Below the pieces are notes generated by a model. It saw only the letters and a list, made by a program, of their open reading frames with translations, was not told the origin of the DNA and did not search any database. DNA of 57,074 nucleotides from Veillonellaceae bacterium (lineage in GTDB: Bacteria; Bacillota; Negativicutes; Veillonellales; Negativicoccaceae): contig JALELM010000006.1 in the NCBI GenBank assembly GCA_022771805.1, forward strand, positions 1-57,074, written 5' to 3'. Below are positions 1-57,074 of this stretch, piece by piece (within the stretch, counting starts at the first letter, position 1; each line of letters opens with the position of its first letter). The translations under genes and the position numbers were made by a program.

Positions 1-139
1 CCTGTTTATTGGTGATTTTGGTATCCAATGCTTTCAGCTGGCCGTAGTTCACCGCATCGGTATCCGCCGTCCCCTCTGCCACGCCGTGGATGACGGTATT
101 CCCGAACGTAACGGATTGTTTGTTCGGTGTGCCGTTCTG
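1..139 (-). pseudogene. Continuation of YadA-like stalk beyond an in-frame TAG (partial)
   Basis: Read in the same frame as the adhesin gene that stops at 140-142, these bases stay open to the window edge. They encode typical trimeric-autotransporter stalk sequence, including a GVAEGTADTDAVNYGQLK-type motif, which is the conserved neck/stalk junction in YadA/Hia proteins. Only the TAG at 140-142 separates it from the upstream 488 codons, so this looks like one gene with a nonsense codon. The membrane anchor would lie outside the window. Whether the stop is a real mutation, is read through, or is an assembly error cannot be told here. Confidence 0.75.
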
Positions 140-1606
140 CTATTGATCGCACTTCACATTGAAGGTGTCCAAATCGTCGACTTTTTTGTTCAGCACTTTC
201 AACTGCGCTACGTTGACCGCATCCTGATCATCCATGCCGCCCGCCATATTTGTAATGCGGCGATAGGAAGCCTTGACTTCCGTTTCATTGCCGCCTGTGG
301 TAATCTTATAAGTCGGATTTCCGACGGAAATGATACCGGCCGCTGCCGATACCGCTTCATCACTCAAAACGGCTTTCCCGTCTTTCGCACCGACAGCCAT
401 GGCTCCGCTGCCCAGTGCTACGCTGGCCTCATCCATTGCCCGGGCATTCGACCCCAAGGCCAAGCTGTTCTCTTTCAGTGCATGTGCACGTTCACCGTAG
501 GCTGCCGATGCGAGCCCGTCCGCCGAAGCAAACCAGCCGGTCGCCACGGCTTTTTCCGCAAATGTTTTGGCCTGCTTCCCAAGTGCCACCGAATAGTGCC
601 CTTTCGCAATGGCAGCAACACCGACGGCCAAGGTGTTCGTGTCATGGCTTTCCGCCCCGGCACCCAATGATGTTGTCTGATAGCCGAATGCTTTCGCATG
701 CTGGCCGATCGCCATGGCATTCTGTTCGGTCATTCCCTGCGTAGACGGCACCTGATCATCGACAGCCGTGTCGATGACCAGCCCATTTCCCGGAACCGAA
801 TGATCACCGGGCTGGGTGTTGGTTTTGGGGCCGACATATGAGTTGGCGCCCAAGGCAATCCCATTGTACCCGGTACTGGCTACTTCCGCACGCGCACCTG
901 CCGCCAAACCACCGACCTGTTTTGATTTTGCTGCAGCACCTAAAGCGATCGCATTAAATTCACTGGCCACCGTACTCGTACCGATAGCTACTGCATCATT
1001 CGCACTGGCGGCAGCCTGTGTCCCGAGTGCCATCGACTGACTGGCGGAAGCCGTACTCGCGATCCCCAAGGCAACACCTTTCGGCCCGGTGGCATGAGTC
1101 CAGCCGCCCAAGGCTACCGAAAAGTCGCCCGTCGCCGTAGTCTCCGCGCCGATGGCTACCGCAGAGGATCCGGTAGCGCCTTTGTTATCCTTGTTCCCAT
1201 CCGCTTCACTGTTGATTGAAACATAGTGTGTCGTTGCCGCCGTTACACTTTTATTTATATTCGCATTTTGTTTTTTCAGGTAATCGAATTGTTCTTTCAG
1301 GTAACCGAAACGGGCGGCCGTCGAATCCGTAAATTTCGCTGTCAGGCAGTACAAGTCCCAATCTGCCAAGGCAGAGTATTTCGCCTGCTCCGTTACAGCC
1401 AATTTTGCAAATTCTTCTTGTGTAATAAAAGTCCCTGCCGCTGCTGCTTGCATGGCCGTCCCACCGACTGCAGCCAAAACACCGGCAATCAAAAACGATC
1501 TGCGAACACTGCGGGCGGTATTACCGCTATGGCTGCGAGCAAGCTCCGACACAACCATATATACACCTCGCGTCTTGTTCCAGACCGTTTTATAAACCTT
1601 GTTCAT
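140..1606 (-). CDS. YadA-like trimeric autotransporter adhesin, N-terminal part ended by in-frame TAG
   Basis: 488 residues up to the stop. The start at 1606 is preceded by GGGAGG at 7-nt spacing and begins MNKVYKTVWNKTRG, an extended signal peptide region (ESPR) typical of large type V secreted proteins. A hydrophobic core and an AAAAG cleavage area follow at about residues 40-58. From about residue 140 the protein is a run of 14-residue YadA head repeats (variants of AVALG-x-A-x-A), then a stalk with the DAVNVAQLK motif near residue 470. Such proteins form trimeric surface lollipops that bind host matrix or other bacteria. The reading frame continues past the TAG in the same frame, so the listed end is probably not the natural C-terminus. 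An ATG five codons upstream (1621) overlaps the ribosome-binding site and is less likely. Confidence 0.85.
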   Translation of the reverse strand: MNKVYKTVWNKTRGVYMVVSELARSHSGNTARSVRRSFLIAGVLAAVGGTAMQAAAAGTFITQEEFAKLAVTEQAKYSALADWDLYCLTAKFTDSTAARFGYLKEQFDYLKKQNANINKSVTAATTHYVSINSEADGNKDNKGATGSSAVAIGAETTATGDFSVALGGWTHATGPKGVALGIASTASASQSMALGTQAAASANDAVAIGTSTVASEFNAIALGAAAKSKQVGGLAAGARAEVASTGYNGIALGANSYVGPKTNTQPGDHSVPGNGLVIDTAVDDQVPSTQGMTEQNAMAIGQHAKAFGYQTTSLGAGAESHDTNTLAVGVAAIAKGHYSVALGKQAKTFAEKAVATGWFASADGLASAAYGERAHALKENSLALGSNARAMDEASVALGSGAMAVGAKDGKAVLSDEAVSAAAGIISVGNPTYKITTGGNETEVKASYRRITNMAGGMDDQDAVNVAQLKVLNKKVDDLDTFNVKCDQ

Positions 1607-2158
1607 TCTACGACCTCCCATTATAATCCAAAACCAAAGTGACTATTAATTGTCGCTTATTAAGCCTTGCCCTTTTATTTTATATCATAATTCTTTCCGA
1701 GCGGTTAGTGTTTGGTTTTCATTAAATCAATTCGCAGTTTATAAATAGACAGATTCAACTACCGTCTCACGGATCCTTCTCGCTTACGCTGACATTACTG
1801 ATCACTTAGCTAACAAAAACGCAGTATGTTTTGTTTCATACCTCCAATCAAGCAAGCGCGTAATTCTTTTACTCGGTATGCAGCCGGCAGATCAGTTGCT
1901 TGTATTCCGGAGGAAAAGTCTTTGTTTCACCTCGGACCCGGTACAGGATTTGCTTGATATAAAATCTTTTTCCGCCGAAAAGCGGCTTTGTATTATCCAG
2001 TAAAATGCACCTCTCCCCCGAAGGAGTGAGGTATTTTTCGCATTTGGTTATCGGTTGCAAACGGCTTGCCGCAATCCCGATAACTCTTTCAGAATACGGG
2101 CATTGCCGGTAGAAAAGCGGGAGATCTGTTCATGCGCTGTTTACCCGGCATACGTAAT
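1607..2158. other. Intergenic region upstream of the YadA-like gene
   Basis: About 550 bp without a convincing gene. A TATAAT-like string sits next to the ribosome-binding site of the adhesin gene (about 1622-1630), too close to the start to be its promoter. A strong GC-rich hairpin lies at 2008-2032, with short T-rich stretches on both sides, so it could end transcription in either direction. A 63-codon TTG-start open frame (1869-2060, minus) lacks a ribosome-binding site and recognisable homology and is not called. Confidence 0.5.
2008..2037. terminator. GC-rich hairpin, possible bidirectional terminator
   Basis: The plus strand reads an ACCTC(T)CCCC arm, a short loop containing GAA, then a GGAGTGAGGT arm followed by ATTTTT. 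The minus strand has a weaker tract (GCATTTTAC). It separates the adhesin gene from the nitrilase/transporter operon, but no plus-strand gene points at it, so its role is uncertain. Confidence 0.35.
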
Positions 2159-2159
2159 A

Positions 2160-2185
2160 CAAAAATGCCCCTCTTGCCGAGGAGC
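2160..2185 (-). terminator. Intrinsic terminator after the nitrilase-family gene
   Basis: On the minus strand GCTCCTC, loop GGCAA, GAGGGGC, then ATTTTT, starting 16 nt after the stop codon of the hydrolase gene. Seven paired bases including one G-U. It marks the end of the znuC-znuB-hydrolase unit. Confidence 0.75.
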
Positions 2186-2200
2186 GTTTGCCGTTCTTTT

Positions 2201-2983
2201 CTATTTTTCGTAGACGTCGACGCGCCGGTCTGCCCAGACGCTCATGTGCTCGCGCACTTCGCGCACCCGCTCGCTGTCGTATTCGCCGTAGAGGATCTCC
2301 TCTGCGGCGCCGCCGCGGACGATGTATTCGCCCATGGGGTCGAGCAGCGCCGAACGGCCGGCGAAGACATTACTGCGGTAGGTGCCCACGCCGTTTACCG
2401 CGCAGATATAGACCTGGTTCTCGATGGCGCGGGCGCGGTTCAGTTCCACCCAGGCGAGCAGGCGCGATTCCGGCCATTCCGCAGGCACAAACAGGAGGCG
2501 TGCGCCGTCCAGTGCCAAGCTGCGATACAGTTCCGGGAAGCGCAGGTCGTAGCAAATGCTGAGCCCCGCCGGGATATCCGCCATATTCACCGTCACGCGG
2601 CGATCGCCCGCGGCAAAATGTTTCGGCTCGGCCAGCAGGCTGAACAGGTGCACCTTGTCGTAACGGGCGATTTCGCCCTGCGGTCCGAAACAGTACGAGC
2701 GGTTGTAAATCTTCCCGTCCGCGCGGATCGGCATGGAGCCTGCCAGCAGGAATACATTTCTTTCCTTTGCAAATGCCGCCAATTCGGTATAGAGTTCGTC
2801 ACCATGCGTGCCGGCCTGCTCCTGCAGTTTGTGGAAGTTATAGCCGATCGTCCACATTTCCGGGAGCACGAGAATATCCGCATTTTCCGCGGCTTTCTCC
2901 AACAGTTTGCGAGCGCGGGCTACATTGCGTTCTTTGTCGCCGGCGCAGATTTCCATCTGGATCAGAGCCAGTGTTCGTTTCAT
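2201..2983 (-). CDS. Carbon-nitrogen hydrolase (nitrilase superfamily, omega-amidase/YafV-like)
   Basis: 260 residues, the normal length for single-domain nitrilase-fold amidases. The catalytic triad is visible: Glu42 in VLPEMW, Lys110 in RYDKVHLF and Cys144 in SICYDLRFPE. This family hydrolyses small amides such as alpha-ketoglutaramate or deaminated glutathione in the cytoplasm. The local sequence around the cysteine (CYDLRFPEL) favours the omega-amidase/Nit2 branch over true nitrilases, but the substrate is not settled. The start has a GGGAGGG ribosome-binding site. The gene begins 18 bp after the metal-transporter permease stop and is followed by a terminator, so it is probably the last gene of that operon. 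No functional link to metal uptake is evident. Confidence 0.9.
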   Translation of the reverse strand: MKRTLALIQMEICAGDKERNVARARKLLEKAAENADILVLPEMWTIGYNFHKLQEQAGTHGDELYTELAAFAKERNVFLLAGSMPIRADGKIYNRSYCFGPQGEIARYDKVHLFSLLAEPKHFAAGDRRVTVNMADIPAGLSICYDLRFPELYRSLALDGARLLFVPAEWPESRLLAWVELNRARAIENQVYICAVNGVGTYRSNVFAGRSALLDPMGEYIVRGGAAEEILYGEYDSERVREVREHMSVWADRRVDVYEK

Positions 2984-3001
2984 ATCATCCCTCCCGTTTT
3001 A

Positions 3002-3808
3002 TTATACCGCCATGCCGAGGTGGCGCAGCAAGCCCGTCACCGCATACAGGCCGAGCCCCGTCAGCACGATGGTGCCGCCGGGCGCGAGATCCGCCATGTA
3101 CGACAGTGTCAGTCCCGCGCCGACCATGAGAAAGGAGTAGATCAGCGCCAGGAGCGTCGTTCCTAGGAATCCCCGATGCCAAAGATGTGCCGCCGCAACG
3201 GGAATAATCATCAGGGCACTGATGAGCAGAATCCCGACGATGCTCATGCCGACGACGACCACACAGGCGACAAGCGCCGTGAAAATCAGGTTCAGCCGGG
3301 CGTCGGCGAGACCGTTCACCTTCGCCAAATCCGGATCCAGCCCGGAGAGGAGCAATGCCGGGCGATAGCGATGCAGCAATGCCAACACGGCGACGGAAAT
3401 GGCGGCAATTCCGGCGATGTCCGGCCAGGTCACGGTGAGGATGCTGCCGAAGAGGAAGCTCATCATGCCGGTGTACGGGATCTTCGCCAGGGAGCTGCAG
3501 ACGACCGCCAAGGCCAGCCCGCCGTAGAAAAAGAGGGCGAGTCCCATATCGACGTATTGGCGATGCCTGCGGCGCAGCCATTCGATACCGAAGGCGGCGC
3601 CGATCGTACAGACCGCCGCGCCGAGGACGGGATGTGTACCGACCAATGCCGCGCCCGTCACGCCGGCAAAGGCGATGTGGCCGAGCCCGTCGCCGAGCAG
3701 CGATTGTCTGCGGATGACGACGAACATGCCGACCAGCGGGCAGAGCAGCGCCACCAGAAGGCCGGCGACCAGCGCGCGTTGCATGAATTCATACTGAAGC
3801 AGATCCAT
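3002..3808 (-). CDS. znuB: Metal (Zn/Mn) ABC transporter permease, ZnuB/MntB family
   Basis: 268 residues of strongly hydrophobic sequence with about eight predicted membrane helices. It opens with the RALVAGLLVALLCPLVGMFVVIRR pattern typical of the ABC-3 permease family, and has LLGDGLGHIAFAGVTGAAL next. This family moves Zn2+, Mn2+ or Fe2+ across the inner membrane with a soluble metal-binding protein. The ATG follows the stop of the ATPase gene directly (TAAATG), with GGGAGG inside the end of that gene, so the two are translationally coupled. No ZnuA-type binding protein is encoded nearby; it must be elsewhere or be supplied by another locus. Which metal is carried cannot be read from the sequence, so the symbol is provisional. 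Confidence 0.88.
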   Translation of the reverse strand: MDLLQYEFMQRALVAGLLVALLCPLVGMFVVIRRQSLLGDGLGHIAFAGVTGAALVGTHPVLGAAVCTIGAAFGIEWLRRRHRQYVDMGLALFFYGGLALAVVCSSLAKIPYTGMMSFLFGSILTVTWPDIAGIAAISVAVLALLHRYRPALLLSGLDPDLAKVNGLADARLNLIFTALVACVVVVGMSIVGILLISALMIIPVAAAHLWHRGFLGTTLLALIYSFLMVGAGLTLSYMADLAPGGTIVLTGLGLYAVTGLLRHLGMAV

Positions 3809-4537
3809 TTATACCTCCCAATGTCGCACGGCAAATTCGCCGCCGTGTTCGGCAAAAAAGCCGGCCGGCGTACCGTTGTAGCAGAGTTCGCGTTGCAGGC
3901 AGAGCACCTGTGTCGCGGGTTCCAGTGCCCGGGTGAGGTCATGCGACACGAGGACAATCGTTGTGCCAGTGCGGCAGCGGTCGGCAAGGAGTTCGAGCAG
4001 TTCCGCCCCCGAGCGGTAGTCGATACCGCTTGTCGGTTCGTCCAGCAGCAAAATCGCGGGTTCTTTCACGAGAGCCTGCGCGACAAAAATGCGCTGCTGC
4101 TGGCCGCCGGATAAATCGCCGATCCGGGTATTCGCGGCATCGCCCATGCCGACCGTTGCGAGGATGTCGGCGACTCGCTCCGCCCGTTCCCGCCGGGAGC
4201 AGCCGCGCCCGATCAGGCCGAGTGCCACGACCTCCGCCGCCGTCGCGGGAAAGGCCGCCGTATTCTTACTGTACTGTTGGGACACGAAGCCGATGATCCC
4301 CGCCTTCTGCGCCGCGGCTACCGAACGCCCCGCGATGGAAATCGTCCCGACCGCCGGCTCCGCCAATCCCGCCAACAGGCGCAGCAGCGTCGTCTTGCCG
4401 GCGCCGTTCGGGCCGACAATGACGGCAAAGGCTCCCCGCGCCACCGTAAAGGATATGTCCGCAAACACCGTTTCTCTGCCGTAGCGATATGTCAATTCGT
4501 CAGCTGTCAGCAAGGGTTCCGTTATCTGTACAGTCAT
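3809..4537 (-). CDS. znuC: Metal (Zn/Mn) ABC transporter ATP-binding protein, ZnuC/MntA-type
   Basis: 242 residues, one complete ABC ATPase domain: Walker A GPNGAGKTT at 42-50, signature LSGGQQQR at 142-149, Walker B ILLLDEP at 162-168, and an H-loop in LVSHDL. It energises the adjacent ABC-3 permease. The start at 4537 has GAGG at 8-nt spacing. It is the first gene of the three-gene unit, separated from the upstream peptidase gene by a terminator. No Zur/Fur-like operator stands out in the short 50-bp gap. A Fur-family regulator is encoded at 30357-30815, but any link to this operon is speculative. Confidence 0.9.
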   Translation of the reverse strand: MTVQITEPLLTADELTYRYGRETVFADISFTVARGAFAVIVGPNGAGKTTLLRLLAGLAEPAVGTISIAGRSVAAAQKAGIIGFVSQQYSKNTAAFPATAAEVVALGLIGRGCSRRERAERVADILATVGMGDAANTRIGDLSGGQQQRIFVAQALVKEPAILLLDEPTSGIDYRSGAELLELLADRCRTGTTIVLVSHDLTRALEPATQVLCLQRELCYNGTPAGFFAEHGGEFAVRHWEV

Positions 4538-4553
4538 TCATATAACCTCGAGA

Positions 4554-4578
4554 TGAAAAAAAGAGGCCGGAGCCTCTT
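4554..4578 (-). terminator. Intrinsic terminator between NlpC/P60 gene and znuC
   Basis: On the minus strand AAGAGGC, loop TCCG, GCCTCTT, then a run of T. It begins 10 nt after the stop codon of the NlpC/P60 gene. Confidence 0.8.
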
Positions 4579-4587
4579 GATATTTTC

Positions 4588-5247
4588 TTAAAAAATGCGC
4601 CGTGCGCCGATATAGCGATCCGCCCAATAGCCGTCCGATAGGCTGTCGATCGCTACGCCGCGGCTGCTGGTGGCACTGATGAAGCGATCCTGCCCGAGGT
4701 AGATCCCGGAGTGCGAGACGCCCGCTTCATAGGTGCTGAAAAAGACCAAGTCGCCCGGTTGCAACGTGTTGCGCCCGACCGATCTTCCCATCATATACTG
4801 TTCATCCGCCATCCGCGGCAAGGCACGCCCGACCGAACTGCAGACGAATTGGACAAAACCCGAGCAGTCGAAGCCGCCCGGCGTCGTCCCGCCGAACAGG
4901 TAGGGTACGCCGACATACTGTTGCGCCACCGCTACCAGACGCCGCACCAACATGGTACCGAAATCATCACGCGAGGTGGGAATACCTCTGCCCAAAAGAG
5001 CCCGGTAGGTTTCCGGCCCGACGAGACCGTCCGTATCCAGACCCCGCGCCGCCTGAAATTCACGTATGGCGGCTTCGGTCGCCGGACCGTAGACACCATC
5101 CGCACTGACCGCATAGCCCAATTGCCCCAACTGTTGTTGGATTATCGTAATATCATCTCCGCTGTCGCCCGGATGAAACGTCGCCCCCGCCGCTATCGGC
5201 ATACACAACAAAACAGCCGCCAACACCATCTGTCGTAACTCGTTCAT
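4588..5247 (-). CDS. Exported NlpC/P60 peptidase with N-terminal peptidoglycan-binding domain
   Basis: 219 residues from the second of two adjacent ATGs; AAGGGAG lies 4 nt before it and only 1 nt before the first (5250). A signal peptide (to about residue 23) precedes a PG_binding_1 domain (HPGDSGDDITIIQQQLGQLGY onward, to about residue 88) and an NlpC/P60 domain from about 100. Cell-wall gamma-D-glutamyl-diaminopimelate endopeptidase is the family role, in the periplasm. Catalytic Cys128 (FDCSGF) and His179 (VSHSGIYLG) are present. The third polar residue, His in E. coli Spr (FVHAS), is replaced by Ser here (FISATS). It stands alone with a terminator behind it and a 113-bp gap before it. Confidence 0.9.
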   Translation of the reverse strand: MNELRQMVLAAVLLCMPIAAGATFHPGDSGDDITIIQQQLGQLGYAVSADGVYGPATEAAIREFQAARGLDTDGLVGPETYRALLGRGIPTSRDDFGTMLVRRLVAVAQQYVGVPYLFGGTTPGGFDCSGFVQFVCSSVGRALPRMADEQYMMGRSVGRNTLQPGDLVFFSTYEAGVSHSGIYLGQDRFISATSSRGVAIDSLSDGYWADRYIGARRIF

Positions 5248-5363
5248 CATGCTCCCTTCCGCCTGCGAGGTTAGCTGTCGGGTTAGGGCAGAGCGGCCCT
5301 TTCCGGTACACCGGAATACACCCCGTTATCTTGGTTCCCCCGCGTGCCAATGCACTTCGGCTC

Positions 5364-6332
5364 CTACATCTGCATCGTCTGTCTTCGATCCGTCTCCTCA
5401 GTCGCCGCCTCCCGGTGGAATGTTCCCCGCAGCCAGTACAGCGGCCGTTGCTTCACTTCTTCAAAAATGCGTCCGATATACTCACCGATGACGCCCAAAA
5501 ACACAAGTTGGATCCCGCCGAGCATCAGCACGGACACTGCCAATGTCGCCCAGCCCGGTACGGCTTCCGCATAATAGTATTTAATCAATAACACATACCC
5601 GATCAGCAGCAAACTGACCAGGCCGATCAGCAATCCCAGATAAAAAGCCAGCCGCAGCGGTACGCGCGAATAGGCAGTGATGCCGTCTAAGGCAAAATGC
5701 AGCATCTTGCGTAACGAAAACTTGCTTTCGCCGGCATAGCGGGACGGTGCCGTAAATTCGATATAGGTCTGTTTGTAGCCGATGTCGCTGACAATGCCGC
5801 GCAGAAAACGCGCATGTTCGCGGAACATCAGCAGGCTCTGCAGGACTTTCCGGTCGAGCAGGCGAAAATCCGAGCCGCCCTCCACGATATGTACCTTCGA
5901 GATGGAATTGATACACGTATAATACAGCGCCGAAGTCCATTTCTTGAACGCGCCGACATTTTCCGTCGCCAGGCGCACGGTCTGGACGACTTCGTAGCCT
6001 TCGTACCAGCGTGCCAGCAGTTCGGGAATCATGGCGGGCGGGTGCTGCATATCGCCGTCCATGGTAATCACCGCATCGCCGGTCGCATGATCCATGCCGC
6101 AGGTCAAGGCCAGCTGATGGCCGAAGTTGCGAGCGAGAATCAATCCCGTCACGCGGTTGTCCTGCGCCGCCAACGCCTGCAAAATCAGCGGCGTGCGGTC
6201 GCGTGAACCGTCATCGACAAAGATGATTTCAAATTCCTCTTCCCGTTCATCGATTACGGCGCACAGTGCGTTATAAAAATGCTCTGCATTGTCCTCTTCA
6301 TTAAACAGAGGCGTGACGATTGAGATACGCAT
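5364..6332 (-). CDS. Membrane-anchored GT2 glycosyltransferase (dolichol-phosphate mannose synthase/GtrB-like)
   Basis: 322 residues from the ATG at 6332, which has AAGGCGG upstream; an ATG five codons earlier has a poorer site, and more distal in-frame starts add unlikely sequence. A GT-A fold is marked by RISIVTPLFNEE at the start, FVDDGSRDRT at 39-47 and the DGD metal-binding motif at 92-94. Two membrane helices follow at about 230-255 and 265-290, ending in a cytoplasmic tail (IGRIFEEVKQRPLY). Members transfer a sugar from a nucleotide donor to undecaprenyl phosphate for later addition to cell-surface glycans. No flippase or glycan-transfer partner gene is adjacent. It follows the hemL terminator and probably has its own promoter in the 6333-6394 gap. 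Confidence 0.9.
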   Translation of the reverse strand: MRISIVTPLFNEEDNAEHFYNALCAVIDEREEEFEIIFVDDGSRDRTPLILQALAAQDNRVTGLILARNFGHQLALTCGMDHATGDAVITMDGDMQHPPAMIPELLARWYEGYEVVQTVRLATENVGAFKKWTSALYYTCINSISKVHIVEGGSDFRLLDRKVLQSLLMFREHARFLRGIVSDIGYKQTYIEFTAPSRYAGESKFSLRKMLHFALDGITAYSRVPLRLAFYLGLLIGLVSLLLIGYVLLIKYYYAEAVPGWATLAVSVLMLGGIQLVFLGVIGEYIGRIFEEVKQRPLYWLRGTFHREAATEETDRRQTMQM

Positions 6333-6394
6333 AGATTCCGCCTTCATATCAAATTCCGTATCTATTGTACCATAACCGCACCCGCACGCCAAAT

Positions 6395-6425
6395 GAAAAA
6401 GCCGGAGCGGAAAATCTGCTCCGGC
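6395..6425 (-). terminator. Intrinsic terminator of the haem operon
   Basis: On the minus strand GCCGGAGC, a 9-nt loop, GCTCCGGC and TTTTT, starting about 40 nt after the hemL stop. Perfect 8-bp GC-rich stem. It closes the smc-to-hemL unit. Confidence 0.9.
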
Positions 6426-6465
6426 CGTATGCCGAAAACCGCTTGCCGCCAAGCAATTTCCCGGC

Positions 6466-7773
6466 TCAATGTTTTTCGTTTTGTACGGCCGTTGCCGCAG
6501 CAAATGCGCGGCGCGCCGCCGCAAGTGTCGCCGCAATGTCCGCATCGCTGTGCGCCGTCGAGAGAAAGCCGCACTCGAACTGGCTCGGCGCGAGGTAGAT
6601 GCCGTTTTCCAGCATGGTCATGAAGTAGACATTGAACGCACGCAAGTCGCTGCGCGCGGCGGACGCGTAATCGGTCACGGGTTCCGCCGAGAAAAACACG
6701 GTGAACATCGAGCCGATGCGGTGCACCTGCACGGGTACGCCCGCCTCCCGCGCCGCATCTTCCAGACCGCGACACAGGCGTTCCGTCTTGGCCGCCAGGG
6801 CAGCGAAGACGGCGGGATCGCGCAACAGCTCCAGCGTAGTGAGCCCGGCGCGCACCGCCAGCGGGTTCCCCGAGAGCGTGCCCGCCTGATAGACGGGGCC
6901 GGCGGGAGCCAAATGCTCCATCACTTCGCGGCGACCGCCGAACGCACCGACCGGCAAGCCGCCGCCGATGACCTTGCCGAGGCAGATGAGATCCGGCCGA
7001 ATGCCGTACACTTCCTGCGCGCCGCCGCGGGACGCCCGAAAGCCGCTCATCACTTCGTCCACGATGAGCAGCGCGCCGTGCCGGCGGCAAAGTTCGTGCA
7101 GCGCCGGCAGGTAGCCTTCCTGCGGCAGGACGAGCCCCATGTTCCCCGCCACGCCTTCAATGATGACGGCGGCAATGTGTTCGCCCTCCGCCGCAAATAC
7201 GCGTTCCAGCGCCGCCAAGTCATTGTACGGAACGGTCAGCGTATCCGCCGCGATTTCCGCCGGAATGCCCGGGCTGTCCGGCACGCCGAATGTCGCGGCG
7301 CCGGAGCCGGCCTTGACGAGCAGGCCGTCGCTGTGGCCGTGGTAGCAGCCGATGAATTTCACGATCTTGTCGCGGCCGGTAAAACCGCGCGCCAACCGGA
7401 GCGCGCTCATCGTCGCTTCCGTACCGGAGCTGACCAGGCGCACCATTTCCAACGCCGGGAAAAAATCCTGCAGCCGGCGGGCGATTTCCGTTTCGGCAAG
7501 GGTCGGCGCGCCGTAGCTGGTACCGAGCTCCGCCTGCGCCGCCAAGGCACTCACGACCTGCGGGTGGGCATGGCCGAGAAGCATCGGCCCCCAGCTCAGG
7601 ACATAATCAATGTACTCGTTGCCGTCAATATCACAGATCCGCGAGCCGCTCGCTTTGGCGATGAACGGCGGTTCCGCATCGACATTGCGATACGAACGCA
7701 CCGGACTGTTTACGCCGCCGGGAATATACTTGCGCGCGGCGGCAAACGCGGCGGCCGATTTCGTTTGCTTCAC
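6466..7773 (-). CDS. hemL: Glutamate-1-semialdehyde 2,1-aminomutase
   Basis: 435 residues, full length for the family. It converts glutamate-1-semialdehyde to 5-aminolevulinate with pyridoxal/pyridoxamine phosphate, the second step of the C5 route to tetrapyrroles. The PLP lysine is Lys267 in [16 protein letters not shown]. The phosphate-binding [17 protein letters not shown] region at 114-130 and the [10 protein letters not shown] motif are intact. Its start overlaps the end of hemB by 4 bases (ATGA-type junction). It is the last gene of the operon and is followed by a strong terminator. Together with hemA in the same operon, this shows that the organism uses the C5 pathway rather than ALA synthase. 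Confidence 0.97.
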
Positions 7774-8756
7774 GGCTCCACCCCTTCCCGCAGCCAGCGC
7801 GCCGCCTCGAGTGCGTGGTAGGTGATGATGAGATCCGCGCCGGCGCGTTTCATCGACAACAGACTTTCCAAGATCAGCCGGCGCTCATCAATCAGCCCCG
7901 CTTTCGCGGCGACCTTCACCATCGCATATTCGCCGCTGACATTGTACACGCAGAGCGGTACATCCGTCCGCTCTCTCGCCGCGCGAACGACATCGAGGTA
8001 GGCCAATGCCGGTTTGATGATGATCGCATCCGCGCCTTCCTCCAGATCCAAGTCAATTTCTTTCATCGCTTCGCGGGCGTTGGCCGGATCCATTTGATAC
8101 GTTTTCCGATCTCCGAATTGCGGTGCGGAATGGACCGCATCGCGAAACGGCCCGTAGTAGGCGGAGGCAAATTTCGCCGCATAGCTCATAATCGCAACGT
8201 CCGTATAGCCCGCCTCATCCAAGGCTTCCCGCATGGCGCCGATCCGGCCGTCCATCATATCGCTCGGCGCGACCATGTGGGCACCGGCGGCGGCATGGCT
8301 CACGGCGACACGAGACAGCAGTTCCAGACTCGCGTCATTGCAAATGACACCGTCTTCGACATGGCCGCAATGGCCGGTCATCGTGTACTGGCAAAGGCAC
8401 ACATCGGTAATCACATACATATCGGGAACTTCTTTGCGAATTGCGCGCACGGCTTCCTGCACCGGTTGTTCCGCATCCCAGGCGGACGAGCCGTCCGCGT
8501 CTTTGTAGGTCGGTATGCCGAACACTTCCACTGCCGGGATACCGAGTTCCGCGGCTTCCCGGGCAAGCGCCACCGCCTGATCGGCCGACACATGGAATTG
8601 TCCCGGCAGACTGGCAATTTCTTCCCGCACATTTGTACCCGGCACAACAAAAATCGGATAAATGAAATCATCGACCCGCAGGTGGTTTTCCCGCACCATG
8701 CGGCGGATATTCCGATCCGCACGCAGACGGCGCGGACGATCGTAAGGTATGTACAT
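7770..8756 (-). CDS. hemB: Porphobilinogen synthase (ALA dehydratase)
   Basis: 328 residues from the ATG at 8756, which has AAGGAGG at 7-nt spacing and shares one base with the cobA/hemD stop (TGATG). Two 5-aminolevulinates are condensed to porphobilinogen. Schiff-base lysines are visible as Lys195 ([17 protein letters not shown]) and Lys248 ([11 protein letters not shown]). The metal site [14 protein letters not shown] supplies Cys120, Cys122 and Cys130, so this is the zinc-dependent, cysteine-rich type rather than the Mg-only aspartate-rich type. It lies between cobA/hemD and hemL in the operon. Confidence 0.97.
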
Positions 8757-10276
8757 CAGGCTTCCTCCTTCCGCCAATGCTCCCTAATGGCGGTCACCAA
8801 ACTCTCCAGCGTTGCTTTCGGCGCAACGACAGCCGGTTCAAAACCTTCTTCCCGCAGCGTGTCCGCCGTGATCTCACCGATGGCGGCCAGCGGGATTCCC
8901 GCAAGATCCCGTGCCGGATCGGCGAGCATGGCAAGGATGTTCCGCACGGTCGAGGAGCTGGTAAATGTCAGCATATCCACGCGACTGGCCGCCAATTCCT
9001 GCCGCAAGTACTCCGCCTGCGAGGTGTCCGGCTCCGTGCGGTAAAAGGGCACCACGTCGATATGTGCGCCGTAGCTGCGTAAACGCTCCGGCAGGAACTC
9101 TCGCGCCTCCTCCGCCCGCGGCAGAAGAACGCGCTTGCCGCGTACCGGCAATTCCCGCAGGACGGACCACATGCCTTCCGCCGTCGCCGTTGCGGGGACG
9201 CTGTCCGCCAAAATCCCGTGCGTGTGCAGCGCCGCCGCCGTTTTTTCGCCGACCGCCATGATATGCGCGCCGGCCAGACGGCGTGCATCGCCGCCGCTGC
9301 GGTACAAATCCTTAAAGAAATACGCCACCGTATTGGCGCTCGTAAACAGAATGTAGTCGTATTCGCCGAGCGCCGCCAAGGCGTGTTCCCGCTCTTCGCG
9401 ATTTGGCGTAGCCTGCATCCGGATCGCCGGCACATATACCGGCCGGGCGCCGGCTTCCCGCAACAGGTCACCGAGACTGCCCGCCTGTTCCGTCGCCCGC
9501 GTCACCACGATCCGCTTGCCGAACAGCGGCCGATCTTCCACCCAGCGCAACTGCTCGCGCAACGAAACGACCTCACCGATGACGAGCAGCCCCGGCGGTT
9601 TCAAGCCGGCCTGTTGCACCGCGTCCGCAATCGTCGCCAGGGTCGCCGTCACCGTTTCCTGCTCCGGCTTCGTTCCCCAACGGACGACGGCGGCGGGAGT
9701 GTCTCCGGATCGCCCGTAACGCTGCAGACGTTCGGCGATTTGCGGCAGATTCCCCAGCCCCATGACGAAGGTCAACGTATCCGCACCGCGCGCCAAGCGT
9801 TCCCAATCAATACCGCTGTCGGGTTTCGTCGGATCTTCGTGCCCGGTAATCACGGCAAAGGACGTCGCCATGCCCCGCTGCGTAACGGGAATGCCCGCGT
9901 ATGCCGGCGCGGCGATCGCACTCGTCACCCCCGGCACGACGGCAAAAGCCAGACCGGCCTGATGCAGCGCCAGCGCTTCCTCACCGCCGCGACCGAAGAC
10001 GAACGGATCGCCGCCCTTCAGGCGTGCGACACATTTCCCCGCTCCGACCCTTTCCACGAGCAGCGCATTGATCTCCGTCTGTGTCAACGCATGGTTTCCC
10101 GCCTGTTTGCCGGCATAAATCCGTTCGGCATCCGGACGGGCATATTGCAGCAGGCTTTCATCCGCCAGGTAGTCATAGATAACGACATCCGCGCGCTCGA
10201 TGCATTCCTTGCCGCGCAACGTCAGCAATCCCGGATCGCCGGGACCTGCGCCGATTAAGTATGCAATTCCCGCCAT
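8756..10276 (-). CDS. cobA-hemD: Bifunctional uroporphyrinogen-III C-methyltransferase / uroporphyrinogen-III synthase
   Basis: 506 residues from the ATG at 10276 (GGAGG at 6-nt spacing, 1 base after the hemC stop). Residues 1-245 are a SAM-dependent uroporphyrinogen methyltransferase with YLIGAGPGDPGLLTLRG at the start and ARLKGGDPFVFGRGGEE near residue 85. This half makes precorrin-2, the branch to sirohaem and cobalamin. Residues from about 255 (FGKRIVVTRATEQAG) are uroporphyrinogen-III synthase (HemD), which cyclises hydroxymethylbilane. The fusion is well known in Firmicutes and places both steps at the branch point in one protein. Longer in-frame extensions exist upstream but overlap hemC and lack a ribosome-binding site. 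Confidence 0.96.
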   Translation of the reverse strand: MAGIAYLIGAGPGDPGLLTLRGKECIERADVVIYDYLADESLLQYARPDAERIYAGKQAGNHALTQTEINALLVERVGAGKCVARLKGGDPFVFGRGGEEALALHQAGLAFAVVPGVTSAIAAPAYAGIPVTQRGMATSFAVITGHEDPTKPDSGIDWERLARGADTLTFVMGLGNLPQIAERLQRYGRSGDTPAAVVRWGTKPEQETVTATLATIADAVQQAGLKPPGLLVIGEVVSLREQLRWVEDRPLFGKRIVVTRATEQAGSLGDLLREAGARPVYVPAIRMQATPNREEREHALAALGEYDYILFTSANTVAYFFKDLYRSGGDARRLAGAHIMAVGEKTAAALHTHGILADSVPATATAEGMWSVLRELPVRGKRVLLPRAEEAREFLPERLRSYGAHIDVVPFYRTEPDTSQAEYLRQELAASRVDMLTFTSSSTVRNILAMLADPARDLAGIPLAAIGEITADTLREEGFEPAVVAPKATLESLVTAIREHWRKEEA

Positions 10277-10277
10277 T

Positions 10278-11222
10278 TCACACCTCCAAGCCTTCCTGTA
10301 CGGCCGTCCAAATTTCCCGGCCGCCGTCCGCCAATATCTGCGCCGCCAGTTCACGGCCGAGCTGTTCCCAGTCCGCCGCCGCGCCTGCGACTTCACCCCG
10401 GACGACCTCCGTGCCGTCCAGCGAAGCGATCAGGCCGCGCAAGTGCAGCCGCCCCGCCGCCACTTCGGCGCGAGCCCCGACCGGCACCTGACAGCCGCCT
10501 TCCAGCGCATTCAAAAAAGCCCGTTCCGCGCCGACTTCCCGGGCAGTCGTTTCATCGTGGATCGCCGCCAGGAGCGCCAGCATTTCCGTGTCGTCCGCCC
10601 GACACTGCACGGCGAGCGCGCCCTGTCCCGCCGCCGGCAGCCAATCTGCGCCGGCCAGATCCTCGGTGACAACGTCCGCCAGCCCCAGTCGATCCAGACC
10701 GGCGCGCGCCAGAATGACCCCGGCCAAACCGGTTTCGATTTTCTTCAACCGTGTCTGCACATTGCCGCGGATACTTTCCACCTGCAGATCCGGCCGCCGA
10801 GCGAGCAGCTGTGCCGTCCGCCGCAGGCTGGATGTGCCGATCCGCGCGCCTTGCGGCAGGTCGTCCAGCTTCGTTCCGTCCGCCGACACGAACGCATCCG
10901 CCGCCGCCGCCCGCACAGGGATCGCACCGAGCACCAATCCCGCCGGCAGGAGCGTCGGCAAATCTTTCAAACTGTGCACGGCAAAATCGATGCTGCCGTT
11001 CCGCAGTTCCGCTTCCAACTCTTCGGTAAAAGCGCCCTTGCCGCCGAAGGTATGCAGTGCCTGCCCCAATTTCCTGTCGCCGACCGTGCTGATGACGCGT
11101 TCGGTTATCTCGCTGATCCGCTCCGGCCACGCTTTACGCAATTGCGCCGCGACATAGCGTGTCTGCCACAGCGCCAGAGCGCTTGCCCGCGTCCCGACCG
11201 TAAACTCAGTTCGTCCGCTCAT
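10278..11222 (-). CDS. hemC: Hydroxymethylbilane synthase (porphobilinogen deaminase)
   Basis: 314 residues from the ATG at 11222; GGAG sits 7 nt upstream inside the end of hemA, better placed than for the ATG two codons earlier. It polymerises four porphobilinogens to hydroxymethylbilane. The dipyrromethane cofactor cysteine is Cys244 in LEGGCQVPVGA. The VGTRASALALWQTR N-terminus, DFAVHSLKDLPT and GTSSLRRTAQL substrate-binding segments are all present. It overlaps the hemA 3' end by 17 bases. Confidence 0.97.
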   Translation of the reverse strand: MSGRTEFTVGTRASALALWQTRYVAAQLRKAWPERISEITERVISTVGDRKLGQALHTFGGKGAFTEELEAELRNGSIDFAVHSLKDLPTLLPAGLVLGAIPVRAAAADAFVSADGTKLDDLPQGARIGTSSLRRTAQLLARRPDLQVESIRGNVQTRLKKIETGLAGVILARAGLDRLGLADVVTEDLAGADWLPAAGQGALAVQCRADDTEMLALLAAIHDETTAREVGAERAFLNALEGGCQVPVGARAEVAAGRLHLRGLIASLDGTEVVRGEVAGAAADWEQLGRELAAQILADGGREIWTAVQEGLEV

Positions 11223-12495
11223 CTTCATTCTCCTTCGTGCCGGGAAGCCGGTAAATATCCTCGAGCAGCCGACAGTACAGCTCCTCATCTTCCGTACCCG
11301 CAGCCATGCGGAAACGGATCATGGGATCGCGCAGCAATTTACGCATCATGATTTTCGACATATTTTCAATGACCCGCCGTTCCCGTTCTTCCATCGCCGG
11401 CAATTTCGCAAATGCCCGTTTGACGATGCGCTTGCGGATGATGTCGAAGCGATCGGTGATCGCCACCATCATCGGTCGCATGGAAAAATATTCGTACTTT
11501 TCCATCAGTTCGCGAACGGCCTCCTCCAGTATCGGATAGGCGAGTTCCGCTTCCTGCGCCCGCATTTTTTTATTCTCATCGACGACCTGCGTCAGATCGT
11601 CCAGATTGTACAGTTCAATTCCCTCGATGTCCGCCACGCGCGGGTCAATATCACGCGGCACGGCAATATCGATCAGGACGAGCGGGCGTTGCCGGCGTTT
11701 GTGCATCAGCTCCGCGGCCTGTCCCGCATCGAGCAGGAAACTGTCCGCCCCGGTCGAGGTCAAAATGACATCGACCCGCGCCGCCCAGCGCAAACGTTCT
11801 TCCAACGGGACGGCGCGGCCGTGGTAACGCTCCGCCAGCAATTCCGCTTTTGCCAAGCTGCGATTGGCGATGATCAGCGTTTTCACCCCGTGCCCGATCA
11901 GATGTTTGGCCATCAATTCGGACATCGTCCCGGCGCCGAGGATCAGTGCCCGCCGATCCGTCAGCGTGCCGAAGTTTTGCTGCACGAGCTTCACCGCCGC
12001 ATAGCTGACCGAGACCGGGTTGTCCGCAATGCTTGTTTCCGTGCGTATTTTTTTGCCGATTGCCAATGCCCGTTGAAACAGGATATTCAAAATCGGCCCG
12101 GTCGTACCGATACGCGCCGCATCCAAGTAGGCGACTTTCACCTGCGAAAGGATTTGCCCTTCCCCCAAAACCAGCGAATCCATTCCCGATGCGACTCGGA
12201 ACAGATGCCGAACCACATCTTCGCCTTTGTAATAATAAAAATGCTCGCGCGACGGCAATTCGCCCGCGATACGCCGAAACATTTCCTCCATCGCCGGCAG
12301 ACCGGATTCTTTCCCCGCGACGACGACATACAGTTCCGTGCGATTGCACGTCGCCAGGAGCACCGCTTCGTCGAGATCCGCCATGGCATACACTTCTTCC
12401 AGCCGCGCCTGCACCGCCTTCGCATCCAGGGCAAAGCGCTCGCGCAATTCAATCGGCGCCGTGTTATGGTTCAGACCCAAGACGGCTAATTGCAT
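11206..12495 (-). CDS. hemA: Glutamyl-tRNA reductase
   Basis: 429 residues. It reduces glutamyl-tRNA(Glu) to glutamate-1-semialdehyde with NADPH, the committed and usually regulated step of tetrapyrrole synthesis. Catalytic Cys50 is in LLATCNRTELYVV. A Rossmann domain (RRALILGAGTMSELMAKHL) follows near residue 185, then the C-terminal dimerisation helix. The start has AAGGGGGA upstream and lies inside the 3' end of the precorrin-2 dehydrogenase gene (32-base overlap). Confidence 0.97.
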   Translation of the reverse strand: MQLAVLGLNHNTAPIELRERFALDAKAVQARLEEVYAMADLDEAVLLATCNRTELYVVVAGKESGLPAMEEMFRRIAGELPSREHFYYYKGEDVVRHLFRVASGMDSLVLGEGQILSQVKVAYLDAARIGTTGPILNILFQRALAIGKKIRTETSIADNPVSVSYAAVKLVQQNFGTLTDRRALILGAGTMSELMAKHLIGHGVKTLIIANRSLAKAELLAERYHGRAVPLEERLRWAARVDVILTSTGADSFLLDAGQAAELMHKRRQRPLVLIDIAVPRDIDPRVADIEGIELYNLDDLTQVVDENKKMRAQEAELAYPILEEAVRELMEKYEYFSMRPMMVAITDRFDIIRKRIVKRAFAKLPAMEERERRVIENMSKIMMRKLLRDPMIRFRMAAGTEDEELYCRLLEDIYRLPGTKENEDERTN

Positions 12496-13099
12496 CTTCT
12501 ATTTCCCCCTTCATGTTCCCCCATTCACCCCTGCGGATACGCGCCACGGCATCATCCGGCAGATGTTGCCGCCAAAACGCTTCCCGCGCCCTGCCGTCCG
12601 GTACGAGTTCTTTCACCCGCCGCCGCAAGACCGCCAACTCCGGCAACGCAGCTCCCAGAGCCGCATATTCCGTCGCCAGGTCGTTCTTTAATAATTTCGC
12701 CAGCCGGGGCGATGCATTGCCCGTTGCAATCGTGCCCGCCAGACCGCCCGTCGACCATACGGCGGGCAAATGCACCTCGCCGGCGGTCGCCTCGATCGCA
12801 TCGTTCAGCCAGGCGCCTTGCTCCCGCGCCGCGGTGCGTACCGCAACGGCGGCAGCCGGTGCGGCGAGAATAACCAGGTCGCCGGCGTGAATGTCCGTCG
12901 CCCGAAATTCCCGCGCTTCATGCCGCAGGCGCCCCTGTTCCGCCCAAGCGGCAATCTCCTCCGTGACCGTCGGCGCAATGACGACAACAGCCGCCCGCCC
13001 GAGCAGGCCGCGCAGCTTGCGCGCGGCGATACGTCCGCCGCCCACACAGGCCACGCGATGCCCCGCCCGCAGAACCAGCGCGATCCCGTCAGTCGGCAC
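12464..13099 (-). CDS. Precorrin-2 dehydrogenase / sirohydrochlorin ferrochelatase (CysG N-terminal/Met8p-like)
   Basis: 211 residues from a GTG at 13099 with GAGG 6 nt upstream; a TTG four codons earlier (13111) is possible. An NAD-binding GGGRIAARKLRGLL motif sits near the N-terminus and TGNASPRLAKLLKNDLA, the catalytic/dimer segment of the SirC/Met8p family, in the middle. It oxidises precorrin-2 to sirohydrochlorin and may insert iron. With CobA in the same operon this gives sirohaem or feeds anaerobic cobalamin synthesis. The N-terminus is a little short compared with homologues. It overlaps the preceding small HMA gene by 11 bases. Confidence 0.9.
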   Translation of the reverse strand: MPTDGIALVLRAGHRVACVGGGRIAARKLRGLLGRAAVVVIAPTVTEEIAAWAEQGRLRHEAREFRATDIHAGDLVILAAPAAAVAVRTAAREQGAWLNDAIEATAGEVHLPAVWSTGGLAGTIATGNASPRLAKLLKNDLATEYAALGAALPELAVLRRRVKELVPDGRAREAFWRQHLPDDAVARIRRGEWGNMKGEIEDAISRLGSEP

Positions 13100-13295
13100 A
13101 GCTCGCCTCAAAACCGATGTCCTCGATCGCGGCGCAAAGCGTTGCCGCCTGCAGCGCTTCGCCCGTAACCGTCGCGCGACCGGCGGCGAGATCCACCTGT
13201 ACCGCCGTCACACCGGCAACCGCCTTGAGCGCGTTTTCTACCGCCCGAACGCAGTTTTCGCAATGCATGCCTTCCACTCGCAATGTCCGTGTCAT
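13089..13295 (-). CDS. Small heavy-metal-associated (HMA/CopZ-like) domain protein
   Basis: 68 residues from the ATG at 13295 (GGGAGG at 10-nt spacing), which overlaps the Nudix gene stop as ATGA. It is a single ferredoxin-like HMA domain with GMHCENC (Cys12, Cys15), the metal-binding motif of CopZ-type copper chaperones. CopZ proteins hand Cu(I) to P-type ATPases. Here no copper ATPase is nearby; the gene sits in the middle of a tetrapyrrole operon, directly before the precorrin-2 dehydrogenase/ferrochelatase. Supplying or buffering a metal for that branch is a possible role, but it is inference only. Confidence 0.88.
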   Translation of the reverse strand: MTRTLRVEGMHCENCVRAVENALKAVAGVTAVQVDLAAGRATVTGEALQAATLCAAIEDIGFEASCAD

Positions 13296-13930
13296 CTTGC
13301 TTTCGCCTCCCGCTCCAAACTCGCTAAAAACCCCGGTTGTCGGCAGAGTTCGGTGAAATCCGCAATAATCCGCGCCGACAGTCCCCAAATCGTATATTTT
13401 CCGTAATTATGTACATATATATAGCGCAATTCGCTGCGGTTCCAGCCGCGTTGATAATGCGGCATTCTGTCGAAAGGGAAACCGGCGCCCGGGTATACTC
13501 CCGCACACATGGCTACCCGCTCCGGCTCGGTTGCCAGAAAATGCGCCACGGGAACGGTGAACACGGCCGCCACTTCGTCCGGGCTGCACACGATGTCCGG
13601 CAGACCGTCCGCATATGCCCGCACCAGGTAGGGCGCTACCAGACGTCCCATGTAGGTATACTCCAACGGCATGGCGCCGAGCACTTCCCAAATCTCCGGC
13701 GGCGTGCCGATTTCTTCCGCCGCTTCCCGCAAGGCGGCTGCCGCCGGATCGGCGTCATACGCCTCGATCCGACCACCGGGAAAAGCCGCCTCACCTGGGT
13801 TCATCGCCAACTTGGTCGTGCGTTGTTCGAACAACAAATGCCATGCACCGTCGAGCCGCACCAGCGGTACCGCCACGGCATAACGCAATGCCGTACGCAA
13901 GTCCGCTTCAGCCGGCAACCATTTTCTCAT
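13292..13930 (-). CDS. Nudix hydrolase, CoA pyrophosphatase-like (NudL/YeaB type)
   Basis: 212 residues with a complete Nudix box (GGRIEAYDADPAAAALREAAEEIGT) at about residues 50-75. Ahead of it is LLFEQRTTKLAMNPGEAAFPGG, close to the UPF0035 signature of CoA-specific Nudix enzymes. The family cleaves CoA or acyl-CoA to 3',5'-ADP and phosphopantetheine. It is 44 bp downstream of ftsY and overlaps the HMA gene, so it bridges the smc-ftsY pair and the haem genes. Substrate assignment rests on motif similarity only. Confidence 0.88.
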   Translation of the reverse strand: MRKWLPAEADLRTALRYAVAVPLVRLDGAWHLLFEQRTTKLAMNPGEAAFPGGRIEAYDADPAAAALREAAEEIGTPPEIWEVLGAMPLEYTYMGRLVAPYLVRAYADGLPDIVCSPDEVAAVFTVPVAHFLATEPERVAMCAGVYPGAGFPFDRMPHYQRGWNRSELRYIYVHNYGKYTIWGLSARIIADFTELCRQPGFLASLEREAKAR

Positions 13931-13974
13931 CTCTTCAACTCCCGCCTCTTATTATACACCCGACGGCAAGCGAG

Positions 13975-14925
13975 CTATTTCTGTTGCAGCTTTGTGCTTA
14001 CCGCCGACTGCGCTTCGTCCTGATCAAAAAGGGCGCGGACGAATTCCTTCGCATTAAACGGCTGCAAATCATCCGCTCGTTCGCCGACGCCGATCCACTT
14101 GATCGGCACGCCGAGTTCCTCCTGTACGGAGATGACCACGCCGCCTTTGGCCGTGCCGTCCAGCTTGGTGAGGACAACGCCGGTCAGCGGCACCGCCTGG
14201 CCGAAGAGTTTCGCTTGGCTGACCGCATTCTGGCCGGTCGTCGCATCCAGCACCAGCCAGGTTTCGTGCGGGGCTTCCGGTACCAATTTCCGAGCGACTC
14301 GACCGATTTTTTTCAATTCCTCCATCAGGTTTACCTTCGTATGCAAACGCCCCGCCGTATCGATCAGAACGATATCGCAGTCGCGCGCTGTTGCCGTTTC
14401 CAACGCTTCATACACGACCGCGGCAGGATCGGCTCCCTCCGAGTGCTTGACGATATCCGCGCCGACACGCTCCGCCCAAATGCTCAACTGTTCCGATGCC
14501 GCCGCCCGGAACGTATCGCCCGCCGCCAGCAACACACGGTAGCCCTGCGCCTTGTAGTACTGCGCCAATTTCCCGATGCTCGTCGTCTTGCCCACGCCGT
14601 TGACCCCGACGACAAGGACGACTTCGGGGTGATGCTGCGGCGCGGGATCGGCTTCGTAACTCAGCCACTGCGCGAGGATTTTCTCCAGAAAAGGCATGAC
14701 CTCATTCGTCGTCCGAATTTCGCCCTCTTTCACGCCGCGGCGAATTTCCTGCATGAGATAATCCGTCGCCGTGAGCCCCAGATCGCCTGTCAGGAGCACC
14801 GCTTCCAAGTCGTCGAGAAAGTCCTCGTCGATTTCCGCATAGCCGATAATTACCGTCTCAATATTACGCACAAAGCTTTGTTTCGTGCGTTCCAATCCTT
14901 GTTTTATTCGCTGAAAAAAGCTCAT
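13975..14925 (-). CDS. ftsY: Signal recognition particle receptor FtsY
   Basis: 316 residues: a short N-terminal helical region, then the NG GTPase domain. G1 is GVNGVGKTT (107-115), G3 DTAGR (189-193), G4 TKLD (253-256). It docks SRP-ribosome complexes at the inner membrane for co-translational insertion. The long acidic A domain of E. coli FtsY is absent, as is usual in Firmicutes. It starts 1 base after the smc stop. Confidence 0.97.
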   Translation of the reverse strand: MSFFQRIKQGLERTKQSFVRNIETVIIGYAEIDEDFLDDLEAVLLTGDLGLTATDYLMQEIRRGVKEGEIRTTNEVMPFLEKILAQWLSYEADPAPQHHPEVVLVVGVNGVGKTTSIGKLAQYYKAQGYRVLLAAGDTFRAAASEQLSIWAERVGADIVKHSEGADPAAVVYEALETATARDCDIVLIDTAGRLHTKVNLMEELKKIGRVARKLVPEAPHETWLVLDATTGQNAVSQAKLFGQAVPLTGVVLTKLDGTAKGGVVISVQEELGVPIKWIGVGERADDLQPFNAKEFVRALFDQDEAQSAVSTKLQQK

Positions 14926-14926
14926 G

Positions 14927-17900
14927 TCAGCCCTCCTCGTATTGCTGTAAATCGACCGTGACCAGCTTGGAAACGCCCTTTTCTTCCATGGTCACTCCCT
15001 GCAGGCGGTCGGCCGCGCTCATCGTCGCCTTGCGATGCGTAATCACGATGAATTGGATATCCTGCCGCCCTTCCGCCAGATAATGCTTGAAGCGCTCAAT
15101 ATTCGCATCGTCCAATGCCGCATCGATTTCATCGACGAGACAAAACGGTGCGGGTCGATACGCCATGAAAGAAAAGAGCAGGGCAATAACGGTCAGCGCC
15201 CGCTCGCCGCCGGAAAGCAGCGACAGCGCCTGCTGTTTCTTCCCCGGCGGACGGACATAAATTTCCACTCCTTCCGGGTGCTCCTCCGTGGCCGTCACCA
15301 ATTCCAAGCGCGCCTGACCGCCGCCGAATACATGAGCGAAAATGCGTTGAAACTCTTCCGCTACCACGGCAAAGGCTTCATTGAATCGCCCGCGCATTGT
15401 CGTATCGATTTCCGTGACCACTTCGTGCAACGCTTTGCGCGCTTCTTCCAAATCGGCCAATTGTTTTGCATAAAAGGCGCTTCGTTCCTGCGCCGCCGCA
15501 TACTCCGCCGGTGCTTGCGGATTGATCGGTCCGAGGTTTGTAATGTCCGCATCAACGGCCTGTAATTCCGTGCGGATAACGGCCATATTCCCGTCTATCC
15601 GCACCTCTTCCATCTCTGCCGCCGTGTAGCCGAAACGTCGGAATTCCTCTTCCTTACGTGTCGCTTCCTCCAACGCATATTCCCGGCGGGTATTCTTTTC
15701 CGCCGCCGCCAGCCGCGTCCGGCTCTCCGTTTGGCGCAAGGCTTCGTATGCTGTCTCCGCCTGCCGTTCCGCCGCCAGCCGCTGTGCCTGTGTTTCATAG
15801 CAGGCATCGCAAGCCGCTCGCTTCGCCCGTGTATCCTGTTGCGCCTGCTCGAATTCCGTCTCTCGTTCGGTCAGCTCACGTTCCAGCCGCCGAATTTCTT
15901 CCTCGCGAGCGGTGCAAGCCGTTGTTTCCGTCGCCCGGCGCGCCCGATTGGCCGCGACTTCTCCCCGCTGCCGGGCGCGTTCGTCTTCATACCGGCGCAA
16001 TTCCGCCTGCAATCTCGCCACGTCCACGCGCGCCTGTGTCCACGCTTCCCGCGCGCCGCCGTCATCCGCCGGCACGGCAAGCGTCGCCTGTACCTGCGGC
16101 ACTGCCGGGATGCTTTCCGCTTGCTTTGCCGCCAACGCCGCGCGAAGATTCTCCCGCTCGGCAGCAAGTTCCCGCCGCCGTTCGGCCTGTATCGTCTGCC
16201 GCTCCCGCAGCGCACGTTCCTCCGCGCCCCGGGTGGCCAAGTCGATCTCGGCCGCCTGTACCGCCTGCAACGCTTTCTCCTGCGCCGCCAGGAACGGTGC
16301 CGCCGAAAGCACCTCCCGAACCGGTGTCGCCCGAACGGCCGCCAGCCGTTCCTCCGCTTCCGCCAATTCCTGCTTCCGGCCGAAAATGCCGCTGCCGGAT
16401 GCGGCCGTGCTGCCGCCGACAATCGCGCCGCCCGGTTGGATCAATTGCCCGTCCAGGGTGACCATCCGCAAGCGTTGGCGATATGTTGTCGCCAAACGTT
16501 GTGCCGTCGCCAAATCTTCCACCACGAGCGTCCGCCCGAGCAAGTATTCCGTCAGCGGTGCAAACTCCTTTGCCGTTTGCACACAGGCGGCCGCCGTACC
16601 GTGTACACCCTTCTCCGCTAAGGCGTCCTTGTCGCGCAATACCGCCGGGCGCAACGCCGCCAGCGGATAAAATGTCGTCCGCCCGTAGCGGCCTTGTTGC
16701 AAGTAGCGAATGGCCGCTTTCGCCGTCTCCCAATCCGCCACGACCAAGTGCTGCACCGCGCCGCCCAGAGCGACACTCACCGCCGTCAGGTACGGCTCCG
16801 TTACCTGCAGGACATCGCCCACCGTCCCGAAACAGCCCTTGCGCCACGCACCTGTTGCGCGCAACACCTCTTTCGTCGGTCGCCCGTAGCCTTCGTATTC
16901 CGCCGCCAAATGCTGCAGGTAACGCACGCGCTCCGTCCATTTTTCGAGCGCCGTCTCGCGTGCCTGCGCCTGTTGCCGGGCATCGGTTTCCGCCTGCCGG
17001 GCCGCTGTCGCCGCCGCCGTTCGTTTTGCCGCCTCGTCGCGACTTTGCGCCAGTCGTTCGCGCGCTGCCGTGAGTGCCGTCGTCGCGAGGGTCAGCGCTT
17101 CCCGCAATGTCGCCGTCGCCGCTTCTTCCTGCCGGGCACGCTCGTCGCAGCGGGCAATTTCCTGTTCCAAACGCTGCAATTCCCGCGTTCGCAACTCCGT
17201 CGCCGTCAGGTATTCCGCTTCCGCCCGCGCCTGTGTCTCCCGCGCCTCGCGATAGGCGGCTTGCGCCGCCTGTAAGCGCAACGCTTCCGCTTCGCATTCC
17301 CGCTCGCGTACCGTTGCTACGCTCAATTCCGTCGCCAGTTCGGCAATCCGTTTCTCCTGCTCCGCCAACGCGGTCTGCAACGCCGTCTCCGCCGCGGCCA
17401 GTTCCGCCGCCTGCGCCGAGAGAGCCGCCGCATTTTCGCGAGCCAGCCGCAACCGCTCCTCGCCGCTGCGAAATTCGCCGGCCAAACGCTCCCGCAGTTG
17501 TTCGGCCTGCGAAGCTTCCTGCTCCAGTCTGCGTAATTCTTCGCGCTCCGTCACATTCTCCTGCAAGCGTACCCGGCGTTCCGCCTCCGCGGCCGTCAGT
17601 GCCGTCTGCGCCGCCGTCCACGCCGCGGCCGCATCGATCGCCTCATTTTCCACCCGGGTCAGCGTACGCTGGGCGCTCCGCCACTGCTGCCAGGCGGCCG
17701 TCGCCAGGAGGCGCCGTTTGCGCGTACTCAGCTCTTCGTAGCGTTTTGCGGCAGCCGCTTTTTCCGCCAGCGGTTCCAACTCCTCCGCCAGTACCCGCGC
17801 CACATCATGCACCCGCTCCATATTCCGCTCCGCCTCTTGCAACTTCCGCATGCCTTCCGTCTTACGCAATTTGTAGCGAGTGATTCCTGCGACTTCTTCA

Positions 17901-18382
17901 AAAATCAGCTTGCGTTCTTCCGGCTTGCCGACAAGAATTCGATCCACTTTTTGCTGACCGATGACGGCCATCGAATCTTTCCCCAGTCCCGTGTCCGCAA
18001 AGAGATAATGTATATCACGAAGCCGGCAGCTGCGCTTATTGATAAAGTATTCACTTGTGCCGTTCCGCAACAGCCGTCTGGTAACCGCCACTTCCGCCGC
18101 CTCGCCGGGCACAAGACCCGCCGCATTGTCGAAAACCAGCGTTACTTCCGCCGCCCCCTGCGCCCGACGTGTCTCCGTGCCGGCAAAAATGACATCGCCG
18201 GCCTCACGCCCGCGCAACTGGCGCACATTCTGCTCGCCGAGCACCCAGCGAACCGCATCGGCAATATTACTCTTGCCGCTGCCGTTCGGTCCGACGATCG
18301 CCGTGACTCCCGGGGCAAACTGCAGCTCCGTCGTGCCGGCGAACGACTTGAAACCGCGCAGGATCATTCGTTGTAACCGCAT
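14927..18382 (-). CDS. smc: Chromosome segregation protein SMC
   Basis: 1151 residues. The N-terminal ATPase half has Walker A GPNGSGKS at 31-38. Long Glu/Arg/Ala-rich coiled coils flank a hinge at about 500-660. The C-terminal half carries the signature LLSGGERALTVIALLFSF and Walker B FCLVDEIDAALDD. With ScpA/ScpB it forms the bacterial condensin loop extruder; those partners are not in the window. The start has AAAGGAG upstream. In many Firmicutes rnc precedes smc; here a binding-lipoprotein gene and its terminator do. Confidence 0.97.
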   Translation of the reverse strand: MRLQRMILRGFKSFAGTTELQFAPGVTAIVGPNGSGKSNIADAVRWVLGEQNVRQLRGREAGDVIFAGTETRRAQGAAEVTLVFDNAAGLVPGEAAEVAVTRRLLRNGTSEYFINKRSCRLRDIHYLFADTGLGKDSMAVIGQQKVDRILVGKPEERKLIFEEVAGITRYKLRKTEGMRKLQEAERNMERVHDVARVLAEELEPLAEKAAAAKRYEELSTRKRRLLATAAWQQWRSAQRTLTRVENEAIDAAAAWTAAQTALTAAEAERRVRLQENVTEREELRRLEQEASQAEQLRERLAGEFRSGEERLRLARENAAALSAQAAELAAAETALQTALAEQEKRIAELATELSVATVRERECEAEALRLQAAQAAYREARETQARAEAEYLTATELRTRELQRLEQEIARCDERARQEEAATATLREALTLATTALTAARERLAQSRDEAAKRTAAATAARQAETDARQQAQARETALEKWTERVRYLQHLAAEYEGYGRPTKEVLRATGAWRKGCFGTVGDVLQVTEPYLTAVSVALGGAVQHLVVADWETAKAAIRYLQQGRYGRTTFYPLAALRPAVLRDKDALAEKGVHGTAAACVQTAKEFAPLTEYLLGRTLVVEDLATAQRLATTYRQRLRMVTLDGQLIQPGGAIVGGSTAASGSGIFGRKQELAEAEERLAAVRATPVREVLSAAPFLAAQEKALQAVQAAEIDLATRGAEERALRERQTIQAERRRELAAERENLRAALAAKQAESIPAVPQVQATLAVPADDGGAREAWTQARVDVARLQAELRRYEDERARQRGEVAANRARRATETTACTAREEEIRRLERELTERETEFEQAQQDTRAKRAACDACYETQAQRLAAERQAETAYEALRQTESRTRLAAAEKNTRREYALEEATRKEEEFRRFGYTAAEMEEVRIDGNMAVIRTELQAVDADITNLGPINPQAPAEYAAAQERSAFYAKQLADLEEARKALHEVVTEIDTTMRGRFNEAFAVVAEEFQRIFAHVFGGGQARLELVTATEEHPEGVEIYVRPPGKKQQALSLLSGGERALTVIALLFSFMAYRPAPFCLVDEIDAALDDANIERFKHYLAEGRQDIQFIVITHRKATMSAADRLQGVTMEEKGVSKLVTVDLQQYEEG

Positions 18383-18537
18383 TCCCGCTCCTTTAATCCG
18401 ACCGGATTCCTCCGGCGTTGTATCATACTGTTTCCATTATACAAGATTTACCTGTATTTTTCTTCCTTTCCCGCATTCCCTTCCTTGTGCCGGCAAGGAA
18501 AACGCGACCGCCGGAGATCCGCGCATATGCTGCACAA

Positions 18538-18565
18538 TAAAAAACGCCCTCCCTGCGGAGAGCGT
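18538..18565 (-). terminator. Intrinsic terminator after the binding-lipoprotein gene
   Basis: On the minus strand ACGCTCTCC, loop GCA, GGGAGGGCGT with one bulge, then TTTTT. It lies just after the stop codon at 18574 and separates the uptake genes from smc. The rest of the 18383-18537 gap must hold the smc promoter, which I could not place with confidence. Confidence 0.75.
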
Positions 18566-18573
18566 CCTTTGTC

Positions 18574-19509
18574 TTACGGCAACGGGCCGTAAATCGCTTC
18601 GTGAATAATTTGTATCGCATCGGCATAATGCTGCGAATTGCAATACAGGTATACATCAGGCACCGTAATAATCCCGTCGTTGCGGATAACGGGAAGATCG
18701 GCATAGGCGGGATCGGTGCGCAATTCCTCCGCCAGACTGTCGTTCCCTTTTCCCACCTTTGTCACGGTAATCCGTATCGGGACGAGAAAATAGTCCGGCT
18801 GCAACGCGATAACCGCCTCTTTCGTCAGATGGTCGCTGCGGTTCAGGCCGGCAAGCGCGGCACCGTTTTGCACCCCCGCATCCGTCAGAATCTGGTGGAA
18901 CACGCCTTTCGAACTGCCGAATGCGCCGTAACCGGAAAAGCCGAGCACGATCGGTCGCCGCTCCTGCGGTACATCGCTCAGGCGGGTGCGAATACGTTCG
19001 GCGACCGTCTCGATGTTCCGAATGAACTCGCGCCCCTTTTCTTCCTCCCGCAGCGCCGCAGCCACCAGCGCAATCCGCTCATTGACCATCTCCCGCGTGG
19101 TCGCCACGGGCAATGCGAGAACCGGAATCCCCAAATCGCGAAGCGTGCGAGTGGAGCTTTCATCGCGCTCCTGGAAGATAATAAGATCCGGCTGCAGCGC
19201 GACAATTTGCTCGGCGGAAAGCTCGCCGTCCGTCACTTGCGCCACCTGCCGCGCCTTCACATGCTCAAGAGATTCGTCCGCAGTCGCCGTGCGGGATACC
19301 GCAAGCAGCCGAGACGGCCCTGCCAGGCCGAGCACGAGATCATCCAAGTTCATCGTATTCGCATAGATGCGTTGCGGCACTCGGGCGAGATGCACCTCCT
19401 GCCCGAAACCGTCACGCACCGTATAGCCGCCGGTCTCTTCCCGCAACCCACCGCAACCTGTCAGGATAAGCAGCAGGATCGCCAGCAACCACTGCGCCCG
19501 TCTTTTCAT
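18574..19509 (-). CDS. ABC transporter substrate-binding lipoprotein (BtuF/FepB-like)
   Basis: 311 residues. A lipoprotein signal ends in LTGC (Cys19). Two periplasmic-binding domains follow: a DGFGQEVHLARVPQRI start and ALQPDLIIFQERDESSTRTLRDLGIPV in the first lobe, typical of the class III (BtuF/FhuD/FecB) fold with one connecting helix. Such proteins deliver cobalamin, haem or iron-siderophores to an ABC permease. It starts 1 base after the stop of the TonB receptor, so outer- and inner-membrane capture are co-expressed, but no permease or ATPase gene follows. The ligand cannot be read from sequence; a Fur-like element in the promoter hints at iron or haem. Confidence 0.88.
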   Translation of the reverse strand: MKRRAQWLLAILLLILTGCGGLREETGGYTVRDGFGQEVHLARVPQRIYANTMNLDDLVLGLAGPSRLLAVSRTATADESLEHVKARQVAQVTDGELSAEQIVALQPDLIIFQERDESSTRTLRDLGIPVLALPVATTREMVNERIALVAAALREEEKGREFIRNIETVAERIRTRLSDVPQERRPIVLGFSGYGAFGSSKGVFHQILTDAGVQNGAALAGLNRSDHLTKEAVIALQPDYFLVPIRITVTKVGKGNDSLAEELRTDPAYADLPVIRNDGIITVPDVYLYCNSQHYADAIQIIHEAIYGPLP

Positions 19510-19510
19510 G

Positions 19511-21463
19511 TTACCACCGATATTTTACACCCAATAAGTAGTTGCGCGGCTGCATATTATACCGCGAGGATACGTGACTGGTAATATCGCGACGATTAAG
19601 CACGTTATCCACATCCAAGAATATTTCCACACCGCTCGGCTGACGATACGCCAAGTGGAAGGCCGTGATGAACAGCGGCCGCACCTCTTCCTGATACGAG
19701 GACAGAACCCGCCGCCCCAGGTAGGAGCCGTACAGACCGGCGTCCCAACGTTCCGAGCGGTAGCTGACGCCTGCATTGGCCTGGATCCGGCCGTAGTCCC
19801 GCTGCCAGCCCTTAGCGGCTTTCGAGGCATCAAAGAACTTCGGATTTTGGAAAACAAGCCCCGCGTCCGCGCTCCAACCGTTGCGGAAATCATGCGTTAC
19901 CGAGATTTCCACCCCGGCGTTCTTTGTGTCTTCATTCAGCGGAACACTGATCGGCTCTCCCGTAACGGGATCCGTGACATCCTTCAGGCGCATAAAGTTC
20001 TTGACATCCGCACGGAAGAGGGATACCTTCCAAAGGGTATTTTCATGCCGGTACTTCACACCGAGTTCATAATGCTTACCCGTTTCCGGCTCCAACTTGG
20101 CATTTCCTGCCGTATCTCCCTTGCCGTACAAGTCGGGCAGTGTCGGCAACGTAAAGGATTCGCCATAGGAAGCAAACCAGGAAACGGTCTCGCTCGGCGT
20201 GTACAGATACTGGATTTGCGGCGTAAATTGGTTGTATTCTTTGTCGCCGTAGGAGTTGCCGGTCCAGGTTTCCCGCACGGCTCCGCTCAACATATGCCGG
20301 TCATTGAAGTGATGTTCATACGACGCATAGGCCGAATATACATTGCGGGAATATTGCGAAAATGCGGGATCTTCGTACCCTATGAAACGGCCGGTACTCT
20401 TGTTCCATTTCGGCTTATTTCGCTGTGAGATCCGGTAGAAGCTGTGGTCGGCGGAAACACCGAACAGCGCCGTCCCCCGCTCCGTCTGCCATTCCTTGTG
20501 CAAGTCGAACGAATAGAGCCGGTCAATCGTATCATAATAATACTTACGATCCAAAATGCCGAGCAGTTCCGCCGATGTCTTGCCGGCGTAATCCCAATAG
20601 GTATACTGCGTCTTGGAGTCCGTATTATGGTACGCCAATGTCGCCGACAGACCGTCTTTTTCATACTGCAGCCCGGCTTGCCAATCTTTGGAATGAATAT
20701 CCCGCCAGTCATAGATGACAGGTTCCGGACCTTTGGTTACATAGTTGTACGAGCGCTTGTAATGGTAGTCGTTGTGCGTCGTCCGAAAGCGCAGCTCATC
20801 CGTGATATTCCACTGCACTTCACCGATCTGCTTCGTCCCGCCGTGAAAATGGAAAACTTTCCCGTTGGACGGCTGCGAAGTATGCAGCACCGTACCCTTC
20901 TTATCCAGCGTATAGCCGACGGAAAATTTCCCGTCTCCTACAACGATTTGATGTCGCTGTCGGTCAAAGTTCCCTGCCGAGACCGAGGCGATATTCTGCC
21001 GCTGCTTTTTGGTAATTACGTTGATGACGCCGCCGGTCGCATCCGAGCCGTACAGAACCGCGCCGCCGCCGCGGACGACTTCGATGCGTTCGATCATTTC
21101 CGCCGGGATGGTATCCAAATCCGCATAGCCGTTGCGATAGTTCAGCGGCATTCCGTCAAGCAAAACCAAGGTGCCGCGCCGCTTGCCGCGAATGAGAAAC
21201 TCCCCCCCTGTATCGCCGACGGTGTTCGCCTTGTAAATGACCCCGGTCGCAAAGCGCATCGCATCCAAGGCGGATTGCGCCCCCATCGTCTCCACTTGTT
21301 CCGCGGTAATTACTTCCGTCGTCGCCGGCGTCTCCAGATCCGTTTTTTCGTACCGGGATGCCGTGACTATCACCGGAGCCAATTCCAATGTATCGGCCGC
21401 CGCTGCCGTAAGGCAACCGCAGGCAGTAAGCACCGTCACTGCCGCTCGCACAGAATACTTCAT
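19511..21463 (-). CDS. TonB-dependent outer-membrane receptor
   Basis: 650 residues: a signal peptide (to about residue 23), TonB box (ELAPVIVTAS), plug domain with IRGKRRGTLVLLDGMPL and RIEVVRGGGAVLYGSDATGGVINVIT, then a 22-stranded barrel ending in ...YLLGVKYRW with the terminal aromatic residue needed for BAM insertion. Such receptors import siderophores, haem or cobalamin using ExbBD-TonB energy. It heads a two-gene unit with the binding lipoprotein. A strong promoter at 21513-21541 contains a Fur-like half site. There is no cobalamin aptamer in its 5' leader, unlike the receptor at 47730-49688. Confidence 0.93.
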   Translation of the reverse strand: MKYSVRAAVTVLTACGCLTAAAADTLELAPVIVTASRYEKTDLETPATTEVITAEQVETMGAQSALDAMRFATGVIYKANTVGDTGGEFLIRGKRRGTLVLLDGMPLNYRNGYADLDTIPAEMIERIEVVRGGGAVLYGSDATGGVINVITKKQRQNIASVSAGNFDRQRHQIVVGDGKFSVGYTLDKKGTVLHTSQPSNGKVFHFHGGTKQIGEVQWNITDELRFRTTHNDYHYKRSYNYVTKGPEPVIYDWRDIHSKDWQAGLQYEKDGLSATLAYHNTDSKTQYTYWDYAGKTSAELLGILDRKYYYDTIDRLYSFDLHKEWQTERGTALFGVSADHSFYRISQRNKPKWNKSTGRFIGYEDPAFSQYSRNVYSAYASYEHHFNDRHMLSGAVRETWTGNSYGDKEYNQFTPQIQYLYTPSETVSWFASYGESFTLPTLPDLYGKGDTAGNAKLEPETGKHYELGVKYRHENTLWKVSLFRADVKNFMRLKDVTDPVTGEPISVPLNEDTKNAGVEISVTHDFRNGWSADAGLVFQNPKFFDASKAAKGWQRDYGRIQANAGVSYRSERWDAGLYGSYLGRRVLSSYQEEVRPLFITAFHLAYRQPSGVEIFLDVDNVLNRRDITSHVSSRYNMQPRNYLLGVKYRW

Positions 21464-21512
21464 ACGTCCTCCTTCACCCTTAAATATAGAAACATAACAT
21501 ATTAGTTAAATG

Positions 21513-21541
21513 ATTATAACACAGGTTATCATTACTGTAAA
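21513..21541 (-). promoter_or_regulatory. Sigma-70-type promoter of the TonB receptor with Fur-like element
   Basis: -35 TTTACA (21541-21536) and -10 TATAAT (21518-21513) are separated by exactly 17 bp, about 50 bp before the receptor ATG. The spacer contains GTAATGATAAC, which resembles half of the Fur consensus GATAATGATAATCATTATC. Iron control is therefore plausible but the match is partial. Confidence 0.65.
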
Positions 21542-21545
21542 GTTA

Positions 21546-21580
21546 ACACAAAAAGGGATTTCCCAACGGGAAACCCCTTT
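21546..21580 (-). terminator. Intrinsic terminator of the rarA-ftsK-RodZ-like unit
   Basis: On the minus strand AAGGGGTTTCCC, loop GTT, GGGAAATCCCTTTTT: a 12-bp stem with one G-U pair and a T tract, immediately after the RodZ-like stop. Confidence 0.9.
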
Positions 21581-21581
21581 C

Positions 21582-22013
21582 CTATAGCCAAAAAAGCCAC
21601 CACGACAACGCCAGCAAGATACCGATCCCGCCTGCGATGATACCCCGTTCGAGGGGCGTCCATGGCCGACGTTTTCGCCGCCGCGGCGCCTTGCGGCCGA
21701 GATTGCGTACGCGCCGTTCATCCGCCAGGTATACCTTACCGTGCAGATGACCGCGACGCGTTTCCGCCCGCGGCCGGGCATACGCATCATACCGTTCGCT
21801 CCAATAGTCAACCATCGCCTCACCGGACAGCCCGAGGAAGTCGGCATAATTACGCAACATACCTTTTATATACAGACTGCCGGGGATCGCACGATAGTTT
21901 TCCGTCTCCAAAGCGGCCAGGTAGGATTCGCGGATATAGATCCTGCGGGAGACATCACTCCGATTGAGCCCCGCCGCTTCCCGCGCCTTGCGGAGTTCGT
22001 TACCGAGTTCCAT
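21582..22013 (-). CDS. RodZ-like helix-turn-helix membrane protein
   Basis: 143 residues from the ATG at 22013 (AAGGAGG at 8-nt spacing), overlapping the end of ftsK by 14 bases. Residues 3-70 are a HTH_25/Cro-type domain ([34 protein letters not shown]) of the kind found at the N-terminus of RodZ. A basic linker and one C-terminal transmembrane helix ([21 protein letters not shown]) follow. RodZ anchors MreB at the membrane for cell shape. This protein ends right after the helix and lacks the periplasmic domain of classical RodZ, so it is a short version or a membrane-bound regulator. Confidence 0.82.
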
Positions 22014-24270
22014 CCGTCGTGCCTCCTTCTTCCTTTGCGAAAAGAGCCATCGCCGCATCTTCCGTCAGCAGAATCTCGCGCGCCTTGCTGCCGAGCGAGG
22101 GTCCGACGATCCCCATGCTTTCCATGGTGTCGATGAGCCGCCCGGCACGCGTATAGCCGATCCGAAAGCGTCGTTGCAACATGGAAACGGAGGCTTGGCC
22201 GGTCTCTACCACCATGCGTACGGCATCTTCCAGCAGCTCATCATCCCACAGCGGAGTCTCGCCGTTCGGCTCGCTTTCCTGCGCGCGGGTGAGGTCGTCG
22301 TGGTAATCCGGTGTACCTTGCTTGCGGATATATTCCACCAACGCCTCCACTTCGCCGTCGGAAATGAAGGCTCCCTGCACCCGTCGAGGCTTCGGCGCGC
22401 CGACCGGATAGAAGAGCATATCGCCTTTGCCGAGCAGTTTTTCCGCGCCGGCCATATCCAGAATGGTTCGCGAGTCGACTTGACTGGAAACCGCAAAGGA
22501 AATCCGGCTGGGTATATTGGCCTTGATCGTACCCGTAATCACATCAACGGACGGCCGTTGCGTCGCCAACACCAGGTGCAGCCCGGCCGCACGCGCCATT
22601 TGCGCCAGACGGGCGATCGCATCTTCCACGTCGGCGGGCGCCACCATCATCAAGTCCGCCAGCTCGTCAATGATAATCACCACCAAAGGCAACTTGCTGT
22701 CGGGGTGCATCTCATTGTAGCCGACAATATTACGCGCCTTCGCCGAAGCAAACAGGCGGTAGCGGTTTTCCATTTCCCGCACGGCCCAGCGCAAAACTCC
22801 CGCCGCTTTTTTCGCATCGGTGACGACCGGTGTCATCAGGTGCGGGATATGGCTGTATTGCGCCAGTTCCACCACTTTCGGATCGATGAGGATGAGCTTG
22901 ACCTCATCCGGATAATTGCGATACAAAATGCTGGCAATCAGCGTATTTATGCAGACGGACTTGCCCGAGCCGGTAGAGCCGGCGATCAACAGGTGCGGCA
23001 TCTTCGCCAAATCCGTCACGACGGGTCGCCCCGTAATATCCATGCCGAGACCGACCACCACGCCGCCGACCGCATGCTGAAATTCTTCGCAGGTCAACAC
23101 TTCCCGCAGACCGACCGCCGCCACTTCCCGATTCGGCACCTCGATACCGACGGCCGCCTTGCCGGGGATCGGCGCTTCGATACGCACATCGGTGGCCGCC
23201 AACTGCAAGGCAATATCGTCCGCCAGATTCACGATCCTGCTGACTTTTACACCCGGCCCCGGTTCGAGTTCATAACGCGTCACCGCCGGCCCGCGGCTGG
23301 CATGGATTACTTTGGCTTCCACACCGAAACTGGCCAATAATCCCTCGATTTTGGCCACGTTGTCACGCACTTCCTGCTGCCCGCCGCGGCTTTGTTTCGT
23401 CTTTTGGAGCAGATCCGGACTCGGTAAGCGATAGTCCTTCCGGCGCACGGCGACCGGCTTCGGTGCCAAGTCCGGCTTCACGCTTGCCGTATCCGTTTCC
23501 GCCGGCGGTTGCGCCCAATCGGGCTCCGGCGGCAAGGCCGTATCCTGTTCCCGATATTGCAAAGGTGTTGCTTTTCCCGCAAGCACCGCTTCGTCCTCTT
23601 TTTCCGTTTGGCCGGCCGGCGAAGAAGCCGCCGCGGAATCATGTTTCTTCTCGCCGCCGAAATCAAAAAACTGCGGCGGCTGTACCGATCGTTTCGTCTC
23701 CGTTTCCCGCTCCCGGTGCGCTTTCACCCGCTCCGAGGCTTTATCCCAATGCGGTTTGGCCTTCCGTCCGACAAAACGCATACCATCCGCCAAGGTCCAA
23801 TTGGTCAACACGACCGTATTGATGATGAACAAGGTCGCCAAGGCCACCCGCACGCCCATTTCGCCGAACAGCGTGCGCAGGCACAGGAGACCCGCCGCAC
23901 CGACAAGCCCGCCGTACAGAGGGAAATAATCCGGGCGCAGCTCTTCACCGGGAATGACATACCACCAATGCAGCACGGTCACCGCCAAAAGGAAATAGTT
24001 CAGCCAAACGATATCGCGTGTCGAGATCTGCAGCCGGATATGCCGATACAGATAATGCCAGCCCGCCAGAATGCACACCAGCGCAGGGAAAAATGCGCCC
24101 ATACCGAAAGCGTAGCGCAAACCCGTCCGCATCCAACTGCCGGCAATGCCCACATCCAATCCCACCAAACTGATCAGGCCGAAAATGCCGACGGCAATCA
24201 GAATAATACCGACGATTTCATAGTAACGCTTGCCGGCACCTCGGCCGTTTCGTTTCACTTGTTTCTTCAC
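22000..24270 (-). CDS. ftsK: DNA translocase FtsK/SpoIIIE
   Basis: 756 residues from a GTG whose second and third bases form part of the rarA stop (GTGA). Four N-terminal membrane helices (about 18-165), a charged linker, and a RecA-like motor with Walker [10 protein letters not shown] near residue 430 and [14 protein letters not shown] after it. The C-terminal gamma winged-helix domain ([35 protein letters not shown]) reads KOPS/SRS polarity sequences. It pumps chromosome termini across the division septum. The length is between E. coli FtsK and Bacillus SpoIIIE, as is usual for Firmicutes. Confidence 0.96.
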
Positions 24271-25592
24271 TTCCCGTCCCCCTCGGTGTGCTCCGTCTGC
24301 ATACGTCCGAACCAGGCTCGGACGAGGTCGCCCTCCGCCCCCAGCGGTCGCGGCCGGTAGTAACGATCCTCTTTGATCTCATCGGGCAGATATTGTTGCC
24401 GTACCCAGCCGCTCGGATAGTTATGCGCATACAGATACCCTTTGCCGTGTCCCATGGCTTGCGCGCCGCTGTAATGTGCATCGCGCAAATGCGCCGGCAC
24501 GCGTCCGATCCGGCCGCTGTGTACGCGTTGCAACGCGGCGTCTATGCCGCTGATCGTACTGTTACTTTTCGGTGCCAACGCGATATAGAGTACCGCTTCG
24601 GCAAGGATAATTCGCGCTTCCGGCCAGCCGACAAGTTGTGCCGCCTGCGCCGCCGCATTCGCTATGACTAAGGCCTGCGGATCGGCCAGACCGACATCCT
24701 CCGCCGCACAAATAACCATCCGTCGAGCGATGAAGGACGGCTCTTCCCCGCCCTCTATCATCCGTGCCAGGTAATGAAGTGCGGCCTGCGGATCCGAACC
24801 GCGCATACTCTTGATAAACGCGGAAGCGACATCATAATGGCTGTCGCCGTCTTTATCATAAGCGACTCGGCGTCTCCCGACAACCCCCGCCAGAAATTCT
24901 CCCGTAAGCGTTTCGCCCGCAGGTAAAGCGGCGGCCGCCTGTTCCAAAAAATTCAGTGCCAGACGCGCGTCGCCGTCCGCAATATCCGCCAAACCGCGCA
25001 AGACCCCCGCCGCCAATTCGTCGGCGGAACGGCCGAGCCCCCGCTCCGTATCCGTCCAGGCCGCCAGCAAAATTCGCTCGATGGCCGCCAAGGGCAAGGC
25101 CTCCAGACGAATCAGCCGCAAGCGGGAGAGCAACGCCCGCTGCACCTCGAAAAACGGGTTTTCCGTCGTTGCTCCGATCAAGATGATCGTGCCGTCTTCC
25201 ACATATGACAAAAGCAGATCCTGCTGCCCTTTATTAAAACGATGGATTTCGTCGATGAACAAAATAGTCCGCCGTCCGTACAGGCTTCCCTGATCTTTCG
25301 CTTCGGCAATGACCTTACGCAACTCCGCCACGCCGGAAGTCGTCGCATTTACCGTGACGAAATGGCTTTTCGTAGCGGCGGCAATCACGCGGGCAATCGT
25401 CGTCTTCCCCGTGCCCGGCGGCCCGTACAGCAAAAGCGAAGGCACCGTATCCCGGGCAATCATCGCCGCCAGAAAGCTTTGCGGCCCGATGACCGCATCC
25501 TGGCCGTATACCTCTTCCGGGCGGCGAGGCCGCATCCGTACCGCCAGCGGGCGGAAATCGTCACTGCGGCTTTGTTCAAATAAATTTTCCAT
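24267..25592 (-). CDS. rarA: Replication-associated recombination AAA+ ATPase RarA (MgsA)
   Basis: 441 residues. Walker [10 protein letters not shown] at 57-65, Walker [17 protein letters not shown], sensor [18 protein letters not shown], then the C-terminal tetramerisation/helical domain ([35 protein letters not shown]). It resembles clamp-loader subunits and acts at stalled replication forks. Start has GGAG at 7-nt spacing. It is first in the rarA-ftsK-RodZ-like unit and lies just downstream of the 6S RNA terminator. Confidence 0.96.
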
Positions 25593-25607
25593 CTCGCTTC
25601 TCCGTTA

Positions 25608-25641
25608 AACAAAAGAACCGCTGTTTCGTGTCGCAGCGGTT
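25608..25641 (-). terminator. Terminator of the 6S RNA gene
   Basis: On the minus strand AACCGCTG, 10-nt loop, CAGCGGTT, then CTTTTGTTT. An 8-bp perfect stem immediately upstream of the rarA ribosome-binding site. Confidence 0.85.
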
Positions 25642-25799
25642 AACGAAAATCCCCACCATGTCGTACAGCCTTATTTTGAGCCTGCATGTGCAGGTGGGTG
25701 TCGCTCGTTCGAGACCGCAGCCTCGCCCGAAGTAAGACTCCCTTTGTAAAGGTGTTGGTTCAAAATACCGGGCCACACGGGCACGGCAGGGCTTTCTTC
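25608..25799 (-). ncRNA. ssrS: 6S RNA (SsrS/BsrA-type regulator of RNA polymerase)
   Basis: A transcript of about 190 nt including its terminator, from a TSS near 25799. The closing stem is clear: CCCTGCCGTG near the 5' end pairs with CATGGTGGGG near the 3' end over 10 bp with G-U pairs. The interior has the TTGAACCAACAC segment seen in Firmicute 6S RNAs, a 3'-side hairpin (CCTGCACATGCAGG) in the central bubble, and a GC-rich apical arm. It ends in AACCGCTG-loop-CAGCGGTT-CTTTTG. Position between aspS and rarA resembles the 6S locus of other Firmicutes. The assignment rests on structure and location; a covariance-model score would confirm it. Confidence 0.85.
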
Positions 25800-25805
25800 A
25801 CTTAT

Positions 25806-25833
25806 ATTATAGCAGACGGGTGAATTTTTTCAA
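25806..25833 (-). promoter_or_regulatory. Promoter of the 6S RNA gene
   Basis: -35 TTGAAA (25833-25828), 16-bp spacer, -10 TATAAT (25811-25806). The predicted start of transcription is about 6-8 nt further on, matching the 5' edge of the 6S structure. It lies right after the aspS stop. Confidence 0.75.
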
Positions 25834-25862
25834 CCTCTCGCAACCGCTTGCCTGCACCGCTC

Positions 25863-27677
25863 CTATTTTTTGACCAGTGCTTCTTCCGTGCGAATCGACA
25901 ACTCCCGCAGCTGTTTCGGAGATACTTCGCCCGGCGCCTGCGTCATCGGATCGATGGCGCTTTGCGTTTTCGGGAACGCGATGATGTCGCGAATGGAACG
26001 ACATCCCGCCATCAGCATGACGAGCCGATCGAGCCCGAAAGCAATCCCGCCGTGCGGCGGCGCCCCGTACCGGAAAGCATCCAACAGGAAACCAAACTTC
26101 TCCGCCGCTTCGTCTTGGCTCATGCCGATTGCGCGGAAAATTTTCTGCTGCAATTCATCCTGATAAATCCGCAAACTGCCGCCGCCCACTTCGACCCCGT
26201 TCAAGACAAGATCATACGCTTTGGCAAATACGTTCTCCGGTTGCGATTCCAGCAGCGGGATATCCTCATCCCGCGGCATGGTGAAGGGATGATGCATCGC
26301 CACATAGCGTTTTTCATCCTCATCGTATTCAAACATCGGGAAATCCAGCACCCAGGTGAAGGCCAACTGATCTTCATCAATCAGGTTCATCCGGCGTGCC
26401 ATTTCCAAACGCAACTCACCCAATGCCTGGGCTACGACTTTTGCTTTGTCGGCAATCATCAAAATCAAATCGCCCGGCTGCGCGCCGCTCCGTTCGATAA
26501 TCGCTCGAACCATCTCATCGCCGAGGAATTTAGCGATCTGCGATTTGATGCTTCCGTCTTCGTTGACGATGATCCAAGCCAGACCCTTGGCGCCGTACCG
26601 GCCGACATAGTCGACAAGGCCGTCGATTTCGCGCCGCGGGATTCCCGCATCCCCCTGCACGACAATCCCTTTGACCTGTCCGCCCTCTTCCACTACGGCC
26701 CGGAATACTTTGAAGTCCGTCGTCGCTACGATATCCGTCGCTTCAAAAAACGGCATCGCAAAACGCAAGTCCGGCTTGTCCGAGCCGTACAAATTCATCG
26801 CTTCCGTATACGAGATCCGCGGAAACGGCGTCACGACCTCTTTCCCGAGTCCCGCCTTGAAAATTTCCGCCACCATGCCTTCCATGAGCGCCAAAATCTC
26901 ATCGCGTTCGACAAAGCTCATCTCGATATCCAGCTGCGTAAATTCCGGCTGGCGATCGGCACGCAAATCTTCGTCCCGGAAACAACGGGCGATCTGGAAA
27001 TACCGCTCCATTCCCGCTACCATGAGGATCTGTTTGAACAGTTGCGGCGATTGCGGCAACGCGTAGAAACGCCCCGGGTTCACCCGGCTCGGGACGAGGT
27101 AGTCGCGCGCGCCTTCCGGCGTGCTCTTCGTCAGCATCGGCGTTTCGATTTCACAAAAGTCGTTCCGATCGAGAAAATCGCGCATGGCTTTCGTCACCCG
27201 ATGACGCAGGCGCAGGTTGCGCTGCATTTCCGGACGGCGCAAGTCGAGATAGCGATATTTCAGGCGAATATTTTCATCGACATCAATACCGTCTTCAATA
27301 TAGAACGGCGGTGTCAGCGCCGAATTCAATACGCGCAGTTCGGTGACAACGACTTCCCAACGGCCGGTCGCCATTTGAGGATTGATCGTCGCCTCCTCAC
27401 GTTCGCGGACGGTACCGCGCACGCAAACAACGTACTCGTTGCGAATCGCCTCCGCTTTATGAAAACTTGCCTCGTCATAATCGGGCGAAGCGACCAGCTG
27501 TACCACACCGCTTCGATCGCGCAAATCTATGAAAATCAGTCCGCCGTGGTCCCGGCGCCGTTCCACCCAGCCGCACAGCACCACTTCCCGCCCGCACGCG
27601 GCGGCATCCACTTCGCCGCACATCGTCGTGCGTGCCAAACCTGCCATCGTCTCCATTCGAGTCATCCTCTCAATCAT
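25863..27677 (-). CDS. aspS: Aspartyl-tRNA synthetase
   Basis: 604 residues. An N-terminal OB-fold anticodon-binding domain (VVLCGWVERRRDHGGLIFIDLRDRSG), then the class II core: motif 1 around RYLDLRRPEMQRNLRLRH, motif 2 FRDEDLRADRQPEFTQLD, motif 3 GIAFGLDRLVMLMAG, plus the bacterial GAD insertion. It charges tRNA-Asp. The start at 27677 overlaps the hisS stop as ATGA. A GAGAGG further on would favour ATG at 27656, which also fits homologue N-termini better, so the first seven residues are uncertain. Confidence 0.96.
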   Translation of the reverse strand: MIERMTRMETMAGLARTTMCGEVDAAACGREVVLCGWVERRRDHGGLIFIDLRDRSGVVQLVASPDYDEASFHKAEAIRNEYVVCVRGTVREREEATINPQMATGRWEVVVTELRVLNSALTPPFYIEDGIDVDENIRLKYRYLDLRRPEMQRNLRLRHRVTKAMRDFLDRNDFCEIETPMLTKSTPEGARDYLVPSRVNPGRFYALPQSPQLFKQILMVAGMERYFQIARCFRDEDLRADRQPEFTQLDIEMSFVERDEILALMEGMVAEIFKAGLGKEVVTPFPRISYTEAMNLYGSDKPDLRFAMPFFEATDIVATTDFKVFRAVVEEGGQVKGIVVQGDAGIPRREIDGLVDYVGRYGAKGLAWIIVNEDGSIKSQIAKFLGDEMVRAIIERSGAQPGDLILMIADKAKVVAQALGELRLEMARRMNLIDEDQLAFTWVLDFPMFEYDEDEKRYVAMHHPFTMPRDEDIPLLESQPENVFAKAYDLVLNGVEVGGGSLRIYQDELQQKIFRAIGMSQDEAAEKFGFLLDAFRYGAPPHGGIAFGLDRLVMLMAGCRSIRDIIAFPKTQSAIDPMTQAPGEVSPKQLRELSIRTEEALVKK

Positions 27678-28930
27678 TCTTCAGTCTGTAAACGGGCGAC
27701 CAAGTCCTCCATTGCAATGCTTTCCTGCGTGCTTTCCTGCAGGTTTCGCAAAGTAATTCGACTCTGTGCCAGTTCATCTTCGCCCATAATTATAGCATAT
27801 TTTATTCCCGCTTTAGCCAGCTGTTTGAAACGGCTTCGCATGCTGCGCCCCGCCAAATCCGTATCGACAGCCAAGCCGGCCGCACGCAGCTCCTGCGCCA
27901 GGGCAAAACCGGCTCGGTCGGCCGCTTCACCATGTGTAACCAGCGCCGCCAACGGTTTTTCGCCGGTCTCCGGCAGCAGGTTCTGCATGGCCAAGGCCAG
28001 TAAAAGGCGCTCCAACCCGACGGCAAAACCGATACCCGGTGTCGCGGGTCCGCCGATCTCTTCGACCAGGCCGTCATAGCGACCGCCGCCGCACACGGCG
28101 CTCTGTGCTCCGAGCGGCAGGTACTGAATCTCGAATGCCGTCTTGGTGTAGTAATCGAGCCCGCGCACGAGGTGCGGATCCAAGGTAAAGGCAATTCCCG
28201 CCGCCGTCAGATATTCCTGCACCGCAGCAAAGTGCGTGCGGCAGTCTTCACAAAGATAATCCGTCAGCAGCGGCGCGCCGGCCGCTACACGTCGGCATCC
28301 CTCTTCCTTGCAGTCCAACAGACGCAGCGGATTTTTGTCCAACCGGCTGCGACAATCTTTACACAGTTCGTCGCTCTGCGCCGTGAAATACTCCACCAGC
28401 GCCTGCCGATATGCCGGGCGACATTGCGGACAGCCGACGGAATTGATCAGCAATTCCAGTTCTTGCAAACCGAGTTCACGGAACAACTGCAAGGCCAATG
28501 CGATGATTTCCGCATCCGCCTGCGGTGACGCGCTGCCGAGAATTTCCGTGCCGAACTGATGAAACTCACGATACCGTCCGGCTTGCGGCCGGTCATAACG
28601 GAACATAGAGCCGATGTAGTACCAGCGCTCCACACCCTGATTGGCATAGATTTTGTGCTCCAAGTAAGCACGCACGGCCGAAGCCGTATTTTCCGGCCGC
28701 AGCGTCAGCGAACGATCCCCCCGATCCGTAAATGTATACATCTCTTTGGACACGACATCCGTCGTCTCACCGATACCGCGCTGAAACAGTTCCGTCTGCT
28801 CGAACATCGGGGTGCGGATTTCCGCAAATCCGTACCGCGAGCAAATCCGGCGGATTTTCGCTTCCACATACTGCCATTGGGCACTTTGCGGCGGCAGGAT
28901 ATCCTGCGTACCGCGCAGGGCTTTGATCAT
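27674..28930 (-). CDS. hisS: Histidyl-tRNA synthetase
   Basis: 418 residues, class II. IKALRGTQDILP at the N-terminus, motif 2 region FRYDRPQAGRYREFHQFGTE, the HisA signature LVRGLDYYTKTAFEI, and a C-terminal anticodon-binding domain (LVTHGEAADRAGFALAQELR). A cysteine-rich insert (CPQC...CKDC) near residues 165-200 is common in Firmicute HisRS. AAAGGAG precedes the start; the ATG overlaps the hemZ stop. Confidence 0.97.
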   Translation of the reverse strand: MIKALRGTQDILPPQSAQWQYVEAKIRRICSRYGFAEIRTPMFEQTELFQRGIGETTDVVSKEMYTFTDRGDRSLTLRPENTASAVRAYLEHKIYANQGVERWYYIGSMFRYDRPQAGRYREFHQFGTEILGSASPQADAEIIALALQLFRELGLQELELLINSVGCPQCRPAYRQALVEYFTAQSDELCKDCRSRLDKNPLRLLDCKEEGCRRVAAGAPLLTDYLCEDCRTHFAAVQEYLTAAGIAFTLDPHLVRGLDYYTKTAFEIQYLPLGAQSAVCGGGRYDGLVEEIGGPATPGIGFAVGLERLLLALAMQNLLPETGEKPLAALVTHGEAADRAGFALAQELRAAGLAVDTDLAGRSMRSRFKQLAKAGIKYAIIMGEDELAQSRITLRNLQESTQESIAMEDLVARLQTEE

Positions 28931-30384
28931 ATTGTTCGCTCCTTTGTCATCGCCTCAAACAACTCCTCGCGTTTGACAAGCCAAGCGGCAAGTTCCGTCC
29001 GGTACCGATCGGGATCCCGGGGAAAATAGCAACGCGTCAATTGAAAGGCTTCATTACGTATTACTTTATTGGTGGCACCGGGACCGATCCCCAGTACCGG
29101 CAAGCGTTCCGCCATCATTTGCATATTATACAGACAGGCCGTCCCGGGCAACGCATAGCCGAGGTTCGGTAAATCGGCCTGTAAATATTTCTGTCGATAG
29201 AGATAGTACGGCAGGTATCCCGCTGCCCGCAAAGTCGTTGCGGCCGCACGCACCATAGCATAAGTTGCCGTTTCCCCCGGCAGGTCGGTCGACTCCTGCC
29301 CTGCCAACGGGCTCCCGCGCTTTAACGCCAGCGTATGGACGGTGACATTCGCCGGCCGCAGCCGACATACTGCCGCCAAGTTTTCCGCCATATCCGCCGC
29401 CGTCTGTCCCGGCAGTCCCGCGATGAAATCCATATTGATTACGGAAAAGCCGAGTTCGGTCGCCGTTTCATACATCCGATACACTTCCTCGGTCGTATGC
29501 GTACGCCCCACCCGGCGCAACAGTCGATCCTGCAAGGTTTGCGGATTGATGCTCAGGCGATTGACCCCGGCCGCCCGCAACACATGCAGTTTTTCTTCGG
29601 TCAATGTATCCGGCCGTCCCGCTTCCACAGTATACTCGGTCGCCGGCGTCAGCGGCAACGCGGAACGGACAGTCGCCAACAGTCGTGCCAACTCCCGAGC
29701 GGGCAGCACCGTCGGTGTACCGCCTCCGTAGTAGAAGGCTTCCACCGTCCGCCCCGTGCTCTGCAGCAATTCGCCCGCCGCTTCCACGTCCCGACACAGA
29801 GCGGCCAGAAACGGCTCCCAATTCTCCTGCGGGCGCGCCACCCGCGTCGGGAAGGAGCAGTACAGGCAATGGCTCGGACAATAGGGGATCCCCATATAAA
29901 CAATTGTCCGGCCGCCTATTTCCGACGTCTGCGCCGGCACAAAACGCGCCTGCACATCGGCGATGTCAAGCAGCAGCCGGCGGAGTTCCGGCGCGACACG
30001 CAAGTCCGTAAGCAAAGCTTCGGCTCGGGTATTCCAATCCGGCTGACCGAAAAAACGCTGCAACAACTTGCTCGGCCGCATACCGTTCAGGTAACCCCAG
30101 GCGCCGAGTGATTGCCCCGTCTCTGCCGTCAGGAAGTTTTGCAGCGCCCGTCCCGCCGCCATGCGATCGGCGAGCCCCGCCGCCCGGTGCTGCGTCCCGT
30201 CGGGAGCGCGAAGCAACAGTTCCCAGCTGCCCTCACTCGCTCGAATGCGAACCTGCCAGCCCGGCACTTCCGCATCCTGCCGAAACCCGTACCGCAGCAT
30301 GGTTTGCGCCACCATCGATTCAAAAGAGAGCGGCACGTCCTTCGTAAACCGGCGTATCACGATGAGCGGCGTTTTCTCCGGCAA
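28927..30384 (-). CDS. hemZ: Radical SAM coproporphyrinogen dehydrogenase-like protein HemZ
   Basis: 485 residues. The radical-SAM cysteine motif is C169-x3-C173-x2-C176 (YCPSHCLYCSFPT), preceded by YMGIPY as in HemN/HemW proteins. The N-terminal ~155 residues are the extra domain characteristic of the HemZ subfamily. The HemN family oxidises coproporphyrinogen III without oxygen; HemZ of Bacillus is assigned this role but evidence is weaker than for HemN. The listed start is a TTG without a clear ribosome-binding site; a GTG at 30360 overlapping the fur stop (GTGA) is an equally good, coupled start. Confidence 0.9.
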   Translation of the reverse strand: MPEKTPLIVIRRFTKDVPLSFESMVAQTMLRYGFRQDAEVPGWQVRIRASEGSWELLLRAPDGTQHRAAGLADRMAAGRALQNFLTAETGQSLGAWGYLNGMRPSKLLQRFFGQPDWNTRAEALLTDLRVAPELRRLLLDIADVQARFVPAQTSEIGGRTIVYMGIPYCPSHCLYCSFPTRVARPQENWEPFLAALCRDVEAAGELLQSTGRTVEAFYYGGGTPTVLPARELARLLATVRSALPLTPATEYTVEAGRPDTLTEEKLHVLRAAGVNRLSINPQTLQDRLLRRVGRTHTTEEVYRMYETATELGFSVINMDFIAGLPGQTAADMAENLAAVCRLRPANVTVHTLALKRGSPLAGQESTDLPGETATYAMVRAAATTLRAAGYLPYYLYRQKYLQADLPNLGYALPGTACLYNMQMMAERLPVLGIGPGATNKVIRNEAFQLTRCYFPRDPDRYRTELAAWLVKREELFEAMTKERTI

Positions 30385-30815
30385 TTACGGCAATAACCGT
30401 ACATTTTCAGCACGTGATCGACCACTTGAAAGCGCTCTTCTTCCTCAATCGCCTCTTCCAACGGTTCGAGCATATCGTATTCAAATTCGCGAATTTCACC
30501 GCAGTCCAAGCAGATCAGGTGATGATGAAAGTGCGGCATCGAATCGTCCAGCAGTTCATAGCGGGCGCGGCCGTCGCCGAAGTCGAGTTTTTTCAGCAGG
30601 CCGAGCTCGACAAACAGATCCAGCGTACGATATACGGTCGCCAAGCCGATATACGGCTGAATTTCCTTGACCATATTGTACACCTCTTCCGCGCTCATGT
30701 GTTTGTCTTCGCTGTCGACGAACACCCGCAAGATATCTTGCCGCTGTGTGGTAAATTTGTACTTATGCTCCTTGATTTTTTCGCGCAATGTTTTCATTAT
30801 TTCCTGTTGCTTCAT
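30357..30815 (-). CDS. fur: Fur-family metal-responsive transcriptional regulator
   Basis: 152 residues. Winged helix at about 15-85 (FTTQRQDILRVF, TVYRTLDLFVELGLL), then the metal/dimer domain with HFHHH (95-99), C102-LD-C105 and a second C142-RN-C145 pair, the structural-zinc signature of Fur/PerR/Zur. GGGAGG at 6-nt spacing supports the start. Fur, PerR and Zur cannot be separated safely by eye. It lies directly before hemZ and after a permease, in a long operon that starts with recJ, so it is probably expressed with housekeeping genes rather than autoregulated from an adjacent promoter. Confidence 0.9.
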   Translation of the reverse strand: MKQQEIMKTLREKIKEHKYKFTTQRQDILRVFVDSEDKHMSAEEVYNMVKEIQPYIGLATVYRTLDLFVELGLLKKLDFGDGRARYELLDDSMPHFHHHLICLDCGEIREFEYDMLEPLEEAIEEEERFQVVDHVLKMYGYCRNCRRKRRSS

Positions 30816-30830
30816 GATAATCCTCCCTTT

Positions 30831-31895
30831 TTACGATTGCCGCTGCGCCAATTCTTCATAGGTATTGTAATACCACATATGTTTCGCACACACTTTCAGA
30901 ACCGCCAATGTCGGTACTGCCAACATCATCCCGAAAAGCCCCAGCAGCGCCGAGCCGATAAGGACACCGGCAATAATCGCCACGGGGTGAATCTGAATGA
31001 CATTTCCCATCAGTTTCGGCATGAGCAGATGTCCGTCCGCCTGCTGAACGATAATGTAAAACACCAGCACCTTCAGCGCCAGTGCGGGACTGATCGTCGC
31101 CGCCAGCAAAATCGGCGGGATCGCCCCGACAATCGGCCCGACAATCGGCACCAGTTCCACCAAGCCCGCCAAGAGCGCGATCACCAACGGGTACGGCACA
31201 CCGAAGAAATACATCCCGATGAAAACCGTCACCGCCATAAACAGACATAACAGCAGCTGACCGCGGATATAGGCACTCAGCATGTAGTCCGTTTCTTCAA
31301 TTACATTCAGAATATGGCGGCGGTATCGCTGCGGAAACAGCCCCGCAAACAGCTGCTTGAATTCGGCTCCGTTTTTCAGCATATAGAACGTGATGATCGG
31401 CACGACGACCAGTTCGATCAGCGTGCTCGTAAAGGCCCAGATGGCAAAGATGCCGTTTTTGGCCAATTCCGCCAAATAGTTACCCGCCCGGACGGCGAGA
31501 TCGCTCAATACGGTTTGCACATCCCGCGGAATGAATTCGAAGTAGTTGCGCTGCAGATAGTCCGCCAGCTGTACCGCCTGATCCGCCATTTCCGGCACTT
31601 GCAGGATGAAGAGCTCGAATTCATGCACAAACGGTACGATAATGCTGTTGCCGATGAGAACCAATACCAGTATGAAAATGATAAACGAGAGAATAATTGC
31701 CAGATCAATCGGCACCCAATGGCGATTTCTGTAGCGTGTCCAACGCATGATTGCATTGACCAACGGCCGCAACACCAGGCAAAGGAACAAGGCCAGAATG
31801 AAAGGCACCACAATCCAGGGCACATAGTATATCAGCAGGCAAATCGCCGCTACAATGGCGATCCGCAGCCAAAACTGGGTGTCTTTCTTTACCAT
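30831..31895 (-). CDS. AI-2E family transporter (PerM/YdiK-like membrane protein)
   Basis: 354 residues with about eight membrane helices and the family signature near the C-terminus (GLVELVPIVGPIVGAIPPILLA and GNVIQIHPVAIIAGVLIG). The family includes TqsA and Na+/H+ antiporters, so substrate cannot be given. It overlaps the end of the metallo-beta-lactamase-fold gene by 7 bases and is 15 bp ahead of fur. Confidence 0.88.
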   Translation of the reverse strand: MVKKDTQFWLRIAIVAAICLLIYYVPWIVVPFILALFLCLVLRPLVNAIMRWTRYRNRHWVPIDLAIILSFIIFILVLVLIGNSIIVPFVHEFELFILQVPEMADQAVQLADYLQRNYFEFIPRDVQTVLSDLAVRAGNYLAELAKNGIFAIWAFTSTLIELVVVPIITFYMLKNGAEFKQLFAGLFPQRYRRHILNVIEETDYMLSAYIRGQLLLCLFMAVTVFIGMYFFGVPYPLVIALLAGLVELVPIVGPIVGAIPPILLAATISPALALKVLVFYIIVQQADGHLLMPKLMGNVIQIHPVAIIAGVLIGSALLGLFGMMLAVPTLAVLKVCAKHMWYYNTYEELAQRQS

Positions 31896-32542
31896 AGATT
31901 TCCTCCGAATTGTCCGCCCAGGAAGGGATTGTACATTTTTTCCTCACCGATTTGCGTTGCCGGTCCGTGCCCGGAGAGCACCACCGTTTCCTCCGGCAAG
32001 GTCAGCAGTTCCGTCCGGATCGACTGCAACAATTCTTCCAGCGAGCCGCCCGGGAAATCCGTCCGACCGATGGAGCCGTTGAAGAGCGCATCGCCGGAAA
32101 ATACTACCCCGACCTCTTGGTCATATAAACTGATTCCGCCCGGCGTATGTCCCGGCGTTTCCAGCACTTCGAGCGAAATCGAGCCGAGCTCCACCCGATC
32201 GCCGGCTTTGATATATTCGTCCGCCGGCTCCGTCGTCACCGGTGTCGAATGATATGCCGACAGGTTCAAGCGCGGATCGGCGAGATAGGCCGCGTCCGCT
32301 TCGTGCATCAACACGGGGACGGCGGGGTACGCCTTACGCAGCTCCGGCAGCGCGCCGATATGGTCGCCGTGGCCATGGGTCAAAACGATCTTCTTCAAAT
32401 GCAGATTCCGTTCCGACAGTACCTTTTTGATAACTTCCGGCTCGCCGGCGGGATCGATGAGCAGCGCATCGTTCGTCGCTTCATCGATCAGAACGTAGCA
32501 GTTCGTAGCGAGGTCGCCCAGAGTCATGCTGATAATTTTCAT
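31889..32542 (-). CDS. MBL-fold metallo-hydrolase (glyoxalase II-like)
   Basis: 217 residues from the ATG at 32542 (GAGG at 5-nt spacing; a GTG two codons earlier is too close to it). The binuclear metal motif is H56-G-H58-G-D60-H61 (LTHGHGDHIG), with downstream ligands in TPGHTPGGISLY and SGHGPATQIGEE. Short single-domain proteins of this group hydrolyse thioesters such as lactoylglutathione-like substrates; the true substrate is unknown. It follows dtd after 7 bp. Confidence 0.9.
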   Translation of the reverse strand: MKIISMTLGDLATNCYVLIDEATNDALLIDPAGEPEVIKKVLSERNLHLKKIVLTHGHGDHIGALPELRKAYPAVPVLMHEADAAYLADPRLNLSAYHSTPVTTEPADEYIKAGDRVELGSISLEVLETPGHTPGGISLYDQEVGVVFSGDALFNGSIGRTDFPGGSLEELLQSIRTELLTLPEETVVLSGHGPATQIGEEKMYNPFLGGQFGGNLW

Positions 32543-32549
32543 ATGCACC

Positions 32550-32999
32550 TCAAAACAGCTTCCGACTGTCCAGGAGCATGGTCACCGGACCGTCATTTAC
32601 CAACTCCACCTGCATTTCCGCGGCGAAAATACCGGTGGCAACTGTTACGCCTTCCGCCCGACAGGCAGCCGCCAGTTCCTCGTACAGGCGCTTGGCCAAC
32701 TCCGGCGGAGCTGCGGACGAAAATCCCGGCCGCCGCCCCTTGCGACAGTCGCCATATAGCGTAAACTGCGAGACGATCAGCAGTTCGCCCGCCGTGTCCA
32801 AAAGCGAGCGATTCATCTTGCCCGCGTCATCTTCGAAAATACGCAGATGCAAAATCTTATCTTTCATATACTGCACATCGGTCGCCGTATCTTCCGGCCC
32901 CACGCCCAGAAGCACGGTCAGCCCCGCACCGATCCTGCCGACGACTTCGCCGTCGACCGTCACCTGTGAGCGCAGCGTTCGTTGCAATACCGCTCGCAT
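32550..32999 (-). CDS. dtd: D-aminoacyl-tRNA deacylase
   Basis: 149 residues, standard length. The catalytic [17 protein letters not shown] motif and the C-terminal [12 protein letters not shown] (the NxGP(V/F)T cis-Gly-Pro proofreading motif) are intact. It removes D-amino acids and glycine mischarged onto tRNAs. The ATG shares a base with the relA stop (TGATG). relA-dtd adjacency is widespread in Firmicutes. Confidence 0.97.
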
Positions 33000-35212
33000 C
33001 AGCTACCTCCCGCCGTCTGCAACCGGCGCACGGAATAGATATCCTTCACCCGCCGCAGCTTGGTCATCACATAATCCAATTGCTGTAAATCTTTTATTTG
33101 CACCCCGAGACGAATCTTCGCTATTTTATTCTGCGGCAGATCCGCATTGATCGAACCGATGGAAATTTTCATTTCGGACATAATCGCCCAAATATCTTCC
33201 AGCAACGCCGTCCGATCATATGCCTCGATTTCCACGACTACCAAGAATGTCTCGTTGGCACCGTATTGCCAGCTGACCTCAATCAGCCGTGCGGGATCCG
33301 TGTTATTCACCACATTGATACAGTCCAGGCGATGCACGGAAACGCCCCGCCCGCGTGTAATAAAGCCGATGACCGCATCGCCCGGAACCGGATTGCAGCA
33401 GCGTGCCATGTGTACGAGCAGCCCCGGCTCACCCTTGACGAGAATGCCGCCGTTGCCTTTGGCCGCCGTTTTATGTACCCGCAAACTGTCCAGTGTCTGC
33501 TGCAACTGCGACGGCAAGGGATTTTCTTTTGCCTCTTCCTTCTTATGCGCGTCAATCAGCTTGACCAAAATCCCCTTGACCGTGATACCGCCGTAGCCCG
33601 TCGCCGCCAGCATATCCTGCACGGTGCCGGCATGCAGTTGCTCCGCCAGTGCTTCCAGGCGCCCCGGCTTGTTCAGCACCTTCCAGTCGTAACCCTGCTT
33701 CTTGGCTTCACTTTCCAACGCTTCTTTTGCTTTGGCGATATTTTCTTCCCGGTTGGCCTTTTTGAACCAATTGCGGATTTTCGCCCGGCTTTCCGATGCT
33801 GCGACGATATTCAACCAGTCCAGGCTCGGACGCCCCGTCTTTGCCGTGATAATCGTCACGATATCGCCGTTTTGCAGTTTATGGTCGATCGGTACCATTT
33901 TACCGTTGACTTTCGCCCCGATACAGCGATGGCCGACTTCCGTATGAATACGATAGGCAAAGTCCAGCGGAATGGAGCCCTGCGGCAAGCCGATGACGTC
34001 TCCTTGCGGCGTAAATACGAATACTTCGTCCGCAAAGACATCGAGTTTCAACGAATCGACAAATTCCTTCGGATTGCTGGTATCCTGCCATTCCAACAGC
34101 TTACGCAGCCAGCCGACTTTTTCGTCAAAATCCTGATCGGCCGCCTTTCGTCCGCCCTCCTTGTAGCGCCAATGAGCGGCGACACCGTATTCTGCAACCT
34201 GGTGCATTTCATGCGTTCGAATTTGAATTTCGACCGGCTGCCCCTGTGTCCCGATGACCGTCGTATGCAAGGACTGGTACATGTTTTGCTTCGGCATGGC
34301 GATATAGTCTTTGAAGCGATACGGCAGCGGCGTCCACAGACTGTGTACGATGCCCAGCACGGCATAACAGTCCTGTACGGTATTGACGATAATCCGCGTC
34401 GCGTATAAATCATAGATCTCGCTTAAATCCTGCTTTTTCTTACGCAACTTTTTATAAATGCTGTAGAAATGTTTCGGACGACCGCTGATTTCCGCTTCAA
34501 TATGAGCCTTTTCCAATTCCTTGCGCAAAATATCAATGGTCGACATGACAATTTCTTCCCGTGCCTGCCGTTTCACCTTCATTTGCTCGACGAGATCGTA
34601 GTACTGAAGCGGCTCCAAATACCGGAAAGATAAGTCTTCCAGTTCCCATTTGATATTAAAGATCCCGAGTCGATGCGCCAACGGCGCAAAAATTTCCAAT
34701 GTCTCCCGGGCGATTCGTTTTTGCTTTTCTTCCCGCATAAAGGACAATGTCCGCATATTATGCAGTCGGTCGGCCAGCTTGATGACGACGACGCGCACAT
34801 CTTTTGCCATGGCGAGGAACATCTTGCGGTAGCTTTCCAGTTGCCGGTCTTCTTTTGTCTTGTAATCCATTTGCCCCAGCTTGGTTACGCCGTCCACCAG
34901 AAACGCCACTTCTTCGCCGAAGAGTATGCGAATATCCTCGAGCGTGTAGTCCGTGTCTTCCACCACATCATGCAATAGGGCTGCAATGATGCCGTCTACA
35001 TCCATCTCGAGTTCCGCACTGATTTGCGCCACCGCCAACGGGTGCAATATATAAGGTTCGCCGGAAGCCCGCTTTTGTGCGGCATGTGCCGTATCCGCCA
35101 ACTCAAATGCCTCACGGATCGGTTCATAATCCACATCCGGCAAGTAGCTGCGTACCGTCGCAACCAAGCGATTGTAGGCGGCTTCCTTATCGAAATCCGG
35201 TTGTGCCGTCAC
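32999..35212 (-). CDS. relA: Bifunctional (p)ppGpp synthetase/hydrolase (Rel/SpoT family)
   Basis: 737 residues. HD hydrolase domain ([11 protein letters not shown] and [10 protein letters not shown], with His57, His81 and Asp82), synthetase domain ([29 protein letters not shown]), TGS domain ([26 protein letters not shown]), a zinc-finger-like segment ([28 protein letters not shown]) and a C-terminal ACT domain. It makes and degrades the stringent-response alarmone at the ribosome. All metal-binding HD residues are present, so it is likely active in both directions. The ATG overlaps the recJ stop (ATGA). Confidence 0.97.
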
Positions 35213-37209
35213 CGTTCATCCTCCCTCGAATTGCAACGCCGATACGTCGGCGCCGCCGCCAGATCCAGCTTAACTTCTGCCGGTACCCAGCGATATTTCA
35301 ACTCGTCCTCTTCCGCTTCTTCCACTACGAGTCCCAACTCTTTCAGAATGCAAAGTCCGGTCAATGCGGTCCGTGCCGTATAGGGCCAACCGCGATACTC
35401 CGCCAACGCTGCTTCCGTCAACGCAACACTCTGCGGCTCATGCTGCAGATAGCCGTGCACAAAACGATAGACGGCCGCCACTTCGTCGCGCGTAATCGGC
35501 TGCAGCTCTGTTTCTTCCACATGTATATCCCGGATCACGCCCTGCACGTTTCGCACCTGTTGCCATTCATTTTCCTGCAACGCATAGACAAAGGAAATCC
35601 GATCCCCGCCGAAAACATCGCGCGTGCGATCCCCCATGCCCCAGCCGACCCAGTCCAGTTCGTACCCGCCTTGGCGCACATGCGCCTTGAGATGCCGGCG
35701 ATCTTTACCGATTCGCCGTATATCCCGTACCTGTGCATCATACGTAACAAAAAGAGGGGATGGATTGGTTTCGCCGAACGGTTCCAATTTTGCCAAGGCC
35801 TCGACAAACTCGATACTCACCTCGGACAAATGCAATTCGGCCGTTATATCCAATTGCGGGATAAAATCTTCCGGCTGTAAATGCAGGGCGACATATTCCT
35901 GCAGCCGCTGCCGCAAAGCAGGAATATTCTCCGCCGCCACGGAAAACCCGGCCGCCTGATGATGCCCGCCGAACTGCAGCAGCAGATCCTCGCAATACCG
36001 GAGCGCTTCATACATATTCAAGGCCGGTATACTTCGGCAGGATCCTTTCCCGATACCGTCCGTTACGGAAATCATCACGGTCGGTCGCGCCAGCATGTCC
36101 ACAAAACGCGAAGCGACGATCCCGATCACGCCGCCATGCCAACCCGCACCGTCAATAACCGGCATGCGGTCTTCCTCGGCGCCGAGCTCGCGCAAACGCG
36201 CCTGTGCCGCCTGCAACAATTCCCGCTCTTCCTGCTGTCGCGTCGCATTGATTTCACCGAGCTGCTCCGCCAACGCCGTCGCAGCCTCCGCATCCGTTGC
36301 CGTGAGCAACTCCACACCCAAGCGGGCATGCGCCATCCGCCCCGCCGCATTCAGTCGCGGAGCCAGTCCGAAGCCGATTCGCTCCGAGGTGACCGCATCG
36401 GCAGGAATCTGCGCGACTTCCAGCAGCGCCTTCAAGCCGACATTTTCGGTCGTCGCCATACGGCGTAACCCTTCCCGTACATAGATGCGGTTGTCATCCG
36501 TCAACGGCACCACATCCGCTACCGTACCCAATGCGACCAGTTCCACATCCGCCGTGTAGTCTTCGCCGCGTTCCGCCTGCCACAACAGACGGCACAGCGT
36601 GTAAGCGACACCCACTCCCGCCAAATTTTTGTCGGGATAGAGACAGCCCGGCTGTTTCGGATTGATCACCGCATAAGCCGGCGGTAATACTTCGCCCGGC
36701 TGATGATGATCGGTAATAATCAGATCGAGCCGCTCGCCGAACTGCTTCGCCAGCGCGACCGAAGCGATACCGCAGTCCACCGTAATGACCAATGTACAAC
36801 CCGTTTCACAAATGTGTTGCAGCGCCTCTTCCTGCAGACCGTAGCCCTCCTCGAGCCGATCGGGGATATAATAATCCGCTTTCCCGCCAAGTGCGCGCAA
36901 ACAACGCAGCACGACCGAAGTCGAGGTAATGCCGTCTACATCATAGTCCCCGTATACGACAATTCGCTCGCCGGTATGCAACGCGCGACGAATCCGTTCT
37001 ACCGCTCGTTCCGCTCCGCCCAGCAAGGATGCGGCGTAGCGGTCACTCAATCCCGCCCGAAAAAAACGCGCCGCTTTCGCCGCGTCGGTAATCCCTCTCG
37101 CTACGGCAATTTCGGCCACCGTGCGCGGCAAATTCCATTCTTGCATCAAGTATTCAATTGCTTTCGTATCGGTAGGGGAAGGCGCCACTTCCCAACGTTT
37201 CTTTCTCAT
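35209..37209 (-). CDS. recJ: Single-stranded-DNA-specific 5'-3' exonuclease RecJ
   Basis: 666 residues from the ATG at 37209 (GGGTG upstream). DHH phosphoesterase motifs: VVYGDYDVDGITSTS, VITVDCGIAS and IITDHHQPGE; DHHA1 motif GAGWHGGVIGIVASR and the GGHHQAAGFSV loop, then an OB-fold and extra C-terminal domain as in Bacillus-type RecJ. It acts in RecF-type recombination and mismatch/base excision repair. It is the first gene of a nine-gene unit running to aspS. Confidence 0.95.
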   Translation of the reverse strand: MRKKRWEVAPSPTDTKAIEYLMQEWNLPRTVAEIAVARGITDAAKAARFFRAGLSDRYAASLLGGAERAVERIRRALHTGERIVVYGDYDVDGITSTSVVLRCLRALGGKADYYIPDRLEEGYGLQEEALQHICETGCTLVITVDCGIASVALAKQFGERLDLIITDHHQPGEVLPPAYAVINPKQPGCLYPDKNLAGVGVAYTLCRLLWQAERGEDYTADVELVALGTVADVVPLTDDNRIYVREGLRRMATTENVGLKALLEVAQIPADAVTSERIGFGLAPRLNAAGRMAHARLGVELLTATDAEAATALAEQLGEINATRQQEERELLQAAQARLRELGAEEDRMPVIDGAGWHGGVIGIVASRFVDMLARPTVMISVTDGIGKGSCRSIPALNMYEALRYCEDLLLQFGGHHQAAGFSVAAENIPALRQRLQEYVALHLQPEDFIPQLDITAELHLSEVSIEFVEALAKLEPFGETNPSPLFVTYDAQVRDIRRIGKDRRHLKAHVRQGGYELDWVGWGMGDRTRDVFGGDRISFVYALQENEWQQVRNVQGVIRDIHVEETELQPITRDEVAAVYRFVHGYLQHEPQSVALTEAALAEYRGWPYTARTALTGLCILKELGLVVEEAEEDELKYRWVPAEVKLDLAAAPTYRRCNSREDER

Positions 37210-37620
37210 CTTTTCACCCGTATTGATTCTATATATATTTATTTTATCACTTTTCATTCTCAATTACTATTCAAAACAGCCGTTTTTCAGAATCTTTTTC
37301 ATTTCATTATATACATTCATGAGTACGGATTGCTTTCTTCGGAGAAAATATCATCCTTCACATCGGATTGCGCCGCACGGATAATCGTAAACGCGGTGGA
37401 GAAATAACGCGATCTCCCTGCCGTTCTCCATACAACTGATAATATCCCCGTGGAATCCATTCCCCGTATCCTTTCGTATCAAAATCCCCGCTGCCCCGCA
37501 ACGCAACCCAAACCAATACATAGTCCGGGCAAATGAAAAGGTCGTCGGCCTCTCTCCATTTTGTAAAGAAAGATAGCATGACTAAAGAATAAGTCCCGCT
37601 CCGATTGAAAAGAGAGGACA
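37210..37620. other. Intergenic region ahead of recJ
   Basis: About 410 bp between recJ and the terminator of the giant autotransporter. The 60 bp before recJ are AT-rich (TGATAAAATAAATATATA) and should contain its promoter, but no pair of boxes with standard spacing stands out. An open frame at 37358-37681 (minus, 107 codons) would start inside the terminator hairpin, has no well-placed ribosome-binding site and no recognised domain; I do not call it. Confidence 0.5.
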
Positions 37621-37663
37621 AAAACAAAAGAGCCGCGAGAATCACCTCGCAGCTCTTTGTTTT
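37621..37663 (-). terminator. Intrinsic terminator of the surface operon
   Basis: On the minus strand AAAGAGC-T-GCGAG, 6-nt loop, CTCGC-G-GCTCTTT, then TGTTTTTG. It starts about 45 nt after the autotransporter stop and is flanked by A and T runs, so it may work both ways. Confidence 0.9.
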
Positions 37664-37706
37664 ACCGAAGCATTGTTTCATGCTCCCGCTTGGAAGTTAC
37701 AGCCTC

Positions 37707-40700
37707 TTAGAAGGTGTAGCGTACGCCTACGTCCGCTCTCCACTTCGTTTCCAGTTTGGCTCCGAAGGTCTGCGTATAGGTACCGTAGATGTAGGTGCCC
37801 TTTCCTAAGGAGAAGCTGCCGCCCAATTCCAGATCGAGCCAGGTATCACCGAGATCGATCTTGGTGCTCTTCCGACCGCCGTCCGTTGCAAAGAAGTCGG
37901 TCTGGAAGCGACCGCTGAACTCATGAGCCAGTGCCAGCTTCAGGTACGCATTGCCGGCGTCTGTCTTCTGCCGGCCAACGCTCAAGCCGATCCGGCCGAT
38001 GGCGCTGTTGAATGCATGCTGCGTCACGTTCATATCGCCCAGGTCGCTGTGGGCGGTGAAGTCCTTGGCATTTACTCTGCCCGCGGTAATTTCTACGCTG
38101 GGATCAAAGTAGAAGCCGTTGTCCTTCACAAACCGTCTGCCGTATTCCACGGAGAACGAGTTGCCCCAGCTGTTGTAGTCTCCATTGAGCTTGTTCCCGA
38201 TTTCGTTGGATACGTCAAACTTGTTCTTCAGCTGTCCTGTCTTGACGATGACGTCCAAATATCTTCCGTCATCGAAGGCACGCGTGCCGTAGAGCGCCAA
38301 GGTGGCCATTCGTTCCTTGCCCGTGCCGCCGGCATAACCGATGTCGCCCTCTGCATAGTCAAGAGCAACGCCGGCGATCCAGTCTCCCACTCTCTTGTCA
38401 TAGCCGACCTGACCTATGTCGTAGCTCTGGCTGATGTAGGTGTTCTGTTCGTCGAACTTGTTCTTACCGCCTACATATCTTGCCCATGCGCCGCTTTCTT
38501 CCTGACCGAGGCGCACATCGCCGAGCCGTCTCTGAAGGTCATTGTTATTGGATCTCCAAATGGTGACCACGCCCAGAAGCGCACTCTTGGTTCCTCTCAT
38601 CATCTGCGTTTCTTCGCTGCCGAATTCGATGTCGAGGTTGTTCTCTTCCGGTTTGTAATCATAGAAGCCTCTTCCATTCGCATCGAAGCTGAGATCCTCT
38701 GCTCTGAGAGCCGCGCTGCTGCTGGTGAGACCTTCCGAGATCTTCAGCTTGCCCGTGATGTTACCGTCGTTGGCAGTATAGACCAGCTTGTGAGCCAGCT
38801 GATTCAAGGTCTCGCTGACCTTGTTCTTGTTAGCCGCTAAGCCCGCTCCCTGGCCGCTTGCCGTGAGACCCTTGCTGTCGGTGATCATGTTCACCGTGGT
38901 ACCCGCATCAGCGCTGCCGATGGTGGTATCTCCGCCATAAATGGTGGTCGGCTCCTGTTCATCATGGCTGTAAATGAGATTCAGCGTGCCCGATGCATGG
39001 CCGATGTCGGTGCTGCCCGAATCCTTGGAGGATTTATCCAGCGTGCCGTTCAGCGCGTGTAGATTGGCTACCTTGCTGTCGCCCGTCTGTACCCAGATAC
39101 CGGACAGATCGACATCGGTGTTTTCGTTGTCGCTCTTGCCGGTCCAGGTGCCGCTTTCTCCGATCGTCGCCGATGTGGATCCGCTGCCCGTGGAGTTGCC
39201 GGTCCAGGTTGCCCCGTTGGACACATTGACGGACACGTTACCTTCGTTGACCACATCGCCACGGATGGCAGCGCCCTTCTCGTTCAGCGTAACCGTGATG
39301 CCGGAGCTTTCATCAGCGACAAGGTTCTGAGCCGTGCCGTTGGTGATGCTGACGCTGCCCTGATTGGCCGCAGTCACGGTGCCCTTCAGGTCGGCGCCGT
39401 TGGTGGAAATAGCACCCATATCTTCTGCAAGAATCGCGCCGTTGATGGTGCCCTTCTGCAGAGTGAGGCTGCTTCCGTCGCCTGCCGCATGGAGCGCGTT
39501 ATTTCCGTCCTCTGCGGTGATGTTCGTCATGCCGCCTGCGGTAATGGTACCTCCGTTGAGAGCTTCCATACCGGTGCCTGCCTGAATCACCGTGTCGCCT
39601 GTCATGGAGATGACGCCGCCGTCAGCCTTCACGCCGACACCTTCGTTGGCAGTAATCTTCGTGTTCCCTTCGGTGGTCACGGTCTTGCCGTTTTCTGCGG
39701 CAACCCCTACAGCACCATCGTTGGCTGTTACATTGAGCCAATCCGTAGTGGTCACATTCACATCATTGTCACTGGCATGAATGACGCCGTCATTCCGATC
39801 CGAAGCAGTGACATCGGCCGGCTTGCCGGTGAAGTCATAGCTGTCCGCGTCGTCATGGTATACGCCGGCGGGGCGATAGGTATCCTTCGAGTCCGCACTG
39901 CCGTCGATGACCTTGTCGATGGGGTTCTTCACCTGTTCGGAGGGATACACCACATCATACGCGTAGTATCCGTTGCCTGCGGTCTTACCTGCATCCGCAG
40001 CGGTGTAGTAAGAAATGTCTCCCAGCTTCATCGTCATGGACGAAGAGGTAAGCCCTTCAGCGATCTTTACGACGCCCTTCAAATGGCCGTCCGCATAGTT
40101 GCTGTAGTAAAGCTTATTGGCCAGCTTGTCCATCAGGTCATAGACCAAGTTCTGATCCTTGTAGTCCGTCGAGGTGGCATCGACCCCTGCGCTGTCGGTG
40201 AGAAGCGTGATGGTCGAACCTTCGGCAGCATTGGTGATCTTGAAATCGCCGCCGATGACGGAGGCCGCCTTATTTCCATACACCTCTGCATTCGCCCGGG
40301 TCGTATCATCCACAATTTCATGCTTGTAGATGACAGTCGTGTTGCCGCTGTAGTTGTCTACCCGGATCGGATTCGTATCGTTCTGGAAAATTACGCCCGC
40401 ATGCTCCGCATCGCTGCCGCCTGTCAATTTGGCCAAATGGCTGCCGGAGAACGCGATCCCGCCATAACCCACTTTGCCGGTGACCCCGTAGGCCTCATTG
40501 GTCCAAGTAGCGCCGTTCTGAAGCCATATATTGATGGCACCGGTATGCGTCCCTCCCCAACTCTTGTTTATCCCTTCGTCAGGGAAGGAGTTATATGCCA
40601 CGCCGGTCCAGGTAGAGTCCGCCGTGGAAAGCCCCAGATTGACGACACTGGTCTTATGGAATTCCATATCTGCTACCGCGCCGCTGGTAGCTGCCACGTT

Positions 40701-43700
40701 GCCCAACAAGTTGACCTTGTGCGTGTCTGCTCCTGTTGCCGCGCCGTCACTGCCCTTTGTCACGTTCATGCTGACCGTGGACGATTCTGCCCGGAGCGCC
40801 GCATGACCGGAGGTTGTATTGGACTTATCGATCTCAATGAAACCGCCGGCCAGAGTGATATTGGCTCCGCCCTGATTGGCAAATGCTCCGTTTCCGTTGA
40901 CCTTAAAATCCACATCTCCGGTAACATCGACCTTCTGGCCGTTGCCGGCATAAATGGCGGAGTGAGCGTAATACTTATATCCGTTTCCTCCGTCCAGCTC
41001 AAAGCCGGAGTCCCGCTTCATGGTCACATTGCCGTTGATGGTCAGCTGTTTGCCGCGTGCCGCATAGATACCCATGATATACCCGGAGCCGCCCTCTGTA
41101 TGAAGATTCAGATCCCCATTGATGGTGAGCGTGCCCGCTTCTGTATGAATACCTTCCAGCCGTCCCGTCCCGGAAACAGTCACATCGAGAGTCTTGGCAT
41201 TGATCACCGTTCCCTTCGAATTGTTGGTATTGATCGCAAAGAATGTAGCGGCACTATCATCCTTGGCGTTGATGGTCAGTGTCTTGCCCTCAGCATTGAT
41301 ATTGACCGCATGACCCGGGCCGTTGATATCAATCGCCGGGCCGGCTGTAATTTCCGCATCCTTGGTGAAGTTGTAGTTTTCCCCATCATCCACCAAAATG
41401 CCAGCGTCCACGTACGCCGTATCATTCGCTCTGACACCGGTAATGGCTTTGCCGAATTCCGTGTCACTCACGGGTTCATCCACTGCCGGGGTGTAATCGT
41501 AGTAGCCCTGACCGGCCTGCTTGGTGCCCGTGGAGTCGGTGGAGAAGGAAATATCTCCCAGCTTCTTTGTCGCGCTGGAGGCGGTGAGGCCTTCTGCGAT
41601 CTTCACAGTGCCTGCCAAATGGCCGTCCGCGTAGCCGCTGTACCACAGCTTGTTCGCCAGCTTGTTCAATACTTCGCTGACGTTATTCTTGTCCGCTGCC
41701 TTGTCGCTTGCCGCAAAGCCCGCGGTGATTCCCTTGCTGTCCGTTACAAGCGTGATGGCAGAGCCTGCCGCCGCGTTGGTGATCTTGAAGTCGCCGCCAA
41801 TGATGTTCTGCGGGTTCGTTTCGTCATGCTTGTAGAACACCGTGGTGTTGCCGCTGTAGGTATTCACGCTGATCGGGTTCGTATCATTCTGGTAAATCAC
41901 GCCCGCATGAGCCGCATCGCTGCCGCCCACCAATTTGGCCAGCTGGCTTCCCGCGTAAACCGCTTTGGAAATGGTCGTAGTGGATGCATGGGACTGCTGC
42001 TCATTGTTCCAGGATGCACCATTCTGCAGATACAGGTTGAATTCACCGACATCGTGCACGGTATTTCCGCCGCTGCCGTAATTGTCCTCGTACTGGTCAT
42101 AGGCAGCCACACCGGTCCAGGATGAATCTCCGTTGGTAAGCGCCACGTTCAGCTTGCCTGCAGCGCTCCAGTCAATCAACTCGCCGCCGCTGTATTCAAC
42201 GACCTTCTTCCCGTACTGACCGGTCACATACATATCACCGACAATCTTCGTGGTATTAGTTCCGGCCTGGTCGTTATTCATGTTGATATTGATGGTACCT
42301 TTTTCCACACGAGCCGCATAGTAGTTATGGCTCTTGTCCGCATCGGCTGCCGCCGTAATGGTGCCGCCGCCGACGGAAATCTCCGTACCTGCGCCCACCG
42401 TCCTCAGCGACGAGCCCTGCACGCCGGAAATCGCCACATTGCCGACCACATTCACCTTAGAGTTCTCTCCGATCACTGTGATACCGGCCGCATTCATGCC
42501 AAGGCCTTTCCCCCGCACGCCGTAAACCGTGTCAAGGGTCACATCCCCGTTGATAGCAACAGTGCTGTTCTTTCCTTGAACAGAAATACCCGCCGCCGAA
42601 TCTCCTTTGGTGACAATGTCCTTAATCTCTACCGGTCCGGAGACGGATAGGTTCGCATAAGTACCCTTCACGAGAATCCCATTGGCCGCTCTGGTATCGG
42701 TGTTGTTTGCCGTGAGGCTCAGCTTCTTCCCGTCGGAGCCGTTGATCCGGATCCACGTATTGTCCGTCACATAGGCGGCTGCCGCGATATTATTGCTGCT
42801 CTGGGCGCTCAGGTTCAAATCATGGCCGTTCATGTCGACTACCATGGGGTTTGTTTTGTTGTACGACGAATTTCCCGCAAACAGGGCAGCCACATACTTG
42901 CTTCCCTCATTCACCGTGACGTCTTCAACTGTAACGGTGACGCTGCCATCCGCTGCCGCCGCTCTGGTTACATGGATATCCTCCGGCGAACTGATGGGAC
43001 CCGTCTTGAAATTCACCGCCGGAGTGTAGTCGTAGTAGCCCTGGCCGGCTTTATTGGTACCCGTGGAGTTGGTGGAGAAGGAAATATCGCCCATCTTCTT
43101 TGTCGCGCTGGAGGCGGTGAGACCTTCCGCGATCTTCACGGTGCCTGTCAAACGACCGTTGGCATAGCCGCTGTACCACAGCTTGTTCGCCAGCTTGTTC
43201 AGTACTTCGCTGACGTTATTTCTGGCCGCCGCGCTATCGCTGTCCGCAAAGCCTGCGGTGATTCCCTTGCTGTCTGTTACGAGGGTAATCGACGAGCCTT
43301 CCGCCGCACTACTGATCTTGAAGTCGCCGCCGATGATGTTCTGCGGGTTCGCTGCGTCATGCTTGTAGAACACCGTGGTGTTGCCGCTGTAGTTGTCCAC
43401 CTGAATCGGGTTCGCATCGTTCTGGTAAATCATGCCCTTATCCGAGGACAGCTTGGTTATATGGCTTCCTTTAAAGGTAACGTCTTCGCCTCTGGTCTCC
43501 TGATGATACCAACTGCCGCCATTCTTCAGATAGAAGCTGAGCGTGCCGTTATCATCTTCATATTTTTTTACGGTGCCGGTCAGCTTGGAGTTCTCCGTGC
43601 CCAGACCGATATGGACATGTCCTTCGGTGTAGTAAATGCGCCCCTGCAGTACAACGTCCTTGCCCGAGACACCATCCTTCGCCGCATTCATGCCGATGTA

Positions 43701-46700
43701 CAGAGTGCCTTTAGTTCCATTAATCAGCTCATAGGATCCGGATTTATCCTGAAGATCGATGGGTGTGAGTATCGTTGTTTTGCCCTGAAGATCAATGACA
43801 TTTTTGCCTTTGCCTTCCAGGCTGCCTATATCGATGCCGCGGCCCTTAACGGATATATCCGTATCTCCTATAACTGTCAGGGAAGCTCCTTTTTCATCAT
43901 CGATATAAATACCCGTAGCAGCATAATAGGTCCCGTCGTCGTATTTTCCCATCCGAGCGGTGGATACGCCATAGCCGCCATCGTCACCTTTCATGGTCAG
44001 GCTGCCATTGATGGTCAGTTTGCTCGTATCATCGTGGTCACCGCTATTGTAGAACTGAATTCCTCTGGCTTTTCCGTCGGCAGTCTGCCTGACTTTCACG
44101 GATACATTTCCATGAATGGTGACGTCTCCGCCGCTATAGATGCGTAGCCCGCTTGCATCGCTCTTGTCCGCTTCTGCCTCTATATTCAGCTGCTTTGCTG
44201 TGACATCCGCCTTTTTATTGGCATAGAGACCGACACCATCCATGTCGTCCTGCGTACTCTTCGCCTTCAAGGTCAGCGTATGGCCCGATGCGTCCAGAGT
44301 GACATCATTCCCATCCCCCACGACCGCAGCAATGATTGTGTCGAAGTTTAAGTTTTCCTCAGTCACATCACGGTCATCGGCGGAGACGGTGTAGTCCTTT
44401 GTAAATTTATAGGTTCCGTCCTCCTGGCGGATTCCTTCCTTTACGTATTTCACGTCCTTGTCAGCCAGCCCGTAAATAGTATTGCTCATATAATCCACCG
44501 CTGGCGTATAATTGTAATATCCCTGACCGGCCTTTTTTGTTCCAGTGCTATCAGTGGAAAAAGAAATACCGCCGATTTTCTTTGCCGCACTTGAGGCAGT
44601 GAGCCCTTCCGCTATTTTTACGGTGCCCTTGAGATGTCCGTTAGTATAGCTGGTATACCACAGCTTATTGGCCAGCTTGTCCAATACTTCGCTGACGTTG
44701 TTTTTGTCCGTTGCGCTGTCACTATCCGCAAAGCCCGCGGTGATCCCCTTGCTGTCTGTCACAAGGGTGATAGACGAGCCTTCGGCAGCGTTGGCAATCT
44801 TGAAGTCACCACCGTCGATGGTCTGCGGGTTCGCTTCATCATGCTCATAGAATACAACCGTATGCCCACTGTAGCTGTCTACCCGGATCTGTTTATCACT
44901 GTCTTGGTAAATTACGCCCGCCTTGTCTGCACTTGCGCCGCCTGTCAATTTGGCCAAATGGCTTTCCTTGAAAGTGCCGGCAGTCTTGCCCCACAGCTCA
45001 TGGTTCCAGGTAGCACCGTTCTGGAGCCACAGGTTGATAGCGCCGTAGAAGGTCTTGCCTCCGGATGCATTGCCTGTGTCCTTGAATCTGTTTTGCGCCA
45101 CCCCGGTCCATTCGGATTTGCCGGTAGCAAGTCCCAAGTTGACATAGGTGTACAGTTCCGATTCATTCGGATTGATAGCCCCGGTGCTGGCTCCAATATT
45201 CCCCTTCAGGACGAGGTCATTGTCCCTTGCGCCGGTAGCGATGTAGTTTTGATCCAGATTGACGTTCATGCTGGTGGTGCCGGATTCGGCAATCATGGCG
45301 TAGTAGTTGTGGGTATTGTTCTTGTTGATTTCAATGTTCCCGCCGCCGTTGATGGTCAGCTTCGCATGGCCGCCGTTGGCAAAGAGCCCGTTTCCGTCAA
45401 TTTTCGCATTCACGTCGCCGTTGATGGTGACTTTCGGTCCCATCTGGATACTATAACTGCTTCCGCTGTACACGAGGGATACGCCATAGTAGCCCCAGGC
45501 GCCATCGATCGAGGTCAGACCCCATTCACTGGTTGCGTCACCGAGAGCGGTCACATTGCCGTTAAAGGTTCCGTCGCCGTTGCCTGCCGCATAGAGACCC
45601 AGCGCATATTGCTTGCCCCGGACCTTCATATCTATATCACCGTTGATGGTCAGCTTGTAAGGATCATCCTTATTTGTGCCTCCCTGTTCGCCTACGTTGA
45701 TAGCTTCTACACGGCCTACCAAGTTTTTCGCGTCAATGACCAGCTTGTCCGCAGTGATATTGACCCCTTTCAGGGAGCTGGTTTTGATGCCATGCACAAT
45801 ATCGCTCTGATCCGCTTTGGCGGTAATGGTCAGCGTATGGCCTGCTGCATTGACATTGACCGCATGATCCGCACCCTGCACGGAAACCCCATTGATGTTG
45901 CGCTCGCCTGACCACACATCAATGGCGGGAATCGCTTTAATTTCCGCATCCCCGGTGAAGTTATAGTTTTTCCCTTCATCCGCAAGAATACCCGCGTCCA
46001 CGTACGCCGTATCCCGATCCTTGAGACCGGTAATCGTGCCGGTCAAGGCAGGATTGGCCGGATCATCCGTGTTGGTGACGGTGTACTCATAGTAGCCCTG
46101 TCCCGCCTGATGGGTACCGGTGCTGCCTGTGGAGAAAAGGACATCTCCCAATGCCAGAGACCGACTGGAGGCGGTGAGCCCCTCCGCCACCTCTACCTTG
46201 GCAGTCAGATTGGTCGGTGCCGTGGCATATGCAGAGTAATACAGCTTGTTGGCCAACTTGTTCAGCGCATCATTGACCAGATTCTTATACTGATGCGTGC
46301 CCTTTTGGTAGTCAGAAATCCCCTTGCTGTCGGTAATCAGCGTGATCGTGGAGCCGGCAGCGGCCTTCCCGATGGTCACCTTGCCGCCGGTGAGGTTCAC
46401 CTCTTTGTTGTCATACAGAGCGGCATTCGCTCGTGTGGAATTGCTGTCCAGCGTGTGCTGGTAGAATATTTTCGTGTTCCCGCTGTAATCAGCAATGGAA
46501 ATATCCGAGGCGTAGACCTGGTGAATAATGCCTGCCGTTCCCTCGCCGGAGCCGCCGGTCAGCTTATTGATGTAGGAGACCTTGTTATACTTCCCGTACT
46601 GCGTGTTGCTGGGAGACGGCATGTTATTTACTTGCATGCCGTTCGGCAGAGACGGTGCGTCATGAATCCACCGGGCGCCGTTCTGGAGCCACAGATTGAC

Positions 46701-47687
46701 TTCGCCTGCCTGTTTTTTGCCGCTGTTGTCCACAACGCCGGTCCATTGGGAGTCTGCCGTATTCAGTCCCAGATTGATCCGTCCGTCTTGGTAGAAATAG
46801 GGCTGCCCGCTGCCATTATCGTCTCTCATGGCGATCACGTTGCCCGTGATGTCCACTACATGACCTGCCGCTTCGTTCCCGTTCATATTGATATTGATGG
46901 TGCCGCCGTAGCTGGCTGCGGCATAGAAGCTTTCCTTCGTGCTGGTGGGCGTAAGGATGGTCACGTTCCCTTTGTTGGCATTGATGACCGCCAAATCGTA
47001 GGGATCCATGGCTCCCGCCTTATAGAAAGGATCTGTTTTCAGTGCCGATCCCCGGACGGCCAGCGTCACATCTCCATTCAGGTTGATGAAGCTTCCGCCG
47101 GACATGCCTATACTTACCCCACTAGGCTGCCAGCGGGCACCGGTGTAGTTATCCGCCCAACCTGTCACATGCCCGTCCGGACCGTAGCCGCCGTGTATTT
47201 GCTTGGCATTGACTCCCCAGTTCCGGTCATCACCGGAATCGGTGAGAGCCAGAGTCGGATCTCCCATGGTCAGGTTCCCGTTGATGGTGATGTCCGCCTT
47301 TTGCCCTTCGCCGGCGCCTTCCCGGTTCATGCCCAAGCCGGTGGCAAAGCAACTCCCGCCGTAGGCCTTGATATTAAGGTTTCCATTGATTGTCACATGG
47401 CTGTCATCACCGATCATCAGACCGGACGCATTAGAATTGCCCGCGGCATTGCTGGCCACATCAATATACAGCGTCCCGGTGCCGCCGCCGATGGTGAATG
47501 TACCGGTGCTTTCCGCCGCACCGGCTATGCCGACAGCGTCATACACATTGCTCGCGGTGATGCGCGTGCCGTCCGCCACGGTCTTGTCGCCGTCCACCTC
47601 AAGCGGCGCTGCCATGGCAATCAAGCTGCCGGATAGGCTCATACCGATGAGACATGCCAGCAGTTTTTTTCGTTTTGACTGAATCAT
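37707..47687 (-). CDS. Giant classical (type Va) autotransporter with six ~500-residue repeats
   Basis: 3326 residues. A signal peptide (KRKKLLACLIGMSLSGSLIAMAA) leads to a passenger of Gly/Asn/Asp/Thr-rich beta-helix-type sequence full of short phrases such as VTINGNLNIK and DVTITGDVD. Six modules each end in a conserved block: TLVTDSKGIT, LNKLANKLWY, KIAEGLTASS and AGQGYYxYTP. The LANKL motif falls near residues 479, 1007, 1500, 2011, 2524 and 2964. The last ~290 residues (from ALLGVVTIWRSNNND) form the autotransporter barrel and end in GVRYTF with the terminal Phe for BAM recognition. GGAGG at 8-nt spacing sets the start. It is the last gene of the cobalamin-riboswitch operon. An adhesin role is likely by analogy; no protease motif was seen. 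Confidence 0.9.
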   Translation of the reverse strand: MIQSKRKKLLACLIGMSLSGSLIAMAAPLEVDGDKTVADGTRITASNVYDAVGIAGAAESTGTFTIGGGTGTLYIDVASNAAGNSNASGLMIGDDSHVTINGNLNIKAYGGSCFATGLGMNREGAGEGQKADITINGNLTMGDPTLALTDSGDDRNWGVNAKQIHGGYGPDGHVTGWADNYTGARWQPSGVSIGMSGGSFINLNGDVTLAVRGSALKTDPFYKAGAMDPYDLAVINANKGNVTILTPTSTKESFYAAASYGGTININMNGNEAAGHVVDITGNVIAMRDDNGSGQPYFYQDGRINLGLNTADSQWTGVVDNSGKKQAGEVNLWLQNGARWIHDAPSLPNGMQVNNMPSPSNTQYGKYNKVSYINKLTGGSGEGTAGIIHQVYASDISIADYSGNTKIFYQHTLDSNSTRANAALYDNKEVNLTGGKVTIGKAAAGSTITLITDSKGISDYQKGTHQYKNLVNDALNKLANKLYYSAYATAPTNLTAKVEVAEGLTASSRSLALGDVLFSTGSTGTHQAGQGYYEYTVTNTDDPANPALTGTITGLKDRDTAYVDAGILADEGKNYNFTGDAEIKAIPAIDVWSGERNINGVSVQGADHAVNVNAAGHTLTITAKADQSDIVHGIKTSSLKGVNITADKLVIDAKNLVGRVEAINVGEQGGTNKDDPYKLTINGDIDMKVRGKQYALGLYAAGNGDGTFNGNVTALGDATSEWGLTSIDGAWGYYGVSLVYSGSSYSIQMGPKVTINGDVNAKIDGNGLFANGGHAKLTINGGGNIEINKNNTHNYYAMIAESGTTSMNVNLDQNYIATGARDNDLVLKGNIGASTGAINPNESELYTYVNLGLATGKSEWTGVAQNRFKDTGNASGGKTFYGAINLWLQNGATWNHELWGKTAGTFKESHLAKLTGGASADKAGVIYQDSDKQIRVDSYSGHTVVFYEHDEANPQTIDGGDFKIANAAEGSSITLVTDSKGITAGFADSDSATDKNNVSEVLDKLANKLWYTSYTNGHLKGTVKIAEGLTASSAAKKIGGISFSTDSTGTKKAGQGYYNYTPAVDYMSNTIYGLADKDVKYVKEGIRQEDGTYKFTKDYTVSADDRDVTEENLNFDTIIAAVVGDGNDVTLDASGHTLTLKAKSTQDDMDGVGLYANKKADVTAKQLNIEAEADKSDASGLRIYSGGDVTIHGNVSVKVRQTADGKARGIQFYNSGDHDDTSKLTINGSLTMKGDDGGYGVSTARMGKYDDGTYYAATGIYIDDEKGASLTVIGDTDISVKGRGIDIGSLEGKGKNVIDLQGKTTILTPIDLQDKSGSYELINGTKGTLYIGMNAAKDGVSGKDVVLQGRIYYTEGHVHIGLGTENSKLTGTVKKYEDDNGTLSFYLKNGGSWYHQETRGEDVTFKGSHITKLSSDKGMIYQNDANPIQVDNYSGNTTVFYKHDAANPQNIIGGDFKISSAAEGSSITLVTDSKGITAGFADSDSAAARNNVSEVLNKLANKLWYSGYANGRLTGTVKIAEGLTASSATKKMGDISFSTNSTGTNKAGQGYYDYTPAVNFKTGPISSPEDIHVTRAAAADGSVTVTVEDVTVNEGSKYVAALFAGNSSYNKTNPMVVDMNGHDLNLSAQSSNNIAAAAYVTDNTWIRINGSDGKKLSLTANNTDTRAANGILVKGTYANLSVSGPVEIKDIVTKGDSAAGISVQGKNSTVAINGDVTLDTVYGVRGKGLGMNAAGITVIGENSKVNVVGNVAISGVQGSSLRTVGAGTEISVGGGTITAAADADKSHNYYAARVEKGTININMNNDQAGTNTTKIVGDMYVTGQYGKKVVEYSGGELIDWSAAGKLNVALTNGDSSWTGVAAYDQYEDNYGSGGNTVHDVGEFNLYLQNGASWNNEQQSHASTTTISKAVYAGSQLAKLVGGSDAAHAGVIYQNDTNPISVNTYSGNTTVFYKHDETNPQNIIGGDFKITNAAAGSAITLVTDSKGITAGFAASDKAADKNNVSEVLNKLANKLWYSGYADGHLAGTVKIAEGLTASSATKKLGDISFSTDSTGTKQAGQGYYDYTPAVDEPVSDTEFGKAITGVRANDTAYVDAGILVDDGENYNFTKDAEITAGPAIDINGPGHAVNINAEGKTLTINAKDDSAATFFAINTNNSKGTVINAKTLDVTVSGTGRLEGIHTEAGTLTINGDLNLHTEGGSGYIMGIYAARGKQLTINGNVTMKRDSGFELDGGNGYKYYAHSAIYAGNGQKVDVTGDVDFKVNGNGAFANQGGANITLAGGFIEIDKSNTTSGHAALRAESSTVSMNVTKGSDGAATGADTHKVNLLGNVAATSGAVADMEFHKTSVVNLGLSTADSTWTGVAYNSFPDEGINKSWGGTHTGAINIWLQNGATWTNEAYGVTGKVGYGGIAFSGSHLAKLTGGSDAEHAGVIFQNDTNPIRVDNYSGNTTVIYKHEIVDDTTRANAEVYGNKAASVIGGDFKITNAAEGSTITLLTDSAGVDATSTDYKDQNLVYDLMDKLANKLYYSNYADGHLKGVVKIAEGLTSSSMTMKLGDISYYTAADAGKTAGNGYYAYDVVYPSEQVKNPIDKVIDGSADSKDTYRPAGVYHDDADSYDFTGKPADVTASDRNDGVIHASDNDVNVTTTDWLNVTANDGAVGVAAENGKTVTTEGNTKITANEGVGVKADGGVISMTGDTVIQAGTGMEALNGGTITAGGMTNITAEDGNNALHAAGDGSSLTLQKGTINGAILAEDMGAISTNGADLKGTVTAANQGSVSITNGTAQNLVADESSGITVTLNEKGAAIRGDVVNEGNVSVNVSNGATWTGNSTGSGSTSATIGESGTWTGKSDNENTDVDLSGIWVQTGDSKVANLHALNGTLDKSSKDSGSTDIGHASGTLNLIYSHDEQEPTTIYGGDTTIGSADAGTTVNMITDSKGLTASGQGAGLAANKNKVSETLNQLAHKLVYTANDGNITGKLKISEGLTSSSAALRAEDLSFDANGRGFYDYKPEENNLDIEFGSEETQMMRGTKSALLGVVTIWRSNNNDLQRRLGDVRLGQEESGAWARYVGGKNKFDEQNTYISQSYDIGQVGYDKRVGDWIAGVALDYAEGDIGYAGGTGKERMATLALYGTRAFDDGRYLDVIVKTGQLKNKFDVSNEIGNKLNGDYNSWGNSFSVEYGRRFVKDNGFYFDPSVEITAGRVNAKDFTAHSDLGDMNVTQHAFNSAIGRIGLSVGRQKTDAGNAYLKLALAHEFSGRFQTDFFATDGGRKSTKIDLGDTWLDLELGGSFSLGKGTYIYGTYTQTFGAKLETKWRADVGVRYTF
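38780..46265 (-). repeat. Six tandem ~1.5-kb modules within the giant autotransporter
   Basis: The DNA encoding the LANKL block recurs at about 46250, 44665, 43186, 41654, 40116 and 38795, giving periods of about 1585, 1480, 1530, 1540 and 1320 bp. Around each, long stretches are nearly identical, for example the CTGTACCACAGCTTGTTCGC string near 41639 and 43171. The region is prone to copy-number change by recombination and to assembly collapse. Confidence 0.8.
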
Positions 47688-47700
47688 GCGTGTTACCTCC

Positions 47701-47734
47701 TTGTCCTAACCCTATACTTTGTCCTAACCCTATA
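47701..47734. repeat. 18-bp tandem duplication between TonB receptor and autotransporter
   Basis: TTGTCCTAACCCTATA occurs at 47701-47716 and again at 47719-47734. The second copy spans the stop codon of the receptor gene; the first adjoins the ribosome-binding site of the autotransporter. It looks like a small slippage duplication that lengthened the intercistronic gap. Confidence 0.9.
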
Positions 47735-49688
47735 TTTCCAGCTTGATCCCGGCCGTAATGATCCGACCCGGCATTGCGTACCATGTCCCCGGTTTATGTG
47801 TGCCCCAGATGACATTGGTATGCTCCGCCCAAAGCTTGTTGAATATATTATTCACCCGCAGATAGAGCGTCATTTCCTTCCGTGGCGAATAGTTGAACGA
47901 AAGATTGTATACGCCGTACTTGTCCGAGGGCCATCCCTTCGGCCCGGTGTAGTTGGGATCCTTGCGGCGGATGAAGTAGAAGCCGTCAAAGCCGGCGCTG
48001 AATTTATCATGATGATACAGAATATCAAAGGTCAGCTTGTCCTTGGGGTAGTAGCCCTTGGACAGGTTATCACCGGGCACATTCTGGTACAAATGGGCCC
48101 AGCCCAGATTGAAGCTCCAATCACTGCCCAACTGGTACAGCAACTGCGCGTTCCAGCCTCTTGCGATGCCGTAGGCAAAGTTTTCATAATGCCCGGTACC
48201 GCCCTCCTCCGGAGAGCCGGAGTAGCCGATGGAGCGGGTATTTTTCGTTTCAAACCAGTTCCAGGTAAAAGCACTGACATCATTAAAGGTGTGCGTGTAT
48301 CCCACCGAGGTGGTTCTGCCCTCGGCAGGCTTCAGATTCAAGTTACCGTATTGCTCATCATACAAATGATTCGATCCGGGCAAGATATAGAAATCATTCC
48401 GCCCTGCCCACAGGGTATCCTTGTCCGTGGCCTCGTAGCTCAGCTTATAGCTGTAGGACCGATGTGAGTCAAACCGGGGTGCATACGAATCTGCCTCCGG
48501 ACGATCCCAGCGGACGCCGCCCATGATCGTCCAGTGCGGCAGGAAACGCCATTCTTCCTGTATAAAGTAGGAGTAGTTTTCATTCCAACGATAGTCGAAA
48601 AACTGATCGCCATCTTCATCATACCCGGCAGCGAGCTTCTTATTGCTGCGCGCTTTGGAATAGTCCACCCCCAGAATCAAATCATTGGAGGAATCGGAAA
48701 AATGGATCTGCTCCGTCCAGAAATGATAGGTAAAATCGCCGCCGATACTATAGGGCTTGGTGATGCCGTTATGGTAGCCCTGATAATAATTGCTCGCAAT
48801 CGTGCTTCTTCGGAAGCTCAGCGTATTGTTCCAATGCTCATTGATCCGCCAGTGGTCCTGCAGGGTGAGACTTTCCGACGTATAATCACCGTGGTATGCG
48901 TTATCATAGATAAAGTCCTCACCCTCGAACTTAGAGTCCAGCCAGTTATAATCCGCGGAAAGCGTGTGGTCATCCGTAAAGTCGTAGGTGATCTTCGTGC
49001 CGCCGCTATTCGTGCGGGTATGGCCCGGCCAAACATTGCCGGCGCCGTCCTTCGTATCCCCGCTGCGGATCTTGTTGAAGTAGGCGCTGTACCCGAGCCG
49101 GCCGTCTCGACCCATGGCATGCAGGTTGTAACGCTCTCTGTCGCCGCTGCCCCGCGAAATATCGATGGTGGCTTTATTTTCATTGATCTTTCTGGTGATA
49201 ATGTTGATGACGCCGCCCTTGGCGCCGCTGCCGTATACGGTGGCCGCACTGTCCCGGAGTATCTCGACCCGCTCCACATTATCCATATTGCTCAACAGCG
49301 AGGAGTAGAAATAGCCCGAGTTGTCGGATCCCTGGAAATCATTGACCCGCACACCGTCTACCAAAACCACGATGTCCTTGCTTCCGTTGATACGAACGCC
49401 GCTGAGGTTCGCATTCACGCCGTTCGTGCCGTAATTCAAAAACTGCGTGCCCGGCACAGTTCGCAGTGCTTCCTCCACATCGCCGACGTGAAGTGTTTCG
49501 ATCTCTTTTCTGGTGACCACGCTGACATCTGCCTTCGCTTCAAAGAGCTTTTCCGGCTCTCGTTTCGCCGTGACTATCACCGGTGCCAACTCATATGCCC
49601 CGTCCGCCGCCTGCACCTGTCCGCAGACCCCCGTGGAAGTCGCAGCCAGCACGGCCAATAATGCGGCAAGTCCCGCTTTTCGTTTCAT
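47730..49688 (-). CDS. TonB-dependent receptor under cobalamin-riboswitch control
   Basis: 652 residues. Signal peptide (to about residue 28), TonB box ELAPVIVTAK, plug domain (DVEEALRTVPGTQF, IVVLVDGVRVNDFQ, VERVEILRDSAATVYGSGAKGGVINIIT), then a barrel. It ends in ITAGIKLEI, a C-terminus lacking a terminal Phe/Trp. The operon carries a cobalamin aptamer at 51083-51262, and B12 receptors (BtuB) are classical targets of that control, so cobalamin or a cobinamide is the best guess for the ligand. No BtuFCD genes lie nearby. It is 42 bp before the autotransporter and 165 bp after the YbjN-like gene. Confidence 0.92.
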   Translation of the reverse strand: MKRKAGLAALLAVLAATSTGVCGQVQAADGAYELAPVIVTAKREPEKLFEAKADVSVVTRKEIETLHVGDVEEALRTVPGTQFLNYGTNGVNANLSGVRINGSKDIVVLVDGVRVNDFQGSDNSGYFYSSLLSNMDNVERVEILRDSAATVYGSGAKGGVINIITRKINENKATIDISRGSGDRERYNLHAMGRDGRLGYSAYFNKIRSGDTKDGAGNVWPGHTRTNSGGTKITYDFTDDHTLSADYNWLDSKFEGEDFIYDNAYHGDYTSESLTLQDHWRINEHWNNTLSFRRSTIASNYYQGYHNGITKPYSIGGDFTYHFWTEQIHFSDSSNDLILGVDYSKARSNKKLAAGYDEDGDQFFDYRWNENYSYFIQEEWRFLPHWTIMGGVRWDRPEADSYAPRFDSHRSYSYKLSYEATDKDTLWAGRNDFYILPGSNHLYDEQYGNLNLKPAEGRTTSVGYTHTFNDVSAFTWNWFETKNTRSIGYSGSPEEGGTGHYENFAYGIARGWNAQLLYQLGSDWSFNLGWAHLYQNVPGDNLSKGYYPKDKLTFDILYHHDKFSAGFDGFYFIRRKDPNYTGPKGWPSDKYGVYNLSFNYSPRKEMTLYLRVNNIFNKLWAEHTNVIWGTHKPGTWYAMPGRIITAGIKLEI

Positions 49689-49853
49689 CGTATATTCTCC
49701 CGGAAAAATGGTAAATCAATGGACACAGACGGCATTTCCCCAACGTATCCGTATCCCATGCCCTCTTGTATCGGCAAGAGTCCCCTGCCATACCGGGCTA
49801 ATACCTGCCCGCCCGCAGGCAGGCAGGTATTACCCGAAAATTACTGTCTGAAA

Positions 49854-50318
49854 TTATTCCTTCAGCTTTGCCATGAGGGCATCATATTCCTCATTCAGCA
49901 GCCGTTCCACTTCGTTCAGGATCGCAATTACCAACGCCGGTTCGAAATGCTGTGTCCCCGCCGGCACGGATACGGAAAGAAGCACATTTCCTGCAGCGTC
50001 GCAGGTAAATTTCAGCATGCGGTACTGATTGTTCAGATCATTGAAGTACGCAGCGAGCTTTTCCTTCTTGTCCTCCTTCACCAAGCCTGAGGCGACTTGG
50101 AATTGGAGCAGCGTGTATACGCTGTTGTCCAAAAGAATCATGAAGGGGATCGCGTCCTCTTGGATCTGGAGATTGCTTCTGTAAATGATGACTTCCCCGT
50201 TTTCTCCGGCATACTGTTTGCCGAAGCCGGAAACTTTATTGGAGTCCAAATAGTCCTGCAGTGCCTTATCCTTCCTCTGTGCTACGGAAATTTCTACAAT
50301 GTTTTCTTCATTTGCCAT
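49854..50318 (-). CDS. YbjN-like protein (type III chaperone-like fold), function unknown
   Basis: 154 residues, soluble, no signal peptide. ATG at 50318 has AAGGAG at 8-nt spacing; an ATG three codons earlier is less well placed. The pattern of an alpha helix, a beta meander (EVIIYRSNLQ, PFMILLDNSVYTLLQFQVA), a helix (KLAAYFNDLNNQYRMLKF), strands (GNVLLSVSVPAG) and a final amphipathic helix matches the YbjN fold, which resembles type III secretion chaperones. Placement between an OmpH/Skp gene and two outer-membrane-protein genes suggests a cytoplasmic escort or regulator for those large clients, but this is inference. Family assignment by eye is moderate. Confidence 0.68.
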   Translation of the reverse strand: MANEENIVEISVAQRKDKALQDYLDSNKVSGFGKQYAGENGEVIIYRSNLQIQEDAIPFMILLDNSVYTLLQFQVASGLVKEDKKEKLAAYFNDLNNQYRMLKFTCDAAGNVLLSVSVPAGTQHFEPALVIAILNEVERLLNEEYDALMAKLKE

Positions 50319-50392
50319 AGTACTCACTCCTTTTGCTGCTTACTTTTTATTATTGTATGAAAAATAGCGTTCGCTTTATTGACAGCTTCCGC

Positions 50393-50821
50393 TTATTTCA
50401 GCCGGTCGATGACTTCCTGCGTCAGATCCTTACCGCCGTAGAGCCATGCGCTTTCCTGTACTACGAAGTCGATGCCGTTCTTTTTAGCCGCCGCTTCGAT
50501 GGCCGCCTGAATTTTTTGCAGCGCCGGCACGACCTTACTTCGCTGAATCGCTTCCTGTCGCATCTGCAGATCCTTCTGCAGCTTGGCCAAGAGCTCCTGC
50601 TTCTGCCGGTCGTTCATATTTTCAGACCGGGTATCGAACTGCTGCTGCAGTGCCTGCTGCGCGGATACCATCTCCCGCTGGGCTTGCGCGAATTCGGGCG
50701 ATTCCTGCAACACGGCGGCATAATTGACAAATCCGTTCCCTGCTGCAGCCGCCGCTCCCGGCAACATCAGCATGCCTGCCGCGCAGGCTCCCGAGACGAG
50801 TAATTTTTTCCAGTGCGTCAT
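50393..50821 (-). CDS. OmpH/Skp-family periplasmic chaperone
   Basis: 142 residues. Signal peptide ending in AAAAA at about residue 26, then GFVNYAAVLQESPEFAQAQREMVSAQQALQQQFD, the start of the Skp tentacle, a long Gln/Lys-rich coiled coil, and the closing strand/helix GIDFVVQESAWLYGGKDLTQEVIDRLK. Skp holds unfolded outer-membrane proteins in the periplasm. As first gene of an operon encoding a TonB receptor and a 3326-residue autotransporter it may be a dedicated copy; a housekeeping ompH is normally next to bamA, which is not in this window. AAGGAGG precedes the start, directly after a small GGGG-AACA-CCCC hairpin. Confidence 0.92.
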   Translation of the reverse strand: MTHWKKLLVSGACAAGMLMLPGAAAAAGNGFVNYAAVLQESPEFAQAQREMVSAQQALQQQFDTRSENMNDRQKQELLAKLQKDLQMRQEAIQRSKVVPALQKIQAAIEAAAKKNGIDFVVQESAWLYGGKDLTQEVIDRLK

Positions 50822-51082
50822 ATAAAATCCTCCTTAGGGGTGTTCCCCATACCATCCTGCCGCGGCAGGTCATAGTACTGCGAATCCGCAGTACATTATC
50901 CAAACAAAGAAACGGGAAAACCGCAACGCCGTTGCGCAAATTAAAAAGCACAGACCGATAAAGAACCTCCTGTTTTCAGGAAGAGACCGCTCATAATAAT
51001 GCGGCGGGCTTCTTTCGAAACCGACCGCGCGGTTTCTTGTCTTTATCCCAATCTGTGCCGTGCAAATTCACGGGATGTCTGA
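50822..51082 (-). promoter_or_regulatory. Leader between riboswitch and OmpH gene (expression platform region)
   Basis: About 260 nt of untranslated leader with several hairpins: 50965-50982 (CTTCCTG-AAAA-CAGGAGG, conserved in the second riboswitch leader at 56387-56405), one built on GTACTGC/GCAGTAC near 50875-50893, a CCTGCCGCGGCAGG palindrome near 50857-50870, and GGGG-AACA-CCCC touching the ribosome-binding site. A CTTTTTAATTT stretch follows the first hairpin after a gap. I cannot decide whether control is by termination or by occlusion of the ribosome-binding site. Confidence 0.5.
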
Positions 51083-51262
51083 AAACGGGTGGCACTCCGA
51101 CTTGATTCCTCGCCATTTCGCTCCTTTGTGAAGGGCTTGCAGCGAAACGACTCATCACACGGCTGCAGGACAGCTGCGGATTCACACCGCATTCCCCACT
51201 TGATCCTTGGCGGAAAACAAAGCGACACGCCGCACGAATTCCGATCCCCAAGACCTCCGTTT
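51083..51262 (-). promoter_or_regulatory. Cobalamin riboswitch ahead of the OmpH-TonB-autotransporter operon
   Basis: 180-nt aptamer on the minus strand, closed by AAACGG (51262-51257) pairing with CCGTTT (51088-51083). The conserved core GGGGAATGCGGTGTGAATCC is followed by GCAGCTGTCCTGCAGCC and GTGATGAG, and the 3' B12-box-like part GTCGGAGTGCCACCCG is at 51101-51086. These match the core and box order of the cobalamin (RF00174-type) family. In this family, bound B12 switches genes off. Open reading frames in this DNA are shadows of the RNA. Confidence 0.9.
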
Positions 51263-51303
51263 ACCATATTATTTTTTGATATGTCTATTCATAGATCATG
51301 CAT

Positions 51304-51334
51304 ATCATAAACCACATGACGTTCATACGGTCAA
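51304..51334 (-). promoter_or_regulatory. MerR-type promoter/operator of the surface operon
   Basis: -35 TTGACC (51334-51329) and -10 TATGAT (51309-51304) are separated by 19 bp, two more than optimal. On the plus strand a dyad, CCACATGA-CGT-TCATACGG, fills the spacer with 6 of 8 arm positions paired. Overlong spacers with a dyad between the boxes are the hallmark of promoters twisted into shape by MerR-family activators. The MerR gene lies divergently 236 bp away. Transcription would start near 51297, about 35 nt before the aptamer. Confidence 0.75.
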
Positions 51335-51502
51335 GCTTATTTTTATGACCGGATAAGACCAAATGCACAAAATAAAAAGAGAAACCTATCTTTTACTTGT
51401 AAAAATCCGGTAACAACGTAAAGAAAAAGGCGACAACTCATTTTTCCATCATTTGTCTTATAAAATATGAATTCCCCCTCATTTTATGCTATCATGAACA
51501 AT

Positions 51503-51513
51503 ATGAACATCAT
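51503..51513. promoter_or_regulatory. Possible MerR autoregulatory site
   Basis: ATGA-ACA-TCAT, followed by CGG, repeats the core ATGA-N3-TCAT of the two operators at 51314-51332 and 56715-56733 but without the outer left arm. It is 57 bp before the regulator start. I could not place clear promoter boxes around it, so this is a weak candidate. Confidence 0.35.
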
Positions 51514-51569
51514 CGGGTTACAAAACGCAAGCCAAACGGGCGCGCAACATTGCACAAGGCGGCACAGCT

Positions 51570-52400
51570 ATGAAACGGAATGATTTTTATACGGCAGGCC
51601 AGCTGGCACAGCTCTTTGCCATTTCTAAGCAAACCATGGAGTACTATGACAAGATGGGCATTTTGAAGCCTGCCTATATTGCAGAAAACGGATATCGCTA
51701 CTACGCGACGCAGCAATATTTGACGCTGGAAATTATTGTGTTCCTGCGGAAGATGGATATTCCCGTAGCAGACATCAAGGCCTTCGTGGAGAATAAATCC
51801 CACGCGGAAGCCCTGAAGCTCCTTGCAAAAAAGGAAGATGAATGCCGGAAGGAACTCATAAAAACGAAGCGGATCTTGGCCTCTCTCATCGGCTATCGGG
51901 ACACACTGGAAAAAAGCAGCACTCTTCCGCTGAATCGGGTTCTGCTTGCAAATGAAAAGGCGTGCCGCATGTATCTGACGCCGATCCCGCAGGAAAAGCG
52001 GGGCGGCCTGTCCGCGATTACCATTCGCGCCCGGCATATGCGGGAGGCCTTCTCCCGCTGCTATTGCCAGGAGAAGCCTACCGGCTGGGTGATCAGCAAA
52101 GACGATTTTTTTCATAGCCGGTTCAACCATTCCTCTGCGGTGGTGACCCTGTCCGGCCCGCCGGACTTACCCCCCCTTTGCAATTACATCCGCCCTGCCG
52201 GACTGTACACGTCGGTTCATATCAAGGGCGCCTACTTTCATCACGGCAAGGACGCGCTGGCTCTCCTGTCAGAATTCATGGAGCGGAACCGCCTCGTTCC
52301 CGACGGCGATGTATTCCTCTTCCCGGTAGTGAACTACTGGGTCACCGACGATCCGGAAAGCTACATCAATACCCTGAGCGTCAAGGTGGCACAAAAATAA
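51570..52400 (+). CDS. MerR-family transcriptional regulator with C-terminal effector domain
   Basis: 276 residues; the only protein gene on the plus strand. Residues 6-75 are the MerR winged helix (YTAGQLAQLFAISKQTMEYYDKMGIL, then ENGYRYYATQQYLTLEIIVFLRKMDIPVADIKAFV). A coiled-coil dimerisation helix follows (about 80-112), then a C-terminal domain of about 155 residues that resembles GyrI-like/BltR-type ligand-binding modules (RRGGLSAITIRARHM..., LYTSVHIKGAYFHHGKDALALLSEFMERN). No cobalamin-binding DxHxxG motif is present, so it is not CarH-like. AAGGCGG at 7-nt spacing supports the ATG. It sits between two units whose promoters have 19-bp spacers with matching dyads, so it is the natural candidate for their activator. 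Ligand unknown. Confidence 0.9.
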   Translation: MKRNDFYTAGQLAQLFAISKQTMEYYDKMGILKPAYIAENGYRYYATQQYLTLEIIVFLRKMDIPVADIKAFVENKSHAEALKLLAKKEDECRKELIKTKRILASLIGYRDTLEKSSTLPLNRVLLANEKACRMYLTPIPQEKRGGLSAITIRARHMREAFSRCYCQEKPTGWVISKDDFFHSRFNHSSAVVTLSGPPDLPPLCNYIRPAGLYTSVHIKGAYFHHGKDALALLSEFMERNRLVPDGDVFLFPVVNYWVTDDPESYINTLSVKVAQK

Positions 52401-52439
52401 TCACCTCGCTTCGGATACTTTCAATACAGCGACTCAAAA

Positions 52440-52488
52440 ACAAAAAACGGCAGAGAATCCTTTTGCGGACTCCCTGCCGTTTTTGTGT
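52440..52488 (+). terminator. Terminator of the MerR gene
   Basis: AAAACGGCAG with AGAA, a T/G-rich loop, and CTGCCGTTTTTG on the plus strand, about 40 nt after the MerR stop. Flanking A and T runs also let it act on the opposite strand. Confidence 0.8.
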
Positions 52489-52559
52489 GAAGCGTGACCG
52501 CTTGCTATGCTGGCAGCCGTTCGTGATAGAAATACTGCCCCCCCATTTGCACCACTATG

Positions 52560-52606
52560 CAAAAAGAAAAGACTGCCGCAAAACTCACAGCAGTCTTTTC
52601 TTTTTT
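52560..52606 (-). terminator. Terminator of the YadA-like gene
   Basis: AGAAAAGACTGC pairs with GCAGTCTTTTCT around a 13-nt loop, with T or A runs on each side. It lies about 55 nt after the stop codon at 52660. Confidence 0.85.
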
Positions 52607-52659
52607 GTTTTGTGATACGGCTCCTGACGATCAGGGCTCGCTATTCACATCGGCACAAA

Positions 52660-54939
52660 CTATTTTTTCATTTCTTCCAGCTGCCGCAGAATATCTTCGA
52701 TCTGCGCCTGCTGCTGAGCGATCATATTGTTCTGTTCCTCAATGACCGTAGCCATGGCCGCCTTCGAGTAGCCTGTGTAAGCGCCGCTCTTGCCGATCTT
52801 GAAGGACATGCCTACGTTCACCATGTTTTCACCGCCGCCCATGCTTCCGCCGATGGAGAACATGGTGGTGTTGTTCGGACGATAGAACGCACCGATGGCC
52901 ACCGCGTTGGCTCCGTTGTAGTGACCGTAGCCCGCCGCAAAATCAAGCTTCGCTGCCGGATCGTAGTCCTGCGGGTGAAGCGCTGCCAGTGCCGCCGCGC
53001 CTGCGCCTACATGATTGATGCGGTCATCCAGATCATGGATCCGGCCGTTCAGGCTGTTCATCTGATTGTCCAGCGCCATGAAGTTTTGACCTGCCGTATT
53101 GGCCGCCTTGACATAGTAGCCGTCCTGTGCGACCCGGGTTTCATTATACACGGCGCTGCCGGTCACGATATCCTTGTTGCCGCTTTCCACCTTGCCGTCA
53201 GCCTTCACTGATACGGTGTAAGTGGAACTGCCGTCAGCATTTTTATCTTCCTTCACCGCCACGTTGTCGCCTGCCTTGACAGTGTTTCTCGTATCAGCCC
53301 CTGCAGCAAGATCGGACAGCTTTACCGAGCCGGTCACTGTATTTCCCGCGGTGTCTGCAAAAGACAGATTCAGCTTGCCTTCTTTTATCGACAGCGCATC
53401 GCTGGTGCTCACAAGGGTGTCATTACCATCAGCTGCTCCGCCGCCGGCAACACCGGAGAGATCCACCGATTTGGTGATCTCGTTTCCTGCGGTATCCTTG
53501 ACGGACAACTTCAGCGTCTTCCCTTCAAGCGTAAGGCCGGTGCTTGTCTTATCAAGTGTGGTATCGGTGCCGCTCCCGCCGGCAGATTCCATGGCTTTTT
53601 TCAACTGTGCCACGTTCACTGCGTCCGTGTCTGCCGTACCGGCAGCCACGCCCGTGATCTGACGGGAATACTTTTGGCTCGTATCCCCTACGGAAACTGC
53701 GCCGAGAGTGGATTTCCATACATGAGTGTCATCCGTTGACACAGCCTTCGTCGACGGATCGTAGCCATGCACGCCCGTGGCGGTATTCGCCACACTGAGC
53801 GAGCCGAGAGCCACGCCGCTGTCTACCGTTGTTTGAGCAGATTTGCCCAGCGCCACGGAATTCTTTCCTTTCGCCTGCGCCAGGTAACCGAAAGCGGTAG
53901 CACCGACATTTGTCGCATTACTGAACGAGCCTATTGTCACGGCTCCTTCGCCGTTCGCCATCGTGTAAGCCCCGATTGCGATAGCGCTGCCCGCGGCGGC
54001 TGTACTGTTCACGCCTAATGCGACGGCACTATTGCCTGTTGCTTGGGTAAACGAACCAATGGCGATGGCGTCCTCACCGGTTGCACCATCATTATTCTTA
54101 TTGCCACCTGCGGTGCTGTTGACGGAGAAAAATTGTACCGTGCTGCCGCTCCCGCCGGCAAGACCGGAGAGGTCTACCGTTTTGGTGATTTCCTTGCCGT
54201 CGGTATCCTTGACGGACAGCTTCAGCTTCTTCCCTTCAAGCGTAAGACCGGTGCTTGCTTCGTCCAGAGTGGTATCCTTAGCTGAAATTTCCGTGCCGGA
54301 GATGGTGATATTCTTTCCTGCCGTGTAGGTTGTACCACCACTGCCGCCAACGCCTGCCAGTGCTTTTTTCAGCTGACCCACGTTGACCGCGTCCGTGTTG
54401 TTGGTTCCCGCAGCAAGTCCTGTGATCTGTCGGGTAATGACCGTGCCGTTTCCGTCAGTTCCGCCGCCGATGGCGATCGCGTTCCCGGTGGAAACAAAGG
54501 TGACCGATGTATCACCGCCGGCAAGGTAGCCTTTCTGTCCTTTCGCAACGTTAGCCAGGGCATAGCTCCCGAGAGCCACGCTGTCTGCCAGCGTCGCATT
54601 CGCCCCGACACCTACGGCCATCGCATTTTCCGCATCGTCTGCCGTCTTGCCGCCGGAAAGAGTGGTGCTGTTATCCCCATTGGCCTGAGATTGCTGTCCC
54701 AAAGCGACCGAGGAGTACCCATAAGCCTTTGTGTTATTCCCAAGGGCAATCGAGGCTTCTCCCCCGGCGTCCGCATTAAGCCCCATAGCGACGGCGTAGG
54801 AGTCCTGTGCCTTCGACTCCAGCCCTGCGGCAAAGGATGCCAGACCGCTTGCTTGTGCTTTGTATCCCAAGGCCATGGAATTCTTGCCCGTCGCCGTCGA
54901 TTCACGGCCTACCGCAAAGGAATTTTCCTTCGAGGCCAC
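52660..54939 (-). CDS. YadA-like trimeric autotransporter, C-terminal part (frame-shifted from N-terminal part)
   Basis: 759 codons from a GTG at 54939 without ribosome-binding site. In fact the frame stays open upstream and reads GDTEASGSNAVALGRDTVAS before it, so this is the rest of the gene that begins at 56123. It contains YadA head repeats, three DAVNVAQLKK neck motifs, stalk segments (KNITISGTEISAKDTTL) and the C-terminal YadA anchor (FAAGYGHYNGANAVAIGAFYRPNNTTMFSIGGSMGGGENMVNVGMSFKIG). After the anchor strands comes an unusual 35-residue coiled coil (ATVIEEQNNMIAQQQAQIEDILRQLEEMKK). As it stands it lacks a signal peptide and cannot be exported. Confidence 0.88.
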   Translation of the reverse strand: MASKENSFAVGRESTATGKNSMALGYKAQASGLASFAAGLESKAQDSYAVAMGLNADAGGEASIALGNNTKAYGYSSVALGQQSQANGDNSTTLSGGKTADDAENAMAVGVGANATLADSVALGSYALANVAKGQKGYLAGGDTSVTFVSTGNAIAIGGGTDGNGTVITRQITGLAAGTNNTDAVNVGQLKKALAGVGGSGGTTYTAGKNITISGTEISAKDTTLDEASTGLTLEGKKLKLSVKDTDGKEITKTVDLSGLAGGSGSTVQFFSVNSTAGGNKNNDGATGEDAIAIGSFTQATGNSAVALGVNSTAAAGSAIAIGAYTMANGEGAVTIGSFSNATNVGATAFGYLAQAKGKNSVALGKSAQTTVDSGVALGSLSVANTATGVHGYDPSTKAVSTDDTHVWKSTLGAVSVGDTSQKYSRQITGVAAGTADTDAVNVAQLKKAMESAGGSGTDTTLDKTSTGLTLEGKTLKLSVKDTAGNEITKSVDLSGVAGGGAADGNDTLVSTSDALSIKEGKLNLSFADTAGNTVTGSVKLSDLAAGADTRNTVKAGDNVAVKEDKNADGSSTYTVSVKADGKVESGNKDIVTGSAVYNETRVAQDGYYVKAANTAGQNFMALDNQMNSLNGRIHDLDDRINHVGAGAAALAALHPQDYDPAAKLDFAAGYGHYNGANAVAIGAFYRPNNTTMFSIGGSMGGGENMVNVGMSFKIGKSGAYTGYSKAAMATVIEEQNNMIAQQQAQIEDILRQLEEMKK
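54355..54625 (-). repeat. Internal direct repeat, copy 1
   Basis: Encodes the segment from LGSYALANVAKGQKG to DAVNVGQLKKAL. It is nearly identical at the DNA level to 55335-55605, offset by exactly 980 bp over the 54431-54540 core. Being in the other reading frame, its offset is 2 modulo 3. Confidence 0.85.
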
Positions 54940-56123
54940 CGTATCTCTGCCCAGAGCGACCGCGTTGGAGCCTGAGGCTTCTGTATCTCCACCACATTCT
55001 GGTACCCCATGGCCACAGTGTTCTCATTGAGCGCCTTCGTTTTCTGACCCATAGCCACTGACTTATGTCCCGAGGCTTCCGTCCCACTTCCCATAGCTAC
55101 AGAACCATCGCCTGTAGCCGTTGCGCTACTTCCCATAGCAACGGAGGAAGGTCCCCCTGCTGTGGTGCCGGAGCCTAAAGCGATAGCATTGGATCCTGTC
55201 GCGCCGGCTCCATTCATGAGCCCTTTCCCGGTAATCGTATACACATCATGCCCGGAGCTGTTGTCCTTGGCAACCGTTACGGTTCCTTCTCCTTTGATCT
55301 CAAATGTGGCAGAGCCGCCGCTCCCGCCGACCCCTGCCATGGCTTTTTTCAACTGTGCCACGTTCACCGCGTCCGTATCTGCCGTCCCTGCGGCAAGCCC
55401 CGTGAGCTGACGGGTAATGACCGTGCCGTTTCCGTCAGTTCCGCCGCCGATGGCAATCGCGTTCCCGGTGGAAACAAAGGTGACCGATGTGTCACCGCCG
55501 GCAAGGTAGCCTTTCTGTCCTTTCGCAACGTTAGCCAAAGCATAGCTTCCGAGAGCCAGTGTGTCTGACAGGCTCGCTTTCGCCCCGACACCCACGGCCA
55601 TGGAGCCTGTGCCGCCCGCTTCCACCATGCCGCCGGAGAAGGCCACGCTGTTATCACTCATTGCCTGGGATTTTATGCCCGCGGTAAGGGCGAATTGCCC
55701 GGCAGCATTCGTAGTATCCCCCATAGCCACGGAGCCATATCCGCCCGCAGTCGACTTTTTCCCCATAGCCACTGCGTACTGACCATTTCCCTTCGCGGCC
55801 CATCCCATAGCAACAGAGCCATACCCTGAAGCTATCGAATCAACACCCATAGCGACAGAGTATTCACCATTAGCCTGCGTAGTCCAACCCATAGCGACAG
55901 CATACTGCTTGGTGGCCTTTACTTTGCGTCCGACGGCAAAGGCACCCTTAGCCGATGCTTGCGCTTGTTCTCCTATCGCAACGGCGTACTCCTCTGTCGC
56001 GCCGTCTCCGTTCTCTATATACCCAGCATAAGAAACTCCGCTCCCAATGCCTCCCAGAAGCAGGCACCATGCAGCAACACCTGCCGCTATACGTTTCATG
56101 TCCCGTTTACCAAGCCGATTCAT
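54909..56123 (-). CDS. YadA-like trimeric autotransporter, N-terminal part ended by a frameshift
   Basis: 404 codons. GGAAGG precedes the ATG at 56123. A signal peptide (AAGVAAWCLLLGGIGSGVSYAG) is followed by many 14-residue head repeats of the AVAMG-x-x-x-x-A type and a first neck/stalk (TDAVNVAQLKKAM). At 54989-54990 (minus-strand GTGGTGGAGATA) the frame is lost: the natural sequence VAMGYQNVV continues as GDTEASGSNAVALG in the -1 frame, and the listed frame ends after 22 unrelated residues. Restoring one G would rejoin both halves into a ~1154-residue adhesin. Unlike the adhesin at the left edge, this one has no ESPR. It is the first gene after the second cobalamin riboswitch. Confidence 0.88.
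   Translation of the reverse strand: MNRLGKRDMKRIAAGVAAWCLLLGGIGSGVSYAGYIENGDGATEEYAVAIGEQAQASAKGAFAVGRKVKATKQYAVAMGWTTQANGEYSVAMGVDSIASGYGSVAMGWAAKGNGQYAVAMGKKSTAGGYGSVAMGDTTNAAGQFALTAGIKSQAMSDNSVAFSGGMVEAGGTGSMAVGVGAKASLSDTLALGSYALANVAKGQKGYLAGGDTSVTFVSTGNAIAIGGGTDGNGTVITRQLTGLAAGTADTDAVNVAQLKKAMAGVGGSGGSATFEIKGEGTVTVAKDNSSGHDVYTITGKGLMNGAGATGSNAIALGSGTTAGGPSSVAMGSSATATGDGSVAMGSGTEASGHKSVAMGQKTKALNENTVAMGYQNVVEIQKPQAPTRSLWAEIRWPRRKIPLR
55335..55605 (-). repeat. Internal direct repeat, copy 2
   Basis: Partner of 54355-54625. It encodes LGSYALANVAKGQKGYLAGG through TADTDAVNVAQLKKAM. Recombination between the two copies would delete 980 bp containing the frameshift and fuse the two halves in frame. 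Confidence 0.85.
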
Positions 56124-56506
56124 ACAACCCTTCCTTTCTGCGCATTGCGCAAATACAACCGACTGTGATCTGATTCTCCGCCATGCTTTCCGGCAATCAG
56201 CCGGATCTTACCCCTTAAACCTCCTTTCACACTTCTCCACAGCAGGGACTCTATGCCGAAAGAAGCTGTTTCTTTATGTCGCAAGACATTTCTGTCTTTA
56301 CGCCCCGCTTATTATGGAAATCGCCTTCCTGTGCGCCTCCTGACGGACACGCACTTCCTATATTAAAAGCACAGGTAGATACAGAGCCTCCTGATTTTCA
56401 GGAAGAAGCCATGTGCAGGAACAAAACCGGACTCTTCACAGAACCGGCCGTATGGCTTCGTATCTGTATCCCACCTGTGCCGTGCAGATTTTGCGGGATT
56501 CTCTGA
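56124..56506 (-). promoter_or_regulatory. Leader between second riboswitch and YadA-like gene
   Basis: About 380 nt without a gene. The hairpin 56387-56405 (CTTCCTGA/TCAGGAGG) matches that of the first leader and is followed after a gap by GTGCTTTTAATA. Nothing recognisable was seen in 56140-56360. Confidence 0.45.
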
Positions 56507-56685
56507 AAACGGGTGGCACTCCGACTTGATTCTTCGCCATTTCGCTCCTTTGCGAAGGGATTGCAGCGAAACGACTCATCACACGGCTGCAGGACAGCTG
56601 CGGATTCGCACCGCATTCCCCACTTGATCCTTGGCGAAAATAAAGCGGCAAGCCGCACGAATTCCGCCCCATTAGATCTCCGTTT
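56507..56685 (-). promoter_or_regulatory. Cobalamin riboswitch ahead of the YadA-like adhesin gene
   Basis: 179-nt aptamer closed by AAACGG (56685-56680) with CCGTTT (56512-56507). The core reads GGGGAATGCGGTGCGAATCC, then GCAGCTGTCCTGCAGCC and GTGATGAG, and ends in GTCGGAGTGCCACCCG. It is nearly identical to the aptamer at 51083-51262; the GGTGCGAATCC string is closer to the family consensus here. Reading frames that overlap it have no coding support. Confidence 0.9.
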
Positions 56686-56706
56686 ACCATATTCTCTTGC
56701 ATTTCT

Positions 56707-56737
56707 ATCATAAACCGCATGACAATCATGCGGTCAA
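56707..56737 (-). promoter_or_regulatory. MerR-type promoter/operator of the YadA-like gene
   Basis: -35 TTGACC (56737-56732), 19-bp spacer, -10 TATGAT (56712-56707). The spacer is centred on CCGCATGACAATCATGCGG (plus strand), a perfect 8+8 dyad with a 3-bp centre. Box sequences, spacing and dyad match the promoter at 51304-51334. Confidence 0.78.
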
Positions 56738-56745
56738 ACAAATAA

Positions 56746-56973
56746 TTTTTATATATCACGGTGTGTCTTAACTATCTTTTTATATATCATGTATATCTTA
56801 ACGCAACATGACTTCTTTACAAAGAGCGGAACGACTTCCCGCAGCACCTTACTTCTGTCTCGGCGGCAACGATTTTTGCACGTCCCATCTAAAAGAACCC
56901 GTGTATCCCGAAGGCCTTCTCTTTTTGACGGATACCTTTTTATACGACACTTCCCATGCAAAACTCCGGGAAA
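56746..56973. other. Intergenic spacer between rRNA operon and YadA-like unit
   Basis: About 230 bp, AT-rich at the left end, with no gene, repeat or structured element that I can support. Confidence 0.5.
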
Positions 56974-56976
56974 ATA

Positions 56977-57002
56977 AAAAGACCGTCCGAAGACGGTCTT
57001 TT
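56977..57002 (-). terminator. rRNA operon terminator
   Basis: On the minus strand AAAAGACCGTC-TTCG-GACGGTCTTTT: a perfect stem capped by a C(UUCG)G tetraloop, right after the 5S rRNA. Confidence 0.93.
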
Positions 57003-57009
57003 CAAATCA

Positions 57010-57074
57010 GCGGCTACCTATGTTCCCGGGCAGTCTCCCACCAAGTAGGTTCGGCGTTTGCGAGCTTAACTGCT
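57010..57074 (-). rRNA. rrf: 5S ribosomal RNA, 3' part (cut by window edge)
   Basis: The minus strand reads AGCAGTTAAGCTC, GCCGAACCTACTTGGTGGG, AGACTGCCCGGGA and TAGGTAGCCGC, the conserved 3' half of 5S rRNA (loop A/helix III to helix I). About 50 nt of the 5' half are missing beyond the right edge. It marks the 3' end of an rRNA operon transcribed toward the YadA-like unit. Confidence 0.93.

Follow-up and report, generated by a model that had tools for sequence, protein, structure and literature searches.

A cobalamin riboswitch heads operons of a giant autotransporter and a TonB-dependent receptor in Negativicutes, suggesting a module for corrinoid acquisition at the outer membrane

The window, by which we mean the whole stretch of DNA that was analysed, comprises 57,074 nucleotides of a Veillonellaceae bacterium (assembly GCA_022771805.1, contig JALELM010000006.1, forward strand). 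The features at the two switched loci and at the regulator gene between them are as follows.

37627-37658 (-): intrinsic terminator of operon 1, 14-pair stem and T run
37707-47687 (-): giant autotransporter, 3326 aa, with signal peptide, six units and C-terminal beta-barrel
47730-49688 (-): TonB-dependent receptor, 652 aa, BtuB/haem-receptor-like (PF07715 and PF00593)
about 49795-49838 (-): strong G+C-rich hairpin without a U-run in the YbjN-TonB gap (-38.3 kcal/mol, z -5.75)
49854-50318 (-): YbjN/TY-chaperone-like protein, 154 aa (PF10722, 24.6 bits)
50393-50821 (-): OmpH/Skp-like periplasmic chaperone, 142 aa (PF03938, 53.6 bits, E 3.7e-14)
50942-51059 (-): putative expression platform 1, a branched structure with a closing stem of ~18 pairs, then UUUUU
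51070-51246 (-): cobalamin riboswitch aptamer 1, variant core (Rfam RF00174, 35.6 bits, E 1.9e-5)
51304-51334 (-): MerR-type promoter 1, TTGACC, 19-bp spacer, TATGAT
51570-52400 (+): MerR-family regulator, 276 aa (PF13411, 42.7 bits; PF00376, 32.7 bits)
52443-52484 (-): intrinsic terminator of operon 2, 18-pair stem and T run
52660-54939 (-): YadA-like trimeric autotransporter, 3' part, 759 aa (PF05658, PF05662, PF03895)
54909-56123 (-): YadA-like trimeric autotransporter, 5' part, 404 aa (PF05658, 132.8 bits; PF05662)
56365-56481 (-): putative expression platform 2, a branched structure and UUUU (-56 kcal/mol, z -6.35)
56494-56678 (-): cobalamin riboswitch aptamer 2 (Rfam RF00174, 37.8 bits, E 4.6e-6)
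56707-56737 (-): MerR-type promoter 2, TTGACC, 19-bp spacer, TATGAT

Behind aptamer 1 the genes for OmpH, the YbjN-like protein, the TonB receptor and the autotransporter follow one another on the minus strand, separated by gaps of 74, 165 and 42 nt. A preliminary description had listed these four genes behind a cobalamin aptamer at 51083-51262, with no terminator between them. Pfam searches and the open reading frames bear out the genes as described, including the length of the autotransporter, and the RF00174 match confirms the aptamer with a small shift in position. Between the genes, prediction gave neither intrinsic terminators nor consensus minus-strand promoters; a good terminator was found at 37658-37627. 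From the spacing of the genes we infer that they are co-transcribed. The hairpin in the 165-nt gap, which has a 14 bp stem, could serve attenuation or processing of the transcript. Aptamer 2 with its YadA-like autotransporter, the terminator-like structures, the MerR promoters and gene, and the YbjN-TonB hairpin had been missed in the preliminary description.

Aptamer 1 matches RF00174 over its full length (model positions 1-189), and aptamer 2 is 93% identical to it by BLAST. In a sequence-only MAFFT alignment of 11 homologue cores, 19 of the 30 predicted pairs of the aptamer core show changes on both sides. The window aptamers resemble the RF00174 cobalamin riboswitch in their full-length match above the gathering threshold of 31.5 bits, their conserved core and their covariation; they differ from it in belonging to a low-scoring variant group, with AGUCRGAGUGCCRCC versus AGUCAGGAGA..CUGCC near the B12 box. 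The B12-box/J6-3 region of the window aptamers is the variant AGUCGGAGUGCCACC, and a further aptamer of this genome has the canonical sequence there. With scores of just 35-44 bits and departures around the B12 box, the variant aptamers may also have another ligand preference. The two other cobalamin aptamers of the host genome score high, and one of them is located upstream of methylmalonyl-CoA mutase.

Directly 3' of each aptamer lies a platform of about 115 nt, whose stability is far above that of shuffled sequences in both copies; for platform 1, RNAfold gives -51.5 kcal/mol (z -5.4), and none of 200 shuffles was equally stable. The closing stems of the two platforms differ at several positions, the differences being compensatory, and pairing is kept. 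We read both structures as putative transcription-termination platforms. By eye, aptamer loop L5 looked complementary to a loop a little further downstream, but this candidate kissing interaction was dropped because shuffled sequences were as good in 371 of 1000 and 239 of 1000 cases.

Promoters controlled by MerR-type regulators are typically recognized by a 19-20 bp spacing between the -35 and -10 elements with a dyad in the spacer, and both window promoters have this spacing and a dyad. The spacer of promoter 1 holds the inverted repeat ACCGTATG-aacgt-CATGTGGT, with matching inner arms ACC..ATG/CAT..GGT, and that of promoter 2 holds the perfect palindrome ACCGCATG-attgt-CATGCGGT. The pattern TTGACC-N19-TATGAT with an inverted repeat occurs exactly, twice, with 0 expected in shuffles. 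In the whole 1.44-Mb genome the operator pattern has two sites only, which are those of the two window leaders, and a reversed control gave 0. The MerR gene adjoins operon 1 and is divergent from it; ORF 51510-52130 (-), considered for the same role, proved to be an antisense frame of this gene. The second locus encodes a YadA-like trimeric autotransporter downstream of aptamer 2, split into two ORFs in different frames that overlap by 31 nt, the 5' ORF containing head repeats and stalk and the 3' ORF head, stalk and anchor.

We examined the proteins of operon 1 by their domain and family profiles. The OmpH-like protein exceeds the PF03938 cut-off of 32.4 bits and falls far under the E. coli Skp equivalog cut-off. 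The YbjN-like protein matches PF10722 weakly (cut-off 22) and stays just under the cut-off of PF22551 (26.5 against 27); the YbjN-like proteins found beside giant autotransporters form one conserved family, whose members are 22-54% identical to the protein in the window in a 15-sequence alignment. The window receptor carries the plug and the beta-barrel of a TonB-dependent receptor. It scores 117 bits with the haem-receptor profile TIGR01785 and 115.2 bits with the BtuB profile TIGR01779, both below cut-off, and since the BtuB equivalog cut-off is 599.7 bits we call this receptor BtuB-like and not BtuB. The distance from that cut-off, together with the slightly higher haem-receptor score, means that sequence does not set its substrate. 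The receptors beside giant autotransporters measure 750-1000 aa and have mainly the plug domain in common. They resemble BtuB in the plug and 22-strand barrel, and TIGR01779 is the best profile for nearly all of them, whereas all those tested lie far below the equivalog cut-off; the receptor next to the autotransporters of genome G193 matches a solved BtuB over its full length. A scan of genome contigs with the window receptor alone gave no match, and a plasmid collection yielded only distant receptors, below 25% identity, among the matches listed.

The giant autotransporter is composed of six tandem solenoid units of ~490 aa (residues 38-3019) and a C-terminal beta-barrel (~3020-3326); its relatives carry three to about ten units. 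The unit model, derived from 50 aligned units, is a beta-helix with a pLDDT of 89, and its closest folds are UpaB (Z 19.8, 352 residues, 4.1 A) and pertactin (Z 19.7, 298 residues, 3.5 A), a likeness of modelled fold that shows no function. A Pfam search of the window protein found no match for the barrel, and its identity therefore rests on homologues and models: it aligns with homologous barrels that match PF03797 in genomes G102 (118 bits) and G144 (80 bits), and the barrel of the homologue in G114 has 12 strands in the model. A translocator barrel at the C-terminus, recognized through homologues and a model, and a modelled beta-helical passenger place the protein with type Va autotransporters. 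It shares with UpaB, pertactin and antigen 43 the signal peptide, the beta-helical passenger and the C-terminal barrel, whereas the giant autotransporters reach 2100-4700 aa, consist of tandem ~490-aa units, are cobalamin-switched and adjoin or are fused to a TonB receptor. With its barrel anchor and ordinary signal peptide, this beta-helix protein is not a lipid-anchored lid of the BtuG type.

We searched 380 genomes of the class with the autotransporter barrel and fetched 40 regions regardless of riboswitches, and the upstream DNA was tested with Rfam and with a covariance model made from 11 variant aptamers. The count covers autotransporters of 1400 aa or more whose upstream DNA could be read, plus the pair at locus L055, which was found via its receptor; it leaves out four giant autotransporters at contig ends. 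A cobalamin aptamer lies on the same strand, 70-475 nt upstream, in 22 of 25 giant-autotransporter operons, compared with a crude chance expectation of ~0.01; since the genomes are related, a binomial figure for this count is not a true probability. The Rfam cut-off is passed by 19 of the 22, and three (G085, G083:C118 and G084) were recognized by the covariance model alone, with E values of 1e-14 to 1e-16. Operons of this kind span seven GTDB families (f1, f2, f5, f14, f15, f24 and f29), and among the genomes that have them are those of Sporomusa ovata DSM 2662, Sporomusa sp. KB1 and Phascolarctobacterium MAGs. A scan of genome contigs with the autotransporter barrel returned eight records.

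An aptamer is absent ahead of the operon in three of the 25: G110, one autotransporter in G194 (L128), and L055 in G008. The aptamer of G110 points at a divergent MerR gene, away from the TonB-autotransporter operon. L055 (G008:C44), the closest autotransporter-receptor pair by gene order, has an autotransporter interrupted by an assembly gap. Small autotransporters of the same barrel family (below 1000 aa) have an aptamer in two cases out of ten (L117 and L157) and none in eight, and the small Veillonella autotransporters in the sampled regions have none.

The common gene order, present in several families, is aptamer, TonB receptor, giant autotransporter, YbjN and OmpH. In G193 three giant autotransporters stand in series with one aptamer and one receptor ahead of them (L146, L147). 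In G008 and G015 OmpH-YbjN is encoded alone, each time behind its own aptamer, and the autotransporters of G008 have separate aptamers; the OmpH-YbjN aptamer of G008 reaches 31.3 bits in Rfam, just below the cut-off, and E 4e-8 with the covariance model. That OmpH-YbjN share the type of control of the autotransporters even where unlinked to them suggests that the two are functionally connected.

In three genomes (G114, G102 and G144) the autotransporter and the TonB receptor form one polypeptide behind the aptamer. The fusion in G114, the rumen MAG RUG237, is a 3548-aa ORF that starts 70 nt downstream of the aptamer and consists of passenger units, autotransporter barrel, a linker of ~100 aa and the receptor, whose half of the protein is 55% identical to the window receptor and has no signal peptide. 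BtuF/BtuC-like ABC genes, assigned by eye, are located 3' of it. The fusions in G102 (2895 aa) and G144 (1847 aa) both show Autotransporter, Plug and TonB barrel matches with an aptamer ahead. The double-barrel model of the G114 protein has an autotransporter barrel with a pLDDT of ~80-90, a disordered linker and a TonB receptor fold of lower confidence, and in a Foldseek search with this model siderophore receptors and BtuB rank near each other. The fusion is topologically sound because the C-terminus of an autotransporter and the N-terminus of a receptor, which holds the TonB box, are both periplasmic. The earlier suggestion that a cobalamin riboswitch couples the giant autotransporter, the TonB receptor and the chaperones to B12 supply is well supported by the seven families, the unlinked aptamers and the three fusions.

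The autotransporter-receptor operons and fusions point to a cell-surface machine for capturing vitamin B12 or corrinoids related to it. We consider it probable, on the basis of these comparisons, that the Negativicutes module is a cobalamin-controlled system of outer-membrane corrinoid acquisition in which the autotransporter works with the receptor. Transcription would start at the MerR-type promoter and enter a leader made of the cobalamin aptamer and the large terminator-like structure. With ample intracellular cobalamin it would stop at the platform, as expected of an OFF switch, and with scarce cobalamin the operon would be transcribed. The TonB receptor would then take up corrinoid, its presumed ligand. 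The giant autotransporter would project its beta-helix units as a rod from the receptor's patch of outer membrane and cooperate physically with the receptor; the three natural fusions and the conserved adjacency suggest that it most likely captures corrinoid or corrinoid-carrying material and hands it over to the receptor. As a tentative extension, corrinoids might bind to the solenoid units themselves and move on from there to the receptor, whether adjacent or fused; diderm Firmicutes would then have a counterpart of BtuG/BtuH that is neither a lipoprotein nor homologous to them. OmpH/Skp and the YbjN-like protein, judging by their families and constant co-occurrence, would be dedicated helpers in the export and assembly of very large outer-membrane proteins, and the second copy of promoter and switch would bring the trimeric autotransporter into the regulon. 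The preliminary description had proposed for the autotransporter either capture of B12, which fits the fusions and the BtuF/BtuC-like genes, or binding of B12-producing neighbours, for which no specific support emerged. Several observations speak against an acquisition module: the window receptor's low BtuB score, the variant aptamers, the exceptions L055, L128 and G110, and the presence in the host genome of CbiC and a CbiK-like gene, so that the host may make cobamides itself, as Sporomusa ovata does. CbiC also makes it less likely that auxotrophy explains why the system exists.

The main rival holds that the giant autotransporter is an adhesin and that B12 shortage cues attachment to corrinoid producers, host mucus or particles, the receptor being merely co-regulated. 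Beta-helices of autotransporters usually belong to adhesins, UpaB and pertactin among them, so that most members of this fold class would speak for such a role, as would the YadA-like trimeric adhesin behind the window's second switch. Many adhesins are also described in Negativicutes (PMC5491611). We nevertheless regard this explanation as unlikely, counting the fusions against it: three covalent joinings of autotransporter and receptor, and strict TonB-receptor adjacency in most operons, imply a common membrane task, and most small autotransporters of the same barrel family lack the switch.

The pair might instead import another nutrient needed at low B12, such as haem, a metal chelate or an organic ligand, for example for a B12-independent bypass. 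The nearly equal fit of the window receptor to haem-receptor and BtuB profiles would allow this, as would the variable length of the receptors, which share mainly a plug, and the closeness of siderophore receptors to BtuB in the Foldseek ranking. However, cobalamin aptamers head the pair class-wide, BtuF/BtuC-like genes follow the G114 fusion, and cobalamin import is the commonest target among TonB receptors under riboswitches, which makes this explanation decidedly improbable. Finally, it is very improbable that the window's switch governs only OmpH and YbjN, with the TonB receptor and autotransporter transcribed separately past the hairpin at ~49835-49795, because this hairpin, though very stable, has no U-run, promoter prediction in its gap was negative and in relatives the aptamer is directly upstream of TonB-autotransporter or autotransporter, even if the coding sequence of L055 is intact without an aptamer.

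The closest described parallel to the corrinoid acquisition module is the BtuB-BtuG(-BtuH) system of Bacteroides, in which loci under riboswitch control encode a TonB receptor together with its lid at the cell surface (PMC10404256). In both systems, loci under cobalamin riboswitches assign to a TonB-dependent receptor a surface protein of its own. In Bacteroides this protein, BtuG, forms a lipoprotein lid; the Negativicutes receptor is paired with, and in some genomes fused to, a giant type Va autotransporter built from beta-helix units, which is predicted to bind corrinoid. Since the partner is unrelated in anchoring, we do not regard the giant-autotransporter system as a member of the BtuB-BtuG family. 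Autotransporter adhesins, and Skp/OmpH in the outer-membrane fraction, are described in Veillonella parvula (PMC5491611), which is a likeness to the present system in a Negativicute; the text of that paper mentions neither a riboswitch nor BtuB. Our literature search found no paper joining a cobalamin riboswitch with an autotransporter, nor one joining autotransporter, cobalamin and Negativicutes. We found no description of an autotransporter-TonB receptor system under a cobalamin riboswitch; the search did not extend to subscription papers and preprints, and an earlier description is possible.

Lipoprotein-capped TonB receptors seem restricted to Bacteroidetes according to the authors who described them (PMC10404256). 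If the proposed role is correct, diderm Firmicutes would use a giant autotransporter for surface-assisted TonB uptake, a described speciality of Bacteroidetes (PMC10404256). Some of the largest surface proteins of diderm Firmicutes would thereby receive a function, and YbjN and OmpH would be linked to outer-membrane assembly. The fusions unite an autotransporter barrel and a TonB-receptor barrel in a single chain, and if the units bind corrinoids directly, these double-barrel proteins would represent a new outer-membrane architecture.

Two other cobalamin aptamers of the host genome (G000) lie in different contexts. A canonical aptamer (region L007, 3129-3302, plus strand; G000:C6:39128-39301) precedes the gene for methylmalonyl-CoA mutase, a B12-dependent enzyme; upstream of it are divergent genes for CbiK-like and BtuF-like proteins, with CbiC nearby at C6:33627-34211. 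The top-scoring aptamer of the genome, at 99 bits (region L006, 10074-10245, minus strand; G000:C2:114073-114244), is not directly followed by any clear gene; downstream come first a tRNA-like stretch and then further genes.

The YadA-like trimeric autotransporter behind the second switch of the window is divided between two ORFs in different frames, which overlap at 54909-54939; the split may come from a frameshift in the gene, from phase variation or from an error in sequencing. In a genome of the same family (G001, contig C14), a YadA-like trimeric autotransporter gene is directly followed by a TonB receptor gene (L067 5847-10662, plus strand). That receptor is related to the one in the window, and no aptamer was detectable at this gene pair.

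Three other RNA elements were found in the window:
5247-5372, minus strand: c-di-AMP riboswitch (RF00379, 87.3 bits)
25646-25795, minus strand: 6S RNA (RF00013, 63.4 bits)
49795-49838, minus strand: very stable 14-bp hairpin (z -5.75) in the gap that separates the YbjN gene from the TonB gene; it lacks a U-run and is a possible processing or attenuation site

Among relatives, dipeptide/nickel-type ABC transporter genes are preceded by aptamer-like leaders, recognised by BLAST and by eye alone, in L112-L115 (genomes G099, G085, G097 and G118). In G110 (contig C18, L125 1-831, minus strand), a TonB-giant autotransporter operon has a divergent MerR gene as its neighbour, and it is this MerR gene that the cobalamin aptamer faces; B12 might act on the autotransporter there via the MerR regulator. 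In the alignment of aptamer cores, some autotransporter-linked aptamers (window 51082-51205, L107-L111 and L116-L118) make up a variant group whose scores are low and whose B12-box region is altered; their cobamide preference may differ.
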